A stretch of 64,000 nt of DNA from Pararoseomonas sp. SCSIO 73927 (GTDB lineage Bacteria > Pseudomonadota > Alphaproteobacteria > Acetobacterales > Acetobacteraceae), in assembly GCF_037040815.1 (NCBI RefSeq), contig NZ_CP146232.1, forward strand, positions 434,001 to 498,000, given 5' to 3'. The position numbers and the translations under genes were made by a program. The notes under the pieces are model-generated. The model was given only the letters and a program-made list of their open reading frames with translations. It made no database searches and was not told the DNA's origin. This document shows, in pieces, positions 1 through 64,000 of this stretch; the first letter of the stretch is position 1, and each line of letters begins with the position of its first letter.

Positions 1-1
1 G

Positions 2-1876
2 GCCGATGCGGGCGCCCTGCACGTCGCCATGGCCGACGAGGCGCGCCTGATCGGCCCCGCCCCGGCGCGGGAGAGCTACCTGCGGATCGACGCCATCATC
101 GACGCCGCGCGCGCCACGGGCGCAGAGGCGATCCACCCCGGCTACGGCTTCCTCTCGGAGAACGCGGAGTTCGCGGAGGCCTGCGCCGCGGCCGGCATCG
201 CCTTCATCGGCCCGCCGCCCTCGGCCATCCGCGCCATGGGCTCCAAATCCGCCGCCAAGGCGCTGATGGAGCGCGCGGGCGTGCCGCTGGTGCCCGGCTA
301 CCACGGCGATGACCAGTCCCCGGCCACGCTGCGGGCCGAGGCCGACCGCATCGGCTACCCGCTGCTCATCAAGGCCAGCGCGGGCGGCGGCGGCAAGGGG
401 ATGAAGGTGGTGGAGACCGCCGCCGGGCTGGAGGAGGCGCTGTCGCTGGCCAAGGGCGAGGCGCGCGCGGCCTTCGGCGACGACCACGTGCTGCTGGAGC
501 GCTACCTCACCCGCCCCCGGCACATCGAGATCCAGGTCTTCGCGGACACCGGGGGCAACACCGTCTCGCTGTTCGAGCGCGACTGCTCCATCCAGCGCCG
601 CCACCAGAAGGTGGTGGAGGAGGCCCCCGCCCCCGGCATGGATCCGGCCCGGCGCGAGGCCATGGGCCGCGCCGCCTGCGATGCCGCCCGCGCCATCGGC
701 TATGTCGGCGCGGGCACGGTGGAGTTCATTGCCGAAGGCGAGACCTTCGCCTTCATGGAGATGAACACCCGCCTGCAGGTGGAACACCCCGTGACGGAGG
801 CGATCACCGGGCTGGATCTGGTCGAGTGGCAGCTGCGGGTCGCCGCTGGCCAGCCCCTGCCGCTACGCCAGGAGGAGCTGCGCATCCACGGCCACGCAAT
901 GGAGGTGCGGCTCTACGCCGAGGACCCGGCGCGCGACTTCGCGCCCTCCATCGGCCGGGTGGATCACCTGCGCTTCCCCGATGGCGAGGGCATCCGCATC
1001 GATACCGGCATCCGCGAGGGCGATGCCGTGACGATCCACTACGACCCCATGATCGCCAAGATCATCGCCCACGGCCCGGACCGGGCGGCGGCGGTGGCCC
1101 GCCTCGCCCGCGCGCTGGCGGCGACGGAACTGGCGGGGCCGGCCACCAATCTCGGCCTGCTGCGCGCCATCCTCGCCCAGCCGGACTTCCGGGAGGGCGC
1201 GCTGGACACGGGCTTCATCGCCCGCCACGCCGATACCCTTCTCGCCCCCGCGGGCCCGGCCCCCCGCGCCGCGCTGGCCGCGGCCGTCGCCCACCTGCTG
1301 CTGGACCGCGCCGCCGCCGTGCCGGCCGACGCGGCCGATCCCCACTCGCCCTGGGGCGCCGCCACCGCCTGGCGCCTGAACGGCGACGGCTACCAGGACT
1401 TCACCCTCGGCGACGGCGAGGCGACCCACCTCATTCGCGCCCACCTGCGGGAGGACGGCTTCCGCCTGGACCTGCCGGACGGCCCGGCGGAGGTCTCAGC
1501 CACCAGGGGCCAGGATGGCCGCCTCACCCTGCGGGTGGACGGCCGCGCCCTCTCCGCCCGCGTGCTGCGGATCGAGGACCGGCTGACGCTCTTCCTGCCC
1601 GGCGCCGCCCACGCGCTGCGCGTGATCGACCCCCTGGCCCCCGCGGGCGGGGAAGGCCCCGCCGCCGGCCGCATCCTCGCCCCCATGCCCGGCCGCGTGC
1701 TGGAGGTGCTCGTCTCCGAGGGCCAGGCCGTCGCGCGCGGGGCGGTGCTGCTGGTGATGGAGGCGATGAAGGTGCAGATGCGCATCACCGCGCCCGCCGA
1801 GGGCACCGTCTCCGCAATCCTCTGCACCCCTGGAGAGCTGGTCGAGGACGGGGCGGAGCTCGTCTCCCTCGACTAA
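2..1876 (+). CDS. Biotin carboxylase/BCCP alpha subunit of an acyl-CoA carboxylase (5' end cut by the window)
   Basis: Biotin-dependent acyl-CoA carboxylase alpha subunit. It carboxylates its own biotin with ATP and bicarbonate for transfer by a separate beta subunit. The frame is open from nucleotide 2, so roughly 35-40 N-terminal residues lie outside the window; the ATG at 29 is internal. Visible: the ATP-grasp glycine loop SAGGGGKGMKVV, the carboxylase motif EMNTRLQVEHPVTE, a central spacer, and a C-terminal biotinyl domain with the motif VMEAMKVQM, whose lysine is the biotinylation site about 34 residues before the end. One chain carrying both domains at this length fits 3-methylcrotonyl-CoA carboxylase alpha (leucine breakdown). 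Propionyl- or geranyl-CoA carboxylase alpha subunits look similar, and the beta subunit that would decide is not in view. The enzyme class is secure; the substrate is inferred. Confidence 0.85.
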   Translation, partial: ADAGALHVAMADEARLIGPAPARESYLRIDAIIDAARATGAEAIHPGYGFLSENAEFAEACAAAGIAFIGPPPSAIRAMGSKSAAKALMERAGVPLVPGYHGDDQSPATLRAEADRIGYPLLIKASAGGGGKGMKVVETAAGLEEALSLAKGEARAAFGDDHVLLERYLTRPRHIEIQVFADTGGNTVSLFERDCSIQRRHQKVVEEAPAPGMDPARREAMGRAACDAARAIGYVGAGTVEFIAEGETFAFMEMNTRLQVEHPVTEAITGLDLVEWQLRVAAGQPLPLRQEELRIHGHAMEVRLYAEDPARDFAPSIGRVDHLRFPDGEGIRIDTGIREGDAVTIHYDPMIAKIIAHGPDRAAAVARLARALAATELAGPATNLGLLRAILAQPDFREGALDTGFIARHADTLLAPAGPAPRAALAAAVAHLLLDRAAAVPADAADPHSPWGAATAWRLNGDGYQDFTLGDGEATHLIRAHLREDGFRLDLPDGPAEVSATRGQDGRLTLRVDGRALSARVLRIEDRLTLFLPGAAHALRVIDPLAPAGGEGPAAGRILAPMPGRVLEVLVSEGQAVARGAVLLVMEAMKVQMRITAPAEGTVSAILCTPGELVEDGAELVSLD

Positions 1877-2054
1877 CGGGGGAGAACGCGGCGAATTTCA
1901 CTCGGTCGGCCCCTCGGCACGCCAGATGCAGCGGGAGGACGGTGCCGCCTCCGGACGCGGCCGCGGCACACGCCCACGGTTCCGGGCTATGCGCGGCCTG
2001 TCGCGGCGATGGCGTGTTCGGATTGGGGCCGCTCAGATGGAGAACGGATCAGCG

Positions 2055-3041
2055 ATGTCGAAGACCGGAACTGGCCTGGGCGTTCTCTCGCGGCGCCTTG
2101 TTCTGGGAGCGCCGGCGCTGCTACTGCCGCGTCAGGCCGGCGCCCAGTCCCCATGGCCCGCGGGACCGATCCGCTTCATCACGCCCGCCAGCCCGGGCGG
2201 CTCGACCGACGTCATGGTGCGGCTGCTGAGCGAGGGCCTGTCACGGCGCTACCAGGTACCTTTCCCGGTGGATACGCGCCCGGGCGCGGAGGGGAGCATC
2301 GCAGCCCAGGCCTTTGTTCAGGCGGCACCGGGGACGGCGCTGTTCTTCACCAATGCCGGCACGGTCACGACCACGCCCGTGCTCATCCCCCGCCTCCCTT
2401 ACGATCCCTGGTCGGACCTCGTGACGGTTGCGCCGGTGGCGACAGACTTCCTCGCCTACGCCGTGAGGCCGGACTTCCCGGCGGCGACGCTGCCCGAGGT
2501 GTTCGAGCGCATGCGGGCGCGGCCCGGCACCTACACCTGGTGTTCGGCGCCGGGCGGCACCAACCTGCTGACCAACGCCTACCTGCAGGTCAACAAACTG
2601 GACGCGGTGTTCATCAACTACCGCACGACGGGAGCGGCCGCCCTCGACACGGCGGCCGGGCGGGTCGACCTGGCTGTCCAGCCCCTCATTACCCTGGCCC
2701 CGCTGGTACAAGAAGGTAAGCTGCGCCTCCTCGCGGTGACCCCTTCGGTTCGCTCTCCCGCATGGCCGGACGTGCCGACGGCGAAGGAGGCGGGGCTTCC
2801 GGAGTTGCAGCTGGATCCCGTTTCCGGCGCCTTCGGCTGGAAGGGGATGCCGGGCGGCTTGCGGTCTCAACTCACCGCGGCGGTGCAGGACATCGTGCGC
2901 GATCCCGGGACAGTGCAGCGCATGCGCAGCCTCGGCCTGGTGCCCCGCATCGCCTCGGCGCAGGAGTACGAGCGCGATCTGCGGGAAACGGGCGTGCGGC
3001 TCGCAGAGCTGGCGCAGAAATACGGCGTCCGCTCGGATTAG
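2055..3041 (+). CDS. Bug-type tripartite tricarboxylate transporter substrate-binding protein
   Basis: Periplasmic solute-binding protein of the Bug/TctC family (about 328 aa), which binds small carboxylates. The N terminus has an SRRLVLGAPALLL segment followed by an AGAQ-type cleavage region, a Tat-like or Sec signal peptide. The mature part starts with the family's PWPAGPIRFITPASPGGSTD segment, the ligand-loop region near the N terminus. Start chosen at ATG 2055 because it puts the arginine pair just ahead of the hydrophobic core; an in-frame ATG at 2037 is also possible. No TctA or TctB membrane subunit is nearby, so it is an orphan binding protein like the other four in this window. Ligand unknown. 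Confidence 0.85.
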   Translation: MSKTGTGLGVLSRRLVLGAPALLLPRQAGAQSPWPAGPIRFITPASPGGSTDVMVRLLSEGLSRRYQVPFPVDTRPGAEGSIAAQAFVQAAPGTALFFTNAGTVTTTPVLIPRLPYDPWSDLVTVAPVATDFLAYAVRPDFPAATLPEVFERMRARPGTYTWCSAPGGTNLLTNAYLQVNKLDAVFINYRTTGAAALDTAAGRVDLAVQPLITLAPLVQEGKLRLLAVTPSVRSPAWPDVPTAKEAGLPELQLDPVSGAFGWKGMPGGLRSQLTAAVQDIVRDPGTVQRMRSLGLVPRIASAQEYERDLRETGVRLAELAQKYGVRSD

Positions 3042-3225
3042 CGCCCCTCGGGGGGAAGGCTCTCCGGGGCACGGTTTTTCGCCGCCCCTCCCTGGCTCGT
3101 TCCACGGAATCCCTTGGGGCCGCGGGGCGGCGGCCGATGCGCGCCGGGTGTGGGATTAGGCCTGATACCCTTCGTGCTCCTCCGGCGTTCTGCTCCCCAT
3201 TAAAGGACGACCAGGGGGAGCACGC

Positions 3226-6200
3226 ATGGCAGCGCTGGCGGCGGAACCGGAGGGCCTTCTGGCCGCCGGGCTGGTGGAGCGCGCCGAGGGCGCGGGCGCG
3301 ATGATCCACGTGGCCCGCAGCGAGGCCCGCGCCGCCCGCCTGGCCCGCGCCGCCGCGGCGCTGGCGCCCGCCCTGGCCGTGCTGCACCTGCCGGGCTGGG
3401 ACTGCCTTCCCTATGACCGCGCCTCGCCCTCCCGCCAGTCCATGGGCGGGCGCATGGCGGTGCTGCGCGCCATGGCGGAGCGGGGGGACCGCCCCGTGCT
3501 GCTGATCGCGGGCATCGAGGCGATCACCCAGCGCCTCCCCACGCCGGAAAGCCTCGACGCGCTCATCCTGCGACGGGGCGAGCCGCTGGACATCCCCGCG
3601 CTGGAAGCCGCGCTGGAGCGCCTGGGCTACGTTCTGGACGAGCGGGTGGACGAGCCCGGCGAGGCGGCGCTGCACGGCAGCGTGCTGGACATCTATCCGC
3701 CCGGTGGCGAGGCCCTTCCCTGCCGCGTCGAGCACGAGGAAGGGCGGATCGCCTCCATCCGCCACTACGACCCGCTGACGCAGCGCAGCCTGGATGACAC
3801 GGTTGAATCCGTCACCCTCGGGCCCGCCTCGGAGGTGGTCTGGCCCGAGGGCTCCGAGGAGCGGCACGCGCCCGGGCTGGAGCACGCCCTGGCGGAGATC
3901 GTCCCCGACCTCGTTACCCCCTTCGCCCTGCTGCCCGGCGCCCCCGTCTCCCTCGACCCCGAGGTGGAGGAGCTGCGTCCCGGGCGCTGGGAGGAGGTGA
4001 CGGACGCGCACCGCGCCCGCATCACCCTCGCGCCGCTGGAGGAGGGCGCGCGCAGCCCCTCCGACCCCGCCCGCCTCTACCTCGACGACGCCGCCTGGAC
4101 GGAGGCGATGGATGGTCGTGAGCTGATGGCACTGGAGGCGCCCCCCGAGGAGCCGGAGGGCAGCACGCCCCGCTTCGTCGAGGGGGAGGAGCCGGAGGAG
4201 GCCTTCCTCTCCTTCCTGGAGGAGCGCGTGGCCGGGGGCGGCCGCGTGGCCCTGGCCGGGCGCGAGAGCCGCCGCGGCCGGGCCCTGTCCCGCCTGGTCC
4301 GCGATCGCCTGGGCTGGGAACCGGACCGCTTCCCCGATTGGGCCGCCCTGCGCGCCACGCCGCCCGGCCGCTTCGGCACGCTGGACGGGATGCTGGAGGC
4401 CGGCTTCGAGGCGGAGGGCATCGCCGTCGTCGCCCCCGGCGACGTGCGCCCCGCCGCCGCCCGCAAGAGCGAGGCGGAGAGGCAGGCGGCGCTCGGCCTG
4501 ATGGGCACGGCCCTGCAGCCCGGCGACGCCGTGATCCACCTGGAGCACGGGCTGGGCGCCCTGCGCGGGGTGGAGACGGTGGAGGCGGGCGGGGCCGCGC
4601 TGGACACGCTGGTGCTGGAGTACTTCGGCGGCACGAAGCAGCTCGTGCCCCTGGACGAGATGGACCGCCTCTGGCGCTACGGCGCGGAGGCGGAGGGCGT
4701 CTCGCTGGACCATCTCGGCGGCGAATCCTGGCCGAAGCGCCGGGCGCAGGTGGAGGAGCAGGTCGCCGCCACGGCCCGCGCGCTGGAAGCGATGACGCGG
4801 GAGCGCGCCGCCCGCACAGCCCCCGCGCTGCGCCCGCGCGGCGGCGCCTATGCCCGCTTCGCCGCGCGCTTCCCCTACGCGCTGACGCCCGATCAGGAGG
4901 AGGGGATCGACGCCGTGCTGGCAGACCTCGCCTCCGGCCATCCGATGGACCGGCTGGTCTGCGGCGATGTCGGCTTCGGCAAGACGGAGGTGGCGCTGCG
5001 CGCCGCGGCCGTGGCGGCCTTGGCCGGGAAGCAGGTGGCGGTGATGGCGCCCACCACCGTGCTGGTGCGCCAGCACCTCACCACCTTCCGCCGCCGCTTC
5101 GCGGGCATGAAGGTGAACGGGAAGACCATCCGCATCGAGCAGCTCTCCCGCCTTTCCAAGCCCGCCGAGGCGAAGGCGGTGAAGGCCGCGCTGAAGGACG
5201 GCAGCGTCCATATCGTGATCGGCACGCAGGCGCTGACGGCGAAGGGCGTGGAGTTCGCCGATCTCGGCCTTCTCGTCATCGACGAGGAGCAGCGCTTCGG
5301 CGCCAAGCAGAAGGCCGCCGCCCGGGAACTGGGCGCGAGCACGCACCTGCTCTCCATGACGGCCACCCCCATCCCGCGCACCCTGCAATCCGCGCTGGTG
5401 GGGCTGCAGGAGCTCTCCGTCATCGCAACGCCCCCGGGCCGGCGCCAGCCCATCCACACCGTGCACGTGCCGATGGACGACGCCGTGCTGCGCCAGGCGC
5501 TAATGCGGGAGAAGCGGCGGGGCGGGCAGAGCTTCGTCGTGCTCTCCCGCATCGAGGACCTGCCGGAGATGCGGAAGCGCGTGGAGGAGCTGCTGCCCGA
5601 ACTCTCCATCATCGAGGCCCATGGCGAGCTGCCGGCGGAGGAGGTGGACACCGCCCTGGTGCGCTTCGCGGAGGGGGACGGCGACGTGCTGCTCTCCACC
5701 AACATCGTGGAGACGGGGCTGGACGTGCCGCGCGCCAACACGATGCTGGTCCACCGCGCGGACCGCTTCGGCATCGCCCAGCTTCACCAGTTGCGCGGCC
5801 GCGTCGGACGCGGGCGGGTGCGGGGCAGCATCGTGCTGATGACCGATGCCGCCGACCCGCCCTCTCCCCTCACCCTCAAGCGGCTGAAGGCGCTGGAGGC
5901 ACATGACCGCGTGGGCGCTGGCTTCGCCATCAGCGCGCGTGACATGGACCTGCGCGGCGCCGGCGACCTGCTGGGCGAGGAGCAGGCGGGCCACGTGAAG
6001 CTCATCGGGCTGGATCTCTACCAGCACCTGCTGGACCGCGCCCTCCGGGAGGCACGCGGGGAGACGGTGGCGGACGACTGGACGCCCCAGCTCTCAATCG
6101 GCGTCCACGCCGCCATCCCGCGCGAGCACGTGGAGGAGGAGGCGGTGCGGGTGGAGCTGCACGCCCGGCTGGCCTCCATCCTCCGCCGCGGCGACGCCGT

Positions 6201-6543
6201 GGCCCTGGGCGACTTCGCCGAAGAGGTGGAGGACCGCTTCGGCGCGCCGCCGGAGGCTCTGGCCAACCTCCTCGCCCTGGCCGGGCTGCGCCTGCGCTGC
6301 CGCCGCCTGGGGATCGCGGAGCTGAAGGTGGGCCCCAGCGCCGCCGCCGCCGCCTTCCGCGGCGAGCCGCCCGCGGCCGATGCGCCGCTGGAACGCCGGG
6401 GAGACCGGATCGTGCTGCCGCGCGAGAGCAAGGATGCCGCCGGGCAACTGGCGGCCGCGACGGAGCTGCTGGACCGCCTCTCGAAGCGGCGCGGGAAGAA
6501 GGCTCGGGCGGAGAATTTGGAGGAGACCCGCCCGGCGGCGTAG
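3226..6543 (+). CDS. mfd: Transcription-repair coupling factor Mfd
   Basis: Mfd (1105 aa) removes RNA polymerase stalled at DNA damage and recruits UvrA. The first part of the protein is the UvrB-like module (ATP-binding residues absent, as usual for Mfd). The RNA-polymerase-interacting module follows, with [15 protein letters not shown] and the [12 protein letters not shown] segment. The RecG-like motor has Walker [16 protein letters not shown], the Walker B variant VIDEEQRFG, and the motif VI/TRG segment [17 protein letters not shown]. The C-terminal TRCF domain is present. Length is slightly below the usual 1150 aa but all domains are there. ATG 3226 follows a purine-rich CAGGGGGAG element at a good distance. 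selD begins 34 bp downstream and may share the transcript. Confidence 0.97.
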
Positions 6544-6577
6544 AACCCCTTTCGTCATGCCAGGACTGGAGGACGCC

Positions 6578-7627
6578 ATGGACGCCGCCCCGCAAATCCG
6601 CCTCACGGAACTCGCGCACGGGGGCGGCTGCGGCTGCAAGCTCGCGCCCTCGGTGCTGCAGAACCTTTTGTCCGGCCAGGCCATGGCCACGCCGTTCAGT
6701 CAGCTCCTCGTCGGGACGGAAAGCTCCGACGACGCGGCGGTGTGGCAGGTGAACGACGAGATCGCGATCGTCGCCACCACGGACTTCTTCATGCCGATGG
6801 TGGACGACGCGCGGGATTTCGGCCGCATCGCCGCCACCAACGCCATCTCCGACGTCTACGCCATGGGCGGCAAGCCGGTGATGGCGCTGGCCATCCTCGG
6901 CATCCCCGTGAACAAGCTGGACCCGGCCGTGGTGCGGGAAATTTTGGCGGGCGGCGCCTCCGTCTGCGCGGAGGCGGGCATCCCCGTCGCCGGCGGGCAC
7001 TCCATCGACTGCCCGGAGCCCGTCTACGGCCTCGCCGTCATCGGCATCATCCACCCCTCCAAGGTGCGCCGGAACACGGGCGCGCGGGCGGGGGACGCGC
7101 TGATCCTCACCAAGGGCATCGGCGTCGGCATCTACTCCGCCGCGATCAAGAAGGGCGTGCTGCCCGACGGCGCCTACGACGAGATGATCGCCTCCACCAC
7201 CCTGCTGAACCGCGTGGGGGCGGAGCTGGCGGAAGACCCGGCGGTGCACGGCATCACGGACGTGACGGGCTTCGGCGTGCTCGGCCACGGGCTGGAGATG
7301 GCGCGGGGATCGGGCGTGGCGCTGCGGATCGGGGCGGATTCCGTCCCCCTGCTCTCCCGCGCCTCGGAACTGGCGCAGGCCGGGCACGTCACCGGCGCCT
7401 CCCACCGCAACTGGGACAGCTACGGCGCCGAGGTGGAGCTGCCGGACGGACTGCCTGACTGGCGCCGCGCGCTGCTGACCGACCCCCAGACCTCCGGCGG
7501 CCTTCTCGTCGCCTGCGCGCCGGAGGCGGCCGATGCCGTGCTGGCCCGCATCGGGGCCGCGGGCTATCCCCTGGCCCGCCGGATCGGCACCGCCGAGGCC
7601 GGCCTACCGCGCGTGGTGGTGACCTGA
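6578..7627 (+). CDS. selD: Selenide, water dikinase (selenophosphate synthetase)
   Basis: SelD (349 aa) makes selenophosphate from selenide and ATP, the selenium donor for Sec-tRNA synthesis by SelA. The N-terminal catalytic segment HGGGCGCKL holds Cys18, the position that is Sec in some SelDs, and the conserved Lys21; the codon here is TGC, so this enzyme is itself Sec-free. The AIRS-type fold follows, with [10 protein letters not shown], the DFFMPMVDD metal-binding segment and [14 protein letters not shown]. Start ATG 6578 follows GGAGGA at 6568-6573; an upstream in-frame ATG at 6557 would add seven residues. It serves selA, selB, selC and the Sec formate dehydrogenase, which lie 4-14 kb downstream on the other strand. 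Confidence 0.97.
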
Positions 7628-7670
7628 CGCGCCCTCGCGCGTTGCTGCTGGCATGAAGGACGGGAGCGGC

Positions 7671-8072
7671 ATGATGCGGTTCGGGGCAGGAATGATCGCG
7701 GTGCTGGCCGGGCTGGCCCTGGCGGCCCCCGCCGGCGCCCAGAACGCGCCGAACGCGGCTCCCAACTCGGTCGCGAATGCGGCCGCGAACGCTGCGACCC
7801 GGCCGGGCCAGCCCCCCTCCAGCCAGAGCACGGCCGGGGCGGAGTGCAACGCGGGCGGCAAGGCCGAGGAGGCCACGGGCCCGGCCCCGGCGGCGCGCGA
7901 CGGCACCGCCCCGGGCAGCGCCGGCTCCACGGGCTGGAGCGGCGGCACGGGCGGTTCCTACATCGGCAACAACCCCGCGGGCGCCTCGCGCGATTCCGCC
8001 ACCTGGCAGCCGCCGACCGCCCGCGGGCTGGACCCGATCGGCGCGCCGCTGCGCCCGCGCGCCGCCTGCTGA
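7671..8072 (+). CDS. Hypothetical secreted low-complexity protein
   Basis: About 133 aa, not recognised. It begins MMRFGAGMIAVLAGLALAA, a clear signal peptide ending near APAGAQ. The mature part is rich in Ala, Asn, Pro, Gly and Ser with no obvious domain; a Gly-rich stretch (GGTGGSYIGNN) sits in the middle and the final residue is Cys. Start chosen at ATG 7671 (a second ATG follows at 7674) because GGGAG lies just upstream; ATG 7653 is in frame but lacks a ribosome site. Probably a small periplasmic or surface protein. Function unknown. Confidence 0.6.
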   Translation: MMRFGAGMIAVLAGLALAAPAGAQNAPNAAPNSVANAAANAATRPGQPPSSQSTAGAECNAGGKAEEATGPAPAARDGTAPGSAGSTGWSGGTGGSYIGNNPAGASRDSATWQPPTARGLDPIGAPLRPRAAC

Positions 8073-8147
8073 CGCCCGGGCGGTAGCGGGGCGCGCGACT
8101 TCCTCCTAGCCTTCGGCCGTGCCGGAGAGCACAGGAGGAATACGCCC

Positions 8148-8609
8148 ATGTCCCAGTCCCGCCGCAGGATCGGATTCGGCGCCGCGATCGGCGCCGCCCT
8201 GCTGGCCACCGCGCCCCTGGCCCCGGCGGCAGCCCAGACGAGCGATGCGGCCGGCGTCGCCGAGGCCGTGGAGGCGCTGCGCCAGGCCATGCTCTCCGCC
8301 GACCGCGCCAGGCTGGAGGCCGTCGCCGCCGAAGGCCTGAGCTACGGCCACTCCTCCGGCCGCGTGGAGAACAAGGAGCAGTTCGTCGCCGCCATCGTGG
8401 AGGGGCGGAGCGTGTTCCGCAGCATCGCCCTGACGGAGCAGACCGTCGCCACCTCCGGCGACGTCGCCCTGGTGCGCCACATCCTCTCCGCCGAAACGGC
8501 CGATGGCGGCCGGCCCGGCACGGTGCGGATCGGGGTGCTGCTGGTCTTCCAGAGGCAGGCCGGCGGCTGGAAGCTGCTAGCGCGGCAGGCCGTGCCCCGC
8601 CCGGCCTAG
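8148..8609 (+). CDS. Secreted NTF2-like (DUF4440-type) protein
   Basis: 153 aa. A signal peptide (SRRRIGFGAAIGAALLATAP, then an AAAQ cleavage region) precedes one compact NTF2-like/SnoaL-type domain. Typical family features are the early helix VEALRQAMLSADRARLEAV, the SYGHSSGRVENKEQFVAAI segment and the final strands LVFQRQAGGWKLLARQAV. DUF4440-like proteins form a small cone-shaped fold; many are of unknown function. An AGGAGGAAT ribosome site lies a few bases before ATG 8148. The exported location is a prediction from the leader. Confidence 0.75.
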   Translation: MSQSRRRIGFGAAIGAALLATAPLAPAAAQTSDAAGVAEAVEALRQAMLSADRARLEAVAAEGLSYGHSSGRVENKEQFVAAIVEGRSVFRSIALTEQTVATSGDVALVRHILSAETADGGRPGTVRIGVLLVFQRQAGGWKLLARQAVPRPA

Positions 8610-8626
8610 AGGGCCTGCCTGGAGGA

Positions 8627-9007
8627 TCAGTGCGGCTTCGCCTCCTCGAGCCGGAGCCGCAACCCTTCCGCGTTGAAGAACTCGCCCTCCCGGATCAGGG
8701 AACGGTCCTCGTGCAGCTTGCGGGTCAGCGACTGCAGCCGCGCCCTGGCCTCCGCATCCGGCACCAGCCCTTCCCGTCCGGCGCGGAAGAACACGGCCGC
8801 GTCCCAGGCCACCCCCGCGCCGGAGAGGAGCCCGGCCATCTCCGGCCAGCGCGTCTCGTCGCCCACCACGTGCAGCCAGGCCGACCGCAGGGGTTCCACC
8901 GTGGTGTCCGTGATCCGCATCAGCACGAAGAGCACGGTGAAGTCGCCCGCCTCACGGTGCGTGGCGATGATCCAGTCGTCGAAGTCCGTCTCGGCGGGCG
9001 CGGTCAT
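8627..9007 (-). CDS. Hypothetical protein
   Basis: 126 aa on the minus strand, not recognised. The sequence is soluble and mixed alpha/beta in character: it opens MTAPAETDFDDWIIATHREA, has a hydrophobic strand FTVLFVLMRI and a charged C-terminal half ending LRLRLEEAKPH. The reading frame stays open upstream to about 9346, but that part is proline- and arginine-rich and looks non-coding, so ATG at 9007 is chosen. It converges with the DUF4440-type gene, with 17 bp between the stops. Confidence 0.55.
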   Translation of the reverse strand: MTAPAETDFDDWIIATHREAGDFTVLFVLMRITDTTVEPLRSAWLHVVGDETRWPEMAGLLSGAGVAWDAAVFFRAGREGLVPDAEARARLQSLTRKLHEDRSLIREGEFFNAEGLRLRLEEAKPH

Positions 9008-9396
9008 GCGGGGAACCCCGGCGGCGGGCAGGAAGGCCGGCCAGACCGGGAGTAAGACCGGGAGCAGGACACCCCCGTGCTCCCGCGCAGCCCGTGCCAT
9101 AGATCGGAGGAGCGGGCCCCCCTGGCCCAGGCTCCCTCCCGGAACGGCCGGGTAGGGGGGCTGCCGCACGGGTCCGCGGAAAGGCGACATGGCGGCATCG
9201 AGGGGCGGGCTGAGCGCATGGCCGGAAGGTAGCCGCCCCCTGCCGGCGACGGTAGGGATGGCGGGCCCGTTGCCCCCGCGCGCAGATCTCCGTGGGGGCT
9301 GTGCCCGCTGTTCGCGCCAGGCCTGCGGAACCCGCTGCGGCGGCAAGCGCAGCGCACCCGTGATCCAGTCCTCCAGGCGCGGCGGGTCTCCCCCGT
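9008..9396. other. Intergenic region without a recognisable gene
   Basis: 389 bp of GC-rich sequence between two minus-strand hypothetical genes. Open frames cross it, but their translations are proline/arginine-rich and look non-coding. A ten-base element agaccgggag occurs at 9043-9052 and again at 9055-9064 (12 bp spacing). No tRNA, clear promoter or terminator seen. Confidence 0.5.
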
Positions 9397-9708
9397 TCAG
9401 CCCTCACCCAGCCGGGAAGCGGGGTAGGCGGCCGTCCTCGCGCGGAGCCCCGCCTGGGTGATGCCGTAGGCCCGCATCGTCCGCGCCCCGTCCGCCAGGT
9501 TGTCGTCGTTGAAGCCGAACGTCATCTCGCCGCCCTCCGCCCAGCCCAGGGCGATCGCGGCCTCGAGGTCGGCGAGAACCGGCTCGTCGGGGACCGGGCC
9601 CAGCGCCGGCCGGTGGGTGAACCAGAGCTCCCGCCACTGCCCGCGCGGGAGAAGCCAGGCAAGGGCGCGTCGGGGATCGGGAAGACGCTCGTCCGGGCCG
9701 TCCGCCAT
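9397..9708 (-). CDS. Hypothetical small soluble protein
   Basis: 103 aa, not recognised. Composition is that of a real protein rather than a GC shadow: acidic/aromatic segments such as QWRELWFTHRPALGPVPDEP and EMTFGFNDDNLADGARTM, followed by a helix and a basic end. No signal peptide or membrane segment. ATG 9708 (cat at 9706-9708) is the start; the frame runs open far upstream across unrelated antisense sequence. The gene stands alone between the neighbouring hypothetical gene and the divergent Bug gene that starts at 9856. Confidence 0.5.
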   Translation of the reverse strand: MADGPDERLPDPRRALAWLLPRGQWRELWFTHRPALGPVPDEPVLADLEAAIALGWAEGGEMTFGFNDDNLADGARTMRAYGITQAGLRARTAAYPASRLGEG

Positions 9709-9855
9709 CCGTCCCCTCCCGCCAGCGCCCGGCCTTCCAGGCCGCGAGCATGCCATCGGCCGCGCCCCTCGGGTAGCAGGCGGCCGCGCCCGCCTCCCCG
9801 TCGCCCGGGGCGCCGCGGCAAGGCTGGTGCGGGGCCGGCGGACTGATACGATCGA

Positions 9856-10839
9856 ATGATGAATCGCCGCTCCCTCCTCGCCGCCCTGGCCGCCCCCGCC
9901 CTGGCCAACCCTGTCCTGGCCATCCCGGCTCTTGCCCAGGGAACCTGGCCCAACCGCCCCGTGCGGGTGATTGTCCCGTTCACGCCCGGCGGCTCGACCG
10001 ACGCGATGGCGCGCGTCACCGCGGCCAAGCTGACGGAGAAGCTCGGCCAGCCCTTCGTGGTGGAGAACCGGCCCGGCGCCAACGGCGCCATCGGCGGGCG
10101 CGCGGTCGCCGAGGCGGCGCCCGACGGCTACACCCTGTGCTTCTCCGCCTCCATCCAGGTGCTCGCCCGGCAGGTGATGCGGAACCCGGGCTACGACCCC
10201 GTGGCGGACCTGCAGCCGATCATCCGCACCGGGCGCGGCCCGCTGCTGCTGCTGATGAACCGCAACCGGGCCCCGAACACGCTGGCCGAGCTCCTGGCCG
10301 CCGTGCGGGCCAACCCGCGGGACTGGCCGGTTGCCGTCTCCTCCCTCGGCGCGGCGGGCCACCTCGCCACCATCGAGTTCATCCGGCAGGCCGGGGTGGA
10401 GCTGGTGCAGGTGCCCTATCGTGGCACGGCCCCCGCCATCACGGACGTCGTCGCGGGCAATGTCTCGCTCGTCTTCGAGCCGATCCTCGCGACCTGGCCG
10501 CCCGCACGCGACGGGCTCGCCAAGGCCCTGGCCATCACCTCCGCCGCCCGCAGCGACGCCGCGCCGAACGTGCCCACGGCGGCGGAGGGCGGGATGCCGA
10601 ACCTCGACATCCAGTCCTGGTGGGGCCTCTGGGGACCCCGCGGGCTGCCCGCCGAGGTCGTCGCGCGCGTCGGCGACGCGCTGCGGACGGGCATGATGGA
10701 GCCCGACGTCTTCGCGCGCGTCGGCACCCTCGGCATCGAGCCCATGGCGGAGACGGGCGAGGAGTTCGCGGCCTTCATCCGGCGGGACGTGGAGCGGGCC
10801 ACCTCCCTCCTCCAGCTCGCGAAGTTCCAGCCGGAATAG
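9856..10839 (+). CDS. Bug-type tripartite tricarboxylate transporter substrate-binding protein
   Basis: 327 aa periplasmic binding protein of the Bug family. The leader MMNRRSLLAALAAPALANPV ends near IPALAQ. The mature start TWPNRPVRVIVPFTPGGSTD and the segment VVENRPGANGAIGG are family hallmarks, as is the later VPYRGTAPAITDVVAG. Start is ATG 9856 or the adjacent in-frame ATG 9859. No TctA/TctB genes accompany it. It lies alone between a hypothetical gene and the convergent selB/selC end, so its position says nothing about its ligand. Confidence 0.87.
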   Translation: MMNRRSLLAALAAPALANPVLAIPALAQGTWPNRPVRVIVPFTPGGSTDAMARVTAAKLTEKLGQPFVVENRPGANGAIGGRAVAEAAPDGYTLCFSASIQVLARQVMRNPGYDPVADLQPIIRTGRGPLLLLMNRNRAPNTLAELLAAVRANPRDWPVAVSSLGAAGHLATIEFIRQAGVELVQVPYRGTAPAITDVVAGNVSLVFEPILATWPPARDGLAKALAITSAARSDAAPNVPTAAEGGMPNLDIQSWWGLWGPRGLPAEVVARVGDALRTGMMEPDVFARVGTLGIEPMAETGEEFAAFIRRDVERATSLLQLAKFQPE

Positions 10840-10880
10840 GATTGCCGACGCGGAGCCCGGGCGGGTGGGCGCGCGATCCC

Positions 10881-12941
10881 CTACCCCGGCTTCGGGCCGG
10901 GCCGGGGCGCGGAGGGGCCGGGAATTGGCGGAAGAGAATGGGAGTCGAACCCACCCGGGACAGTCTCGCTGCCCCACCCGGATTTGAAGTCCGGACGCCC
11001 CACCGGGGACGATTCTCCTCCGGCATCGGTGGACACGCGGAACAGGTCCGCGCGGTGCGGATTTATGCGGCGCAGGTCCCCCCGGCGCAAGGTGACGCCG
11101 TGGCGGTCCAGGAAGTCGAGGATCTGGATCGCCACCTTCCGGCCGTTGTCCATCCGGTCCCGGAAGGCGGCGGCGGTGATCCAGCCATCGGGCGCGGCGG
11201 CCGACACGTCGCGCGCGATCTCCACCATCTCCGCCGTGGTGGCGCGCAGGAAGAAGTGGTCCTGCGCCAGCTGGTCCACCCGGCCCAGCCGGGCGCAGAG
11301 CCGCATCACCCGCCGGATCTCCGGCTCCGTCGCGCCCAGCACGGGCACCAGGTCGCGCACGCGGGGCGGGCGGAAGCGGGCCTCGCCGCCGAGATGCGGC
11401 ACGGCGGCCTCGTACAGCGCCTCGTCCGCCGGGTTCAGCCGCACCTCGTGACCGGGCAGGCGCACGAAGGCGCCCTCCAGCACCACCGCGCCCTCCGCCG
11501 CCAGGCGATCCAGCGCGGCCAGGAAGGCGGGCTGCGGCAGGCGGGGGCGGGCGAGCATCCGCAGCCTCTCCCGCCCGATGCCCTGGATGTCCGGGTTCTC
11601 CTCGTGGTAGCGGCCCGCCTCCTCCTCCAGGCTGGCGCGGAAGCCCGCCCACCCGCCGGCGGAGAGCGCGGTGCGCCGCCCGCCCCCTTCCAGCACCACG
11701 GCCCCTTCGGCCAGCGCGGCCTCCTGCGCCGGCCCGAGCGCGTGGTCCCGCGCGAAGCCGTCCAGTTCGACGAAGAAGGGCGGCAGTTCCAGCAGCCGCG
11801 CGAGGGCCTCCTGTACGGGGGCCTGCAGGGCCTCCAACACCGCCAGCCGCTCCGGCGTGCGGCGCTTGCGCGCGGGCGCCCGCAGGTCGAGGAAGCGCCC
11901 GCCGCCGATTGTGCGCTGGGCCGAGACGTCGCGCAGGATGAAGCGGTCCCCCACCGCCGCCGCGATCGGGCGGTCCAGCACCAGCTGCACGGCCGCGCGC
12001 CCGCCCGGTGCCACCGGGCCTTCCAGTGGTACCAGCCGCGCGCCCACCTCCTCCCCCGCATGGTGCAGGCGGGCGGGGAACCACTGGCCGATGGCCTTCG
12101 GCTCGCCCGCCAGCGCGCGGAACTCGGCGTCGATGCGGTCCGTGGGCGCGTGCAGGGCGGCGTCGAGCACGGTATCGCCGCGCGAGACGGCGTCCTTCGA
12201 GACCCCCTCCCCCGCCAGGTTCAGCGCGCATCGCTGCCCCGCCATCCCGCGCGCGGCGGGCCGGTTCTGCGCGTGGATGGAGCGCACGCGCGCGGCGAGG
12301 CCGAGCGGGCTGATCACCACCGCATCGCCCACCGAAACGGCACCGGACAGCACCGTGCCCGTCACCACCGTGCCCGCGCCGGGCAGCACGAAGCTGCGGT
12401 CCACCGAGAGGCGGAAGCGCCCGCCCGCGTCCCGCGCGCGCGTCTCCGCCTCGGCCTGCGAGAGCAGCGCCTTCAGCTCCACGACGCCCTCGCCCGTCAC
12501 GGTCGAGACAGGGACGATCGGCACGTCGCGCAACGCTGTGTCCGCCAGCAGCTCGCGGATCTCCGCCTCCACCTCCGCGCGCCGCGCCGCATCGGCCAGG
12601 TCCGCCTTGCTCATCGCCACCGCACCCCGCGCGATGCCCAACAGGTCGAGGATGGCCAGGTGCTCGCGCGTCTGCGGCATCACCCCGTCATCGGCGGCCA
12701 CCACCAGCAGGGCGAAGTCGATCCCGCTGGCGCCCGCCAGCATGGTGTGCACGAAGCGCTCATGCCCCGGCACGTCCACGAAGCCGGTGATGTGCTCACC
12801 CTCCCCCGCATAGGCGAAGCCGAGCTCGATGGTGATGCCGCGGGCCTTCTCCTCCTTCAGCCGGTCGGTCTCCACCCCCGTCAGGGCGCGGACGAGGGCG
12901 GTCTTGCCGTGGTCGATATGGCCTGCGGTGCCGACGATCAT
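10881..12941 (-). CDS. selB: Selenocysteine-specific elongation factor SelB, with 3' end running through selC
   Basis: SelB (686 aa as read) is the GTP-binding factor that brings Sec-tRNA to UGA codons marked by a SECIS hairpin. The N terminus [20 protein letters not shown] has the P-loop GHIDHGKT; next come the switch II segment DVPGHERFV and the guanine-recognition segment SKADL. Then the EF-Tu-like domains and winged-helix domains follow, the last ending near [19 protein letters not shown]. After that the frame does not stop: it enters tRNA-Sec, so residues about 641-672 are encoded by selC, and it ends at TAG 45 nt past the tRNA. The tail ([16 protein letters not shown] and onward) is probably not functional protein. 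Start ATG 12941 overlaps the stop of the Sel1-repeat gene by 4 nt. Confidence 0.95.
10926..11021 (-). tRNA. selC: tRNA-Sec (anticodon TCA)
   Basis: 96-nt tRNA including an encoded CCA. The minus strand reads GGAGGAGA at the 5' end, pairing over 8 bp with TCTCTTCC before the G discriminator and CCA. The eight-base-pair acceptor is the Sec-tRNA hallmark. The anticodon loop CTTCAAA (in GGACTTCAAATCC) gives anticodon TCA, which decodes UGA. A long extra arm (GGGGCAGCGAGACTGTCCC region) and the T-loop GGTTCGACTCC are visible. It lies entirely inside the 3' part of the selB reading frame, in the same orientation. Confidence 0.97.
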
Positions 12942-13723
12942 GGCAGGGGCTCCCTTGCCCGGCGCCCGGCCTCGGCGATGCCGTCCGGGTCCAGGGCGGC
13001 GCGCGCGGCCGACATGAAGGGACGGGCCAGGGCGCTGCCCCCGGCCTCCGCGCGCAGCAGCAGGGTCAGAGCGGACACGCCGTCCTTCGGGACGCCGGCG
13101 CCGAGGTGGTGCGCCGCGCCCAGCATGGCCTGCCCGTCCGCATCGCCCAGCGCGGCAGCGCGGGACCACCAGCGCGCGGCCTCCGCCACGTCCCGCTCCA
13201 CGCCCATGGCGTGGTGGTACAACATGCCCACCCGCGTCATGGAGGGGGCGACGCCCTGCGCGGCCGCCCTCTCCGCCCAGAGCCGGGCCTCTACGGGATC
13301 GGCGGGCATCACCTCGCCCTCCAGCAGCATCCAGCTCAGCATGTCCTGCGCCAAGCCGTCCCCGGCTTCCGCGGCACGGCGATAGAGATCGGCGGCCTTG
13401 GCGAAGTCCGTCTCCACCCCGCGCCCGCCGCGCAGGTACAGCGCGGCCAGATTGCGCTGGCCCGGCGCATGCCCTGACTCGGCCGAGAGCGTCAGCCACT
13501 TCAGCGCCAGCGGCGGGTCCTGGGGCACGCCCAGCCCTTCCGCGAAGCAGGCGCCGATATTGGCCTGCGCCCGCGCATTCCCGGCCCGGGCCAGCGGCTC
13601 CCACAGCGCCAGCGCCGCCGCATAATCCCCGGCGCGGAAGGCGGCGAGCGCGTCCTCCAACGGATCGGGCCTCGGATCGGGCGCGGGCGGGGCCGCGCGC
13701 CGGAAGCGGTCAAGCCAGCCCAT
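12938..13723 (-). CDS. Sel1-repeat (TPR-like) protein between selA and selB
   Basis: 261 aa soluble protein. After a basic N terminus ([15 protein letters not shown]) there is a TPR-like helix ([20 protein letters not shown]), then about five Sel1-like repeats of 36 aa with the pattern AxxxLGxxYxxGxGVxxDxxxAxxWxxxAA, for example [13 protein letters not shown] and [13 protein letters not shown]. Sel1 repeats form superhelical scaffolds for protein-protein contact. No signal peptide, so cytoplasmic. It overlaps selA by 14 nt and selB by 4 nt, a tightly coupled place in a Sec-incorporation operon. A scaffold or accessory role in Sec insertion or formate dehydrogenase maturation is an inference from position only. 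Confidence 0.85.
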
Positions 13724-15098
13724 GGATCCCCGGCAGGGCGGACAGACTCTCCAGGAACGCCGCCTCGTCCATCAGGCAGCGCAGATCCAGCACCAGGGCG
13801 CCATCCCGCACATGGCCGATGACAGGGCGCGGCAGATCCCGCAGCGCCGCCGCCAGCGCCTCCAGGTCGCGCCCGCGCGGGGCGGTCAGCCGCAGCCCGG
13901 CGCTGGGCAGCGTGTCCACGGGCAGGGCGCCGGAGCCGATCTGGCTGCGGCAGGCGCAGACCTCCACGTCGATGCCCGGCGGCAGGTGCTGCGCCACCAG
14001 CGGCAGCAGGCGCCCGGCCTGCGCCTCGATCTCCGCCCCCTTGCGCGCCAGCAGGTGCAGCGCCGGCAGCCGCTCCGCCAGCCGGTCCGGGTCGCGGTAG
14101 AGCTTCAGCGTCGCCTCCAGCGCGGCGATGCGGATCTTGTCCACCCGCAGGGCCCGCTTCATCGGGTTGCGGTTGATGGCCGCGATCAGGTTGCGCCGCC
14201 CGACGATGAAGCCGGCCTGCGGCCCGCCCAGCAGCTTGTCGCCGGAGAAGGTGACGATGTCCGCCCCCTCCGCCACCGCCTCCCGCACCGTCTGCTCCTT
14301 CGCCAGCCCCCAGCGCGAGAGATCGACGAGCGTGCCGGAGCCGAGGTCGTTCATCACGGGCACCCCGGCCTCCCGCCCGATCGCCGAGAGCTCGGCGCCG
14401 CCGACCTCCGCCGTGAAGCCCTCGATCCGGTAGTTGGAGGGGTGCACCTTCGCGATCAGCGCCGTCTCGGCCCGGATCGCGCCGCGGTAGTCCCTGGGAT
14501 GGGTGCGGTTCGTCGTGCCCACCTCCACCAGCCGAACCCCGGCCAGCGCCATGATGTCGGGCACGCGGAAGGCGCCGCCGATCTCGATCAGCTCCCCGCG
14601 GGAGACGATCGCCTCCCGCCCCGCGCCGAGCGTGTTCAGCGCGATCAGCACGGCGGCGGCGTTGTTGTTCACCAGGGTGGCGTCCTCCGCCCCCGTCAGC
14701 TCCCGCAGCAGGCCGCGCAGGTGGTCGTCGCGCTCGCCCCTCCGGCCGGTGTCCAGGTCGAACTCCAGCGCCACGGCGTCGCGCATGGCGGCGGCGGCGG
14801 CCTCCACCGCCTCCTCTGCCAGAAGGGCGCGGCCGAGATTGGTGTGCAGCACCGTCCCGGTCAGGTTGAACAGCGGCCGCAGGTTGGACCGGTCCCGCGC
14901 GGCCAGCCGGGCCCCGGCCGTGGCAGCGATCGCGGCGGCGTCCGGCAGCGCGCCCGCGGCCCGTGCCTCGGCCAGCGCCGCGCGCACGGCCGCCGTCACT
15001 TCCGCGCGCCCGAAGCGCGAGACCAGGGGCGTGCACTCCGCCGCGCCCAGCACCCGGTCCACGGAGGGAAGCGCCCGCAGCGCGGCCTTGTCGGGCAC
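13710..15098 (-). CDS. selA: L-seryl-tRNA(Sec) selenium transferase
   Basis: SelA (462 aa) is a PLP enzyme that converts Ser-tRNA(Sec) to Sec-tRNA(Sec) with selenophosphate from SelD. An N-terminal helical tRNA-binding region ([12 protein letters not shown]) comes first. The PLP fold follows, with [16 protein letters not shown], the [10 protein letters not shown] loop, and the Schiff-base lysine K288 in [13 protein letters not shown]. Length is normal for the family. It starts 5 bp after the fdhE stop and overlaps the Sel1-repeat gene by 14 nt. It is therefore expected to be co-transcribed with the formate dehydrogenase it serves. Confidence 0.97.
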
Positions 15099-15103
15099 GG
15101 GGC

Positions 15104-16027
15104 CTAGTAGCCGATCAGGAAGGGGTCGAAGCCGGCGCGCCGGTACTCCGTGCCCTGCATCAGCAGGTCCAGGCCGAGGCTCGCCACGTCGTCCGCCACC
15201 GGCTCCAGCGAGGGGTTGTTCTTGTGGTACAGGATCTTCACCCAGCTCCGGCAGGAATCGCAGGTCTCGGCCTTGATGGCCGGATCCCGCCCGCCCTCAT
15301 CCGCCGCCTTGTAGCCCACGCCCTTGGTGGAGCCGCAGGCCAGGCACTTGATCCGCACCTCGTTCCAGTGCGTGCCGCAGAAGGCGCAGGCCGCGTAGCG
15401 CGCGCCCTCCGCCCCCGGCCGCTCCACCACCAGCGACGCGACGGGAGGGCCGCCGCAGACCGGGCAGACGCCGGTCTCCACCGGCACTAGCTTCGCCGCG
15501 TCCAGCGTGGAGGCCAGCCGCGCCGCCTCCACCTGCACGGCGGCGGAGAGGAAGAGGTGCTGCGGGATCGCTTCCAGCGGGATGGCATCGGCCACCACGT
15601 TGCCGAGCATCTCCCGCATGGACTCCCCGGGCGCGCGGCGCAGCCACTCCAGCGCGTCCTGCGCGGGCTGCGGCTTCGCCACCGGCACCATGGCATCGAG
15701 GAGGGGGCCGATCACCGCCCGCAGCCCGGGGGAGTCCGGGAAGGCGTTGCGGTCCAGCGGCGGCATCTTGCCCTCCCGCGCCCGCTCCACCTGGGCGGCG
15801 GGGATGGGCTCGGCAGGTGGCAACGCGTCCGCCACCGCCGCCTGCGCCTCGCAGAGCCCGGCCAGGAAGCGGAGGTAGGGGGCCATGTCCCCCGCCTGGC
15901 CCAGCGCCGCGAAGCGCTCCGCCCGCGCCCGGAACAGGCGGCGCGGATCGGGCAGCACGGCGAAGGGGGGCGGAAGAAGGCGCCCGATCACCGAAGGATC
16001 GGGCTGGATGCTCTCGAAACCGGACAT
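15104..16027 (-). CDS. fdhE: Formate dehydrogenase accessory protein FdhE
   Basis: FdhE (307 aa) is a cytoplasmic rubredoxin-like maturation factor for Tat-exported respiratory formate dehydrogenases. Four CxxC-type motifs are visible in the C-terminal half: [23 protein letters not shown] and TCDSCRSW. The N-terminal half is helical and begins [18 protein letters not shown] 16027 is chosen because that is the normal family start; an in-frame start at 16054 would add nine residues. It lies between the gamma subunit gene (39 bp upstream) and selA (5 bp downstream). Confidence 0.95.
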
Positions 16028-16066
16028 GTCACCTCGGCGGGCCGGACCGGCCACGCCCCTTCTGGA

Positions 16067-16747
16067 TTACTCGGCCGGGTCCACCCGCTTCTGCGCGGCG
16101 ACCTGCCGAAGCCACTTGCGGTGGTGGCGCCAGGCCCAGCCCGCCGTCACGTCGCCACGCGTCATCGCCCGCAGCGTGCCGCGCGTCCAGATCCCCGCGT
16201 AGACGTGCAGGATGAACACGCAGATCGCCAGCACCGCCGCGATGGAATGGGTAATCACCGCGATCCGGCGGATGGGGATGTCCACGTAGTCCGCGAAGTA
16301 CTGCTCCCAGATCAGGACGCCGCTGATGATCAGCACCAGGATCAGCCCGGCCATGGCCCAGAAGATGAACTTCTGGCCGGCGTTGTACTTGCCGAGCTCC
16401 GGAAGGTTCTCCTCCCGCGCCGCCACGATGTCGCGGAACCTGGACAGCCACACCCAGTCCACCCGCTGGGGCAGGTTGGCCCGCCAGAGCTGGAGGAAGA
16501 AGACGTAGAAGCTGACGAAGAGCACCACCCCGATCCAGGGGTGCCACGCCCGCGTGTTCTGCCCGCCCCCGAACAGGCCCGTGAGCCAGTAGAGGGAGGG
16601 CGTGAACAGCGCGAGGCCGGAGAGCGCCAGCAGGATCAGGCTGGCCGCCGTGATCCAGTGGTTCAGCCGCGCCAGCGGGCCGTAGCGGCCCACCGTGCTC
16701 GGCTTGCCGGGGTGGATGACATCCCCGGGCTGGACGCGCTCCACCAT
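16067..16747 (-). CDS. fdoI: Formate dehydrogenase gamma subunit (cytochrome b)
   Basis: 226 aa integral membrane cytochrome b subunit that passes electrons from the beta subunit to quinone. Four hydrophobic spans are seen: ITAASLILLALSGLALF, WIGVVLFVSFYVFFLQLW, FIFWAMAGLILVLIISGVL and ITHSIAAVLAICVFILHVY. The histidines in or near these spans (LNHW, AWHPW, ITHS, LHVYAG) match the b-heme ligand pattern of the FdnI/FdoI family. The start overlaps the beta-subunit stop by one base (TGATG), so the two are translationally coupled. Confidence 0.95.
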   Translation of the reverse strand: MVERVQPGDVIHPGKPSTVGRYGPLARLNHWITAASLILLALSGLALFTPSLYWLTGLFGGGQNTRAWHPWIGVVLFVSFYVFFLQLWRANLPQRVDWVWLSRFRDIVAAREENLPELGKYNAGQKFIFWAMAGLILVLIISGVLIWEQYFADYVDIPIRRIAVITHSIAAVLAICVFILHVYAGIWTRGTLRAMTRGDVTAGWAWRHHRKWLRQVAAQKRVDPAE

Positions 16748-17766
16748 CAGGCCCGATCCCCCTTTCCGGTGTCCGGGGTCTCGGGACCGGGCGGCGGCAC
16801 GGGCTTGCCGTGGACCAGGTCCTCCCCGTGCTCGTCATCCTCCTCCGTCACCCGGTTGGGCCGGGCGAAGACGCCGTGGATGAGGCTGCCGGCGGCCAGG
16901 AAGCCCATGGCGGCAAGGCCCACATACTTCGTCACGCCCTTCCAGGTCTGCACGATCGGGGAGATGCGGGGGTTCTCCGGCAGGCCGGAGTAGATGCCCG
17001 GCTTGTCGTTGTGGTGCAGCACGTACATCACGTGCGTGCCGCCCACGCCCGGCGGGTCGTACAGCCCCGCATTGGCGTAGCCGCGGGACTTCAGGTCCGC
17101 GATCCGCCCTTCGGCGTGCCGCTTCATGTCCTCCTTCGTGCCGAACACGATGGCCTGGGTCGGGCAGGCCTTCGCGCAGGCGGGGCCCTGGCCGACAGCC
17201 ACGCGGTCGGAGCAGAGGGTGCACTTGTAGGAGCGGTGATCCGCCTTCGAGATGCGGGGGATGTTGAAGGGGCAGCCCTTCACGCAGTAGCCGCAGCCGA
17301 TGCAATTCTCGTGGATGAAGTCCACGATCCCGTTCGTGTACTGCACGATCGCGCCCGGCGCCGGGCAGGCCCGGAGGCAGCCGGGATCCGCGCAGTGCAT
17401 GCAGCCATCCTTGCGGATCAGCCACTCCAGGTTGTCCGTCTCCGGGTTCACCCATTCCGTGAACCGCATGAGCGTGAACATGTTCTCGGTCAGGTCACGG
17501 GGATTGTCGTAGATCCCGTGGTTCGAGCCGATGTCCGGCGCCGTGTCGTTCCACTCGATGCAGGCGGACTGGCACGCCTTGCAGCCGATGCACTTGGAGA
17601 CGTCGATCAGCTTCGCCACGGGGGTGAGCTGCCGCTGCGGCGGCGGCAGGTCGCCCGTGGCGGAGCGGCGGACGAGGTCCGCCTCCCCGAAGCCCGCGGC
17701 CACGGGCGTGACCGGCGGGTTGGAGACCGCGGTGCGCGGGCTCTGGTAGGCGGTGCTCCCGCTCAT
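16747..17766 (-). CDS. fdxH: Formate dehydrogenase beta subunit (four [4Fe-4S] ferredoxin-like)
   Basis: 339 aa electron-transfer subunit. Four cysteine clusters are seen: [45 protein letters not shown]; and CTLCSDR with ACAKACP. A single C-terminal transmembrane anchor ([20 protein letters not shown]) matches membrane-bound FdnH/FdoH. It receives electrons from the molybdenum or tungsten alpha subunit in the periplasm and passes them to the cytochrome b subunit. The start overlaps the alpha stop by 4 nt (ATGA). Confidence 0.96.
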
Positions 17767-20700
17767 GACTGCACCCCCGGGGCCGTCGTCGGTTCAAGGT
17801 TGACGAGGAAGGCCTTCACCGCCGGCGTCTCGATGTTCGCCTCGCCGACGGGCGCCGTCAGCGTGTTCACGCTGTGGCCCTTCTTCGCGGCGCCCATGAA
17901 GCCCCAGTGGATGGGCACGCCTACGATGTGGACTGTCTTCCCGTCGCAGATCAGCGGCCGGATGCGCTTGGTGACGACGGCGCGCGCCTTCACCGATCCG
18001 CGCTTGGACCACACGCGCACCCAGCTTCCGGCCGAAACCCCGCGCAGCGCCGCCAGCTCCTCCGAGATCTCCACGAAGAACTCGGGCTGCAGCGTGGCAT
18101 TTACCGCATTGTGCTTCGTCCAGTAGTGGAAGTGCTCCGTTAGCCGGTACGAGGTCGCGAAGAACGGGAACTCGTCCGCGTTGCCGAAGCGGCCCACGTC
18201 GCTCTCGAAGATGCGGCCGACCGGGTTGCCGCGCATGCGGCGGTTGAACACGTTCTGCACCGGGCTCTCGAAGGGCTCGAGATGCGAGGGGAACGGCCCG
18301 TCCCGCATCAATCCCCGGGCGAAGAGGCGCGAGACCCCCTCCTGGTTCATAATGAAGGGCTGCACCTCGCCGGGCCTGGACGTCGGGCCGATATCCGGCA
18401 CGTCGTCGCTCACCCACCTGGCGCCGTCCCACTCCAGCAGCTTCCGGCTGGGATCCCAGGGCCGGCCCTGCGTGTCCGCGGAAGCGCCGTTGTAGAGGGT
18501 GCGGCGGTTCAGCGGCCAGGCGAAGGTCCAGTTGGGGTGCGTGCCCAGCCCCGAGGGGTCGCGGTTGTCCCGCCGGGCCATGTTGTTGCCCGCCTCGTTG
18601 AAGCAGCCGGAATAAATCCAGCAGCCCGACATGGTGGAGCCGTCGTCCCGCAGCTGGGAGAAGTTCACCACCTGCTTGCCCGCCGGCACCAGCACCCGGG
18701 AAGGATCGGCCGGGTCGCGAAGGTCGGTGAGCGCGCGCCCGTTGATCTCGCGCGCCAGCTCCTCCGGCTCCGGCTCCCTGGGGTTGTGGTAGTCCCAGGA
18801 GAGGTTCAGCACCGGGTCGGGGAAGGCGCCCCCTTCCTTCTTGTACAGCTCCCGCATGCGGAGAAGGATCTCCGCCATGATGGCGGTGTCCGGCCGCGCC
18901 TCGCCCGGCGGGGTCGCCGCCGGCCAGAACCACTGCAGCCACCGCCCGGAGTTGGTGAGGGACCCCTCATCCTCCGCGAAGCACACGGTGGGAAGCTGGA
19001 TCACCTCCGTCTGGATGCTCCGGGTGTCCACGTCGTTGAACTCGCCGTGGTTCTCCCAGAAGCGGGCCGTCTCCGTCTCCAGCGGGTCCATCGTGATGAG
19101 GAACTTGAGCTTGGAGAGGGCGGAGGTGGTCTTCGCCCGGTCCGGCACGGCCATCAGCGGGTTGAAGCCCTGGCAGATGTAGCCGTTCACCCGCCCCTGG
19201 TTCATCAACTCGAACATCCGCAGGATGTCGTAGGCCGGGACGTCCAGCTTCGAGAGGTAGTCGTAGCACCAGTCGTTGGAGGCCTGCGCCACCTCGCCCC
19301 ACATGGCCTTCTGGAAGGAGACCATGAACTTCGAGTAGTTCTGCCAGTAGCTCGTCTGGCCCGGGCGCAGCGGCTTGAACTGCCGCGACCGCATGTAGGT
19401 GGCGTAGTCGGGCTCCGCCTCGGACGGCATGTTCAAGTAGCCGGTGAGGAGGTGGGACATCAGCCCCAGATCCGTCAGCCCCTGGATGTTGGAGTGCCCG
19501 CGCAACGCGTTCATCCCGCCGCCGCGCAGCCCGATGTTGCCGAGGATGAGCTGCAGCATCGCCATGGCGCGGATGTTCTGCGCGCCGTGGGAGTGCTGGG
19601 TCCAGCCCAGGGCGTACATCGACGTCATCACCTTGTTCGGCGCCGACGTCTCCGCAATCATCTGCGCGACGCGCAGGAACTTGTCCTGGGGCGTGCCGCA
19701 AATGTTGGACACCATCTCCGGCGTGTAGACGGAGACGTGCTGCTTCAGCAGGTTCCAGACGCAGCGCGGGTGCTCGAGCGTCGGGTCGACCTTGGCGAAG
19801 CCGTCATCCCCGATCTCGTAGTCCCAGCTGCTGCGGTCGTAGTCCCGCTTCTCCTCGTCGTAGCCCGCGAACAGGCCGTCCTGGTACCCGAAGCCCTCCT
19901 TCACGATGAAGGCGGCGTTCGTGTAGGCCTTCGTGTACTCCCACTGCACCTTGTCGTTCGTGATGCAGTAGTTGATCAGGCCCAGCAGGAAGGCGATGTC
20001 CGATCCCTGCCGGATCGGGGCATAGAGGTCGGCGACCGAGGCCGTGCGGGTGTAGCGCGGGTCGACGACGATCAGCTTGGCGCCGCGGTGCGCCTTCGCC
20101 TCCGTCACCCACTTGAAGCCGCACGGGTGCGCTTCCGCCGCATTGCCGCCCATGACGACAGCGAGGTCGGTGTTCTTGATGTCGGTCCAGGAGTTCGTCA
20201 TCGCTCCACGGCCAAATGTCGGGCCCAAACTGGACACCGTGGGGCCGTGTCAGACGCGCGCCTGGTTATCGAATCCGACGATCCCGAGCGCCTTGACGAC
20301 CTTGAAGGTCGCCCAGGCCGTCTCGTTGGTGGTGGCGGAGGCGGCGAGCATCCCGGTGGTGGTCCACCGGTTCACCGGCAGCCCTGCCCGGTTCTTCGCC
20401 ACGAAGTTCGCGTCGCGGTCGTCCTTCATCAGGCGCGCGATGCGGTCCAGCGCGAAGTCCCAGCTCACCCGCTCGAACCGGTCGGAACCGGGCTTGCGGA
20501 TCATCGGGTACTGCAGCCGGCTCGCCGACTTCACGAAATCCTTGAGCGCCGCGCCCTTGGGGCAGAGGGTACCGAGGTTCGTGGGGTGATCGACATCGCC
20601 CTCAATGTGGATCAGCTCGGCGCGCTCGCCCTTGCGTCGATCGCCGCGGGAGTAGGCGATGATGCCGCAGGCGACCGAGCAGTAGGTGCAGATGCTGCGC

Positions 20701-20849
20701 GTCTCGTTCAGGTTGGCGAGCTTCAGGGGCCTGACATGGGCCGCCACCGCGGCCTCCGCCTCACTGAAACCCATCGCCCCGAGTGACGTGCCAGCAACGC
20801 CCGCGCCGGCGACCTTCAGCAGGCCGCGCCGCGAGAGTTCCATGTTCAT
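17763..20849 (-). CDS. fdnG: Formate dehydrogenase alpha subunit, selenoprotein (UGA-Sec at residue 200)
   Basis: Catalytic subunit (1028 aa with Sec) of a respiratory, exported formate dehydrogenase: formate to CO2, electrons to quinone through the beta and gamma subunits. The Tat leader [17 protein letters not shown] is followed by the [4Fe-4S] site CTYCSVACG and LCPKG, then the molybdopterin-guanine-dinucleotide fold. An in-frame TGA at 20250-20252 splits the frame. The flanks GFDNQARV and [19 protein letters not shown] match the family exactly where Sec sits in FdnG/FdoG, so the TGA is read as Sec. A gene caller without Sec rules would report a 199-aa and an 824-aa piece. It is the first gene of the fdn-fdhE-sel operon. 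Confidence 0.96.
20220..20252 (-). promoter_or_regulatory. Sec UGA codon and candidate bacterial SECIS hairpin
   Basis: UGA at 20250-20252 followed by a foldable stretch. GGCCC (20242-20246) pairs with GGGCC (20222-20226). Inside, a smaller stem with a bulged A and a short apical UGU loop can form. A bacterial SECIS lies just downstream of the UGA within the coding sequence and is bound by SelB's C-terminal domain. The position is right; the apical details are my own hand folding. Confidence 0.6.
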
Positions 20850-21187
20850 GTGGCCCTCCCAGACCTAGTGCCGCGTATCAAGATAACACCTGGGATAATA
20901 CCCGGTTCCCTCAGTACCGGGCAAGCATATGGCCCGAAGCGGAACTATTCGTGACGCGATACTGAGGATGAGAACCAAACTCATCTAATGGGCCGTCCGT
21001 GAGGCCCGCCGCAGGGCCGCGTCGCCCGGGGCCGTGGGAGCGGAGAGCCGGCCCGGCCGGATGCACCCGCCCCGGCACTCCCCCGGGCCGGTACCGCCGG
21101 AGAAATTGAACCGGCCGTCGAACCGGCCTATCTCACGCCCTCCGCCCCAGATTTTCCGGGCGGCGTGACAGCAGGGGAAAGCAGGCC
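20850..21187. other. Divergent intergenic region between fdnG and hpnA
   Basis: 338 bp with no recognisable gene. It holds the fdnG promoter candidate on the minus strand. Further out is a perfect inverted repeat GATGAG-N7-CTCATC (20967-20985) in a locally AT-richer patch. On the hpnA side are a direct repeat of gaaccggcc and a purine-rich agggga element at 21173-21178 that could be the hpnA ribosome site. Confidence 0.5.
20895..20924 (-). promoter_or_regulatory. Candidate sigma70-like promoter of fdnG with palindrome between -35 and -10
   Basis: On the minus strand TTGCCC (20919-20924) and TATTAT (20895-20900) are separated by 18 bp. The spacer largely coincides with an inverted repeat CCCGGT-N9-ACCGGG (20901-20921), a likely operator. 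It sits 46 bp upstream of the fdnG start, and GGGAGGG precedes the ATG. Regulator unknown. Confidence 0.4.
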
Positions 21188-22252
21188 ATTCCTGACGCCG
21201 ACCGGTCGATCGACCCGCCGACCGGGCCTCTCCCCGGACCCGCGCCCTTCCCGCTCCGCCCGGGCGAGACGGCCCTCGTCACCGGCGCCTCCGGCTTCCT
21301 CGGCTCCTCCGTCGCCCGCGCCCTGGCGGCGCGTGGCCTGCGCGTGCGGGTGCTCGTCCGGCCCTCCAGCCCGCGCGGCAACCTGGAGGGGATGGGGTGG
21401 GAACCTGTCTCCGGCGACCTGACCGACCCCGCCTCCCTCCGCGCTGCCATGGAGGGGGCGCACCACCTTTTCCACGTCGCGGCCGACTACCGTCTCTGGG
21501 CGCCCGACCCCTCCGTGCTCCACCGGGTGAACGTGGAGGGCACGCGCGACCTGATGCGCGCCGCCCAGGAGGCGCGGGTGGAGCGCATCGTCTACACGAG
21601 CAGCGTCGCCACCCTCAGACTGGCCGGCGCCACCGGCCCGGTGGACGAGACCTCGCCCCAGGATCCCGCGGCCGCCATCGGCGCCTACAAGCAAAGCAAA
21701 ACCGCCGCCGAGCGCGTGGTGGAGGCGATGGTGGCCGGGGAAGGCCTGCCCGCCGTGATCGTGAACCCCTCCACCCCCATCGGCCCGCGCGACATCCGCC
21801 CCACCCCCACCGGCCGGATCATCCTGGACGGCGCCCGGGGCAAGATCCCGGCCTTCGTAGAGACGGGGCTGAACTTCGCCCATGTGGACGACATCGCCGA
21901 GGGGCACCTGCTGGCCTTCGAGCGCGGGCGGATCGGGGAGCGATACATCCTCGGCGGCCAGGACGTCTCCCTGCAGGCGTTCCTGGCGGAGGTGGCGCGG
22001 CTCACGGGCCGCCCCGCCCCGCGCGTGAAGCTGCCGCGCGGTCCCCTCTACCCCCTGGCCTGGGGCGCGGAGGCGGTGGCGCGGATGACGGGGAAGGAGC
22101 CGATCCTGACGGTGGACGCGCTGAACATGTCCCGCTACCGGATGTTCTTCACCTCGGCCAAGGCGGAGCGGGAGCTGGGCTACACCGCCCGCCCCTGGCA
22201 GGAAGGGGTCTCGGACGCCATCGCGTGGTTTCGCGGGGCGGGGTATCTGTAG
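21188..22252 (+). CDS. hpnA: Hopanoid-associated NAD-dependent sugar epimerase HpnA (non-standard start)
   Basis: Extended short-chain dehydrogenase (up to about 354 aa) that opens hopanoid clusters; its substrate is not firmly known. The Rossmann glycine motif ALVTGASGFLGSSVARALAA lies at 21272-21331. The Yx3K active site is in GAYKQSKTAAERVV. From the upstream TGA at 21107 to the Rossmann motif there is no ATG, GTG, TTG or CTG in frame. The GTG at 21344 would delete the NAD-binding motif. The best candidate is ATT 21188, nine bases after AGGGGA; ATC 21209 is another. A sequencing or real frameshift near the start is the alternative. The stop is 3 bp before hpnB. Confidence 0.8.
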   Translation: MPDADRSIDPPTGPLPGPAPFPLRPGETALVTGASGFLGSSVARALAARGLRVRVLVRPSSPRGNLEGMGWEPVSGDLTDPASLRAAMEGAHHLFHVAADYRLWAPDPSVLHRVNVEGTRDLMRAAQEARVERIVYTSSVATLRLAGATGPVDETSPQDPAAAIGAYKQSKTAAERVVEAMVAGEGLPAVIVNPSTPIGPRDIRPTPTGRIILDGARGKIPAFVETGLNFAHVDDIAEGHLLAFERGRIGERYILGGQDVSLQAFLAEVARLTGRPAPRVKLPRGPLYPLAWGAEAVARMTGKEPILTVDALNMSRYRMFFTSAKAERELGYTARPWQEGVSDAIAWFRGAGYL

Positions 22253-22255
22253 GGC

Positions 22256-23404
22256 ATGTTCCTCCTCCTCGGCCTGGTTCCGGTCGCGATCTGGCTCGTC
22301 ATGCTCCTCGCGCGCGGCGGCTTCTGGCTGTGCCGGGAGCGGGACAGCCGTGACCCCGCGCCGGAGCCGGCAATCTGGCCCCGGGTGGTCGCCGTGGTGC
22401 CCGCCCGGAACGAGGCGGACGTGATCGCCCACTCCATCGGCAGCCTGCGTGCGCAGGACTATCCCGGCCCCTTCTCCGTGATCCTGGTGGATGACGGCAG
22501 CACGGACGGCACCGCCGAGGCCGCGAGCGCCACCACCGGCCGCGCCCCGCTGGAGGTGCTGCGGGGCGAGCCCCTACCCGCGGGCTGGACGGGCAAGCTC
22601 TGGGCCCTCTCCCAGGGCGTGCGCCATGCCGGCAGCAGCCCGGACTACGTCCTGCTGACCGATGCCGATATCGGCCACACCCCCGACAACCTGCGCGCCC
22701 TGGTGGCGCGGGCGGAGGCGGGGCGGCACTCCCTCGTCTCCCTCATGGCCGAGCTCTCCTGCGCCACGGCGGCGGAGCGCTTCCTGATCCCGGCCTTCGT
22801 GTTCTTCTTCGGGATGCTCTACCCCTTCCGCTGGGTGGCGGATGCCCGCGCCCGGACGGCCGCCGGCGCCGGCGGCTGCATGCTGGTGCGGCGGGATGCG
22901 CTGCAGCGCATCGGCGGCATCGCCGCCATCCGCACCGCCATCATCGACGATTGCAACCTGGCCCGCCGCCTCAAGGAGACCGGGCCCATCCGGCTGGACC
23001 TGACCCGGCGTGCCCGCAGCCTGCGCCCTTATGGCGGGGTGGCCGAGATCGGGCGGATGGTCTCCCGCTCCGCCTATGCCCAGCTCGGCTACTCGCCGCT
23101 GCTGCTGGCCGGGACGGTGCTGGGGATGGTTCTCACCTACCTCCTTCCCCCGACCCTCGCGGTGTTCGGGGAGGGGTATGCGCGGATCGCGGGGCTGGCC
23201 GCCTGGGCGATGATGGCGCTTGCCTTCCAGCCCATGCTCCGCTTCTACCGCGTCTCCCCGCTCGGTTCCGTCCTGTGGGGGCTGGCACTGCCGGTGATCG
23301 GGGCGGCCTATACGTGGTTCACCCTGCAATCCGCCCTACAGGTCTGGCGGGGCAAGGGCGGGATGTGGAAGGGACGGGCCCAGGCCATGGCGGGCGGCGC
23401 ATGA
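22256..23404 (+). CDS. hpnB: Hopene-associated glycosyltransferase HpnB
   Basis: 382 aa family 2 glycosyltransferase found in hopanoid operons. An N-terminal membrane segment (MFLLLGLVPVAIWLVMLLA) is followed by the GT-A core VVAVVPARNEADVIAHSI, the nucleotide-sugar motif VILVDDGSTDGT and a DADIGH acidic motif. Two or three C-terminal membrane segments follow (LLLAGTVLGMVLTYLLPP and others). It starts 3 bp after hpnA and its end overlaps shc by 4 nt. The sugar and acceptor are not established for HpnB; action on the hopanoid side chain is inferred from context. Confidence 0.9.
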   Translation: MFLLLGLVPVAIWLVMLLARGGFWLCRERDSRDPAPEPAIWPRVVAVVPARNEADVIAHSIGSLRAQDYPGPFSVILVDDGSTDGTAEAASATTGRAPLEVLRGEPLPAGWTGKLWALSQGVRHAGSSPDYVLLTDADIGHTPDNLRALVARAEAGRHSLVSLMAELSCATAAERFLIPAFVFFFGMLYPFRWVADARARTAAGAGGCMLVRRDALQRIGGIAAIRTAIIDDCNLARRLKETGPIRLDLTRRARSLRPYGGVAEIGRMVSRSAYAQLGYSPLLLAGTVLGMVLTYLLPPTLAVFGEGYARIAGLAAWAMMALAFQPMLRFYRVSPLGSVLWGLALPVIGAAYTWFTLQSALQVWRGKGGMWKGRAQAMAGGA

Positions 23405-25368
23405 AGGACGTGCCGGGCGATCTCCTCTCCGAGGCCGAGCCCTCGCTGGGCGCCGTCGAGGCCGGGATCTCCCGCGCCTCCGAGGCGCTGCTGCGGCAGC
23501 AGCGTGAGGACGGCCACTGGGTCTTCGAGCTGGAGGCCGACGCCACCATCCCCGCCGAGTACGTGCTGCTGCGCCAGCACCTGGCCGAGCCCGACGACCT
23601 GGAGTTGGAGCGCAGGATCGGCAACTACCTGCGCCGCATCCAGGGCGACCATGGCGGCTGGCCCCTGTTCCACGGCGGTGCGTTCGACATCAGCGCCTCC
23701 GTCAAAGCCTATTTCTGCCTGAAGATGATCGGGGACAGCCCGGACGCGCCGCACATGGCCCGCGCCCGCGCCGCCATCCTCGCCCATGGCGGCGCCGGGC
23801 GCGCCAACGTCTTCACCCGCATCCTGCTGGCCATGTACGGGGAGATTCCCTGGCGCCGCGTCCCCACCATCCCGGTGGAGATGATCCTGCTGCCGCGCTG
23901 GTTCCCCGTTCATATCGGCCGCATGTCCTACTGGGCGCGCACCGTGCTGGTCCCGCTGCTGGTGCTGCAGGCCATGCGCGTGCGCGCCCGCAACCCGCGG
24001 GGCGTGCGGATCCAGGAACTTTTCGCCCCGCGCCGCCTGGCCTGGAGGCGGGCGCGCAGCCACAAGCACCCGGGCTGGGCCCTGTTCTTCAACGGGCTGG
24101 ATGGCGGGCTGAAGGTGGCCGAGCCCTTCTGGCCGCGCACCCTGCGGAAGCAGGCCATCGACCGCTGCGTGGCCTTCGTGACAGAGCGGCTGAACGGCGA
24201 GGACGGGCTGGGCGCGATCTACCCGGCCATGGCGAACGCCGTGATGATGTACGACGCGCTGGGCTACCCGGCGGACCACCCGGACCGCGCCATCGCCCGC
24301 CACTCCGTCGAGAAGCTCCTCGTGATCCGCGAGGACGAGGCCTACTGCCAGCCCTGCGTCTCCCCAGTCTGGGACACGGCGCTGACGGCCCACGCCATGC
24401 TGGAGGTGGGCGGCGAGGCCGCCGAGGCCGCCGCCGCGCGCGGCCTGGAATGGCTAAAGCCGCTTCAGGAGCTGGAGGTGAAGGGCGACTGGGCGGAGGT
24501 GCGCCCGCATGTCCGCCCGGGCGGCTGGGCCTTCCAGTACCGCAACGCCCACTACCCCGACCTGGACGACACCGCCGTGGTGGTGATGGCCATGGACCGC
24601 GCCCGCGGCCAGATGGGCCTGGACGCGCGCTACGACGAGGCGATTTCCCGCGGCACGGAATGGACCGTCGGGCTGCAGAGCGGCGATGGCGGCTGGGGCG
24701 CCTTCGACGCCGACAACACGCACTTCTACCTCAACAACATCCCCTTCGCCGACCACGGCGCCCTGCTGGACCCGCCCACCGCCGACGTCTCCGCCCGCTG
24801 CGTTTCCATGCTCGCCCAACTCGGAGAGACGCGGGAGAACCCGCGGATGCGCGCCGCGCTGGACTACCTGGAGCGGGAGCAGGAGGCGGATGGGAGCTGG
24901 TTCGGCCGCTGGGGCGTGAACTATATCTACGGCACCTGGTCCGCCCTCTGCGCCCTCAACGCCGCCGGGCTGGACGGCACCACCTCCTCCGTCCGCCGCG
25001 CGGCGGACTGGCTGATCGCCATCCAGAACCCCGATGGCGGCTGGGGCGAGGACTGCTCCAGCTACAAGCTGGACTACCGGGGCTTCGAGCCCGCCCCCTC
25101 CACCGCCTCCCAGACCGCCTGGGCCCTGCTGGGGCTGATGGCCGCCGGCGAGGTGGACCACCCGGCCGTGGCGCGCGGGGTCGAGTACCTGCGCGCGACC
25201 CAGGGCGAGGACGGGCTCTGGGCGCAGGACCACTACACGGGCGGCGGCTTCCCGCGCGTCTTCTACCTCCGCTACCACGGCTACCCGAAGTTCTTCCCCC
25301 TCTGGGCCATGGCGCGGTTCCGCAACCTGAAGCAGGGCAACGCGGCGCGGCCCCTGCACGGGATGTGA
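23401..25368 (+). CDS. shc: Squalene-hopene cyclase
   Basis: Shc/HpnF (655 aa) cyclises squalene to hopene/hopanol at the inner membrane. The catalytic DXDD motif is D387-L-D-D390 in YPDLDDTAVVVMAM. Several QW repeats, typical of terpene cyclases, are seen, including QREDGHWVFE, QGDHGGWPLF, LQSGDGGWGAFD and IQNPDGGWGED. Start ATG 23401 (MKDVPGDLLSEAEPSLG) overlaps hpnB by ATGA, and the stop overlaps the hpnG GTG, so translation is coupled through the operon. The squalene synthesis genes hpnCDE are not in the window. Confidence 0.98.
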   Translation: MKDVPGDLLSEAEPSLGAVEAGISRASEALLRQQREDGHWVFELEADATIPAEYVLLRQHLAEPDDLELERRIGNYLRRIQGDHGGWPLFHGGAFDISASVKAYFCLKMIGDSPDAPHMARARAAILAHGGAGRANVFTRILLAMYGEIPWRRVPTIPVEMILLPRWFPVHIGRMSYWARTVLVPLLVLQAMRVRARNPRGVRIQELFAPRRLAWRRARSHKHPGWALFFNGLDGGLKVAEPFWPRTLRKQAIDRCVAFVTERLNGEDGLGAIYPAMANAVMMYDALGYPADHPDRAIARHSVEKLLVIREDEAYCQPCVSPVWDTALTAHAMLEVGGEAAEAAAARGLEWLKPLQELEVKGDWAEVRPHVRPGGWAFQYRNAHYPDLDDTAVVVMAMDRARGQMGLDARYDEAISRGTEWTVGLQSGDGGWGAFDADNTHFYLNNIPFADHGALLDPPTADVSARCVSMLAQLGETRENPRMRAALDYLEREQEADGSWFGRWGVNYIYGTWSALCALNAAGLDGTTSSVRRAADWLIAIQNPDGGWGEDCSSYKLDYRGFEPAPSTASQTAWALLGLMAAGEVDHPAVARGVEYLRATQGEDGLWAQDHYTGGGFPRVFYLRYHGYPKFFPLWAMARFRNLKQGNAARPLHGM

Positions 25369-25952
25369 GCGGGGCGCCGCGCCCCGTCCTCGTGGCAACG
25401 GGACTGCTGCGGGAGGCCCGGATCCTGTCCGGGCCGGGGGTTCAGGTGGTGGCCGGCGGCGGGGATGCCGCCCGGCTGGAGGCGAAGCTGGACCGACAGG
25501 CTCCGGGCGCCGCCGGCATCCTCAGCATCGGCATCGCCGGCGGGCTGGCGCCGGGGCTGCGGCCCGGCGACTGGGTGGTGGACGGCGATCCCGCCTGGGC
25601 GGCCCGGCTCGCCGCCGCACTTGGCGCCCGGCGGGGTGGCATCATCGGGCAGGACCGGATGGCAGCCGACACGGCGGAAAAGGCAGCCCTGAACCGGGGC
25701 ACCGGTGCCCTGGCGGTGGACATGGAATCCCACGTCGCCGCCCGCGTAGCGGCCCGCCACGGCCTTCCCTTCGCGGCGGCCCGCGTCGTCTCGGACGGCG
25801 CGGACCGAAGCCTTCCTCCCGCCGCGCGGGTGGGGATGCGGCCGGATGGCGGGATGGACCTGCCGGCCGTGCTGCTCTCCCTGGCCCGCAACCCCCTCCA
25901 GCTCCCCGCCCTGATCCGGACGGGGTGGGAGGCGGAGCGGGCCTTCCGGGCG

Positions 25953-27164
<1,212 letters not shown>

Positions 27165-27721
27165 AGCGGCGCTCCTATCCTATTCGGCTGGCTGGGAAGG
27201 CGCCGCGGGGGGCGCCGCCCGGCATTCACGGGGTCGGCAGAACCCCATGTTTTCCCGGATTCCGTCCATCGCCGCAACCTCCACCGCCCCCGCGCCGCCC
27301 GCATGGCGGCGCAGCGCCCCCAGCACGTCCGGCATCCATCGCCCCCGGCGCGGAGGCGCCGGAGGCCAGCCCTGCCCGCCCCGCGCCGGATCGCCGGGCG
27401 GGGTCGGGCTCGCTGTCACTCGCGATCAGGTGCCTCGTCACGCCTCGTTCAAGGCCGGTCCTGCCCGGCCGGGTGGAATTCGGGCGGGGTGCGGCTTCCC
27501 GCCACCGGCCACGGGCCTGCCACGGCGGGGATCCTGCCCGGCGGGGAACCCTGCCCGGGCAGCCCGCGGCCGGGCCGATCCCCGCCCCGCCGCGCGCCGC
27601 GCGGGCCCGCGTTCCTTACGCCCATGACAGTCCCAGGACGGGTGCGGGTTGCATTCCCGTGGCAGGCGCCATTAATCGTCCTTCCGGCCAGGGCCTGCCG
27701 GCTCCTTTTCGAGGTTCTCCG
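27165..27721. other. Divergent intergenic region upstream of hpnH and the di-iron protein gene
   Basis: 557 bp without a convincing gene; open frames give proline/arginine-rich translations. The centre is extremely GC-rich with several overlapping inverted repeats (around 27520-27600). Near the right end a locally AT-richer patch precedes the ATG at 27722 and carries a weak promoter candidate. The length suits two divergent promoters. Confidence 0.45.
27649..27676 (+). promoter_or_regulatory. Weak sigma70-like promoter candidate for the di-iron protein and CDP-alcohol phosphotransferase genes
   Basis: TTGCAT (27649-27654) and ATTAAT (27671-27676) are separated by 16 bp, in the only AT-richer patch before the ATG at 27722. 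The -10 matches four of six consensus bases. Confidence 0.25.
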
Positions 27722-28654
27722 ATGTCGTCGAGTCCTGCCGAGGCCGTCCCTCTCGACAGCCCTACCGTTGCCGCCGCCGACCACACCGCCCGCCACTGGA
27801 CCTTTGACGAGCCCGGCCCCGTGCGGATCGGCAGCGACGCGCACATGCGGATGTTCGCGCGGATGCTGCTGGAGACGCACAACCCCTACAAGCCGCGCGT
27901 GCTGGACTGGCCGAAGCTGGACCCGGAGGCCCATGCCCGGCTGACGGGCCTGCCGATCTGGGATATCGCGGTCCAGACGGAGGGCCGCGCCTCGCTGCGC
28001 GTCCACGACTACGCCCGCACCATCACGGACCCGCTGCTGAACGAGGCCATGGTGATGGATGCCGAGGAGGAGGCGCGCCACAAGCGGGTGCTGTCCAACC
28101 TCGTGGAAGCCTACGGCGTCGTGCTGGAGCCGGAGCCGGAGTACACGGGCTTTCGCGACGTGGAATGGGGCTGGATGCGCACCGGCTACTCCGAGTGCAT
28201 CGACAGCTTCTTCGCCTTCGGCCTCTTCGAGGCCGCCCGCCGCTCCGGCTTCTTTCCCCCCGACCTCGTCGGCACCTTCGAGCCGGTGATCCAGGAGGAG
28301 AGCCGCCACATCCTCTTCTTCCAGAACTGGGCCGCCTGGCAGCGGGCGCGGCAGCCCCTGTGGCGCAAGCCGTACTTCCTGGCGAAGACGGCGGCCGTCT
28401 GGGCCGTGCTGCTCTGGGACCGCTTCGTGCTGGCGCGCGACATGGGCGGCTCCTCCTCCCAGACGAACTTCACGGCGAACTCGGACTCCATCGGCGTCAC
28501 CATGAGCCCGGCGGAGCTGATGCGGATCTGCCTGGAGGAGAACGACCGGCGGCTGGCGGGCTACGACAAGCGCCTGCTGCGGCCGAACACCGTGCCCTTC
28601 TTCGTGCGCCTCGCCCTGCGCTTCATGAAGAAGCCAGCCCCCACCGCGGCGTGA
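27722..28654 (+). CDS. Ferritin-like di-iron domain protein
   Basis: 310 aa soluble protein. Two ExxH motifs are seen, E117-x2-H120 in DAEEEARHKRV and E193-x2-H196 in VIQEESRHILFF. They lie about 75 residues apart with further glutamates between them (SECIDSFFAFGLFE), the pattern of a four-helix di-iron carboxylate protein. Such proteins are often oxygenases or oxidases rather than iron stores. It starts at ATG 27722 and is followed after 6 bp by a CDP-alcohol phosphotransferase, on the edge of an aminoethylphosphonate pathway. A role as an oxidative tailoring enzyme for a phosphonate or lipid is inference. Substrate unknown. Confidence 0.75.
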   Translation: MSSSPAEAVPLDSPTVAAADHTARHWTFDEPGPVRIGSDAHMRMFARMLLETHNPYKPRVLDWPKLDPEAHARLTGLPIWDIAVQTEGRASLRVHDYARTITDPLLNEAMVMDAEEEARHKRVLSNLVEAYGVVLEPEPEYTGFRDVEWGWMRTGYSECIDSFFAFGLFEAARRSGFFPPDLVGTFEPVIQEESRHILFFQNWAAWQRARQPLWRKPYFLAKTAAVWAVLLWDRFVLARDMGGSSSQTNFTANSDSIGVTMSPAELMRICLEENDRRLAGYDKRLLRPNTVPFFVRLALRFMKKPAPTAA

Positions 28655-28660
28655 CGTAGC

Positions 28661-29251
28661 GTGAGCAGCAACACCGTCATCCACCGGATCGTCCGCCCGG
28701 CCGTGCGGGCGATCGCGCCCACGGGGATCACCCCGAACACGATCACCACGGCCCGCTTGGTCAGCGGGATCGCGGCCGCTGTCGCGCTGGGCCTGGATGC
28801 TGGCAGCTGGCAGGCGATTGGGGCGGGGATCTTCCTCCTCTCCATGCTGCTGGACCGGGCGGACGGGGAGCTGGCCCGCTCCACCGGCCAGACCAGCGCG
28901 GCCGGGCATCGGTACGACCTGTTCAGCGACTGCTTCTCCAACATGATCGCCTTCATCGGCATCGGCGTGGGGCAGGTGGAGAACCTGGGAGGCACCGGGC
29001 CGATCCTGGGCGCGGCGGCGGGGATCGCGATCGGCGCGATCTTCTGGCAGCTCCACGTCCTCCGCATCGGCACGTTGCGGGGCTGGGAGCCGACCCCCGG
29101 GATCATCATCGACCCGGACGACCTCCTCGCCCTCGTTCCCGTGCTGATCTGGATAGGTGCGGCGGTGCTGATGCTCTGGGTCGCGGCGGTGGTCACGCCG
29201 CTGGGCGCGCTCCTGCTCGCCCTCACCGGCACGCGGCGGCAGCGGGCCTGA
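28661..29251 (+). CDS. CDP-alcohol phosphotransferase (candidate AEP-lipid synthase)
   Basis: 196 aa integral membrane enzyme of the CDP-alcohol phosphatidyltransferase family. The full signature is present: D65-x2-D68-G69-x2-A72-R73-x8-G82-x3-D86-x3-D90. Several hydrophobic spans follow (GIAIGAIFWQL, LLALVPVLIWIGAAVLMLWV). The family transfers a phospho-alcohol between a CMP-linked donor and an alcohol. Beside a pathway for aminoethylphosphonate and two nucleotidyltransferases, the likely donor is CMP-AEP and the acceptor diacylglycerol, giving a C-P bonded lipid; this is inferred. Start is GTG 28661. The stop abuts the phnW stop on the other strand (TGATCA). Confidence 0.88.
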   Translation: MSSNTVIHRIVRPAVRAIAPTGITPNTITTARLVSGIAAAVALGLDAGSWQAIGAGIFLLSMLLDRADGELARSTGQTSAAGHRYDLFSDCFSNMIAFIGIGVGQVENLGGTGPILGAAAGIAIGAIFWQLHVLRIGTLRGWEPTPGIIIDPDDLLALVPVLIWIGAAVLMLWVAAVVTPLGALLLALTGTRRQRA

Positions 29252-30337
29252 TCAGGCGGGGGCCAGGACCGCCTCCACCGCCGCCAGCAGCCGCTCGAGA
29301 TCCGCGCGGCCGAGCGCGCCGATGCAGCCGATGCGGAAGGTCTCGGCCCTCGTCAACTTGCCCGGGTAGATGAGGAAGCCGCGCTCGGCCAGCGCGTCGT
29401 AGAAGGGGCGGAAGGCCAAGCTCTCCGGCAGACGGAAGGTGGCGATGATCGGGGCCTGCAGGGCCTCGTCCAGGAAGAGCTCGAAGCCCAGGCGGCGCAT
29501 CCCCACCAGCAGGGTGCTCAGGTTGTCCGCGTAGCGGGTCAGCCGCGCGGGCTGTCCGCCCTCGGCCTCGAAGGCGCGCAGGGCCTCGACGAGCGCCGCC
29601 ACCACCTGCACGGGCGGGGTGAAGCGCCACTGGCCGTCCCCCTCGAACCCCTTCCACTGGGCGTGCAGGTCGAAGGACAGGGAGGGGCTCCTCCCGGCTG
29701 CCGCCTCCAGCGCCGCGGGCGTGACCAGCGCGAAGCCGATTCCCGGCACCCCCTCCAGGCATTTGTTGGAGGAGGCGAGGACGGCGGTGACGGGCGTGGC
29801 CGAGAGATCCAGCGGCAGGGCGCCGAAGCTGCTCATCGCGTCCAGCAGGAAGGCCCTCCCGGCCTCGGCGACAACGGCCGCCACCTCCTCCAACGGGTTC
29901 AGCAGCCCGGTCGTCGTCTCGCAGTGGACCAGCGCGACATGGGTGATGGCGGGGTCGGCCCGCAGCGCCTCCGCCACGCGCGCCGCCTCCACCGCGCGGT
30001 CCTCCGGCCAGCGCAGGGCCGTCACGGCGCGGCCCATCCGCTCGGCGATGGTCACCATCCGCTCACCATAGGCGCCGTTGACCAGCACCAGCAGCTTGTC
30101 CCGCGGCCCGACCAGCGTGGCGACCGCCGCCTCAACGATGAAGGTGCCGGAACCCTGGAGGGGCACGGCCGCGTGCGTCCCCTCCCCCTTCGCCGCGCGC
30201 AGCAGCCCGGCCCGCAGTTCCGCCGTCAGCGCGATGAAGGCGGGATCGCGCGATCCCCAGTCCCGCAGCATCGCGCGGCGCGTCCCGGCGGCGGTCGTCA
30301 GCGGACCCGGCGTGAGGAGGATGGGGCTGTCGCTCAT
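29252..30337 (-). CDS. phnW: 2-aminoethylphosphonate:pyruvate transaminase
   Basis: 361 aa class V PLP aminotransferase that interconverts phosphonoacetaldehyde and 2-aminoethylphosphonate (AEP). The N terminus SPILLTPGPLTTAAGTRRAM is characteristic. The GSGTFIVEA loop, DAMSSFGALP and the PLP lysine K192 in SSNKCLEGVPG are visible. In a cluster with PEP mutase and phosphonopyruvate decarboxylase it works in the biosynthetic direction and forms AEP. It overlaps the upstream membrane-protein gene by ATGA and is the last of four coupled genes. Confidence 0.93.
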   Translation of the reverse strand: MSDSPILLTPGPLTTAAGTRRAMLRDWGSRDPAFIALTAELRAGLLRAAKGEGTHAAVPLQGSGTFIVEAAVATLVGPRDKLLVLVNGAYGERMVTIAERMGRAVTALRWPEDRAVEAARVAEALRADPAITHVALVHCETTTGLLNPLEEVAAVVAEAGRAFLLDAMSSFGALPLDLSATPVTAVLASSNKCLEGVPGIGFALVTPAALEAAAGRSPSLSFDLHAQWKGFEGDGQWRFTPPVQVVAALVEALRAFEAEGGQPARLTRYADNLSTLLVGMRRLGFELFLDEALQAPIIATFRLPESLAFRPFYDALAERGFLIYPGKLTRAETFRIGCIGALGRADLERLLAAVEAVLAPA

Positions 30338-31320
30338 GTCGCACCTCTGGCTTCGGCGGGCCGCGCGCCCGCCACGCTAAGGCGCCAGGCGATCACGCCC
30401 GGCACGCCGAGGATGATGTCGCGGATACGCCGGATCAGCACCAGCGCGATCGCCTTGTCCGGGGGAATGCCGAAGAGGGCGCAGATCAGCACGTAGCCCC
30501 CCTCCTGCACCCCCAGGGCGCCGGGAATGAAGAACCCGGCGCTGCGCACGGCCTGGCCGAGGCTCTCGATCACCAGCGCCTCCGCCAGCCCGGCCTCGAT
30601 CCCCACGGCCCGCATCGCCGCCCAGGTCTCGACCACGCCGACGAGCCAGGAAACCATGTGCCACCCCCCGCTGCGCCAGAGCCGCCCGGGCTGGGCGTAG
30701 AGGTGCTGCACCGTGTCGTTCAGGCCGGAGAGCTCGCCGAGCGAGGTCCAGCCCACCCGGGCCGCCAGCTTCGGCAGCATGCCCTCCACCGCCTTGAACA
30801 GCCCCCAGCGCTGGGCGGCGATGAAGACCCCCGTCACCCCCGCCCCCAGCGCCGTGCCGGCGACCGCCCAGAAGGTGGCGGAGGTGCCGGCCGCGTGCGG
30901 GATCAGCAGCAGCGCCGCCAGCCCCATGAGGGAGAAGACGATCTGGGATGCCATCTCCGTGCCCAGGTCGATGGCGAGGCTGGCGATCACCTTCACCTTC
31001 GCCACGCCCATGCGGACGAGGAGCTGCGCCCGGATCAGCTCCCCCATCGCCTGCACGATCGGCAGCAGGGCGTTGGTGGAGACGCGCACCCAGCGCAGGA
31101 AGGCCAGCCCCGCCACGCCCGGCCGCCGCGGGTCGTCGATCAGCGGCCCCCAGCCGAGGCCGGAGGCGACGATCTGAAGCCCGTTCAGCGCCAGCACCGC
31201 CAGCATCCACCAGCCGCTGTCCAGCAGCATCCGCAGGATGGCGGCGGGGTCGTTGGTGGCGATGAGCGCGACGGCGATGGCCAGCCCAACCGCGAGGCTG
31301 ACGATGGTGGAGAGGATCAC
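30334..31320 (-). CDS. Lysylphosphatidylglycerol-synthase-type membrane protein (HpnL-like candidate flippase)
   Basis: 328 aa polytopic protein of the UPF0104/LPG_synthase_TM family, without any synthetase domain. Around seven or eight membrane spans are visible, from [20 protein letters not shown] to PGALGVQEGGYVLICALFG; the GxLGVQEGG segment is a family hallmark. HpnL, found in hopanoid clusters, belongs to this family. Start is GTG 31320 in a GTGA overlap with the decarboxylase gene; its end overlaps phnW. Sitting between two AEP enzymes, it could move an AEP-lipid or hopanoid across the inner membrane. That role is inferred. Confidence 0.8.
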   Translation of the reverse strand: MILSTIVSLAVGLAIAVALIATNDPAAILRMLLDSGWWMLAVLALNGLQIVASGLGWGPLIDDPRRPGVAGLAFLRWVRVSTNALLPIVQAMGELIRAQLLVRMGVAKVKVIASLAIDLGTEMASQIVFSLMGLAALLLIPHAAGTSATFWAVAGTALGAGVTGVFIAAQRWGLFKAVEGMLPKLAARVGWTSLGELSGLNDTVQHLYAQPGRLWRSGGWHMVSWLVGVVETWAAMRAVGIEAGLAEALVIESLGQAVRSAGFFIPGALGVQEGGYVLICALFGIPPDKAIALVLIRRIRDIILGVPGVIAWRLSVAGARPAEARGAT

Positions 31321-32453
31321 GCCGTCACGAAGTCCCGGAACCGCCGCGCCACGTCGGCGGGATTCACTGTGGGCCGGCCCAGCACCGCCATGGAGCCCGG
31401 CGCGATCCGCAGGTGGATCATCGCCGGCCCGCCGGCCGCGAGCGCCGCGCGGAAGGCGCCCTCGAACCCCTCCAGCGAGGAGGCGGAGGCGGCGTAGCGG
31501 TAGCCGCAGGCCAGGGCGATCGCCGCGAAGTCCACGGAGGGCGAGACCGTGGCCTGCCCGCCCGTGGAATCGTGCACGCCATTGTCCAGCAGCACGTGCA
31601 CCAGCCCTTTCGGCGCGTAGGCCCCGATGGTGGCGAAGGTGCCGAGCTTCATCAGCGCCGCGCCGTCGCCGTCCAGCACCACCACGGGCTTGTCCGTGTT
31701 CAGCGCCACGCCGAGCCCCATGCCGCTGGCCCCGCCCATGGAGCCGACCTGGTAGAGGTGCTGCTTCCGGTCCGCGAGCGTGAACAGTTCCCGCCCGCAC
31801 TTGCCGGTGGTGGCGATCACCGCCGCCTCCTCCGGCACGATCGACAGGAAGCGCTCCAGCACCGCCGCGCGGGCGGGCCGCTCGCCGGAAGCCGGGAAAT
31901 CCTCGCGCCGCCCGGGCACGGGCAGGGCGCGCGGGGGCTGGTTCAGCGCCCGCTCCTCCACGTCGTCCTTCCGCACGACGAAGGCGTAGGGCAGCCCCGT
32001 CTCCTCCATGCGCGCGGCGGCATGGTCCAGCGCCGGGCCCAGCGCCTGCCGCGCCCGCGGGAAGGGCGCCTGCTCCAGCCGCATCAGCGCGATCAGGTCC
32101 TGGGTGATCCCCCCCATGATCTCGTGCTGCGGCTCGTCGGGGATGCCCGGCTCGCCGCGCCACGTCGTCAGGAACAGGGTGGGGATGCGGAAGGGGTGGT
32201 TCAGCGAGGTCAGCGGGTTCACCGCGTTCCCCAGCCCGGAGTTCTGGCACATCACCACCGTCCGCCGCCCGGCCAGCCAGGCGCCGGAGGCGATCGCCAC
32301 CGCCTCCCCCTCGCTCGCCGCGCCCACGTAGTTCAGCGCGGGCGTGGAGAGCACGCCGTTGATGAGAGGCGTGAGAAAGCTGCAGGGCACGCCCGTGTAG
32401 AAGTCGAAGCCGGCGCGCCCCGCTTCCTCGATGAAGTCGTCGGCCTTGATCAT
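31317..32453 (-). CDS. aepY: Phosphonopyruvate decarboxylase
   Basis: 378 aa thiamine-diphosphate enzyme: phosphonopyruvate to phosphonoacetaldehyde plus CO2, the irreversible pull for PEP mutase. The N-terminal part has [15 protein letters not shown] and the conserved glutamate region [15 protein letters not shown]. The C-terminal ThDP/Mg motif runs from [14 protein letters not shown] to [16 protein letters not shown] 32453 overlaps the PEP mutase stop (ATGA). The sulfopyruvate decarboxylase family is similar, but the PEP mutase neighbour settles the substrate. Confidence 0.95.
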
Positions 32454-34090
32454 GTGAAGTTGCGGGCTTCCGCCAGATCCGTCAGGGTGTCCACGTCCAG
32501 CCAGTGGCCGCTGAAGTACTTCACGCGCACCGGGTGCTTCGCGGCAAGGCGCGTCAGCAGCAGCGGCATGTCCGCGCCCTCCAGCACGCCCTCCTCCTCC
32601 ATCGCCGCGATCTCCTCGCGCAGCCATTCGGCGCCGCGGGCGGTGAAGCGGGCCAGGCCCATCCACTCGCCGTGGCACTCCGCCGCCGGCACGTCGGCGG
32701 CCAGCCGCACCAGATGTGCGGGCCGGTCGTCCAGGTAGTCGCCGGAGAAACGGCGATCCGCCGTCACCAGGTCGCGGTGCCCCGGCCGCGGGCGCGCGCC
32801 CAGCGTGTCCACGGCCACCACCACGTCGGCCCGGCTGGTCAGCAGGCTGTCCAGGATGTAGCGGCGGAACAGCACGTCGCCATAGGCCACCACCGTCTCG
32901 CCCCTGATGGCGTCGCGCGCACAGGCCAGGGACATCGCCTCGCCCGTGGTTGCGTGGCGGTCATTGTCCACCATCCGCACGCCCTGCAGCGTCACCGCCT
33001 CCTTGCGCTCGCCCCGCACCACGGAGACGTCGCGCACGCCGCTCTCGCGCAGCGTGCCCACGAGGCGCTGCAGCAGGGACTGGCCGCGAATGTCCAGCAT
33101 GCATTTCGGCCCGTCGCCGGCGACCCCCTCCAGGCTCCCGCCCCCGGCGGCGAGGACCACGGCGGAGGGCGCGGGCTTGCTCGGCAGGTAGCGGCGCTCC
33201 GCCTCCTCCAGCTCGGCATTGCCCATCAGCCGGAAGATGTCCTTCACGGTGGCGACGCTGCCCTCCACGCGCATCAGGGACTCGTCCTCGTGGATGCGCG
33301 CGGCCGTCTCCCGCATCGCGGCCATGGAGGCGCGCAGCAGGTGGTTCGCCCAGATGATGGTGGAGATGCCGGCCTGCCGGTACAGGTCCGTCGGCGTCGC
33401 GTAGTACATGGTCGGCACGATCACCAGCGGCGCGCGGTTGCCCCAGCGCTGCGCGAAGGTGAAGATCTCGTCCGCGTTGGACTTCTTGGAGTGGATAAGG
33501 ATCGCGTCCGCGCCGGCCTGATGATAGGCCTCCGCGCGCCGCAGCGCCTCCTCCATGGAATGGCCGGAGATCAGCGCCTCCACGCGGGCCACCAGCACGA
33601 AGTCGTCGTCGGTCTGGCTGTCCTTGCCTGCCTTGATGCGGCCGCAGAACTCGTCCACGTCCGCCAGCGGCTGCGCCTCCCCGATGAAGGAGTTCGTCTT
33701 CGGGAAGAGCTTGTCCTCGATGCACACGCCGGCGATGCCGCGCTCGCAGAGCTTGCGGACGAAGCGGCGGACGTTGTTGAAGTTGCCGTGCCCCGTGTCG
33801 CCATCCACCAGGATGGGCAGGGTGGTGGCGTCCGCCATGTACTCCAGCACCTCCAGCACCTGCGTCCAGGACGCCTCGTTGCTGTCGCGCAGGCCCAGCG
33901 CGGCGGAGGTGGTGAGGCCGGAGGCCCAGACGCCGCGGAACCCCGCCTCCTGCACGATCTTGGCCGAGAGCCCGTCATGCGCCTCCATCAGGAAGGAGAG
34001 GCTGGACGAGGCGATCTCCCGCCGCAGGGCGGCGAAGCGGGTGGCAGGGGCATCAAGGGGGCGGGTGCCCGGCGGGCTGGCGTGACTCAA
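32450..34090 (-). CDS. aepX: Phosphoenolpyruvate mutase fused to a nucleotidyltransferase-like domain
   Basis: About 546 aa. Residues 20-300 are PEP phosphonomutase, which makes the C-P bond (PEP to phosphonopyruvate). The diagnostic EDKx5NS motif is E125 to S134 in [13 protein letters not shown], with [19 protein letters not shown] and VDGDTGHGN also seen. Residues from about 309 form a sugar/alcohol-phosphate nucleotidyltransferase domain as in PepM-PntC fusions, expected to make CMP-AEP. Its signature is [20 protein letters not shown], where the usual arginine after GxG is missing, so activity is uncertain. TTG 34090 is preferred as start because AAAGGGA precedes it; an in-frame ATG at 34156 would add 22 unlikely residues. 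First gene of a four-gene coupled operon. Confidence 0.93.
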
Positions 34091-34203
34091 GGCGTTTCCC
34101 TTTGGGCGGCGTGGCCGGAAAGCCCGGCAGGATGGCCGCCCTTGTCCGCCTTCCATAGTAACTTTACCTTCACACGGAAGAGCCGCCTATCCGGAAGCCC
34201 GTC

Positions 34204-34959
34204 TTGCCCGTTCACGCCGCCACCCCCACCGCGATCATCCTGGCCGCGGGGGTGGGGCGCCGGCTCGGCGCCGCGCATGAGGGCCCGAAGATCCTGCTGG
34301 AGTTCGGCGGCCGCACCCTCCTCCACCGTCACCTCGAGGCCCTGGCCGCGAACGGCATTCGCCGGGTCAGCATGACAGTCGGCTACGAGCGCGGGCTGAT
34401 CGAGGCGGAGGTGGCCCGGATCGGCTGGGCGGACCGCGTCTCCTTCGTCGGAAACCCGGATTTCCGGGAAGGCAGCCTCGTCTCCCTCGCGGTGCAGGAC
34501 GCGGTGTTGCGGGCCGGGCCCGTGCTGCTGATGGACGGGGACGTGCTCTACGATCCCCGCATGATCGGCGCCCTGCTGGACGCGCCGGGGGAGAACGTGC
34601 TGCTGCTGGACCGGGAGATCGAGCCGGGCGACGAGCCCGTGAAGATCTGCTTCCGGGGCGACACCATCGTGGATTTCCGCAAGGTGCCGGAGCACGCGCA
34701 CGACCGGCACGGCGAATCGGTAGGCTTCTTCCGCTTCTCCGCCGAGACCGCCACCGCCCTGGCCGATCGCTGCCGGTTCCATGTCCAGGCCGGGCACAGG
34801 GGGCTGGAGTACGAAGAGGCCATCCGGGACCTGATCCTGGCCGGGCCGGCCCGCTTCCGGGCGCACGACATCACCGCCCTGCCCTGGGTGGAGATCGATT
34901 TCGAGGAGGACATCCTCCGCGCCCGGCGCGATATCCTGCCGCAACTCGACGCCGCCTGA
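34204..34959 (+). CDS. Stand-alone nucleotidyltransferase (phosphocholine/AEP cytidylyltransferase-like)
   Basis: 251 aa GT-A fold NTP transferase. The intact signature AIILAAGVGRRLGAAHEGPK, the metal site LLMDGDVLYD and the C-terminal LPWVEIDFEEDIL are seen. Closest by look are LicC-like phosphocholine cytidylyltransferases. Start is TTG 34204, the only reasonable start before the signature. It is divergent from the PepM fusion gene with about 113 bp between. Because the fused domain there lacks a key arginine, this protein may be the real AEP-activating enzyme or may activate a second head group. Substrate inferred. Confidence 0.82.
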   Translation: MPVHAATPTAIILAAGVGRRLGAAHEGPKILLEFGGRTLLHRHLEALAANGIRRVSMTVGYERGLIEAEVARIGWADRVSFVGNPDFREGSLVSLAVQDAVLRAGPVLLMDGDVLYDPRMIGALLDAPGENVLLLDREIEPGDEPVKICFRGDTIVDFRKVPEHAHDRHGESVGFFRFSAETATALADRCRFHVQAGHRGLEYEEAIRDLILAGPARFRAHDITALPWVEIDFEEDILRARRDILPQLDAA

Positions 34960-34994
34960 TTTCCCGGGGCGGCCAACCCCGCTAAGGCGAAGGC

Positions 34995-37625
34995 GTGACC
35001 CCCCGATCCTCCCCTGCCGGGCGCCCGTCCCTCACCGGACGCCTCGTCGCCCTCAGCGCCGCGCGCCCCTGGGCCGTCCTCCTCCTCGGCCTGATCCTGG
35101 CCGCCGGCGCCGCGCACTACGCTGCCCGGCACTTCGCCATGACCACCGACACGGCGGAGCTGATCTCCACCGACCTCGTCTGGCGCCAGCGGGAGATCGC
35201 CTATGACCGGGCCTTCCCCGGGCAGGAGGACCTGGTCGTCGCCGTGGTGGATGGCGCGACCCCCGAGATCGCAGAGAGCGCCGCCGCCCGGCTGGCCGAG
35301 GCCCTCGCCGCCCGGCCGGACCTCTTCCGCAGCGTGCGCCGCCCCGATGGCGGCCCCTTCTTCGACCGGAACGGCCTCCTCCTCCTGCCGCTGGAGGAGG
35401 TGCAGGCGGGCATGGAAGGCCTCATCCGCGCCCAACCCTTCCTCGGGCCGCTGGCGGCCGATCCCAGCCTGCGGGGCGTGGCGGGCGCCCTCTCCACCGT
35501 GCTGCAGGGCGTGGCGCTCGGGCAGGCGCGGCTGGCCGACATCCAGCCCGCCGCCACCGCCCTGGCCGGGACCTTCGAAGCGCTGCTGGCCGGCCGGCCC
35601 GCCCCCTTCTCCTGGCGTGCCCTCTTCTCCGGCGGCCCGCCCAACCCGCGGGAGCTGAGGCGCTTCGTCCTGGTGCAGCCCGTGATGGACTTCACCGCCC
35701 TCCAGCCCGGGAGAGCGGGCACCGAGGCCCTGCAGGAGACGGCCGCGCGGCTGGGCCTGGACCCCGCCCACGGCGTCACCATCCGCCTGACCGGCCCCGT
35801 GCCCCTGGCCGACGAGGAGTTCGCCAGCCTTGCCGAGGATATGGACGTGGTGGCCGTCGCCATGGTTCTGGCGCTGGTGGGGATCGTCTGGTTCGCCGTG
35901 CGATCCGCCCGGTTCATGGCGGCCATCCTCTTCACCACCCTCATCGGGCTCGTCATCACCGCGGGGCTCGGGCTGCTGGCGATCGGGCGCTTCAACCTCA
36001 TCTCCGTCGCCTTCATCCCCCTCTTCGTGGGCCTGGGCGTGGATTTCAGCATCCAGCTCTCCATGCGCGCCCTGGCGGAGCGGCTGAACCACCCCGACCT
36101 GCGGGACGCCCTGGCCGAGGCCGGGCGCGGCGTCGGGCGGGGGCTGGCCCTGGCCGCGGCCGCCATCGCGGCGGGGTTCTTCGCTTTCCTCCCCACCTCC
36201 TATGTCGGCGTGGCCGAGCTGGGCGCCATCGCCGGGCTGGGCATGGGCATCGCCTTCCTCCTCACCGTCACCCTGCTGCCGGCGCTGCTGGTGCTGATGC
36301 GCCCGCCCGCCGGCGGGCGAGCGGAATTCGGATACGCCGCCCTCGCCCCAGTGGAGCGGCTGCTGGAGCGGGAGCGCCGCCCCGTGCTGATCGGCGCCGG
36401 GCTGGTGGCCCTGGCCTGCCTCGCCGCGCTGCCCTTCGTGCGCTTCGACTTCAACCCGCTGCACCTCCGCAACCCCGGCGCGGAATCCATGACCACCTTG
36501 CGGGACATCTCAGCCGATGCGGATCGCACGCCGAACACGATCAGCGTCCTGCTCCCCACCAGGGCGGAGGCGGAAGCGATGGCTCGCCGGCTGGAGACCC
36601 TGCCGGAGGTGCTGCGGACGGTCAGCCTCGCCACCTTCATCCCCTCCCGTCAGGAGGAGAAGCTGGCCTTCGTCGGGGACGCCGCCGGCCTCCTCGGCCC
36701 CGTGCTGGAGGGGGTGCAGCCCCTGCCCCCGCCGGATGACGCGGAGCGTGCCCGCGCCCTGCAGGGCACCGCGGAAGCCCTGCGCCGCACGGCCGGTGAT
36801 GCCGGGGACCCCGCCGCTGGGGCCGCCCGCCGGCTGGCGGATGCAATGGCCAGCCTCGCTACCGGCACCCCGGCGCAGCGCGCGGCGGCGGACGAGGCCG
36901 TCTCCGCCCCGCTCCGCGTACTGCTCGCCCAACTCCGCGCCCTGCTCTCCGCCGGCCCGGTGACCGAGGCCGACCTGCCGCCCGACCTCGTGGCCGACTG
37001 GCGCACCGCCGATGGCCGCTGGCGGGTGGAGGCCTACCCGCGCGGCAACCCGAACGACAACGATAACCTCGTCCGCTTCTCGGACGCCGTGCTGGCCGTG
37101 GCGCCGGAGGCGGTGGGGCCGCCCATCTCCATCCAGGCGGCGGGTGGCATGGTGGTCTCCGCCTTCATCCAGGCCGGGCTCCTCTCCTTCATCGCCGTCA
37201 CCGCCCTGCTGGCCCTGGTGCTGCGCCGTGTCCGGGACGTGGTGCTGACAATGCTGCCGGTGCTGCTCAGCGGGTTGCTGACGCTCGCCACCTGCGCCGC
37301 GCTGGACCTGCCGCTGAACTTTGCCAACATCATCGCCCTGCCCCTGCTCTTTGGCATCGGCGTGGCCTTCAACGTCTACTTCGTCGTCGCCTGGCGGGCG
37401 GGGGAGCACCACCTGCTGCAGTCCAGCCTCATGCGGGCGGTGATCTTCAGCGCGCTGACCACGGCGACGGCCTTCGGCGCCCTCTGGCTCTCCACCCATC
37501 CCGGCACGGCGAGCATGGGGCGGCTGCTGATGATCTCGCTGGGCTGGGAAATCCTCGTCACCCTGCTCATCCGCCCCGCCCTGCTGGCCCGGCCGCCCGA
37601 GGAGAGGGCCGTGAAAGCCGCCTGA
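34995..37625 (+). CDS. hpnN: HpnN-like RND/MMPL lipid exporter
   Basis: 876 aa RND-superfamily protein with two halves. Each half has one N-terminal span, a large periplasmic loop and a block of five spans. Spans include PWAVLLLGLILAAGAA near the start, VVAVAMVLALVGIVWFAV, VAFIPLFVGLGVDFSIQL, and in the second half FIQAGLLSFIAVTALLALVL and ANIIALPLLFGIGVAFNVYF. HpnN exports hopanoids to the outer membrane in other alphaproteobacteria. Start is GTG 34995. With mlaA directly after and the mlaC-like gene convergent, it appears to form a transport route. General MMPL alternatives cannot be excluded. Confidence 0.85.
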   Translation: MTPRSSPAGRPSLTGRLVALSAARPWAVLLLGLILAAGAAHYAARHFAMTTDTAELISTDLVWRQREIAYDRAFPGQEDLVVAVVDGATPEIAESAAARLAEALAARPDLFRSVRRPDGGPFFDRNGLLLLPLEEVQAGMEGLIRAQPFLGPLAADPSLRGVAGALSTVLQGVALGQARLADIQPAATALAGTFEALLAGRPAPFSWRALFSGGPPNPRELRRFVLVQPVMDFTALQPGRAGTEALQETAARLGLDPAHGVTIRLTGPVPLADEEFASLAEDMDVVAVAMVLALVGIVWFAVRSARFMAAILFTTLIGLVITAGLGLLAIGRFNLISVAFIPLFVGLGVDFSIQLSMRALAERLNHPDLRDALAEAGRGVGRGLALAAAAIAAGFFAFLPTSYVGVAELGAIAGLGMGIAFLLTVTLLPALLVLMRPPAGGRAEFGYAALAPVERLLERERRPVLIGAGLVALACLAALPFVRFDFNPLHLRNPGAESMTTLRDISADADRTPNTISVLLPTRAEAEAMARRLETLPEVLRTVSLATFIPSRQEEKLAFVGDAAGLLGPVLEGVQPLPPPDDAERARALQGTAEALRRTAGDAGDPAAGAARRLADAMASLATGTPAQRAAADEAVSAPLRVLLAQLRALLSAGPVTEADLPPDLVADWRTADGRWRVEAYPRGNPNDNDNLVRFSDAVLAVAPEAVGPPISIQAAGGMVVSAFIQAGLLSFIAVTALLALVLRRVRDVVLTMLPVLLSGLLTLATCAALDLPLNFANIIALPLLFGIGVAFNVYFVVAWRAGEHHLLQSSLMRAVIFSALTTATAFGALWLSTHPGTASMGRLLMISLGWEILVTLLIRPALLARPPEERAVKAA

Positions 37626-37689
37626 CGTCACAGGCTCGTGCTGGAAAGGATGCTGGGCGGCGGCGGCCGGCTCCGCTTATGATTCCGTG

Positions 37690-38433
37690 ATGGTCCAAGC
37701 CTCGATTCGCGCCCTGCTCCTCCTGGGCGCCCTCTCCCTCGGCGCCTGCGCCACCCGGAACGCCGATGGCGTGGCCTCCGCTACCCCGGGCGACCCCTGG
37801 GAGGCGACGAACCGCGACGTGCTGGACGCCAACCTGGCCGTGGACGACGCCGTGCTGAAGCCCGTGGCCCAGGGATACCGGGCCGTGGTGCCGGAGCCCG
37901 TCCGCACCGGCGTCCGCAACGTGCTGGACAACATCCAGGAGCCGCGGATCCTCGTGAACAACCTTCTCCAGGGCCGCTTCCTGGATGCCGGGCACACGAC
38001 GATGCGCTTCTTCTTCAACTCCACCGTCGGGCTGGGCGGCATCTTCGACGTGGCCACCGATTTCGGGATCGCCCGCCGCACCGGCGATTTCGGCCAGACC
38101 CTCTATTCCTGGGGGCTGGAGGACGGGCCCTTCGTCATGCTGCCCCTCGCCGGCCCTTCCAACGTGCGGGACACGGTGGGGCTGGTGGCGGACGGCTTCA
38201 CCAACCCCCTCACCTACTTCATCCCCTTCGAGGGCAACGTGGCCCGCGCCGTGGTGGGCGGCGTGGACCTGCGGGAACAGAACATCGAGAACCTGGACGC
38301 CCTGCGCAGCGGCTCGCTGGACTTCTACGCGCGGCTGCGCAGCGTGTGGCAGCAGCGGCGGGACGTGGAGCTGGGCCGCACCGGCGACGTGGGCGACAGG
38401 ATCGACGTGCTGGAGGACCCGGGGGCGCGGTAG
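37690..38433 (+). CDS. mlaA: MlaA/VacJ-family outer-membrane lipoprotein
   Basis: 247 aa. Lipoprotein signal with lipobox LSLGAC (LLLLGALSLGAC), then the family start DPWEATNRDVLDANLAVDDAV. Other landmarks are RILVNNLLQGRFLDA, FFFNSTVGLGGIFDVATD and NPLTYFIPFEG. MlaA removes misplaced lipids from the outer leaflet in the Mla pathway. Start ATG 37690 is preferred over the adjacent GTG 37687. It follows the hpnN-like gene by 64 bp on the same strand. No mlaFEDB genes are in view, so here it may partner the RND protein. Confidence 0.92.
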   Translation: MVQASIRALLLLGALSLGACATRNADGVASATPGDPWEATNRDVLDANLAVDDAVLKPVAQGYRAVVPEPVRTGVRNVLDNIQEPRILVNNLLQGRFLDAGHTTMRFFFNSTVGLGGIFDVATDFGIARRTGDFGQTLYSWGLEDGPFVMLPLAGPSNVRDTVGLVADGFTNPLTYFIPFEGNVARAVVGGVDLREQNIENLDALRSGSLDFYARLRSVWQQRRDVELGRTGDVGDRIDVLEDPGAR

Positions 38434-38439
38434 CCCCCT

Positions 38440-39054
38440 TTACCCCTGCAGCAGCGCCGCGGTGCGGCGCTGAAGGTCCGCCACCAGCCGCTCCGCCCCG
38501 CCATCCCGCAGCAGCGCCCCGAACTCGGAGCGGCGGGAGGCCAACTCGCTGATCGTGCCGGTCAGGTACACGTCCACGATGCGGAACCCCGCGCTGCCGG
38601 AGCGGAGAAGGTAGTTCAGCTGCACCGGCGCGTCGTTCACCCGGTTCAGCGTCGTCCGCACCATGCGGTCCCCGTTCTGCAAGGCCTGCTCACCCGTGGT
38701 GGTGAAGCTCTCGCCGGAGAAGCCCTTGAACTGGCTGGCGTAGTTGGCCGTCGTCCAGTCGGAGAAGGCCTGCACCAGCCGCGCCTGCGCGTCGGGTGCG
38801 ATCCCGGTCCAGGCCGGGCCCACCGCGATGCGCGTCATCGCCGGCAGGTCGAAGGCGGCGTCCATGGCCGGGCGCAGCCGCTCGTAGCGGCCGCGCGCGC
38901 CCAACTGGGTGGCGTTCCGCATCAGCTCGATCAGCGTGGCGTGGAAGCGCTCCACCACCGCGCGCGGGTCGGCCGCCTGGGCGAGTGCGAGGCCCGGCAC
39001 GGCGGCGGCCAGGGCACCGAGGAGGAGGCGGCGGGAGGGGCGGGAGTCCTGCAT
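38440..39054 (-). CDS. MlaC/Ttg2D-family periplasmic lipid-binding protein (HpnM-like)
   Basis: 204 aa. The leader MQDSRPSRRLLLGALAAAVP resembles a Tat signal, with cleavage near LALAQA. The mature domain matches Ttg2D/MlaC: RFHATLIELMRNATQLGARG, DLPAMTRIAVGPAWTGI and the C-terminal FRIVDVYLTGTISELASRR. MlaC-type proteins carry lipids across the periplasm; HpnM in hopanoid clusters belongs to this family. ATG 39054 is chosen since it starts the leader. It converges with mlaA, 6 bp between stops, closing the lipid region. Confidence 0.9.
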   Translation of the reverse strand: MQDSRPSRRLLLGALAAAVPGLALAQAADPRAVVERFHATLIELMRNATQLGARGRYERLRPAMDAAFDLPAMTRIAVGPAWTGIAPDAQARLVQAFSDWTTANYASQFKGFSGESFTTTGEQALQNGDRMVRTTLNRVNDAPVQLNYLLRSGSAGFRIVDVYLTGTISELASRRSEFGALLRDGGAERLVADLQRRTAALLQG

Positions 39055-39106
39055 GGCCGGAGCCATAGCACGGCCCGCGCGCCCTGCCGCCATCAAGGCC
39101 GCGCTA

Positions 39107-40081
39107 CTACCCCGCGGTGACCTTCGCGGCCCGGATCACGGGCGTCCAGAGGTCGAACTCCGCCCGCACGAAGCGGTCCAGCTCGTCGGGCGCGGAGGGC
39201 TCCGCCTCCGTCCCCAGCTCCGCCAGCCGCGCCTTCACGGCAGGGTCGCCCAGGATCTCGCGCAGCGCCGCGTTGAAGCGCGCCACGATCTCCGGCGCCG
39301 TCGCGCGCGGCGCGAAGGCCGCGGTCCAGGACCGCACGGCGAAGCCGGGCACGCCGGATTCCGCGACCGTGGGGATATCCGGCTTCAGGGCGGACCGCCT
39401 CTCCCCCGCGACGGCCAGGATGCGGACCGTCCCCGCCTCGCCCTGCGGCAGCGCCGTTGGCAGGTTCAGGAACGACAGGGAGACCTGCCCCGCCACCAGG
39501 TCGTTCAGCGCCGGCCCGCCGCCGCGATAGGGCACGTGGTCGATGTCCACGCCCGCCATCATCTTGAACAGCTCACCCGCCAGGTGCTGCGAACCGCCGA
39601 CGCCGGAGGAGGCGAAGGAGTGCTTCCCCGGCTCCCGCTTCAGCAGCGCGAGCAGGCCGCGCAGGTCGCTCACGCCGAGCCGGTTCGCCACCGTCAGCGC
39701 CAGCGGCACGTCCACCAGCATGGAGATGCCCGCGAAGGCCTCGCGCGGGTCCGGCACCGTGCCGGGCGCCACGATCGGGTACATCACGTGATTGCTGGCG
39801 GAGGAGATGAGGAACAGCGTGCCGTCCGACGGGCCGCGCGCCACCGCCGCCATGCCGATGGAGCCGCCCGCGCCCGTGCGGTTCTCCACCACGAAGGATT
39901 GGCCCAGCGCGGCCTGCAGCTTCGGCGCCAGCAACCGCGCCACCACGTCGTTCGAGCCGCCCGCCGCGTAGGGCACGAGCAGCGTCACCGGCCGCTCCGG
40001 CCAGCCGCGCTGCGCGAGCGCGGGCGCTGCCAGGATCATGCCGGATGCCGCCACCAGGCGGCGGCGCGTCATCTCATTCAT
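39107..40081 (-). CDS. Bug-type tripartite tricarboxylate transporter substrate-binding protein
   Basis: 324 aa Bug-family periplasmic binding protein. The leader MNEMTRRRLVAASGMILAAP ends near ALAQ; the mature protein begins GWPERPVTLLVPYAAGGSND, then FVVENRTGAGGSIGM and VPYRGGGPALNDLVAG. Start ATG 40081 is supported by GGAGGAAAGG just upstream. Divergent from a second Bug gene (start 40210) with 128 bp between, near tcuAB. A carboxylate ligand is likely; identity unknown. Confidence 0.88.
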   Translation of the reverse strand: MNEMTRRRLVAASGMILAAPALAQRGWPERPVTLLVPYAAGGSNDVVARLLAPKLQAALGQSFVVENRTGAGGSIGMAAVARGPSDGTLFLISSASNHVMYPIVAPGTVPDPREAFAGISMLVDVPLALTVANRLGVSDLRGLLALLKREPGKHSFASSGVGGSQHLAGELFKMMAGVDIDHVPYRGGGPALNDLVAGQVSLSFLNLPTALPQGEAGTVRILAVAGERRSALKPDIPTVAESGVPGFAVRSWTAAFAPRATAPEIVARFNAALREILGDPAVKARLAELGTEAEPSAPDELDRFVRAEFDLWTPVIRAAKVTAG

Positions 40082-40209
40082 GCCTTTCCTCCACTGCACT
40101 TTCTTCAAAGCTTCCGTTCTCGTCGCGTGCTCGGCGCTTGCGCCACCGCCCTCGCGCTTGCCACGATGACGGCACGTCGCCGCCGGAGAGCGGCCGAACG
40201 GAGGACACC

Positions 40210-41181
40210 ATGAAAGCAACGCGCCGCGGCCTTCTGGCCGCGCCCATCCTCGCCCTTCCCGCGCTGCGCCCGGCCCGCGCGGCGGCATGGCCGGACCGCC
40301 CCGTGCGCATCATCGTCTCCTTCACCGCGGGCGGCACCACGGACATCATCGCCCGCCTCGTCGGCGCGCGCCTCTCGGAGATGTGGGGCCAGCCCGTGGT
40401 GATCGAGAACCGTCCCGGTGCGGGCGGCAACATCGGCACGGAGTACGTCGCGCGCTCCACGCCCGATGGCTACACGCTGCTCGTCGCCTCGGTCGGTCCA
40501 CTCGCGGTCAACATGTCGCTCTACAAGACCATGCCCTACGACAGCCGCAAGGACCTGGCGGCGGTCACTCTTCTGGCGGGCGTGCCCAACATCCTCGTCG
40601 TCGCGCCGGACTTCCCCGCCCGCAGCGTGGCGGAGCTCGTGGCGCTGGCGAAGGCCCGGCCCGGCGGCCTCTCCTACGGCTCCACCGGGGTCGGCACCTC
40701 CTCCCACCTCTCCGGCGCGCTCATGGACCAGATGGCGGGGGTGCAGACCACCCACGTGCCCTATCGCGGCGCCGTGGCGCTGAACGACCTGCTCTCGCGC
40801 CGCGTGGACTTCATGTTCGCAACCATCCCCAGCGTCATCGAGCAGATCCGCGCCGGCAGGCTGCGGCCGATGGCCGTCTCCAGCCTGCACCGCTCCCGCT
40901 CGGCGCCCGACGTGCCGGCCATGGCGGAGCTGGGCTTCCCCGGCTTCGATGCCTCCTCCTGGTTCGGCATGGTCGCGCCCGCGGGCACGCCACCGGAGCT
41001 GGTGCGGAAGATCTCCGCCGATACGGCCTCGATCCTCAAGCGCCCGGATATCGAGAAGCAGATGGTCGAGCAGGGCGCGGACCCGGTGGGGAACAGCCCC
41101 ACCGAGTTCGCCACCTTCATCAGCGCGGAGATCGACCGCTGGTCGGAGGTCGTCCGCCGCTCCGGCGCGGTACCAGAGTAG
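40210..41181 (+). CDS. Bug-type tripartite tricarboxylate transporter substrate-binding protein
   Basis: 323 aa Bug-family protein. The leader MKATRRGLLAAPILALPALR has an arginine pair; the mature start is WPDRPVRIIVSFTAGGTTD, followed by VVIENRPGAGGNIGTEYVA and VPYRGAVALNDLLS. GGAGGAC lies just before ATG 40210. It converges with the class II aldolase gene (stop 41220). With tcuA and tcuB nearby it may bind a tri- or dicarboxylate used by that pathway; this is inferred from proximity only. Confidence 0.88.
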   Translation: MKATRRGLLAAPILALPALRPARAAAWPDRPVRIIVSFTAGGTTDIIARLVGARLSEMWGQPVVIENRPGAGGNIGTEYVARSTPDGYTLLVASVGPLAVNMSLYKTMPYDSRKDLAAVTLLAGVPNILVVAPDFPARSVAELVALAKARPGGLSYGSTGVGTSSHLSGALMDQMAGVQTTHVPYRGAVALNDLLSRRVDFMFATIPSVIEQIRAGRLRPMAVSSLHRSRSAPDVPAMAELGFPGFDASSWFGMVAPAGTPPELVRKISADTASILKRPDIEKQMVEQGADPVGNSPTEFATFISAEIDRWSEVVRRSGAVPE

Positions 41182-41219
41182 CGGGGGCTGGAATATCGGG
41201 CGCCGGAAAGGCACGGCGC

Positions 41220-42011
41220 CTACTCGGCGTAGGTGGGGTCCAGCCGGTCCAGCATCCGCAGCAGGGCCGGCCACTCCATCACGCCGTAGGGGCGCCGCAC
41301 GTTGGGCTGGTAGTTCTGGTACGTCTCGTCTAGCACCTTCTGCGGCACGGGGTGCAGCGGCGTGTTGCAGGACATGGCCGCGATCTGCGCCCTGCAGGAC
41401 AGTTCCAGCCGGTGCAGCGCGTTGAAGGCCTCGCCCACCGTGCGGCCCACCGTCAGCAGCCCGTGGTTGCGCAGGATCATCGCGTTGTTGTCGCCGAGAT
41501 TGGCGACGAGCCGCGCCTGCTCATCCGTGTTCAGCACCACGCCCTCGTACTCGTGGTAGCTGATCCGGGTGAAGCGCATGGCAGTCTGCGTCATCGGCAG
41601 CAGCCCGCACTCCAGCGAGGAGATCGCCATGCCCGGCCAGGTGTGGGTGTGGATCACGCACTCGACCTCGGGCTTGGCGTGGTGCACCGCGGAGTGGATG
41701 ACGTAGCCCGCGCGGTTGATGCCGAAATCGAAGTCGCCGTAGTCCGGCTTGCCCAGGATGTTTCCCTCGATGTCCACCTTGATGAGGGCGGAGGCCGTCA
41801 TCTCCTCGTACATCATGCCGTAGGGGTTGATGAGGAAGCTCTCCTCACCCGGCACGCGGACGGAGATGTGGTTGGCCATCATGTCGGCCATGCCGTAATG
41901 CGCGACGAGCCGGTAGCAGGCCGCGCAGTCGATCCGCGCCTGCCACTCGGCCGGCGAGACCTTATCCTGCATCGAGCTGATGCGCAGTTGCTTCCTCGTC
42001 TTTTCCAGCAT
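41220..42011 (-). CDS. Class II aldolase/adducin-family protein
   Basis: 263 aa. The zinc site of the family is visible as HTHTWPG with a third histidine in LRNHGLLTVG; the N-terminal helix WQARIDCAACYRLVAHYGMA and the substrate-loop region NHISVRVPGEESFLINPYG are typical. Members are fuculose- or ribulose-phosphate aldolases and many uncharacterised carbonyl lyases or decarboxylases. ATG 42011 follows AGGAGGA; a GTG precedes it directly. It lies downstream of tcuB on the same strand (94 bp), so it could process a product of TcuA. Reaction unknown. Confidence 0.85.
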   Translation of the reverse strand: MLEKTRKQLRISSMQDKVSPAEWQARIDCAACYRLVAHYGMADMMANHISVRVPGEESFLINPYGMMYEEMTASALIKVDIEGNILGKPDYGDFDFGINRAGYVIHSAVHHAKPEVECVIHTHTWPGMAISSLECGLLPMTQTAMRFTRISYHEYEGVVLNTDEQARLVANLGDNNAMILRNHGLLTVGRTVGEAFNALHRLELSCRAQIAAMSCNTPLHPVPQKVLDETYQNYQPNVRRPYGVMEWPALLRMLDRLDPTYAE

Positions 42012-42105
42012 CACCGATCCTCCTGTGCCCGGGGCGGCTTATGCGGCGCCTCCGTCATGTTCGGCCCGTCCGGTGCGCCGGGCCAGCGCAAACAAATCGC
42101 TGCCT

Positions 42106-43254
42106 TCAGGCGGCCGAGCCCAGGGCCCGGTCGGAAGGCTTGTTCCCCGGCGGCGGGGGAGAGGGCCGACGCTCCAGCGCGTGCCGAAACAGCGCCGCCG
42201 AGCGGTACACGCCGTGCACCATCTTGGAGTAGGGCATGACGAGAAAGAAGGAGAAGACCAGGCCGAGATGCACGGCCAGGATCACGCCCATCGCCCCCGT
42301 GTGGCGCAGCGCCAGCAGCAGGAGCCCCGTGGCGGCGATGAGGAGCAGGAGCGAGAGCATCGCGTACTCGGACCCCCGCAGGTTGCGCGCGGCCGGGGCC
42401 GGGTCGGAGACGATCTTGGTCCAGATCAGCCCGGCCGTGCCGATCACCATGCCCACTCCGCCCCAGGTGCCGAGCTGCACGGGCAGGCTCCAGAACGGAT
42501 AGGGCGCGACCAGCCCGAGGAAGTGGTCGTAGACCGTCGCCGTGCTCGTGGAGGCGAAGCAGAGCAGGAAGCCGTAGAACATGAAGTGGTGGAAGCGCCG
42601 CCGGACCTGGGAGAAGCCCTCGTCCACGTCGTTGCAGCCGCCGCCCCCGCCGCCGAGATTCTTCAGCGTGAAGATGTCGTGCAGCGCGGTCATCAGCGGC
42701 CGGCCCTGGGCGAACTCCTCCGCCCGCCCGCCCGTGTCGCGCCAGAAGCGGACGAAGCCTATGATCAGCACCACCACGGCGAAGGTGAAGGTGCCGCCCG
42801 CCAGCGTCACCATCAGCCACCAGGGGATCACCCGGTAGAAGGCGCCCGGCCCGGTCTGCGCGGTGTAGAGGATGGAGGGGTCCACCAGCGCCATGGTGAA
42901 GAGCAGCGTCAGCGCGATCCCGGCGGCGGCGGCCAGCGACACCACCGTGCCGTTCCGCCTGTAGAGCCCCACCAGCGACGCCGGCCAGGCATATTCCTCG
43001 TAGGTCTCCGCCCGCACCTGGGCCAGCACCTGCGGCACGTTGATGTTCCAGGGGTGCGGCGGCGCGTACTGGCAGGAGTAGTAGCAACCCCGGCAGTTGT
43101 GGCAGAGGTTGGCAAGGTAGCTCAGATCGCCCGAGCTGAACTCCCGCCGCAGCGTCATGGCGGGGAAGACGGCGCAGAAGCCCTCGCAGTAGCGGCAGGC
43201 GTTGCAGACCTCGAGCGCGCGCCGCGCCTCGGCGGTGGCCTCAGTTTCGCGCAT
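42106..43254 (-). CDS. tcuB: TcuB-type membrane iron-sulfur/heme oxidoreductase
   Basis: 382 aa. Two N-terminal ferredoxin-like clusters are seen, VCNACRYCEGFCAVFP and LCHNCRGCYYSCQYAPPH. About six membrane spans with histidines follow (for example LMVTLAGGTFTFAVVVLIIG, FHHFMFYGFLLCFAST). TcuB re-oxidises the FAD of TcuA in tricarballylate/citrate use; CobZ of cobalamin synthesis is a TcuAB fusion. A run of six glycines occurs before CNDVDEGF. Start ATG 43254 (MRETEATAEARRALEVCNA) overlaps tcuA by 14 nt. A longer N terminus is possible but reads as the shadow of tcuA. Confidence 0.9.
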   Translation of the reverse strand: MRETEATAEARRALEVCNACRYCEGFCAVFPAMTLRREFSSGDLSYLANLCHNCRGCYYSCQYAPPHPWNINVPQVLAQVRAETYEEYAWPASLVGLYRRNGTVVSLAAAAGIALTLLFTMALVDPSILYTAQTGPGAFYRVIPWWLMVTLAGGTFTFAVVVLIIGFVRFWRDTGGRAEEFAQGRPLMTALHDIFTLKNLGGGGGGCNDVDEGFSQVRRRFHHFMFYGFLLCFASTSTATVYDHFLGLVAPYPFWSLPVQLGTWGGVGMVIGTAGLIWTKIVSDPAPAARNLRGSEYAMLSLLLLIAATGLLLLALRHTGAMGVILAVHLGLVFSFFLVMPYSKMVHGVYRSAALFRHALERRPSPPPPGNKPSDRALGSAA

Positions 43255-44638
43255 TCCTCGCGGCCTCCCTGCCCGCGATCCGCCCGAAGACGGAACCGAT
43301 CGCCATTCCGAAGCCGGCGAGGTAACCCTTGCCGAGGATGGAGCCGGCCATGATCTCGCCCGAGGCGAAAAGATTCGCGCTCGGCCGCCCGTCATCCATG
43401 CGGACGCGGGCGTTCTCGTCCACCTTCACGCCGAGATAGGTGAAGGTGATCCCGGGGCGCAGCGGGTAGCCGATGAAGGGCGGCTCCGTGATCGGGCGCG
43501 CCCAGTGGGTCTTGGGCGGGGTCAGCCCCTCGGTGCGGCAGCCGTCCAGCCGGGTGGAGTTGAACTCGCCGGGCACGCAGGCCGCGTTGAACCCGGCGAT
43601 CGTCGCCTCGACCTTCGCCGGCTCCAGCCCCAGCTTCACCGCCAGCTCGCCGACGCTGTCCGCCTTAATGGGCGGGAAGACGCTCGGCATGAACAGCGTC
43701 TCGGACTTCGCGTCGATGATGGCGTAGCCCACCTGGTCCGGCTGCTGCGCCACCAGCCGGCCCCAGATGGCGTAGCGCTTGGGCCAGACATCCTCGCCCT
43801 CGTCGTAGAAGCGCTCGCCGTCCTTGTTCACCACGACGGAGAAGGGCACGCAGTCCAGCCGGGTCGCGATGCCGCCATCGAACTTCGGCGCCCGCCCGTC
43901 GATCGCCACCGCGTGGCACTGGGTGGGATCGCCGACCGAGGCCACGCCCTGGTCCAGCAGGTTCCGCAGCACCACGCCCTTGGCGTAGGGCGTGCCGCGG
44001 ATGAGGAAATTGCGCGCCGCCGGCCCCCAGCCCTTCTCCAGCCACTCCAGATCCGCCTGGAACCCGCCGGAGGAGGCCACCACCGCCTTGGCCCGCACCG
44101 TCTCCGGGAAGCCGCGATGGGTGATCGCCACCTCGCGGACGAAGCCGTCCTCCATCCTCAGGTCCACGGCCTCCGTGTCGTAGAGGATGTCGATCCCCAG
44201 GCGCTCGGCCAGGGCGTAGTAGGCGTTCACCAGCGCCTTGCCGCCGCCGAGGAAGAAGGCGTTGGTGCGGGAGAGGCTGAGCGTACCGGAGAGGGATGGC
44301 TGGAACCGCACCCCGCTCGCCTCCATGAAGCGCAGCGCGTCGGTGGTCAGCCGGATGGTCATCCGCGCCAGGTGCTCGTCCGTCTGCCCGCCCGTGACCC
44401 GCAGCAGGTCGTCCCAGTACTCGTCCTCCAGGTACGCCTCGGTCAGCACCGAGGTCGGCTCCGTGTGCATCGTCCGCATGTTGCGGGTGTGGCGGGAATT
44501 GCCGCCGCGGAAGGCCTTCGGCGCGCTCTCGATCAGCAGCACGGAGCACCCGGCCTGGCGCGCGGTCACGGCGGCGCAGAGGGCCGCGTTGCCGCCCCCG
44601 ATCACCAGCACGTCCCAGACACGCGAGAAGTCCGGCAT
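43241..44638 (-). CDS. tcuA: FAD-dependent tricarballylate dehydrogenase-type protein
   Basis: 465 aa flavoprotein of the FAD_binding_2 (succinate dehydrogenase/fumarate reductase flavoprotein) family. The dinucleotide motif VWDVLVIGGGNAALCAAVTA is at the N terminus. SGEIMAGSILGKGYLAGFGM near the C terminus closes the FAD site. With tcuB it matches TcuA, which oxidises tricarballylate to cis-aconitate. A related acid is possible, as no tcuC transporter is present and Bug proteins lie nearby. ATG 44638 is chosen; the frame continues upstream to 44779 with unlikely sequence. Confidence 0.88.
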   Translation of the reverse strand: MPDFSRVWDVLVIGGGNAALCAAVTARQAGCSVLLIESAPKAFRGGNSRHTRNMRTMHTEPTSVLTEAYLEDEYWDDLLRVTGGQTDEHLARMTIRLTTDALRFMEASGVRFQPSLSGTLSLSRTNAFFLGGGKALVNAYYALAERLGIDILYDTEAVDLRMEDGFVREVAITHRGFPETVRAKAVVASSGGFQADLEWLEKGWGPAARNFLIRGTPYAKGVVLRNLLDQGVASVGDPTQCHAVAIDGRAPKFDGGIATRLDCVPFSVVVNKDGERFYDEGEDVWPKRYAIWGRLVAQQPDQVGYAIIDAKSETLFMPSVFPPIKADSVGELAVKLGLEPAKVEATIAGFNAACVPGEFNSTRLDGCRTEGLTPPKTHWARPITEPPFIGYPLRPGITFTYLGVKVDENARVRMDDGRPSANLFASGEIMAGSILGKGYLAGFGMAIGSVFGRIAGREAARNARN

Positions 44639-44660
44639 CGCCCCTGCCACCCTCCAGAAC

Positions 44661-44678
44661 TGTATACGGTGGGATACG
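44661..44678. promoter_or_regulatory. Candidate operator between tcuA and the DUF1428 gene
   Basis: A GTATAC palindrome (44662-44667) and two atacg elements with 10-bp spacing (44664-44668 and 44674-44678) lie in the 139-bp divergent gap. GntR/FCD regulators often bind short AT-centred palindromes, and one is encoded at 45138-45800. The regulatory link is inferred. Confidence 0.3.
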
Positions 44679-44777
44679 ATCTTCCCGCGTTCCGCACAAG
44701 GGAAGTGACACGCAAGCGTCCCTTGAAAGATGACAGGGCGTCCATCATCGGAGAGGAGTTCAGCGGAGGAACGATCC

Positions 44778-45131
44778 ATGCCCTATGTCGACGGCTTCGT
44801 GCTCGCCGTGCCGAAGGCGAGGATGGACGAGTACACCGCCATGGCCCGTATCGGGGCCGAGGTGTGGAAGGAGCACGGCGCCCTCTCCTATGTAGAGTGC
44901 GTCGCGGATAACGTGCCCTACGGCACCCTCACCTCCTTTCCCCGCGCCGTCATGGCGACGGAGGAGGAGACGGTGATCTTCTCCTGGATCACCTACGAGA
45001 GCCGCGAGGCCCGGGACGCCATCATGGCCAAGGTCATGGCCGACCCGCGCCTGAAGGACACGATGTCGAACGCCCCCTTCGACGGGAAGCGGATGATTTT
45101 CGGCGGCTTCCGGAGCTTCATCGAGGCGTGA
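44778..45131 (+). CDS. DUF1428 family protein
   Basis: 117 aa small ferredoxin-fold-like protein of the DUF1428 family. Hallmarks are the start MPYVDGFVLAVPKARMDEY, the segment GALSYVECVADNVPYG and the C-terminal PFDGKRMIFGGFRSFIE. GGAGGA lies six bases before ATG 44778. Function is not known for the family. It is divergent from tcuA and its stop is 6 bp from the convergent GntR gene, so it may belong to the same regulated unit. Confidence 0.88.
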   Translation: MPYVDGFVLAVPKARMDEYTAMARIGAEVWKEHGALSYVECVADNVPYGTLTSFPRAVMATEEETVIFSWITYESREARDAIMAKVMADPRLKDTMSNAPFDGKRMIFGGFRSFIEA

Positions 45132-45137
45132 GGCTCC

Positions 45138-45800
45138 TCACCCCTGGCCGTCGGCGTGCTCCAGACGAATGCGCGCCTTGAAGGCGTTCCGCATGTGGCG
45201 CCGCGCGGCTTCCTCGGCCCGCGCGGCGTCCCGCGCCTCGATCGCACCGAGGATCGCCGCGTGCTCCTCCACGGACTCCGCCCCGCGCCGGGGCGCCGCC
45301 AGTGTCGTCCGCGCCAGCAGCGCGAGCGAGATCCGCATGGTCTCCAGCGAGGTGTTCAGGAACCGGTTGCGGGCGGAGAGCCGGATCTGCCGGTGGAAGG
45401 CCCGGTTGGTCGCCGCCAACGCCGCCGGGTCCTCCAGCAACCCGCGATCCCGCTCCACCATCTCCCGCAGGATCTCCACCTCGGTGGCTGTCGCATGGGT
45501 CGCGGCCAGCCCGGCGGCCGTGCCCTCCAGCACCTCCCGCATGTGGTAGAGCTCCGTCATTTGCCCGTAGTCCAGGCTCGCCACCACCGCGCCGTGATGG
45601 GGCTCGTGCAGCACCAGCCCCTGGGCCTCCAGCCGCTTCAGCGCTTCCCGCACCGGGGTCCGGCTGATCCCGAAGCGCTCCGCCAGCTCCGCCTCGCGCA
45701 GCCGCGTGCCCGCCGGCAGGGCGCCGGCCTCCATCGCCTCCAGCAGCAGCTCGTAGGCCCCGGCGCCGGAGGACCGGCCGGGCCGCATCCCCTCGCTCAC
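45138..45800 (-). CDS. GntR-family regulator with FCD domain
   Basis: 220 aa transcription factor of the FadR subgroup. The winged helix-turn-helix is REAELAERFGISRTPVREAL. The C-terminal all-helical FCD domain has the metal/ligand residues in NRAFHRQI, EEHAAILGAI and ARRHMRNAF. Such regulators respond to organic acids and control neighbouring catabolic genes; here tcuAB, the aldolase and the DUF1428 gene are candidates. GTG 45800 overlaps the stop of the upstream ABC ATPase gene (GTGA), so it is translated from the same message. Confidence 0.9.
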   Translation of the reverse strand: MSEGMRPGRSSGAGAYELLLEAMEAGALPAGTRLREAELAERFGISRTPVREALKRLEAQGLVLHEPHHGAVVASLDYGQMTELYHMREVLEGTAAGLAATHATATEVEILREMVERDRGLLEDPAALAATNRAFHRQIRLSARNRFLNTSLETMRISLALLARTTLAAPRRGAESVEEHAAILGAIEARDAARAEEAARRHMRNAFKARIRLEHADGQG

Positions 45801-46564
45801 GGCGCCTTCCCCGGCCCCGAACGATCCCGCGCGATGTCCAGGAACACCTCCTCCAGGTCGTCCCGGCCGTAGCGCTCCAGAAGCGCCGCCGGAGAGCCGC
45901 TGTCCACCAGCCGCCCCTTCTTCAACATCAGGACATGGCCGCAGAGCCGCTCCACCTCCGCCATGTTGTGGGAAGCCAGCAGGATGGCGCAGCCGCTCCT
46001 CTCCCGGTACCGCTCCAGCCAGCCCCGCACGAAATCGGCGGTGTCCGGGTCCAGGCTCGCCGTCGGCTCGTCCAGCAGAAGCACCTCCGGACGGTTGATG
46101 AGGGACTTGGCCAGCGCCACCCGCGTCTTCTGCCCCGCCGAGAGGTCGCCCGCCGGCCGGTCCAGCAGATCCCCGAGGTGCAGTTCCCCGGCCAGCTCCG
46201 CGATCCGCGCCTCCCCGTCCGGCACGTCGTAGAGGTGGGCGTAGACCCGCAGGTTCTCCCCCACGCTCAGCCGGTGCGGCAGGGCGATGTAGGGAGAGGA
46301 GAAATTGGCCCGCGCCAGCGCCGCGAAGCGATCCCGCGCCATGTCGTGCCCGAGCACCCGGACCCGCCCGGCACTGGGGATCAGCAGCCCCAGCAGCATG
46401 GCGATGGTCGTGCTCTTCCCCGCCCCGTTGCCGCCCAGCAGCCCGAAGGTGGCCCCGCGCGGCAGGGTGAAGCTGAGCGCGTCCACCGCCACCACCTCGC
46501 CGTAGCGCTTGGTCAAGCCCTCGGCCGCGATGGCGGGGGCGTCGGGGTCCGGTGCGGCGCGCAT
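45797..46564 (-). CDS. ABC transporter ATP-binding protein (orphan, ABC-2 type)
   Basis: 255 aa. Walker A is GGNGAGKST, the Q-loop region is intact, the signature is LSAGQKTRVALAKSL (LSAGQ instead of LSGGQ) and Walker B is VLLLDEPTASLDPDT, followed by the H-switch LLASHNMAE. It resembles ATPases of ABC-2 exporters (drug, polysaccharide or Nat/Ycf types). No permease is adjacent: downstream is a GntR gene and upstream proteins of unknown function. ATG 46564 is chosen; an in-frame ATG-type start exists at 46615 but adds an arginine-rich, unlikely leader. Confidence 0.87.
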   Translation of the reverse strand: MRAAPDPDAPAIAAEGLTKRYGEVVAVDALSFTLPRGATFGLLGGNGAGKSTTIAMLLGLLIPSAGRVRVLGHDMARDRFAALARANFSSPYIALPHRLSVGENLRVYAHLYDVPDGEARIAELAGELHLGDLLDRPAGDLSAGQKTRVALAKSLINRPEVLLLDEPTASLDPDTADFVRGWLERYRERSGCAILLASHNMAEVERLCGHVLMLKKGRLVDSGSPAALLERYGRDDLEEVFLDIARDRSGPGKAP

Positions 46565-46619
46565 GGAGGGGGGATATAGGCCGCGGCGCCGCGCCGCCAG
46601 GGCACGGGGCACCACCGGG

Positions 46620-47807
46620 TCAGTGGCGGAGGTGCCGGTCCGTCGCGCGCCCCTGGAACAGGGTGATCCCGTTCTCCCACCCCCAGGCGATGGCGGCGCT
46701 GCGGTCCGCCCCCGTCAGCACCACGGGCATCCCGGCCCGGGCCAGTGCCGCCACCGGCCCGGGATCGCCCGGCAGCGCCTCGGACCAGGCCAGCCGCACG
46801 GTCCCCGCCCCGATCCGCGCCGGCGGCAGGAGGGCGAGCACCGGCCCGCCCGCCGCCTCCAGCGCCAGGCCGTAGCCGCGGCTGGCCGCCAGGTCCCGCC
46901 CCAGCGCGAAGCCCGCCGGGTCCGCCAGCACCTCCGCGGCCGGCACGCCGAGGGTCAGCATCGGGCGGACAGCCCCCGGCAGCCGCCCGTCCAGCGCAAG
47001 AAAGGCTTCCGAGGTCAGGGACGCGACGGAGAGCGAGAGGTGCAGCGGCGAGGGCGAGGCCAGCCATTCCGGCCGCGCGACCCCCGCCAGCATCCGCAAC
47101 TCCAGGGAGAGCCGCAGCCGCGCCTCCAGGGCCGGCACCGCCCCCAGCCCGCGGCCGGGCAGGAGCCGGTCCCGCAGCGCCCCGGGCATGGGGGCGACGG
47201 ACTCCGCCACCACCCCGAACCCTTCCTCGTGCGTCAGGCGCAGCACGGGCTGGCGGCGCAGATAGGGCGCGAGGTCCGCGCGCGTCAGCGCCGGCAGCAC
47301 GGCGGCCAGCGCCTCGGCCTCCAGCGGCGGGGGTTCGGGGCCGGCGGGGGGCGCGGGCGGGGCGAGGCCGAGGCTCTCCTCCAGACCCGCCAGCAAGGCG
47401 CCCGCCTCCTCCGGCAGGCACAGGGACCGCACCACCTCCGCCACCGCCTCCTCCTCCACCGCGCCGTCCAGCACGCGCATCATGGCGGGGCGCAGCGTGT
47501 CCGGCGGGGCGGTGGCCACGGCCATGTCGCCGTCCGGCAGGTGGAAGACCCGCGCGCGGCGGGCGTGCTGCGGCAGGGCCAGCGCCTCCCGCAGCAGGCG
47601 GCGGTGATGGGGCCGGTCCAGCCCTCTCGGCAGGCGGGAGAGGCGGAGCCAAAGGATGTCCCGCACGGAGCCGGAGGCGAGGCAGAGCCGCACTAGCGCC
47701 GCCAGCTCCGCCACGCCGCCGTCCGGCCCGGTCAGCGGCGGAGGATCGACCAGCCCGGCCGCGCGCGGGGCCGGCCTTCCCGGTCCGGGGTCCGGCGCGG
47801 CCCTCAC
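46620..47807 (-). CDS. Hypothetical protein, possible degenerate EAL-like C terminus (paralogue of the adjacent gene)
   Basis: 395 aa soluble protein, not recognised by a clear family motif. The middle part carries helical segments (MMRVLDGAVEEEAVAEVVRS, then PALEARLRLSLELRMLAGV). The C-terminal part GTVRLAWSEALP and IAWGWENGITLFQGRATDR resembles the end of EAL (cyclic-di-GMP phosphodiesterase) domains, where a TIM-barrel strand is followed by GxxxxQG. The catalytic E-A-L and metal residues are not evident. GTG 47807 overlaps the stop of the upstream paralogue by GTGA. The family relation is tentative. Confidence 0.65.
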   Translation of the reverse strand: MRAAPDPGPGRPAPRAAGLVDPPPLTGPDGGVAELAALVRLCLASGSVRDILWLRLSRLPRGLDRPHHRRLLREALALPQHARRARVFHLPDGDMAVATAPPDTLRPAMMRVLDGAVEEEAVAEVVRSLCLPEEAGALLAGLEESLGLAPPAPPAGPEPPPLEAEALAAVLPALTRADLAPYLRRQPVLRLTHEEGFGVVAESVAPMPGALRDRLLPGRGLGAVPALEARLRLSLELRMLAGVARPEWLASPSPLHLSLSVASLTSEAFLALDGRLPGAVRPMLTLGVPAAEVLADPAGFALGRDLAASRGYGLALEAAGGPVLALLPPARIGAGTVRLAWSEALPGDPGPVAALARAGMPVVLTGADRSAAIAWGWENGITLFQGRATDRHLRH

Positions 47808-48727
47808 CCGCGCGCCCCGCGCCGCAGCGCGGCCAGCAGCCGGTCGGCCCCGGGCCCGGCGAAGCGCCCGATGCCGCGCGACAGCCCCCACTCCAGCCCG
47901 GCGGCGTCCGCCACCCCCTCCAGCACCACCCGCCCGGGCCCGAGCGCCGCCCAGAAGCCCGCCGGCAAGTGGTCCAGCCCCGGCTCCCAGGCGAGGTGCA
48001 GCGCCGCGCCCGGCAGCGCAGTCGGCTCTAGCAGCGCCAGTGCCGCGCGGGGCGGCCCGTCCACGCCGAAGCGCCCCTTCGGCGGGCTGGCCAGCGCGGA
48101 GACCGGCAGGACCGGCAGGCGCCATGGGGGGGACTCGGCCGGCAGCGCCTCCGGCGGCAGGTCGAGGTGCAGCGCCCCCTCCGCCGGCTCCCGCAGGCCC
48201 AGGGCGCGGCGCGCGACCAGGCCCCAGCCATGCGCCTGCCACGGCGCCCCCGCCCAGCGCGGCCCGAGCGCCGCCCCGATGGCGGCGGCGGCCGGGCGCA
48301 CCCGCACCCCGGCCGGGCGCGGCACTCCGCCGGGGCCGAAGCCCAGGATCTCCCGCCTCTCCAGCAGCCCGTCCAGTGGCAGGGCGGCGAGGATCGCCTC
48401 CGGCCCCGTCCCGGCCGGAACCGGCCTGGCGGCCGGCGCGGCCAGCGCCTCCGTCACCAGCACCGCGTCCCGCCCGTTCAGCACGGCCGAGAGCGCGCGC
48501 CGCGCCATCTCCAGCGCCGGCGGCGCGGCCACCAGCCGCCAGGTCCCGTCCTCGGCGGAGAGGACCCGGCCGCCGCGGTTGCGCGCCGCGTCCTCCAGCA
48601 GGGCGCGGGCCACCCGGTGCGCCTCCGGCGCCAGGCCGGGGCCGGGGCGGAACAGCAAGGCGCCCGGGACGGCGCCAGGAAACGGAAGGGCCGGCCCGTC
48701 CTGGGCCGGAAGCGTGACGGCGATCAT
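47804..48727 (-). CDS. Hypothetical protein, paralogue of the downstream gene
   Basis: 307 aa, not recognised. It is rich in Ala, Leu, Pro and Arg, with no signal or membrane span. Its C-terminal part mirrors that of the next gene: LHLAWEPGLDHLPAGFWAAL, then VVLEGVADAAGLEWGLSRGI, against VRLAWSEALP and AIAWGWENGI. Both may derive from an EAL-like barrel that lost its active site. Start ATG 48727 (MIAVTLPAQDGPALPFPG). It is divergent from hldE with 105 bp between. A pairwise complex with the neighbour is plausible given 4-nt coupling, but not shown. Confidence 0.6.
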   Translation of the reverse strand: MIAVTLPAQDGPALPFPGAVPGALLFRPGPGLAPEAHRVARALLEDAARNRGGRVLSAEDGTWRLVAAPPALEMARRALSAVLNGRDAVLVTEALAAPAARPVPAGTGPEAILAALPLDGLLERREILGFGPGGVPRPAGVRVRPAAAAIGAALGPRWAGAPWQAHGWGLVARRALGLREPAEGALHLDLPPEALPAESPPWRLPVLPVSALASPPKGRFGVDGPPRAALALLEPTALPGAALHLAWEPGLDHLPAGFWAALGPGRVVLEGVADAAGLEWGLSRGIGRFAGPGADRLLAALRRGARG

Positions 48728-48832
48728 CGCGCCCCCAGATCTGCCCCCGCAATCTGGCGCCGCGGGGTTAACCCTCCGTCACCGGCCGAAACGCCCGGTT
48801 GCCACCCGCACCGTTCAGGGGCTACGCCGGGA

Positions 48833-50329
48833 ATGATGACCGGCCCCGTGCCCGAACCTCCTACCCATCCCATGGGCGCCGCCGACCTTGCGGAGGCCGT
48901 GCGCTCCCTCCGGCGCGCCTCCGTGCTCGTGGTCGGCGACGCCATGCTGGACCGCACCGTCTACGGCCGCGTCACCCGCATCTCGCCCGAGGCCCCCGTG
49001 CCCGTGCTGGCGGTGGAGCGGGAGGTGGCCATGCCCGGCGGCGCCGGGAACGTGGTGCGCAACCTCACGGCGCTGGGCACCTCCGTCGCCTTCCTCTCCG
49101 TCGTCGGGGACGACCAGGCGGGCTCCGACCTCACCGGCCTCATCGGCGGGCAGCCCGGGGTGGAGCCCTGGCTGCTGGTGCAGGGCGGCCGCGCCACCAC
49201 CACGAAAACCCGCTTCATCGCCTCCGGCCAGCAGCTGCTGCGGGCGGACCACGAGGTGGCCCAGCCCATCCATCCCCGCCTGGCGGACCGGCTGATCCGC
49301 ATCGCGCAGGACACGGTGGCCGCGACGAAGGTCATGGTCCTCTCGGACTACCGGAAGGGCGTGCTGGCGGGGGATGTGACGCCCCGCCTGATCGCGGCCG
49401 CCCACGCCGCCGGCCGCCGCGTGGTGGTGGACCCGAAGGGGGAGGACTTCGCCCTCTACGCCGGCGCCGACCTGATCGTGCCGAACCGGGCGGAGCTGCA
49501 CCGTGCCACCGGCATGGACGTGGACGGCGAGGCCGCGGTGGTCGCCGCCGCCCGCGCCCTGCGCGACCGGCACGGCTTCGGCGCCGTCCTCGTCACCCGC
49601 GGGCAGCACGGCATGGCGCTGCTGGACGGGGACGGGCTGCAGCACTTCCCGGCCGAGGCGGCGGAGGTGGCCGACATCTCCGGCGCCGGGGACACGGTGG
49701 TGGCCGTGGTGGCGGCGGCGCTCGCGGCCGGGCTGCCCGTGCCGGTCGCGGCGCGCCTCTCCAACCTCGCGGCCGGGCTCGTCGTCGGCAAGCTCGGCAC
49801 GGCGGTGGCGCAGGACACGGAGCTGCTGGAGGCGCTGGGCGGCCGGCACGGCGCGCTGCGCAAGATCGTCCCCCGCGCCCGCGCGGCGGAGCAGGCGGAG
49901 CGCTGGCGCCGCCGCGGCTGGCGCGTGGGCTTCACCGACGGCCATTTCGACCTGCTGCACCCCGGCCATGTCCACCTGCTGGAGCAGGCGCGGCGCTGGT
50001 GCGACCGGCTGGTGGTGGGCGTGCAGGTGGACGACGCCGTGCGCCGCGCGAAGGGCCCCACCCGCCCCGTGCAGGCGGAAGCCACGCGGGCGGCCGTGCT
50101 CGCCTCCCTCCCCGCCGTGGACCTCGTGACCTTCTTCGAGGAGGACACGCCCCTGCCCCTCATCGAGGCGCTGCGGCCGGACGTGCTGGTGAAGGGCGCG
50201 GACAACCGGGTGGACGAGATCCCCGGCGGGCTTCTGGTGCAGGAATGGGGCGGCGTGGTGCGCCTGGCTGACCTGCTGCCGGACCCGGACGCGACGGTGG
50301 CGCGGCTGGGGCTGGGCCTGAAGGGCTAG
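48833..50329 (+). CDS. hldE: Bifunctional heptose-7-phosphate kinase / heptose-1-phosphate adenylyltransferase
   Basis: HldE (498 aa) makes ADP-heptose for the LPS inner core. Residues 20-330 form a PfkB-type kinase with the GGAGNVVRNL motif and the catalytic DISGAGDTVVA. The C-terminal domain is a nucleotidyltransferase with DLLHPGHVHLLEQA (HxGH). The segment before it reads GFTDGHFD where many HldE proteins have GFTNGCFD. ATG 48833 or the adjacent 48836 is the start. A strong hairpin follows the stop. Confidence 0.96.
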   Translation: MMTGPVPEPPTHPMGAADLAEAVRSLRRASVLVVGDAMLDRTVYGRVTRISPEAPVPVLAVEREVAMPGGAGNVVRNLTALGTSVAFLSVVGDDQAGSDLTGLIGGQPGVEPWLLVQGGRATTTKTRFIASGQQLLRADHEVAQPIHPRLADRLIRIAQDTVAATKVMVLSDYRKGVLAGDVTPRLIAAAHAAGRRVVVDPKGEDFALYAGADLIVPNRAELHRATGMDVDGEAAVVAAARALRDRHGFGAVLVTRGQHGMALLDGDGLQHFPAEAAEVADISGAGDTVVAVVAAALAAGLPVPVAARLSNLAAGLVVGKLGTAVAQDTELLEALGGRHGALRKIVPRARAAEQAERWRRRGWRVGFTDGHFDLLHPGHVHLLEQARRWCDRLVVGVQVDDAVRRAKGPTRPVQAEATRAAVLASLPAVDLVTFFEEDTPLPLIEALRPDVLVKGADNRVDEIPGGLLVQEWGGVVRLADLLPDPDATVARLGLGLKG

Positions 50330-50330
50330 C

Positions 50331-50354
50331 GGCGCGGCCACTGGCGGCCGCGCC
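50331..50354 (+). terminator. Hairpin just after hldE
   Basis: Perfect 9-bp stem GGCGCGGCC (50331-50339) with GGCCGCGCC (50346-50354) and a 6-nt loop, starting 2 bp after the hldE stop. No U-tract follows, so efficiency as an intrinsic terminator is uncertain. Confidence 0.5.
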
Positions 50355-50360
50355 TGTCAG

Positions 50361-50395
50361 CGGGCCGCGGCGGCCCGGAGGCCGCCGCGGGCCCG
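50361..50395. terminator. Second strong hairpin between hldE and the DUF4142 gene
   Basis: Near-perfect stem of about 15 bp (arms 50361-50375 and 50380-50395, one base bulged) around a CGGA loop, 5 bp before the convergent DUF4142 stop. It can act in both directions. Confidence 0.5.
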
Positions 50396-50399
50396 GGCC

Positions 50400-50942
50400 T
50401 CAGCGGCGGCCCATCATCAGCCCGATGAGGATCAGGTGCTCCTTCACCTGGCCGTTGGCCAGCAGGGCCATGATCTTGTCCGGCGCCGGGGCGGTGCTGT
50501 TCATCAGCGCCGTGGTCAGGTTCAGCAGCTCCTGGTGGCCCTGCTCCTGCACCTCCAGGAACAGGCGGTCGAACTCGGCGCCGCCCGCAGCCTGCAGGCG
50601 CTGCAGGGCCTGGGCCTTCTCGCCCGTGGGCGCGTGGTCGGGGAAGTTGTGGCCGGCCAGCTTCATGGCCTGGGCCACGCCCTCCTGCTCCGTCACCTCG
50701 AAGTTGGCGAAGCGCTTCACGTCGGGGTTCGTGGCCTTCTCCACGCCCACGCGGGCCGTGATGAGGGAGAAGGCGCCGGCCTCGTGCGTGCGAAGGGCGA
50801 GCTGGTCGGGCGACATCCCGGCCATGCGGTTCGGCGCGGTGCCGGCCTGCGGGTTGGCGCTGGCGGCCGGCGCCTGGGCGCGGGCCATGGCGGGGATCAG
50901 GGCGGCGCCCGCGAGGGCGAGGGGGATGGAGCGACGGAACAT
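50400..50942 (-). CDS. Exported DUF4142 family protein
   Basis: 180 aa. The signal peptide MFRRSIPLALAGAALIPAMA is followed by the DUF4142 helical bundle: LALRTHEAGAFSLITARVGV, then KRFANFEVTEQEGVAQAM and QEQGHQELLNLTTALMN. DUF4142 proteins are periplasmic or outer-membrane helical bundles of unknown function, ferritin-like in shape but without conserved metal ligands. Monocistronic between the hldE terminators and a 158-bp gap. Confidence 0.85.
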   Translation of the reverse strand: MFRRSIPLALAGAALIPAMARAQAPAASANPQAGTAPNRMAGMSPDQLALRTHEAGAFSLITARVGVEKATNPDVKRFANFEVTEQEGVAQAMKLAGHNFPDHAPTGEKAQALQRLQAAGGAEFDRLFLEVQEQGHQELLNLTTALMNSTAPAPDKIMALLANGQVKEHLILIGLMMGRR

Positions 50943-51100
50943 GGCTGGTGATTCTCCCGGTGGCGCCTGGGGGGCCGGCGCCGGGAGAGAACGGCGGAGC
51001 CGGAGGAGGGTTCCGGACCATGAAATGTTAGGGCCAGTCCATCCGACAGGCCGGGGCAGTCGAAGCGGGCCAGGGCGAAGGCAGGCCGCTCTGGTCCGGC

Positions 51101-51574
51101 CTACTCGCAGAGCAGCGCGGCCCGCATCTCCTGCGCGCCCACGGGGTCGAGGGCCGCGGCCAGGCGCCCCGCCGCCAGCACGGCGTAGCGGTGCATCAGG
51201 GATTTCCGCCGCGCGCCCGCCAGGGCCTTGTGCTCGGTGTCCCGCACCATCACCGCGTCGAACCCGTCGGAGACGATGAGGCCCACCTCCTCCGGGATCA
51301 GTTCCTGCGGGAAGTCGATGTCCACGGCGAAGTAGAGCCGGTCGCACCAGTCCCGGTACTCGTGCCACTTGTTGTCGGAGAGGAAGTCGCGCGGGCCGGA
51401 CTTCACCTCGATGGCGTAGAGGCAGCCCTCGGGCGTCAGGGCCATGATGTCCAGCCGCCGGCCGCAGGGGATGGGCATCTCGGCGAGCGGCGCCCAGCGG
51501 TTGCGGGCGCAGAAGCGCATGGCGGCGCGGCAGGTGGTGGCCGTGCGCTCGGGGATGGTCAGGTCCAGCGGCAT
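51101..51574 (-). CDS. mmcB: MmcB-family DNA repair protein
   Basis: 157 aa PD-(D/E)xK-like protein. The nuclease-fold core is visible as RRLDIMALTPEGCLYAIEVK (D and ExK) followed by SGPRDFLSDNKWHEYRDWCD. In Caulobacter MmcB belongs to the LexA-controlled damage response. Start ATG 51574. Divergent from ycgN with 73 bp between; I did not see a convincing LexA site there. Confidence 0.88.
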   Translation of the reverse strand: MPLDLTIPERTATTCRAAMRFCARNRWAPLAEMPIPCGRRLDIMALTPEGCLYAIEVKSGPRDFLSDNKWHEYRDWCDRLYFAVDIDFPQELIPEEVGLIVSDGFDAVMVRDTEHKALAGARRKSLMHRYAVLAAGRLAAALDPVGAQEMRAALLCE

Positions 51575-51647
51575 CGGCCGGATTCACGCCGAGTCGAGGA
51601 GCAGGTCAAGCTTCCAGTTGGGTCCCCGGGAGGTGTAGAGGAGCGCC

Positions 51648-52160
51648 GTGTCCGACTCCCTCCCCTTCTGGAAGCGCAAGTCCCTCTCCGCCATGACCCG
51701 CGCGGAGTGGGAGAGCCTGTGCGACGGCTGCGGCCGCTGCTGCCTGCACAAGATCCGCGACGACGAGACGGAGGAGATCCACTTCACCAACGTCGCCTGC
51801 CGGATGCTGGACACCCAGGGCTGCGGCTGCCGCGACTACGCGAACCGCAAGGACCACGTGCCGGACTGCGTGCAGCTGAAGGCGAAGATGTTGCCCGCGC
51901 TGGACTGGCTGCCGCCCACCTGTGCCTACCACCTCCTCGCGCGCGGGGGGGACCTGCCGGAGTGGCACCCGCTGGTCACGGGCGACCCGGAGAGCGTCCA
52001 CCGCGCCGGAATCTCGGTCCGCGGGCGCGCGGTGCCGGAGCGGGAGGCAGGCGCGCTGGAGGATCATGTGGTGGAATGGCCGGGCCGATGGCCGGCCAGG
52101 TCCCGCAAGGGCGGCCGGGCACCCCGCGCCGCGGGGTCACTGGGGAGGAAGGCAGGATGA
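51648..52160 (+). CDS. YcgN-family cysteine cluster protein
   Basis: 170 aa. The N-terminal motif [13 protein letters not shown] and later cysteines (GCGCRDY, PDCVQL, PTCAYH) form the family's zinc or iron-sulfur cluster site (CxxCxxCC type). Conserved segments are [18 protein letters not shown] and [16 protein letters not shown]. The C-terminal extension after about residue 140 is basic and poorly conserved. GTG 51648 follows AGAGGAG. The stop overlaps the ATG of the next gene. Biochemical function unknown. Confidence 0.9.
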
Positions 52161-53101
52161 CGGGCGCGCTCTACGCCGGGGTGAACGCGGCGCTGATCAC
52201 GGCGGTGGGGGCGGATCTCTCGCCGGACCACGCCCGCACGGTCCGCTTCGCGAAGTGGCTCCTCTCCCACGGCTGCAACAGCCTCGGCGTGCTCGGCACC
52301 ACCGGGGAAGCGGCCTCCTTCGGCCTCGCCGAGCGGCGCGGCATCCTGGAGGCGCTGGTGGACGCGGGCGTGCCGGCGGCGCGGCTGATGCCCGGCACGG
52401 GCCTGCCCAACATCACGGACACGGTGGAGCTCTCCCGCCACGCGCGGGAGCTGGGCTGCCCCGGCGTGCTCGTCCTGCCCCCCTTCTACTACAAGGCCCC
52501 GACCGATGACGGCCTCTTCGCCTACTACGCGGAGGTGATCGAGCGGACCGGGCCGGGCCTCGCCTTCTACCTCTACCACTTCCCCGCCCAGTCGGCCGTA
52601 CCGCTCTCGGTCGAGTTGGTCGGGCGACTGATTGAGGCCTTCCCCGGCACCGTGCGCGGCATCAAGGACAGCACGGGCGATGCGGCGCAGACGGAAGCCT
52701 ATCTCCGCGCCTTCGCGGCGAGCGGCTTCGAGGTCTATCCGGGCGGGGACAGCCTGTTCCAGCGGATGCTCGGGCTCGGCGCGGCCGGCTGCATCACCGC
52801 GGCCACGAACCTGACCTGCGGCTTCGCCCAGACCGTGTACACGAAGCGAACGGGGCCGGAGGCGGACGCCGCCCAGGCCATGATGAACGCCTGCCGCGCC
52901 GCGGCCGCCACCGTGCCGCTGATCCCCGGCCTGCGCGAGATCATCGCCCGCAGCACGGGCGACGAGGGCTGGCGCCACATCCGCCCGCCGCACACGCCGC
53001 TGACGCGGGAGGAAGGGGACCGCGCCTGGGCCGCCTGGCAGGCCACGGGCGCCCTGCCCCTTCCCGGCCTCGCCGATATCGGCATGGCGCTCGCGGCCTG
53101 A
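52157..53101 (+). CDS. Dihydrodipicolinate synthase/N-acetylneuraminate lyase-family aldolase
   Basis: 314 aa TIM-barrel class I aldolase. The pyruvate-binding motif [18 protein letters not shown], the tyrosine region [10 protein letters not shown] and the Schiff-base lysine in [13 protein letters not shown] are present. It is not the canonical DapA by context, so a sugar-acid or related lyase is more likely, perhaps catabolic. ATG 52157 overlaps ycgN by 4 nt (ATGA). A cupin gene follows after 19 bp. Confidence 0.88.
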
Positions 53102-53120
53102 GGCTTGCAAGCTGAGGCCC

Positions 53121-53435
53121 ATGTCCGAACCGCTTCGCTGCCGCATCCCCGCCACCGCGACCGTGCAGGCCGATGACGCCATCGCCCGCGTCACGCGCTG
53201 GGACTTCCCGCCGGGGGCCGAGACGGGCTGGCACCGCCATGGCTGGGCCTATCTCGTCGTGCCCGTGACGGACGGGACGATGACCCTGGAGGAGCCGGGC
53301 GGCGCCATGCGCCAGGCCAGCATCACCGCCGGGGTCTCCTACACCCGCCCGCCGGGAGTGGAGCACAACGTGATCAACGAGGGCACGGTGCCCTTCTCCT
53401 TCGTGGAGATCGAGTTCAAGGCCCACCCGGGCTGA
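53121..53435 (+). CDS. Small cupin-domain protein
   Basis: 104 aa single cupin barrel. Motif 1 is ETGWHRHGWAYLVVPV and motif 2 PPGVEHNVINEG, with the metal-binding histidines. Small cupins of this type bind a divalent metal and act on small acids or as sensors. Directly downstream of a pyruvate-aldolase-like gene, so probably in the same pathway. It ends 60 bp before a long hairpin. Confidence 0.85.
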   Translation: MSEPLRCRIPATATVQADDAIARVTRWDFPPGAETGWHRHGWAYLVVPVTDGTMTLEEPGGAMRQASITAGVSYTRPPGVEHNVINEGTVPFSFVEIEFKAHPG

Positions 53436-53495
53436 GGGCGAGGGCATTTCCGGTTCACATGCGTTCACCGCACATGCCCTGGCCTATTGTTTGAA

Positions 53496-53542
53496 GGGCA
53501 GATTCACGCCTTCGCGCGATGCCGCGCTACGGCGATCTGCCC
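53496..53542. terminator. Long interrupted hairpin between the cupin and DUF421 genes
   Basis: GGGCAGAT (53496-53503) pairs with ATCTGCCC (53535-53542). Inside, CGCC with GGCG and GCGC with GCGC add further pairing. It sits between two convergent genes, so it may be a bidirectional terminator. Confidence 0.45.
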
Positions 53543-53558
53543 TAGGCGATCTGCCCTA
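53531..53558. repeat. 14-bp tandem duplication reaching into the DUF421 stop codon
   Basis: The unit ggcgatctgcccta occurs at 53531-53544 and 53545-53558. The second copy contains the stop codon of the minus-strand DUF421 gene (TAG at 53556-53558), and the first copy repeats a TAG 14 bp further downstream. Confidence 0.85.
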
Positions 53559-54005
53559 GCCCTTCGCGGCGGGGATGATGCTGATCTCCCCGCCCGTCTC
53601 CAGCACGGCGAAGCGCACCTCCCCCAGATCGAGCAGCCCGTTCTTGCGCGCCGCCTCCATCACCTCGTCCATGCCCACGCGGGCGGCCCGCATCTGCGCC
53701 TCGTCCGGCACGCCGTTCCGCACCAGCACCGTCGGCACGCCCTCCACCGCGCGCGTCAGGCGGGGCCAGCGAGACTTTGCCCAGGCGTAGGTCACGGTCA
53801 GCAGCAGCAGCGTCACCACCACCACGAAGGCGCTGGTCATGCTGAAATCCTCGCCCAGCAGGCTCTGCTGGATCATGTCGCCCATGATGAGCAGCACGAT
53901 GAAGTCCACCGGGCTCATCTCGCCGAGGGTGCGGCGGCCGGAGAGGCGGATCAGGACCACCAGCCCCAGCCAGGCCAGGGCGGTGCGGAGGATCGTCTCC
54001 GTCAT
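53556..54005 (-). CDS. DUF421 (YetF-like) membrane protein
   Basis: 149 aa. Two or three N-terminal spans (ILRTALAWLGLVVLIRLSG, FIVLLIMGDMIQQSLLG and AFVVVVTLLLLTVTYAWA) precede a C-terminal DUF421 domain (GVPTVLVRNGVPDEAQMRAA, then DLGEVRFAVLETGGEISIIP). Shorter than full YetF proteins (about 220 aa). Function is poorly known, with membrane-associated roles in stress or spores in Firmicutes. ATG 54005 overlaps the stop of the next gene upstream by ATGA. Confidence 0.88.
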   Translation of the reverse strand: MTETILRTALAWLGLVVLIRLSGRRTLGEMSPVDFIVLLIMGDMIQQSLLGEDFSMTSAFVVVVTLLLLTVTYAWAKSRWPRLTRAVEGVPTVLVRNGVPDEAQMRAARVGMDEVMEAARKNGLLDLGEVRFAVLETGGEISIIPAAKG

Positions 54006-54520
54006 GGCCAGACCACCGCGCCCACGGGCACGGGCGGGTGGCCCGGGCGGTAGATCGCGCCGCCCCTGGCAAAGCCGCTGCTCCTCGGCGCGGCCCAGAG
54101 GCGCAGCGCCGCCGGCCGCACTGCGGGGTCGATCAGGAAGTGGCCGCACCAGTCCTCGCCCCGCGCCTCCTCCCGCTCCGGCGCCGGCTCGAGGCGCGAG
54201 ACCCGCCACTCCTTCAGGAAGGGGCGATCGAAGCACAGCACCACCTCCCTCTCCTCCCCCGGCCCCTCCTCTCGCTTGTCGAGAACGAGGGTGAAAAGGT
54301 TCATGGCGTCGGCGCGCTGGAAACGGTCGTAGCGCAGGTGGAGGGAGGCGCCGGGCGCGCTCGCCTCGGCCTCGGCAAGCGTCCCGTCCCCGAACAGCCC
54401 TGCCGCGCCGAGAAGCAGCGCGGCGGCCATGGCCCCCCACGCGATGCGGGAGGCGAGCCAGATCCGGCGCTGGACACCGGCCTCGGCGTCGATCTCGCGG
54501 ATCGGGGGCGGGATGTCCAT
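54002..54520 (-). CDS. Hypothetical membrane-anchored protein coupled to DUF421
   Basis: 172 aa, not recognised. One transmembrane span near the N terminus (IAWGAMAAALLLGAAGLFG) follows a short cytoplasmic part (MDIPPPIREIDAEAGVQRR). The remainder is a soluble domain with hydrophobic strands (NLFTLVLDK, REVVLCFDRPFLKEW) ending in VPVGAVVWP. Its 4-nt overlap with the DUF421 gene suggests the two act together. Start ATG 54520. Confidence 0.7.
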   Translation of the reverse strand: MDIPPPIREIDAEAGVQRRIWLASRIAWGAMAAALLLGAAGLFGDGTLAEAEASAPGASLHLRYDRFQRADAMNLFTLVLDKREEGPGEEREVVLCFDRPFLKEWRVSRLEPAPEREEARGEDWCGHFLIDPAVRPAALRLWAAPRSSGFARGGAIYRPGHPPVPVGAVVWP

Positions 54521-54564
54521 GGTCTGGGCAACGTGGCCGGGAACACCCCGTTGCAGCGGGACCC

Positions 54565-54648
54565 TACCAGCCGAGCCGGTGGGCTTACCGGCCGAGCCGG
54601 TGGGCTTACCGGCCGAGCCGGTGGGCTTACCGGCCCAGCCGGTGGGCC
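54565..54648. repeat. Four tandem 21-bp hairpin units at the end of the acyltransferase gene
   Basis: Units at 54565-54585, 54586-54606, 54607-54627 and 54628-54648. Each contains a palindrome (plus-strand core accggccgagccggt or close variant). The unit at 54628-54648 encodes the last codons and the stop of the minus-strand acyltransferase, with the stop at 54627-54629. Since 21 is a multiple of three, the same end (HRLGR-stop) is re-created downstream. Confidence 0.92.
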
Positions 54649-55757
54649 GCCCGCTGGGTCGGGCGCTCCACCAGCCGGTGCAGCAGCCAAGCGGCCGCGA
54701 AGGCCAGGGCCGTGGCGGCCAGGACCGCCGCGCCGGGCCCCCAGCCCGCCTCCAGCAGCAGACGCATGACCGCGAAGCCCGCCACCCCGTGCACGACGTA
54801 GAGCGGGTAGCTTATCCGGGCGAGGGCATCGAGCGGCCCGGGCAACTGCCGGATCCGATGGCGCGCGGCGAAAAGGGCGGCGAAGAGGCCCAGCGCCGCC
54901 GCGTAGGAGAGCAGGCCGGGCCGCAGCGCCCCCCGCATGCCGCCCACCGCCCATTGCGCGGCGAAGAGGGCCAGCAGGGCCGCTCCAGCCGCCAGGAGGG
55001 TCCGCTGCGGCTCCGTGCCCCGGTGCCAGGCGTGGAACACGGTGCCGACGAGCATGAAGGTGATCATCTGCGCGCTGATCCCCAGCTCCGTCACCGCCGT
55101 CAGCCAGGCATCCGGCAGGGGCAGCGCGGCCAGCGCGCCGACCCCGCCGAACATCGCCAGCGCGGCCGTTACCAGCGGCGCGACCCGCCCCGCCCGCAGC
55201 GCGGGGGCGAGGAGGAGGCAGAGGAGGTAGAACCGGACCTCGATCTCCAGCGTCCAGACGATGCCGTCGATGGAGGGCAGGCTCAGCAGGTCCCGCACGA
55301 AGAGGAGCTGGGCGGCCCATTGCGCCACCCCGAAGGGCACGGGCTGCCCGAAGTGCCGGGCGCAGGCCAGGACCGCGAGCATGGTGACGGAGAGGCCCGC
55401 CGCGTAGGTCGGCAGGATCCGCAGCACCCGCCCCAGGGCGAAGCTCCCCCGGCCCCGGTCGAGCAGGGAGAAGGGGATGACGAAGCCGCTGATGAGGAAG
55501 AACAGCGCCACCCCGAAATGCCCGGCGAACCCTTCCGGCAACAGGCGGTGGAGTTCCAGCACGGAGGGGGCCGGACCCGTCCAGTTCGGCAGGCCGAGGA
55601 AGTTCGCGGCCGCGCCCCGGCGGTCCCAGAAGAACTGGGTGTAGTGGCTCAGCAGGACCAGGAGGGCGGCGGGGCCGCGCAGCCCGTGGGCGAAGGCGAT
55701 CCGGGGCGGATCGGCGGCCAGAACGCTGTTTCCGTGCTCTTTTTGCGCCGCATTCAC
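54627..55757 (-). CDS. Acyltransferase 3 family (OafA/YrhL-like) membrane protein
   Basis: 376 aa integral membrane O-acyltransferase. About ten spans; N-terminal active-site segment FAHGLRGPAALLVLLSHYTQ with the conserved histidine, then FFLISGFVIPFSLL and DGIVWTLEIEVRFYLLCLL. The family adds acetyl or other acyl groups to surface sugars (LPS, exopolysaccharide, peptidoglycan). GTG 55757 (encoding VNAAQKEHGNSV) is the start. Divergent from the YgjP-like gene with 67 bp between. Acceptor unknown. Confidence 0.87.
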   Translation of the reverse strand: MNAAQKEHGNSVLAADPPRIAFAHGLRGPAALLVLLSHYTQFFWDRRGAAANFLGLPNWTGPAPSVLELHRLLPEGFAGHFGVALFFLISGFVIPFSLLDRGRGSFALGRVLRILPTYAAGLSVTMLAVLACARHFGQPVPFGVAQWAAQLLFVRDLLSLPSIDGIVWTLEIEVRFYLLCLLLAPALRAGRVAPLVTAALAMFGGVGALAALPLPDAWLTAVTELGISAQMITFMLVGTVFHAWHRGTEPQRTLLAAGAALLALFAAQWAVGGMRGALRPGLLSYAAALGLFAALFAARHRIRQLPGPLDALARISYPLYVVHGVAGFAVMRLLLEAGWGPGAAVLAATALAFAAAWLLHRLVERPTQRAAHRLGR

Positions 55758-55824
55758 CACAGGATCATTCCCGCTTCTGTCAAGCCGTTGAACCGGACCC
55801 CGCCGAGGGTCCATTCTCCCGGTC

Positions 55825-56544
55825 ATGGAACAGAACGAGACCGAGAGCGTTCCCCTCCGCGCCCATCCGCTGGCTCTCCCGACGCCGACGCCGGTGCGCT
55901 GGAACCGCTCCGCCCGGGCGCGCCGGGTCTCGCTGCGGATCGACCCGCGGGCGGGGGAGGTGGTGGTGACCCTGCCGCCGCGCTCCGGCCGGAAGGCGGG
56001 CATGGCGCTGCTGACCACCCACGCGACCTGGGTGAAGGAGCGCCTGAGCAGCCTCTCCCCCGCCATCCCCTTCCGGGAGGGGGAGCGCGTGCCGCTGGGC
56101 GGCATCCCCCACGCCATCCGGCACGACCCGACCGCGCGCGGCCCGGCCATCCTGTGGAACGGGGAGATCGTGGTGGCGGGGGATGCCGCCTTCCTCACCC
56201 GCCGGGTGGGCGACTTCATGAAGGCGGAGGCGAAGCGCCGCATCGCCGTGCTGGCGGCGGGCCACGCCGTGGCGCTGGGTGTGAAGATCCGCCGCATCAC
56301 GCTGAAGGACACGCGCTCCCGCTGGGGAAGCTGCGCGCCGGACGGCACGCTCGCCTTCTCCTGGCGGCTGGTGATGGCCCCGGACTGGGTGCTGGACTAC
56401 GTGGTGGCGCATGAGGTGGCCCATTTGCGGGAGCTGAACCATTCCGACCGCTTCTGGGCCCATGTGTCACGCCTGACCCCGCACCGGGAAGCGGCGCAGG
56501 ACTGGCTGCGGCGCCACGGGCCGACCCTGCTGCGCGTAGGGTAG
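55825..56544 (+). CDS. YgjP/SprT-like zinc metalloprotein
   Basis: 239 aa. The zinc motif is HEVAHLRELNHSDRFW (HExxH plus a third histidine). The hallmark TLKDTRSRWGSCAPDGTLAF precedes it. The N-terminal part (RRVSLRIDPRAGEVVVTLP) matches the DUF45/YgjP family, annotated as predicted metal-dependent hydrolases. ATG 55825 (MEQNETESVPLRAHP). Its TAG stop overlaps the first unit of a 12-bp tandem repeat. Confidence 0.9.
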   Translation: MEQNETESVPLRAHPLALPTPTPVRWNRSARARRVSLRIDPRAGEVVVTLPPRSGRKAGMALLTTHATWVKERLSSLSPAIPFREGERVPLGGIPHAIRHDPTARGPAILWNGEIVVAGDAAFLTRRVGDFMKAEAKRRIAVLAAGHAVALGVKIRRITLKDTRSRWGSCAPDGTLAFSWRLVMAPDWVLDYVVAHEVAHLRELNHSDRFWAHVSRLTPHREAAQDWLRRHGPTLLRVG

Positions 56545-56578
56545 GATCCGGAACAGGATCCGGAACAGGATTCAGGGC
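56543..56578. repeat. 12-bp tandem repeat starting at the YgjP-like stop codon
   Basis: The unit aggatccggaac occurs at 56543-56554 and 56555-56566, with a degenerate third copy (aggattcagggc) at 56567-56578. The first two bases of unit one are the last two of the TAG stop (56542-56544). Confidence 0.8.
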
Positions 56579-56628
56579 GGGTTAACGGCGCGCGGGCAGA
56601 TTGGAGCGGGTTTCGCGAGGACCGCCCC

Positions 56629-59277
56629 GTGTCCGTCACCCTCAGCGGTAAAGCGGCCGCCTTCTACACGAGCCTGCCGGCCGGCTACGCCGCCGCCACG
56701 CCGCCCCCGGCCTCCGCGGGCGGCCCGGCGGCGGCTGCGGACATCGTGGACATCCGCGTGCCCCTCCCCTCCGGCGGCTTCACCGCGAAGGCGGGGGACA
56801 GCCTCTCCGTGCGGGAGCTGTTCGGATCGCCTGGCGCCGACCTGATGCGCGTGGCCCTGCGCGGCGAGGGCGGCGGCAGGCTGACGCTGCGCGGCGAGGA
56901 CGTGACGGCCCGCACCGACTTCGACCCCATGGAATTCAACGAGCTGCAATACGTCACCGGCAAGGCGGGCAGCGCGCAGGAGCTGGTGGTGGTGGCGCGC
57001 ACGGGAATGCGGGGCGCGGACGGCCGCTGGACGAAGATCGCGGACAGCGAGCCCGTGCAGATCACCGCGACCGTCACGGGCACGCGCTCCCTCTCCGTGC
57101 TGGCGGCGCTGCGCACCCCGGCGGCGGGCGGGGCGGACGAGGAATTCGTGCGGCTGGCGCAGGACGCCTCCGTCTTCGCCGCCCATGGCAGCCGGACGGC
57201 GCCGGGCCTCACGGGCGCGGGCGACGTCTCGCTGCGGGCGGGCGACGCGCTGGCCCTGCACGACCTGTTCACGGTTGGCGGCAAGACCGAGCCCGCCCTC
57301 TACCGCGTGGCGCTGCGCGAGGATGCCGGCACCGGCGCGCGGCTGATGCTGGGCGGGGAGGACGTGACCGGCCGGCTGGACTTCACGCCGGAGGAGTTCG
57401 TGAACCTGCAATACGTCGCGGGCGGGGCGGGCAGCGCGGCGGAGATCCTCGTGGTGGCCCGCGCCGGCACGCGGGCGGGGGATGGCCGGCTGACGGGCAT
57501 CGTGGACAGCCCGGCCGTCGCGATCACCGCGGCCGTCACCGGCGCGCGCTCCGCCAACGCCGCGCCGGCGCTGCGGACGGCCGTGGACCCCGCGGATCCG
57601 GACGCCCGCTTTGTGAGGGTGGCGCAGGACGCGGCGATCCTCACGGGCAGCACCGGCCGCCCGGCCCCGGCGCTGGCGGCTGCCGGCGACATCACGGCGA
57701 AGGCGGGGGACAGCCTCTCGCTGCGCGACCTCTTCCCCGCCGGCAAGGGCGCGGAGCCGGCGCTCTACCGCGTGGCGCTGCGCGACGATCCGGGCGGCCC
57801 CTCGGGTGGCCGGCTGGTGCTGGATGGGAAGGACGTGACGGAGCGCACGGACTTCTCCCCGATCGAGTTCCTGTCGCTGCAGTACGTGGCGGGGCCGGAG
57901 GGCGGGGCGCAGGACATCCTCGTGGTGGCGCGCGCCGGTAGGGAGGACGGCAGGGGCGGGCTGACCTCCATCGCCGACAGCACCCCCGCCGTGATCCGCG
58001 CGGCGGTCACGGGCGCGCGCTCCCTCAACGCCGCGGGCGCGCTGCGGACGGGGATCGACGCATCGGCGGCGGATGCGGACTTCCTGCGCGTGGCGTCGGA
58101 GGCGGCGCTGCACGCGCCGCTGGGAAGCCAGGTGGCGCCGGGCCTGGTCACGGCCGGCAACTTCACCGCGCGGGCGGGGGATGCCTTCGCCCTGCGCGAC
58201 CTCTTCGCCTCCCCCACGGGCGCGAGGGCGGAGGTGAGCGGCTACCGCGTGGCGCTGCGAGAGGGCGACGCGGCTTCTGGCGCGCGGCTGCTGCTGGAGG
58301 GGGAGGACGTGACCCGCCGGATTGACTTCACCCCCGCCGAATTCAACCGCCTGCAATTCATCGCGGGCGCCGGCGGCACCTCGCAGGACCTGCTGGTGGT
58401 GGCGCGGGCCACGGACGCCAGGGGGATGAAGGTGGACAGCCGCGCCGTGCAGGTGACGGCGAGCAGCACGGGGGAGCGCTCCATCAACGCCGCCCCGGCG
58501 CTGCGCGGCGCGCCGGAGGACAGCTACGCCCGCATCGCGTCGGACGCGGCGGTCTACGCCCCGCTGGGCGCCCAGAAGACCCCCGCGCTGCGGGCCGTGG
58601 GCGACTTCACCGCGGCGGCGGGCGACTTGCTCTCCATGAACACGCTGTTCGACACGGCCGGCGGCGTGTTCGACGCCGGCATGACCTATCGCGTCGCGAT
58701 GCGGGACGATGTGGCGGGGACGGGCGCCGGCGCGCGGCTGCTGCTGGAAGGGAAGGACGTGACGGGCCGCACGGAGTTCACCGGCCCCGAGTTCTCCGCC
58801 CTCGTCTTCCGGGCCGGGCCCGCCGGCAGCGCGCAGGACCTGCTGGTGGTGGCGCGCAGGGCGGAGGGCCGCCTGACGATCAGCAGCCCGACGCTGGAGA
58901 TCACGGCCCGTGCCACCGGCACGCGCTCCGTCAACGCGCTGGCGGCGCTGCGGGGCGATGGCGATGGCGCGGGCTTTGACTCGGTGGTGCGGGACGCGGC
59001 GGTGTACCGGTCCGCTTCCGCGAAGCCGCTCTCCCCCGCTATCGGCCTCGCCGTGCCGGCTGCCACCGCGGCGGCGCTGGCGGCGGCGGTGGGCGCCTAC
59101 CGGGCCACGGGCGGCGCGGCGGGCACGCTCGACCTCTCGCCCCTCTACGCCGGGTCGGGCGGGACGCGCCTGTCGGAGCTCGTCACCCTGCTCGGCGGTG
59201 GCACGGTGGGCGGAGTGCGCAGCGCAGGGACGGACTTGGCAAAGTTGACCGCCCTGGCGCTGAGCGCGCGGGCCTGA
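56629..59277 (+). CDS. Large repeat protein with five ~150-aa tandem domains (adhesin-like)
   Basis: 882 aa, no exact family recognised. Five repeats begin near residues 51, 200, 355, 510 and 660. Each has AGDxLxLxxLF at its start (FTAKAGDSLSVRELF, ITAKAGDSLSLRDLF), then YRVALR, LxGxDVTxRxDFxPxEF, LQYVAGxAGSAQxLLVVARA and ATGTRSxNAxxALR. This resembles repeats of RTX-type surface adhesins, where an LF and a VTAAQ/LYVRA-like pattern recurs. No Sec signal is seen (MSVTLSGKAAAFYTSLPAGY), which would fit type I secretion, but no type I genes are near. GTG 56629. Role in adhesion is inferred. Confidence 0.75.
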   Translation: MSVTLSGKAAAFYTSLPAGYAAATPPPASAGGPAAAADIVDIRVPLPSGGFTAKAGDSLSVRELFGSPGADLMRVALRGEGGGRLTLRGEDVTARTDFDPMEFNELQYVTGKAGSAQELVVVARTGMRGADGRWTKIADSEPVQITATVTGTRSLSVLAALRTPAAGGADEEFVRLAQDASVFAAHGSRTAPGLTGAGDVSLRAGDALALHDLFTVGGKTEPALYRVALREDAGTGARLMLGGEDVTGRLDFTPEEFVNLQYVAGGAGSAAEILVVARAGTRAGDGRLTGIVDSPAVAITAAVTGARSANAAPALRTAVDPADPDARFVRVAQDAAILTGSTGRPAPALAAAGDITAKAGDSLSLRDLFPAGKGAEPALYRVALRDDPGGPSGGRLVLDGKDVTERTDFSPIEFLSLQYVAGPEGGAQDILVVARAGREDGRGGLTSIADSTPAVIRAAVTGARSLNAAGALRTGIDASAADADFLRVASEAALHAPLGSQVAPGLVTAGNFTARAGDAFALRDLFASPTGARAEVSGYRVALREGDAASGARLLLEGEDVTRRIDFTPAEFNRLQFIAGAGGTSQDLLVVARATDARGMKVDSRAVQVTASSTGERSINAAPALRGAPEDSYARIASDAAVYAPLGAQKTPALRAVGDFTAAAGDLLSMNTLFDTAGGVFDAGMTYRVAMRDDVAGTGAGARLLLEGKDVTGRTEFTGPEFSALVFRAGPAGSAQDLLVVARRAEGRLTISSPTLEITARATGTRSVNALAALRGDGDGAGFDSVVRDAAVYRSASAKPLSPAIGLAVPAATAAALAAAVGAYRATGGAAGTLDLSPLYAGSGGTRLSELVTLLGGGTVGGVRSAGTDLAKLTALALSARA

Positions 59278-59353
59278 ACCCCGGCCGCCCGGCACCATCC
59301 CCGCCCGGCGCGCCCGATGTTACGCTAACCCGGGAACACCGGCAGAGAGATCC

Positions 59354-60952
59354 ATGTCACCGACCGCGCAATTCGAGTTCATCCTGCTCCTCCTCGTCGC
59401 GGTGGTGTGCCTGGAGGCGCTGGCGCGATGGCTGCGCCTGCCGCCCGCTGCCGCCCTCATCCTCGGCGGCGGCGCCCTGACCTTCATCCCCGGCATGCCC
59501 GCGCTGAGCCTGGACCCGGAGCTGGTCCTGCTGCTCTTCCTGCCGCCGCTGCTGATGGCCAGCGCCTACTTCACCCCCTGGCGGGAGTTCCGGGCGCAGC
59601 TGGGCGGCATCCTCGCGCTCGCGGTCGGCGCCGTGGCCTTCACCACCCTCGCCGTCGGGCTCGTCGTGCGCTGGGCGGTGCCGGAACTGCCCTGGGCGGC
59701 CTGCTTCGCCCTCGGCGCCGTCGTCTCCCCGCCCGACGCCGTGGCGGCAAAGGCGGTGCTGCAGCGGGTGCGCCTGCCCCGCCGCACCATGATGCTGCTG
59801 GAAGGGGAGAGCCTGCTGAACGACGCGGCCGGCCTCGTGCTGTTCCGCTTCGCCGTGGCGGCGGCCCTGACCGGGACCTTCAGCCTGTGGGACGCCACGC
59901 TCAGCTTCGGCGTGCTCGCCGTCGGCGGCATCGTGGCCGGGCTGGCGGTGGGGGCGGCGGGTGTGCGGCTGCTCGGCCTGTTCCGCTCCGTGGAGCTGGG
60001 GATCATCACCACCCTGCTCATGCCCTGGGCCGCCTACATCCTGGCGGAGGAGCTGCACGCCTCCGGCGTGATCGCCACCGTCGTCACGGGCATGGTGCTG
60101 GGCTGGTACCAGCACGAAATCTTCACGGCGGGCGGCCGCCGCACCGGCACCGCCGTGTGGGAGATCATGACCCACCTGCTGGAGGCGCTGGTCTTCGTCC
60201 TCATCGGCCTCTCGCTGCGCGGCGTACTGCTGCGGCTGGGCGGGGCGGAGGACGCGCTGCAGAACCTCGGCGGGCCGGTGCTGGCGGTGATCGTCGCCGT
60301 GATCCTCTCCCGCTTCGTCTTCGTCTTCGGCGCCCGCCTCCTCGTGGGCGCGCAGGACCGGCTGCGGGGGCGCCCGTCGCTCGGGATGGATTTGCGCACC
60401 TCCGCCGTGATCGGCTGGGCGGGGATGCGGGGCGTCGTGACGCTGGCCATCGCCCTTTCCGTGCCGGAGGAGATGGCGGGGCGCGACCTGATCCTTGTCA
60501 GCGCCTTCGCGGTGATCCTCGTCACCGTGCTGGTCCAGGGCACGACGCTGGGGTGGGTGATCCGGCTGCTCGGCGCCGGCGCGCACGCGGAGGAGAGAGG
60601 CATCCACCTCACCCACCACGAGGCCGAGGCAAAGGTGGCCTCGGTCCAGCTTGCCGCGGTGGAGGCGCTGGCCCGCGCCCCGGACGGCACCGTGCGCCAC
60701 CCCCGCCTGCTGGAGCAGTACGGCTACCGCGCCCGCGCCGCCGCCCGGTTCAGCGAGGCGTCGGAGGAGCTGCAGGGCGCGCGGGACGAGCATTTCGGCG
60801 TGGTGCTGGCCGCCGTGGCCGCGGGGCGGGCGGAGGTGCTGCGCCTGCACCGCGCCGGCCGCCTGCACGACGAGGTGCTGCACGCGCTGGAGCACGACCT
60901 GGACCTGCAGGAGCTGATGGCCGGGCGCCTGCGCGGGGGCGAGGCGGGCTAG
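59354..60952 (+). CDS. CPA1-family Na+/H+ antiporter
   Basis: 532 aa with about 12 membrane spans and a cytoplasmic C-terminal tail of about 120 residues. The CPA1 hallmarks GAVVSPPDAVAAKAVL and GESLLNDAAGLVLFRFAVAA (ND motif of the ion site) are present, as is RTSAVIGWAGMRGVVTLAIA. It exchanges Na+ (or K+) for protons at the inner membrane. ATG 59354. The stop shares the palindrome CTAG with the stop of the convergent Bug gene, a 4-bp overlap. Confidence 0.93.
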   Translation: MSPTAQFEFILLLLVAVVCLEALARWLRLPPAAALILGGGALTFIPGMPALSLDPELVLLLFLPPLLMASAYFTPWREFRAQLGGILALAVGAVAFTTLAVGLVVRWAVPELPWAACFALGAVVSPPDAVAAKAVLQRVRLPRRTMMLLEGESLLNDAAGLVLFRFAVAAALTGTFSLWDATLSFGVLAVGGIVAGLAVGAAGVRLLGLFRSVELGIITTLLMPWAAYILAEELHASGVIATVVTGMVLGWYQHEIFTAGGRRTGTAVWEIMTHLLEALVFVLIGLSLRGVLLRLGGAEDALQNLGGPVLAVIVAVILSRFVFVFGARLLVGAQDRLRGRPSLGMDLRTSAVIGWAGMRGVVTLAIALSVPEEMAGRDLILVSAFAVILVTVLVQGTTLGWVIRLLGAGAHAEERGIHLTHHEAEAKVASVQLAAVEALARAPDGTVRHPRLLEQYGYRARAAARFSEASEELQGARDEHFGVVLAAVAAGRAEVLRLHRAGRLHDEVLHALEHDLDLQELMAGRLRGGEAG

Positions 60953-61929
60953 TCCGGCCGCGCGCCCGTCGCCTTGACGATCGGCGCCCACTTCACCGTT
61001 TCCTCGCGGATGAAGCGGGCCAGGTCCTCCGGCGAGCTGGGCAGGGGTTCGACCCCCTGCCCTTCCAGCGAGGCGGAGACCTGCGGGTCCGCCAGGGCCT
61101 CGCGGACCACGGCGTTCATCCTCGCCACGATCGCGGGCGAGAGGCCCTTCGGCCCCACCAGCGCGTACCAGTTCTGCACCTCGTAGCCCGGCAGGGTCTC
61201 CGCCATGGCCGGCGTGTCCGGCAGGGCGCGGATGCGGCGGGCGGTGGGCACGGCCAGCAGCCGCAGCCGGCCGGACTGCACCTGGGGCAGCGCGGTCGGT
61301 GCGGTGGAGAAGGCGTAGTCCACCTTCCCGCCCACCAGGTCCGTCATCATCGGCCCGCCGCCGCGATAGGGGACATGGACGGTCTTGCAGCCGGTCATCT
61401 GATCCATCAGCGCCCCGGCCAGGTGCCCCGCGCCGCCGACGCCGGAGGAGCCGTAGGTGATCGTGTCCGGCTGCGCCTTCGCCGCCACGATCAGCTCCGC
61501 CACGCTCCGCCACGGGCGGTTCGCCGGTACCACCAGCACGTTCAGCACGTTCCCCGCCATGGCGACGGGGGTGAGGTCCGCCTGCGGGTCGAAGGGCAGG
61601 CTGCCGTAGAGGCTGGGGTTGATGGCCAGGGCGCCGATCGTGCCCATCAGGAAGGTGCTGCCATCGGCCGGGGCGCGCACCACGATCTCGGTGGCGAGGT
61701 TGCCGCCCGCGCCCGGCCGGTTGTCGATCACCACGGGCTGGCCGAGCAGGGCGGTGAGCTTCGGCTGCATCACCCGCGTGCTGATGTCGGTGGCGCCGCC
61801 GGCGGCGAAGCCCACCACGATGCGGATGGGCTTGCTCGGCCAGGGTTCCTGGGCGGCGGCGCGGATCGCCGGGAGGGACAGGGCGCAGCCCGCCATCCCG
61901 GCGCCCAGCAGGGCGCGACGGTGGATCAT
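60949..61929 (-). CDS. Bug-type tripartite tricarboxylate transporter substrate-binding protein
   Basis: 326 aa. The leader MIHRRALLGAGMAGCALSLP ends near IRAAAQ. The mature domain has WPSKPIRIVVGFAAGGATD, VVIDNRPGAGGNLATEIVV and VPYRGGGPMMTDLVGG. It lies downstream of an enoyl-CoA hydratase and a CaiB/BaiF CoA-transferase on the same strand. Such trios are common in this group of bacteria and suggest uptake of an acid that is then CoA-activated. That link is inferred from position. Confidence 0.88.
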   Translation of the reverse strand: MIHRRALLGAGMAGCALSLPAIRAAAQEPWPSKPIRIVVGFAAGGATDISTRVMQPKLTALLGQPVVIDNRPGAGGNLATEIVVRAPADGSTFLMGTIGALAINPSLYGSLPFDPQADLTPVAMAGNVLNVLVVPANRPWRSVAELIVAAKAQPDTITYGSSGVGGAGHLAGALMDQMTGCKTVHVPYRGGGPMMTDLVGGKVDYAFSTAPTALPQVQSGRLRLLAVPTARRIRALPDTPAMAETLPGYEVQNWYALVGPKGLSPAIVARMNAVVREALADPQVSASLEGQGVEPLPSSPEDLARFIREETVKWAPIVKATGARPD

Positions 61930-62027
61930 CTCGGACTCTCCTCCTGCGGCGCCCCGGGGCCCGTCTGTCGCGGGTCTCTCCGGGGGCCGTTGAACGCTGG
62001 GCCTGGCGGCCGCGAGACCGCGGCGGG

Positions 62028-62131
62028 CTTACCCCTGACGCAACTGCAGCGGGCTTACCGCTAACGTAACTGCAGCGGGCTTACCGCCCGCGGAACTGCA
62101 GCGGGCTTAGCGCCCGCGGAACTGCGGCGGC
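62028..62131. repeat. Four tandem 26-bp units spanning the enoyl-CoA hydratase stop
   Basis: Units at 62028-62053, 62054-62079, 62080-62105 and 62106-62131; the last holds the gene's final codons and its TAA (62107-62109). On the minus strand each can form a hairpin (for example GCCCGC-N9-GCGGGC). In the second unit both arms changed together to CCGCT/AGCGG, so pairing is kept. Each unit shows a GGTAAG- or GCTAAG-type sequence at the stop position. Confidence 0.9.
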
Positions 62132-62922
62132 CGCTTCTCCATGAAGGCGCGGCGGCCCTCGATGTAGTCCTCGCTGCCGAAGCACTCGCGGACCAGGCGG
62201 TCGCACAGCGCCTCGTCCGGCTGGGCCTTCAGCGCCTCCGCCACGATCGCCTTCACCGAGCCGACGGTCAGCGGCGCGTTGCCGGCGATGGTGCTGGCAT
62301 AGTCCCCCACCGTGGCCTCCAGCGCGTCATCGGCCACCACGCGGTTCACCAGCCCCATGACCCGGGCATCCTCGGCGGTGAAGCGCTTGGCGGTGAAGAA
62401 CAGCTCCTTCGCGAAGGAGGGGCCGACGAGGTGCACGAGCCGCCGGATGCCCGGCAGCGGGTAACCCAGGCCGAGCTTCGCGGCGGGGATGCCGAAGGAG
62501 GACTTCTCCGTGCAGATCCGCATGTCGCAGCAGACCGCGAGCGCGGAGCCGCCGCCGATGCAGTGGCCGCGGATGGCGGCAATGGTCGGCTTCGGGAAGT
62601 CCGAGAGGGCGTCGTACACCTTCGCGGTCTGCGCCTGGTAGGCGTCCACCGCCTCCTTGCTGCTGCGCTCGCTCTCGAACTTCGAGATGTCGGCGCCGGA
62701 GACGAAGGCCTTGCCGCCCGCGCCGGTGACGACCACCACGCGGATCTCCGGGTCGGCCCCGAAATCGGCCAGGATCTTCTCCGCCGCCTCCCACATCTCC
62801 ATGGAGACGGCGTTGTGGCGCTCCGGGTTGTTGAAGATCATCCAGCCGACGCCGCCCTCCTTGCGGGAGAGCATCTTGTCGGTGCCAAGCGCCGGGTTCG
62901 GCGGGGGAAGCGCGTCGGGCAT
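62107..62922 (-). CDS. Enoyl-CoA hydratase/isomerase family protein
   Basis: 271 aa crotonase-fold enzyme. The oxyanion-hole segments GKAFVSGADISKFESER and IRGHCIGGGSALAVCCDMRI are clear, followed by FGIPAAKLGLGYPLPGIRRL. The family hydrates enoyl-CoA or catalyses related CoA-thioester reactions. The glutamates typical of true hydratases cannot be placed with certainty by eye. ATG 62922. The CaiB/BaiF transferase ends 23 bp upstream, so the two probably form an operon. Confidence 0.9.
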   Translation of the reverse strand: MPDALPPPNPALGTDKMLSRKEGGVGWMIFNNPERHNAVSMEMWEAAEKILADFGADPEIRVVVVTGAGGKAFVSGADISKFESERSSKEAVDAYQAQTAKVYDALSDFPKPTIAAIRGHCIGGGSALAVCCDMRICTEKSSFGIPAAKLGLGYPLPGIRRLVHLVGPSFAKELFFTAKRFTAEDARVMGLVNRVVADDALEATVGDYASTIAGNAPLTVGSVKAIVAEALKAQPDEALCDRLVRECFGSEDYIEGRRAFMEKRPPQFRGR

Positions 62923-62945
62923 GTGCTGTCCTAGATCACCTGGTC

Positions 62946-64000
62946 TCAGATCACTTGGCGGGACTTGAGCCCCGCGATCTCGTCCTCGGGCAGGCCCATC
63001 TCGGCCATGATCTCGGCCGAGTGCTCGCCGATCGCCGGCGGGTGGCTGACGATGCGGCTGGGCGTGCGGGAGAGGGTGAAAGGCTGGGCGACGTAGGTCT
63101 GGCTCTTCGCGCCATCGTCCAGCGTCGTCGCGATACCCAGATGCTTCACCTGCTCGTCCCCGAACATCTGATCGATGGAGTAGATCGGCCCCGCCGGCAC
63201 CCCCGCCTCGTTCAGCGCCATCACCCACTCCTCGCTCGTGCGCTCGGCGATCTTCGCGTCGATCAGGGCGTTCAGCGCGTCGCGGTTGTCGGAGCGGGAG
63301 CCGGCATCCTTGAAGCGCGGGTCTTCCAGCCATTCCGGCGCGCCGGCGGCAATCGCGAAACGCTTCCAGATGGCGTTGCCGGTGGCCGCGATGTTGATGT
63401 GGCCGTCCCTGGTCTTGAACACCCCGGTGGGGATGCTGGTCGGGTGGTTGTTGCCGGCCTGCTTCGGCACCTCGCCGGCCTGCAGCCAGCGCGCGGCCTG
63501 GAAGTCCAGCATGAAGGCCTGGGCCTGCAGCAGGGAGGTCTGCACCCACTGCCCCTTGCCCGACACCTCGCGCTCCAGCAGCGCGACCATGATGCCCTGC
63601 GCGGCAAACAGCCCGGCGCAGAGGTCGGCGATGGGGATGCCCACGCGCACCGGGCCCTGGCCGGGCAGGCCGGTGATGGACATCAGCCCGCCCATGCCCT
63701 GCGCGATCTGATCGAAGCCGGGGCGGCCGGCGTAGGGCCCGTCCTGCCCGAAGCCGGAGATGGAGGCGTAGACGAGGCGCGGGTTCACCTTCGCCAGATC
63801 CTCGTAGCCGATGCCCAGCCGGTCCTTCACGTCCGGGCGGAAGTTCTCCACCACCACGTCGGCCTTTTCGGCAAGCTTCTTCAGGATCTCGACGCCCTCG
63901 GGCGACTTCAGGTTCAGCGTCAGGCCGCGCTTGTTGCGGTGCAGGTTCTGGAAGTCCGGGCCGCCGCGCGGGCCGCCCATCGGATCGCCCTGGTCCAGCC
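62946..64000 (-). CDS. CaiB/BaiF-family CoA-transferase (5' end beyond the window)
   Basis: At least 351 residues of a class III CoA-transferase, which moves CoA between acyl groups through an aspartyl-CoA intermediate. The visible part starts in frame LDQGDPMGGPRGGPDFQNLH. It contains NKRGLTLNLKSPEGVEIL, VVENFRPDVKDRLGIGYEDL, and GQGPVRVGIPIADLCAGLFA. The ATG at 63980 is internal, since the frame runs open to the window edge and about 45 residues with the N-terminal Rossmann part are missing. It probably activates the substrate used by the hydratase. Confidence 0.92.
   Translation of the reverse strand, partial: LDQGDPMGGPRGGPDFQNLHRNKRGLTLNLKSPEGVEILKKLAEKADVVVENFRPDVKDRLGIGYEDLAKVNPRLVYASISGFGQDGPYAGRPGFDQIAQGMGGLMSITGLPGQGPVRVGIPIADLCAGLFAAQGIMVALLEREVSGKGQWVQTSLLQAQAFMLDFQAARWLQAGEVPKQAGNNHPTSIPTGVFKTRDGHINIAATGNAIWKRFAIAAGAPEWLEDPRFKDAGSRSDNRDALNALIDAKIAERTSEEWVMALNEAGVPAGPIYSIDQMFGDEQVKHLGIATTLDDGAKSQTYVAQPFTLSRTPSRIVSHPPAIGEHSAEIMAEMGLPEDEIAGLKSRQVI

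Follow-up and report, generated by a model that had tools for sequence, protein, structure and literature searches.

A complete aminoethylphosphonate module within a hopanoid gene cluster suggests an overlooked C–P membrane lipid tied to hopanoids

Why should a bacterium keep a complete set of genes for aminoethylphosphonate (AEP) synthesis inside a hopanoid gene cluster? The question is raised by a locus of Pararoseomonas sp. SCSIO 73927 (contig NZ_CP146232.1), which we analyzed within a 64,000-nucleotide stretch of DNA, hereafter the window. The AEP and hopanoid genes are intact open reading frames at the window positions below (bit scores are given against the cut-off of each model).

21344..22252, + strand: hpnA (TIGR03466, 431 against 368 bits); start codon uncertain, frame open from 21110
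22256..23404, + strand: hpnB, hopanoid-associated glycosyltransferase (TIGR03469, 515 against 379 bits)
23401..25368, + strand: shc, squalene-hopene cyclase (TIGR01507, 765 against 431 bits)
25365..26003, + strand: hpnG (TIGR03468, 187.1, at the cut-off of 187.1)
25953..27164, - strand: hpnH, adenosylhopene transferase, first step to extended hopanoids (TIGR03470, 539 against 225 bits)
27722..28654, + strand: ferritin-like putative diiron oxygenase gene, separated by 6 bp from the downstream gene for the CDP-alcohol phosphotransferase
28661..29251, + strand: CDP-alcohol phosphotransferase (CDP-AP; PF01066, 47 against 22 bits), proposed CMP-AEP:lipid AEP-transferase; catalytic motif DRADGELARSTGQTSAAGHRYDLFSD at residues 65–90
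29252..30337, - strand: phnW/aepZ, AEP aminotransferase (NF010006, 484 against 296 bits; TIGR02326, 432 against 401 bits; TIGR03301, above cut-off)
30334..31320, - strand: hpnL, proposed head-group-specific lipid flippase (TIGR03476, 256.2 against 195.65 bits), within the AEP operon with 4-bp overlaps on both sides
31317..32453, - strand: ppd, phosphonopyruvate decarboxylase (TIGR03297, 415 against 312 bits)
32450..34156, - strand: pepM-NT1, PEP mutase fused to a PF12804 nucleotidyltransferase domain (NT1, ~32450–33166; TIGR02320, 388 against 320 bits; PF13714; PF12804)
34204..34959, + strand: NT2, predicted PntC-like cytidylyltransferase, divergent from pepM and 35 bp upstream of hpnN
34995..37625, + strand: hpnN, hopanoid RND transporter (TIGR03480, 1005.8 against 751.85 bits)
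37687..38433, + strand: mlaA, outer-membrane lipoprotein of lipid transport (PF04333, 232 against 25 bits)
38440..39054, - strand: hpnM, MlaC family periplasmic lipid carrier (TIGR03481, 193.1 against 160.1 bits)

We propose, with a probability of roughly 60%, that this locus is an AEP head-group module built into a hopanoid/outer-membrane lipid system. The presence of a complete AEP module inside a hopanoid cluster, together with related gene sets elsewhere, suggests that a C–P membrane lipid tied to hopanoids has been overlooked until now. A linkage between hopene cyclase and PEP mutase has already been reported in Roseomonas, where a ‘terpene-phosphonate’ product was proposed (PMC8776678). 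The loci are the same (R. aerilata DSM 19363 is L066 in our set), and the available portion of that report addresses them without analysis of HpnL, HpnN or CDP-AP, a cross-family test or a mechanism. The L066 stretch carries the AEP operon with shc, hpnG and hpnH and stops short of hpnN. Among the literature matches listed, that report is the only one to connect hopanoid genes with PEP mutase, and an AEP-hopanoid is described in none.

PepM carries the EDKxxxxxNS motif of PEP mutases and, like Ppd and PhnW, scores above its curated cut-off, bearing out the full AEP pathway that a first-pass annotation had read from this DNA; the three enzymes would convert PEP to AEP. That annotation also counted two nucleotidyltransferases, which are indeed present, one fused to PepM and one separate, and NT2 and/or NT1 would activate AEP to CMP-AEP. 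The best solved relative of NT2 is the AEP cytidylyltransferase PntC (6pd1, E 9e-22; profile A4). We compared NT2 with the GXG(T/S)RX4-8PK loop of PntC and with Lys153, Glu196 and Glu104 of Tde-PntC. The NT2 loop reads GVGRR..PK, with R at the T/S position; Arg15, Lys25, Lys153 and Glu196 of Tde-PntC correspond to R20, K29, K160 and E204, which are invariant in 10 NT2s, and the counterpart of Glu104 is D111, an Asp as in LicC. NT2 is a candidate PntC-like cytidylyltransferase, predicted to form CMP-AEP from CTP and AEP. The nearest relatives of NT1 are LicC and sugar nucleotidyltransferases, followed by PntC; across 14 fusions its PK lysine (K351) is invariant and its loop arginine is not conserved, a departure from the PntC-type loop. 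Both nucleotidyltransferases are present in 27 of 29 family loci.

Pnt pathways with PntC, such as those of Treponema denticola and Atopobium, resemble the locus in combining PepM, Ppd, an AEP transaminase and CMP-AEP activation, and the available text of the survey describing them gives the PepM-PF12804 fusion, also found here, as 33% of Ppm proteins (PMC6697681). Compared with the Pnt systems in that text, the locus differs in having two separate nucleotidyltransferases, in its hopanoid linkage and in encoding CDP-AP, HpnL and HpnN instead of LicD/glycan genes.

We infer that the remaining proteins would act in the following order. CDP-AP would transfer AEP from CMP-AEP to a membrane lipid alcohol. 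The catalytic motif of CDP-alcohol phosphotransferases is DxxDGxxARx8-9GxxxDxxxD, and CDP-AP, a PF01066 protein, has it complete, as originally noted. HpnL would then turn the AEP-lipid to the periplasmic leaflet. First described as merely HpnL-like, this protein is HpnL proper by the curated model, and its predicted structure has the fold of the lipid-flippase half of the lysyl-phosphatidylglycerol synthase/flippase MprF (10–13% identity to MprF), in keeping with the flipping role suggested for it. The likeness comes from fold comparison, a sequence-profile search of solved structures having given no match. With 328 residues, HpnL comprises the membrane part only and lacks the cytosolic aminoacyl-transferase domain found in MprF. 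A 2025 survey covering hopanoid genes listed no known function for it (PMC12583986).

The AEP-lipid would next be carried to the outer membrane by HpnN and HpnM, perhaps together with MlaA. The profiles sharpen the ‘MlaC/HpnM’ protein of the first-pass annotation to HpnM and uphold its MlaA and its HpnN-like exporter, although HpnN narrowly misses the NF052374 ‘hopanoid transporter’ equivalog (1091 against 1100). HpnN belongs to the BstA/HpnN exporters of sterols and hopanoids, among which, in the available part of the source, BstA illustrates that an HpnN relative can specialize for another lipid (PMC10942540). Set against BstA, the locus protein falls in a clade of HpnNs found beside AEP genes. 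AEP-linked proteins as a whole form no single cassette-specific clade, with 8 label changes on the HpnN tree and likewise 8 on the HpnL tree (built without the HpnLs of L073 and L264).

The link to hopanoids begins with hpnA, hpnB, shc, hpnG and hpnH, which lie upstream of the AEP genes as first described, all by profile match. The pairing of PEP mutase with hopanoid genes also recurs in other genomes above chance. In a class-wide sample, hpnH is present in all 44 pepM-NT fusion genomes (36 of the 44 loci mapped; six weak, unfused PepM matches, two of them with hpnH, excluded), which supports a link to hopanoids. Co-occurrence is near-strict, with exceptions that weigh against our proposal: an hpnH match is lacking in 3/30 fusion genomes of the family set (G190, 91% complete; G132, 99%; G206, 67%) and in 9 of the 60 genomes searched among those with the best 80 of 582 loci. 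Two fusion genomes among the latter are hpnH-negative Alphaproteobacteria, namely a Caulobacteraceae MAG with NT2 and HpnL (L070) and Agrobacterium cavarae, whose locus has neither CDP-AP nor HpnL (L074). Verrucomicrobiales L100 and Polyangiaceae L131, outside the Proteobacteria-type relatives, have a diverged NT2 and CDP-AP and likewise no hpnH match.

HpnL above its curated cut-off shows only a small excess in fusion genomes (29/44) over other hpnH genomes (33/61), and with weaker matches included the counts are 42/44 and 37/61; HpnL is thus ruled out as a phosphonate-only gene. It also lies within 6 kb in 24 of 33 HpnI loci. The HpnI glucosamine module therefore resembles the AEP module in that its head-group gene has a neighboring HpnL to itself, the one transferring a sugar and the other, as proposed, a CMP-phosphonate. 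Both occur in 12 of the 44 fusion genomes, and hpnI above cut-off is not depleted there (18/61 in other hpnH genomes, p 0.83); in the absence of mutual exclusion, AEP is not a simple replacement for, or alternative to, the glucosamine head group.

Because the fusion depends almost strictly on hpnH and the AEP module parallels those of HpnI, we lean toward an AEP-bearing hopanoid. Bacteriohopanepolyol is the most likely acceptor, at somewhat less than even odds, and diacylglycerol ranks next as a plausible candidate. The enzymes, flippase-like HpnL and hopanoid link of the first-pass annotation are supported; of its two acceptors, the evidence leans away from diacylglycerol, its first choice, and toward its second option, an AEP-bearing hopanoid. 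More tentatively, phosphono-hopanoids with an AEP head group may be spread through the Alphaproteobacteria and also be made by some Burkholderiaceae, and HpnL may form a family of hopanoid flippases specialized by head group; if real, they would have been overlooked because methods for intact hopanoids were not looking for a C–P head group. Muricoccus pecuniae DSM 25622 carries the whole module with hpnN, hpnM and mlaA (L067). For M. pecuniae, side-chain degradation gave no more than 0.1 mg/g hopanoids, of one counted type (PMC12583986), and this counts against our proposal, as do the small HpnL excess, the undepleted hpnI and the scatter of AEP-linked proteins on the two trees.

The strongest competing account, which we consider a serious minority possibility, is that the product is AEP-diacylglycerol, an ordinary glycerophosphonolipid (an analogue of PE) that shares only its export route and regulation with hopanoids. 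Diacylglycerol-type partners are usual for CDP-alcohol phosphotransferases, and CMP-AEP plus diacylglycerol is a known route in some protists. CDP-AP weakly matches choline/ethanolamine phosphotransferases, and cassettes with NT2 and CDP-AP or HpnL occur without an hpnH match (L070, L100, L131, G190). This account leaves unexplained both the presence of hpnH throughout the class fusion genomes and the HpnL paralogues that adjoin HpnI and AEP modules alike.

It is unlikely that AEP is instead attached to a glycan, whether LPS, exopolysaccharide or a capsule like that of Bacteroides fragilis, and that its hopanoid neighbors reflect chance or co-regulation. The worked example of surface AEP is a capsule and, in the available text, Pnt logic is modelled on Lic (PMC6697681); the L203 fusion locus adjoins sugar-nucleotide-like genes, named by eye as were the ispH, sugar-nucleotide and carbamoyltransferase genes of the compared loci. 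Against this, CDP-AP and HpnL belong to membrane-lipid families, and a Pfam scan of all ten proteins in the interval 27722..39054 found no LicD-type or glycan-assembly protein (0/10). Furthermore, hopanoid linkage is nearly confined to lipid-type loci (37/91 versus 1/47), in a count that took 22 of 29 family loci and excluded generic hpnA-like matches (~30%); the three locus sets partly overlap with duplicates kept, and many loci end at contig ends. That 47 of 138 fusion loci have no nearby lipid gene, like the surroundings of L203, does weigh against our proposal.

An AEP island inherited or transferred beside hopanoid genes, with no common product, seems more improbable still. One ancestral event could explain the Roseomonas-type linkage, related genomes not being independent, and Burkholderiaceae loci among the best 80 of 582 are mostly not adjacent to hopanoid genes. 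Yet the linkage occurs with differing gene orders in nine families, plus a Burkholderiaceae case, and co-occurrence of fusion and hpnH, complete in the class sample, is retained in genomes of 0.9–1.8 Mb. AEP breakdown with PhnW as the first catabolic step can be set aside as highly improbable: the PhnW family is also catabolic in the available text of one source (PMC8154272), but PepM, Ppd and PhnW are encoded in a single operon of overlapping genes along with enzymes for activation and transfer, and phosphonatase or C–P lyase is found in 0/10 interval proteins.

If the proposed AEP head-group module is real, it would join the phosphonate and hopanoid lipid fields, studied apart so far, and would give HpnL a function and HpnN paralogues a possible reason. 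It would also predict an unseen phosphorus-stable membrane lipid, from Roseomonas-type strains to ~1 Mb genomes, and a possible extra source for environmental phosphonate pools. Culture-collection strains allow a direct test of the AEP-lipid prediction by 31P NMR and by mass spectrometry of lipids.

The first gene of the interval, encoding the ferritin-like protein, had been passed over in the earlier reading. No Pfam or NCBIfam family matches its product above threshold. A PhyH-type 2-oxoglutarate oxygenase gene is present in 16/29 family loci (13/20 outside the three nearest genera) and has no match in the Pararoseomonas sp. SCSIO 73927 genome. Replacement of a PhyH-type AEP hydroxylase by the ferritin-like protein is ruled out by four loci that contain both (L040, L042, L043 and L073); in Cupriavidus pauculus a copy adjoins hpnB and the stretch examined is free of phosphonate genes, which argues further against such a stand-in. 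The gene's neighbors in Burkholderia and Paraburkholderia indicate no clear function; over the stretches examined, none of them is a hopanoid gene or a phosphonate gene. Two ExxH motifs are invariant in 34 homologues of the protein, and its AF2 model (pLDDT 88) has R2/R2lox as its nearest folds.

Genes for aminoethylphosphonate (AEP) synthesis and for hopanoids lie side by side in the window, in the following order.

21344-26003, + strand: hpnA, hpnB, shc and hpnG
25953-27164, - strand: hpnH, encoding adenosylhopene transferase
27722-29251, + strand: a ferritin-like gene and a CDP-alcohol phosphotransferase (CDP-AP) gene, 6 bp apart
29252-34156, - strand: phnW, hpnL, ppd and pepM-NT1, a fusion of PEP mutase with a PF12804 nucleotidyltransferase domain (NT1)
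34204-38433, + strand: NT2 (a separate PntC-like nucleotidyltransferase), hpnN (hopanoid RND transporter) and mlaA
38440-39054, - strand: hpnM (MlaC-family carrier)

Successive genes of the pepM-NT1, ppd, hpnL and phnW run share 4-bp overlaps, as is usual for co-translated genes, and HpnL, described only as HpnL-like in the first-pass annotation, passes the curated model (TIGR03476, 256 versus a cut-off of 196 bits). A curated hopanoid protein therefore sits within the AEP operon, and the hpnN run is headed by the PntC-like enzyme. The window spans positions 434001-498000 of contig C1 (G000:C1) in a host genome of 5.6 Mb. Its nearest named relative found, Pararoseomonas indoligenes SG15 (L065), has a 93% identical PepM-NT protein and the same gene order, which places the source of the window among Roseomonas-type members of the Acetobacteraceae.

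The full AEP pathway and intact CDP-AP proposed at first reading held up. The 10-residue PepM motif reported by Rice et al. to separate PEP mutase from its relatives (PMC6697681) is present, and Ppd and PhnW both exceed their curated cut-offs. The best solved match of NT2 is the AEP cytidylyltransferase PntC (profile E 9e-22 over nearly the whole length; LicC, 1e-11). Mutation of PntC Arg15, Lys25 or Lys153 drops activity below 10% (PMC6697681), and the printed alignment places R20, K29 and K160 of NT2 at these positions, with Glu196 retained as E204 and Glu104 replaced by Asp, as in LicC. NT1 keeps the lysine and lacks the loop arginine; among solved proteins it comes closest to LicC and sugar nucleotidyltransferases, PntC ranking lower. 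The CDP-AP catalytic motif is complete in the window's enzyme. NT1 and NT2 occur together in 27 of 29 family loci; the two exceptions, L061 without NT2 and L062 without NT1, are both short contigs. It would thus seem that the pathway needs two activation steps, or a single activation plus a different role for the second domain. The CMP-AEP logic itself has already been described (PMC6697681). In three other fusion loci, a second CDP-AP with the fourth catalytic Asp changed to Gly lies beside the first (L083:13334-13981, L087:13426-14043 and L090:5661-6302, all - strand), and in some class loci such a second-type enzyme adjoins hpnA and NT2.

Within the Acetobacteraceae, 58 of 249 genomes have a PepM-like match at E 1e-30, and 30 genomes that carry all or a large part of the fusion, the window's among them, were followed. 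The recurring order is a divergent NT2, then pepM-NT1, ppd, hpnL, phnW and CDP-AP. The first-pass annotation had proposed counting PEP mutase genes beside hopanoid genes in this family; in the three nearest genera (g1, g16 and g28), hpnH lies within 12 kb of pepM in all ten genomes that have the fusion, adjoining the ferritin-like gene in five and with hpnN in between in five. The fusion is absent from at least one sampled g16 genome (G016). Across the 30 genomes hpnH is found in 27, with no match at E 1e-60 in G190, G206 and G132.

A single set of 385 genomes from the host's class was searched for both genes. hpnH is present in 44/44 fusion genomes versus 61/341 without the fusion (Fisher 5e-29, overstated because the genomes are related). 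Family labels give the fairer figure: all 20 labels with the fusion are hpnH-positive, versus 53 hpnH-positive among at least 173 labels (3e-12). The gene neighbourhood, whose lack of conservation the first-pass annotation would have counted against its model, recurs: fusion and hpnH lie no more than 15 kb apart on a single contig in 13 of the 44 genomes, from nine families; they share a contig at all in 16, many assemblies being fragmented. The two genes are side by side in genomes of 1.2-1.8 Mb (L208-L210) and on different contigs in genomes of 0.9-1.1 Mb (G462, G559 and G637).

As a control, shc, hpnH, hpnN, hpnB or hpnA over set identities were counted in 138 mapped fusion loci (22 family, 80 named and 36 class loci, partly overlapping and often cut by contig ends). 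A hopanoid gene occurs in 37 of the 91 loci with NT2, CDP-AP or HpnL versus 1 of the 47 with none of these. Hopanoid linkage is thus mainly a property of the lipid-type cassette (the fusion accompanied by NT2, CDP-AP or HpnL), not of the fusion itself. One fusion (L203) lies beside genes that by eye appear to be for sugar nucleotides.

The scan of named genomes, taking the best 80 of 582 loci, revealed rearranged versions of the linkage. Two Rhodospirillales MAGs (L083 and L087) carry shc-hpnG-hpnH-ispH-hpnA-NT2-PhyH-pepM-NT1-ppd-CDP-AP-CDP-AP-hpnN-hpnL-mlaC (ispH named by eye), a Phenylobacterium MAG (L073) has hpnN with the cassette, and in Pararobbsia alpina, a member of the Burkholderiaceae (L132/L160), shc-hpnG-hpnB-hpnA-hpnH-hpnN adjoins phnW-ppd-pepM-NT1-NT2-hpnL-CDP-AP. 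The cassette also accompanies hpnA, hpnB and shc in 'Mycobacterium sp. KBS0706' (L068, NZ_VCCH02000054.1), a hopanoid and AEP locus that looks alphaproteobacterial; the genus label is probably wrong. Within the reach of the scan's other Burkholderia, Paraburkholderia and Cupriavidus loci no such adjacency was seen, and every genome of these genera searched has hpnH elsewhere. Overall, 51 of 60 named fusion genomes searched have hpnH; the nine without a match (the Caulobacteraceae MAG L070, Agrobacterium cavarae L074, L100, L114, L116, L118, L121, L128 and L131) are mostly far relatives.

HpnL and HpnN paralogues track these contexts. At E 1e-20, HpnL matches occur in 82 of 385 class genomes, 79 of them with hpnH, and in 42/44 fusion genomes versus 37/61 other hpnH genomes (1.50 versus 0.80 copies per genome); the contrast weakens over the curated cut-off (29/44 versus 33/61). 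HpnL lies within 12 kb in 16 of 44 fusion loci and within 6 kb of HpnI, the glucosamine head-group module, in 24 of 33 HpnI loci. On a tree of 76 HpnLs, labels for AEP, HpnI or hpnH linkage need 13 changes versus 33 when shuffled (0/200 as low). Of the 37 AEP-linked rows, 19 group in one supported clade (97/94); they come from Acetobacteraceae, KBS0706, a Telmatospirillum MAG and other sources and include one identical pair. The other 18 are spread over several parts of the tree, and taken by itself the AEP label requires 8 changes. G322, G394 and G674 each carry different HpnLs in different contexts. HpnL directly adjoins HpnI in G388, G671, G516, G582, G552, G631 and G682, most of which have a separate HpnL elsewhere; this makes HpnL look like a family of several paralogues linked to head groups. 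Among 51 HpnNs, Roseomonas-type and Phenylobacterium proteins form a supported 15-row clade (100/99) with ten cassette-linked rows, including the only HpnN match of the window's genome; in G172 the cassette HpnN falls inside it and the hpnH-side copy outside. The remaining cassette-linked HpnNs fall elsewhere, and this label needs 8 changes. Since the paralogues follow head-group context, we read the pattern as suggesting head-group-specific flipping and perhaps also export.

The AEP acceptor could itself be a hopanoid; in favor of this, the fusion co-occurs with hpnH, the arrangement parallels that of HpnI modules, and HpnN and HpnM are present. However, lipid-gene cassettes also occur in genomes without an hpnH match (L070, L100, L131 and G190), and hpnI is not replaced (12/44 fusion versus 18/61 other hpnH genomes). 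Rohmer degradation should cleave even an AEP ester at C-35. The strains analysed by Sinninghe Damste et al. 2025 include Muricoccus pecuniae DSM 25622, which carries fusion locus L067; for it this degradation gave summed hopanoid polyols of 0.1 mg/g, with one polyol type counted (PMC12583986). Such an ester was therefore not abundant in that culture. That study describes hpnA, hpnB and hpnL as without established function and no further candidate genes as evident near hopanoid clusters; in the AEP module, the genomes analysed here offer one.

A Roseomonas linkage of hopene cyclase and PEP mutase, shared with this locus, was reported in 2021 by Guzman and Vilcinskas with a proposed terpene-phosphonate (PMC8776678). 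Among the literature matches listed, we found no report of the class-wide co-occurrence of fusion and hpnH, the rearranged linkages, an HpnL of predicted MprF flippase fold within an AEP operon, or the HpnL/HpnN paralogue pattern.

Two further genes may modify the product. The window's ferritin-like gene is co-directional with the CDP-AP gene; it has at least 8000 scored homologues, its metal motifs are invariant in the 34 homologues compared, and fold comparison of the confident predicted structure found no close solved family. A ferritin-like gene lies near HpnL in Phenylobacterium L073 and, in Cupriavidus pauculus (L152, G255:C37), just upstream of hpnB in a stretch with no phosphonate gene, making it a candidate additional hopanoid gene; we would guess that the protein is a putative oxygenase acting on the lipid. 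Many other cassettes place a PhyH-type 2-oxoglutarate oxygenase gene beside NT2/pepM, for example:

L083:9054-9956, - strand: PhyH-type gene
L087:9140-9895, - strand: PhyH-type gene
L068:8258-9055, - strand: PhyH-type gene

The nearest solved relatives of the cassette protein are PhyH-type proteins and amino-acid hydroxylases, and it may make 1-hydroxy-AEP; the window's genome has no match to it.

Other features of the window deserve mention. hpnA has no ATG, GTG or TTG at its expected start, its frame is open upstream to 21110 (region 21110-21344) and its family match begins at model position 27, so either hpnA uses an unusual start codon or that codon was sequenced wrongly. Adjoining hpnM, at 39107-41181, are two divergent genes, assigned by eye to TctC-type solute-binding proteins. 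A formate dehydrogenase-like frame (17763-20849, - strand) is broken by a single in-frame TGA at 20250-20252 (NQARV-stop-HGPTV); given the nearby tRNA-Sec gene at 10926-11022 (- strand), it probably encodes a selenoprotein formate dehydrogenase.
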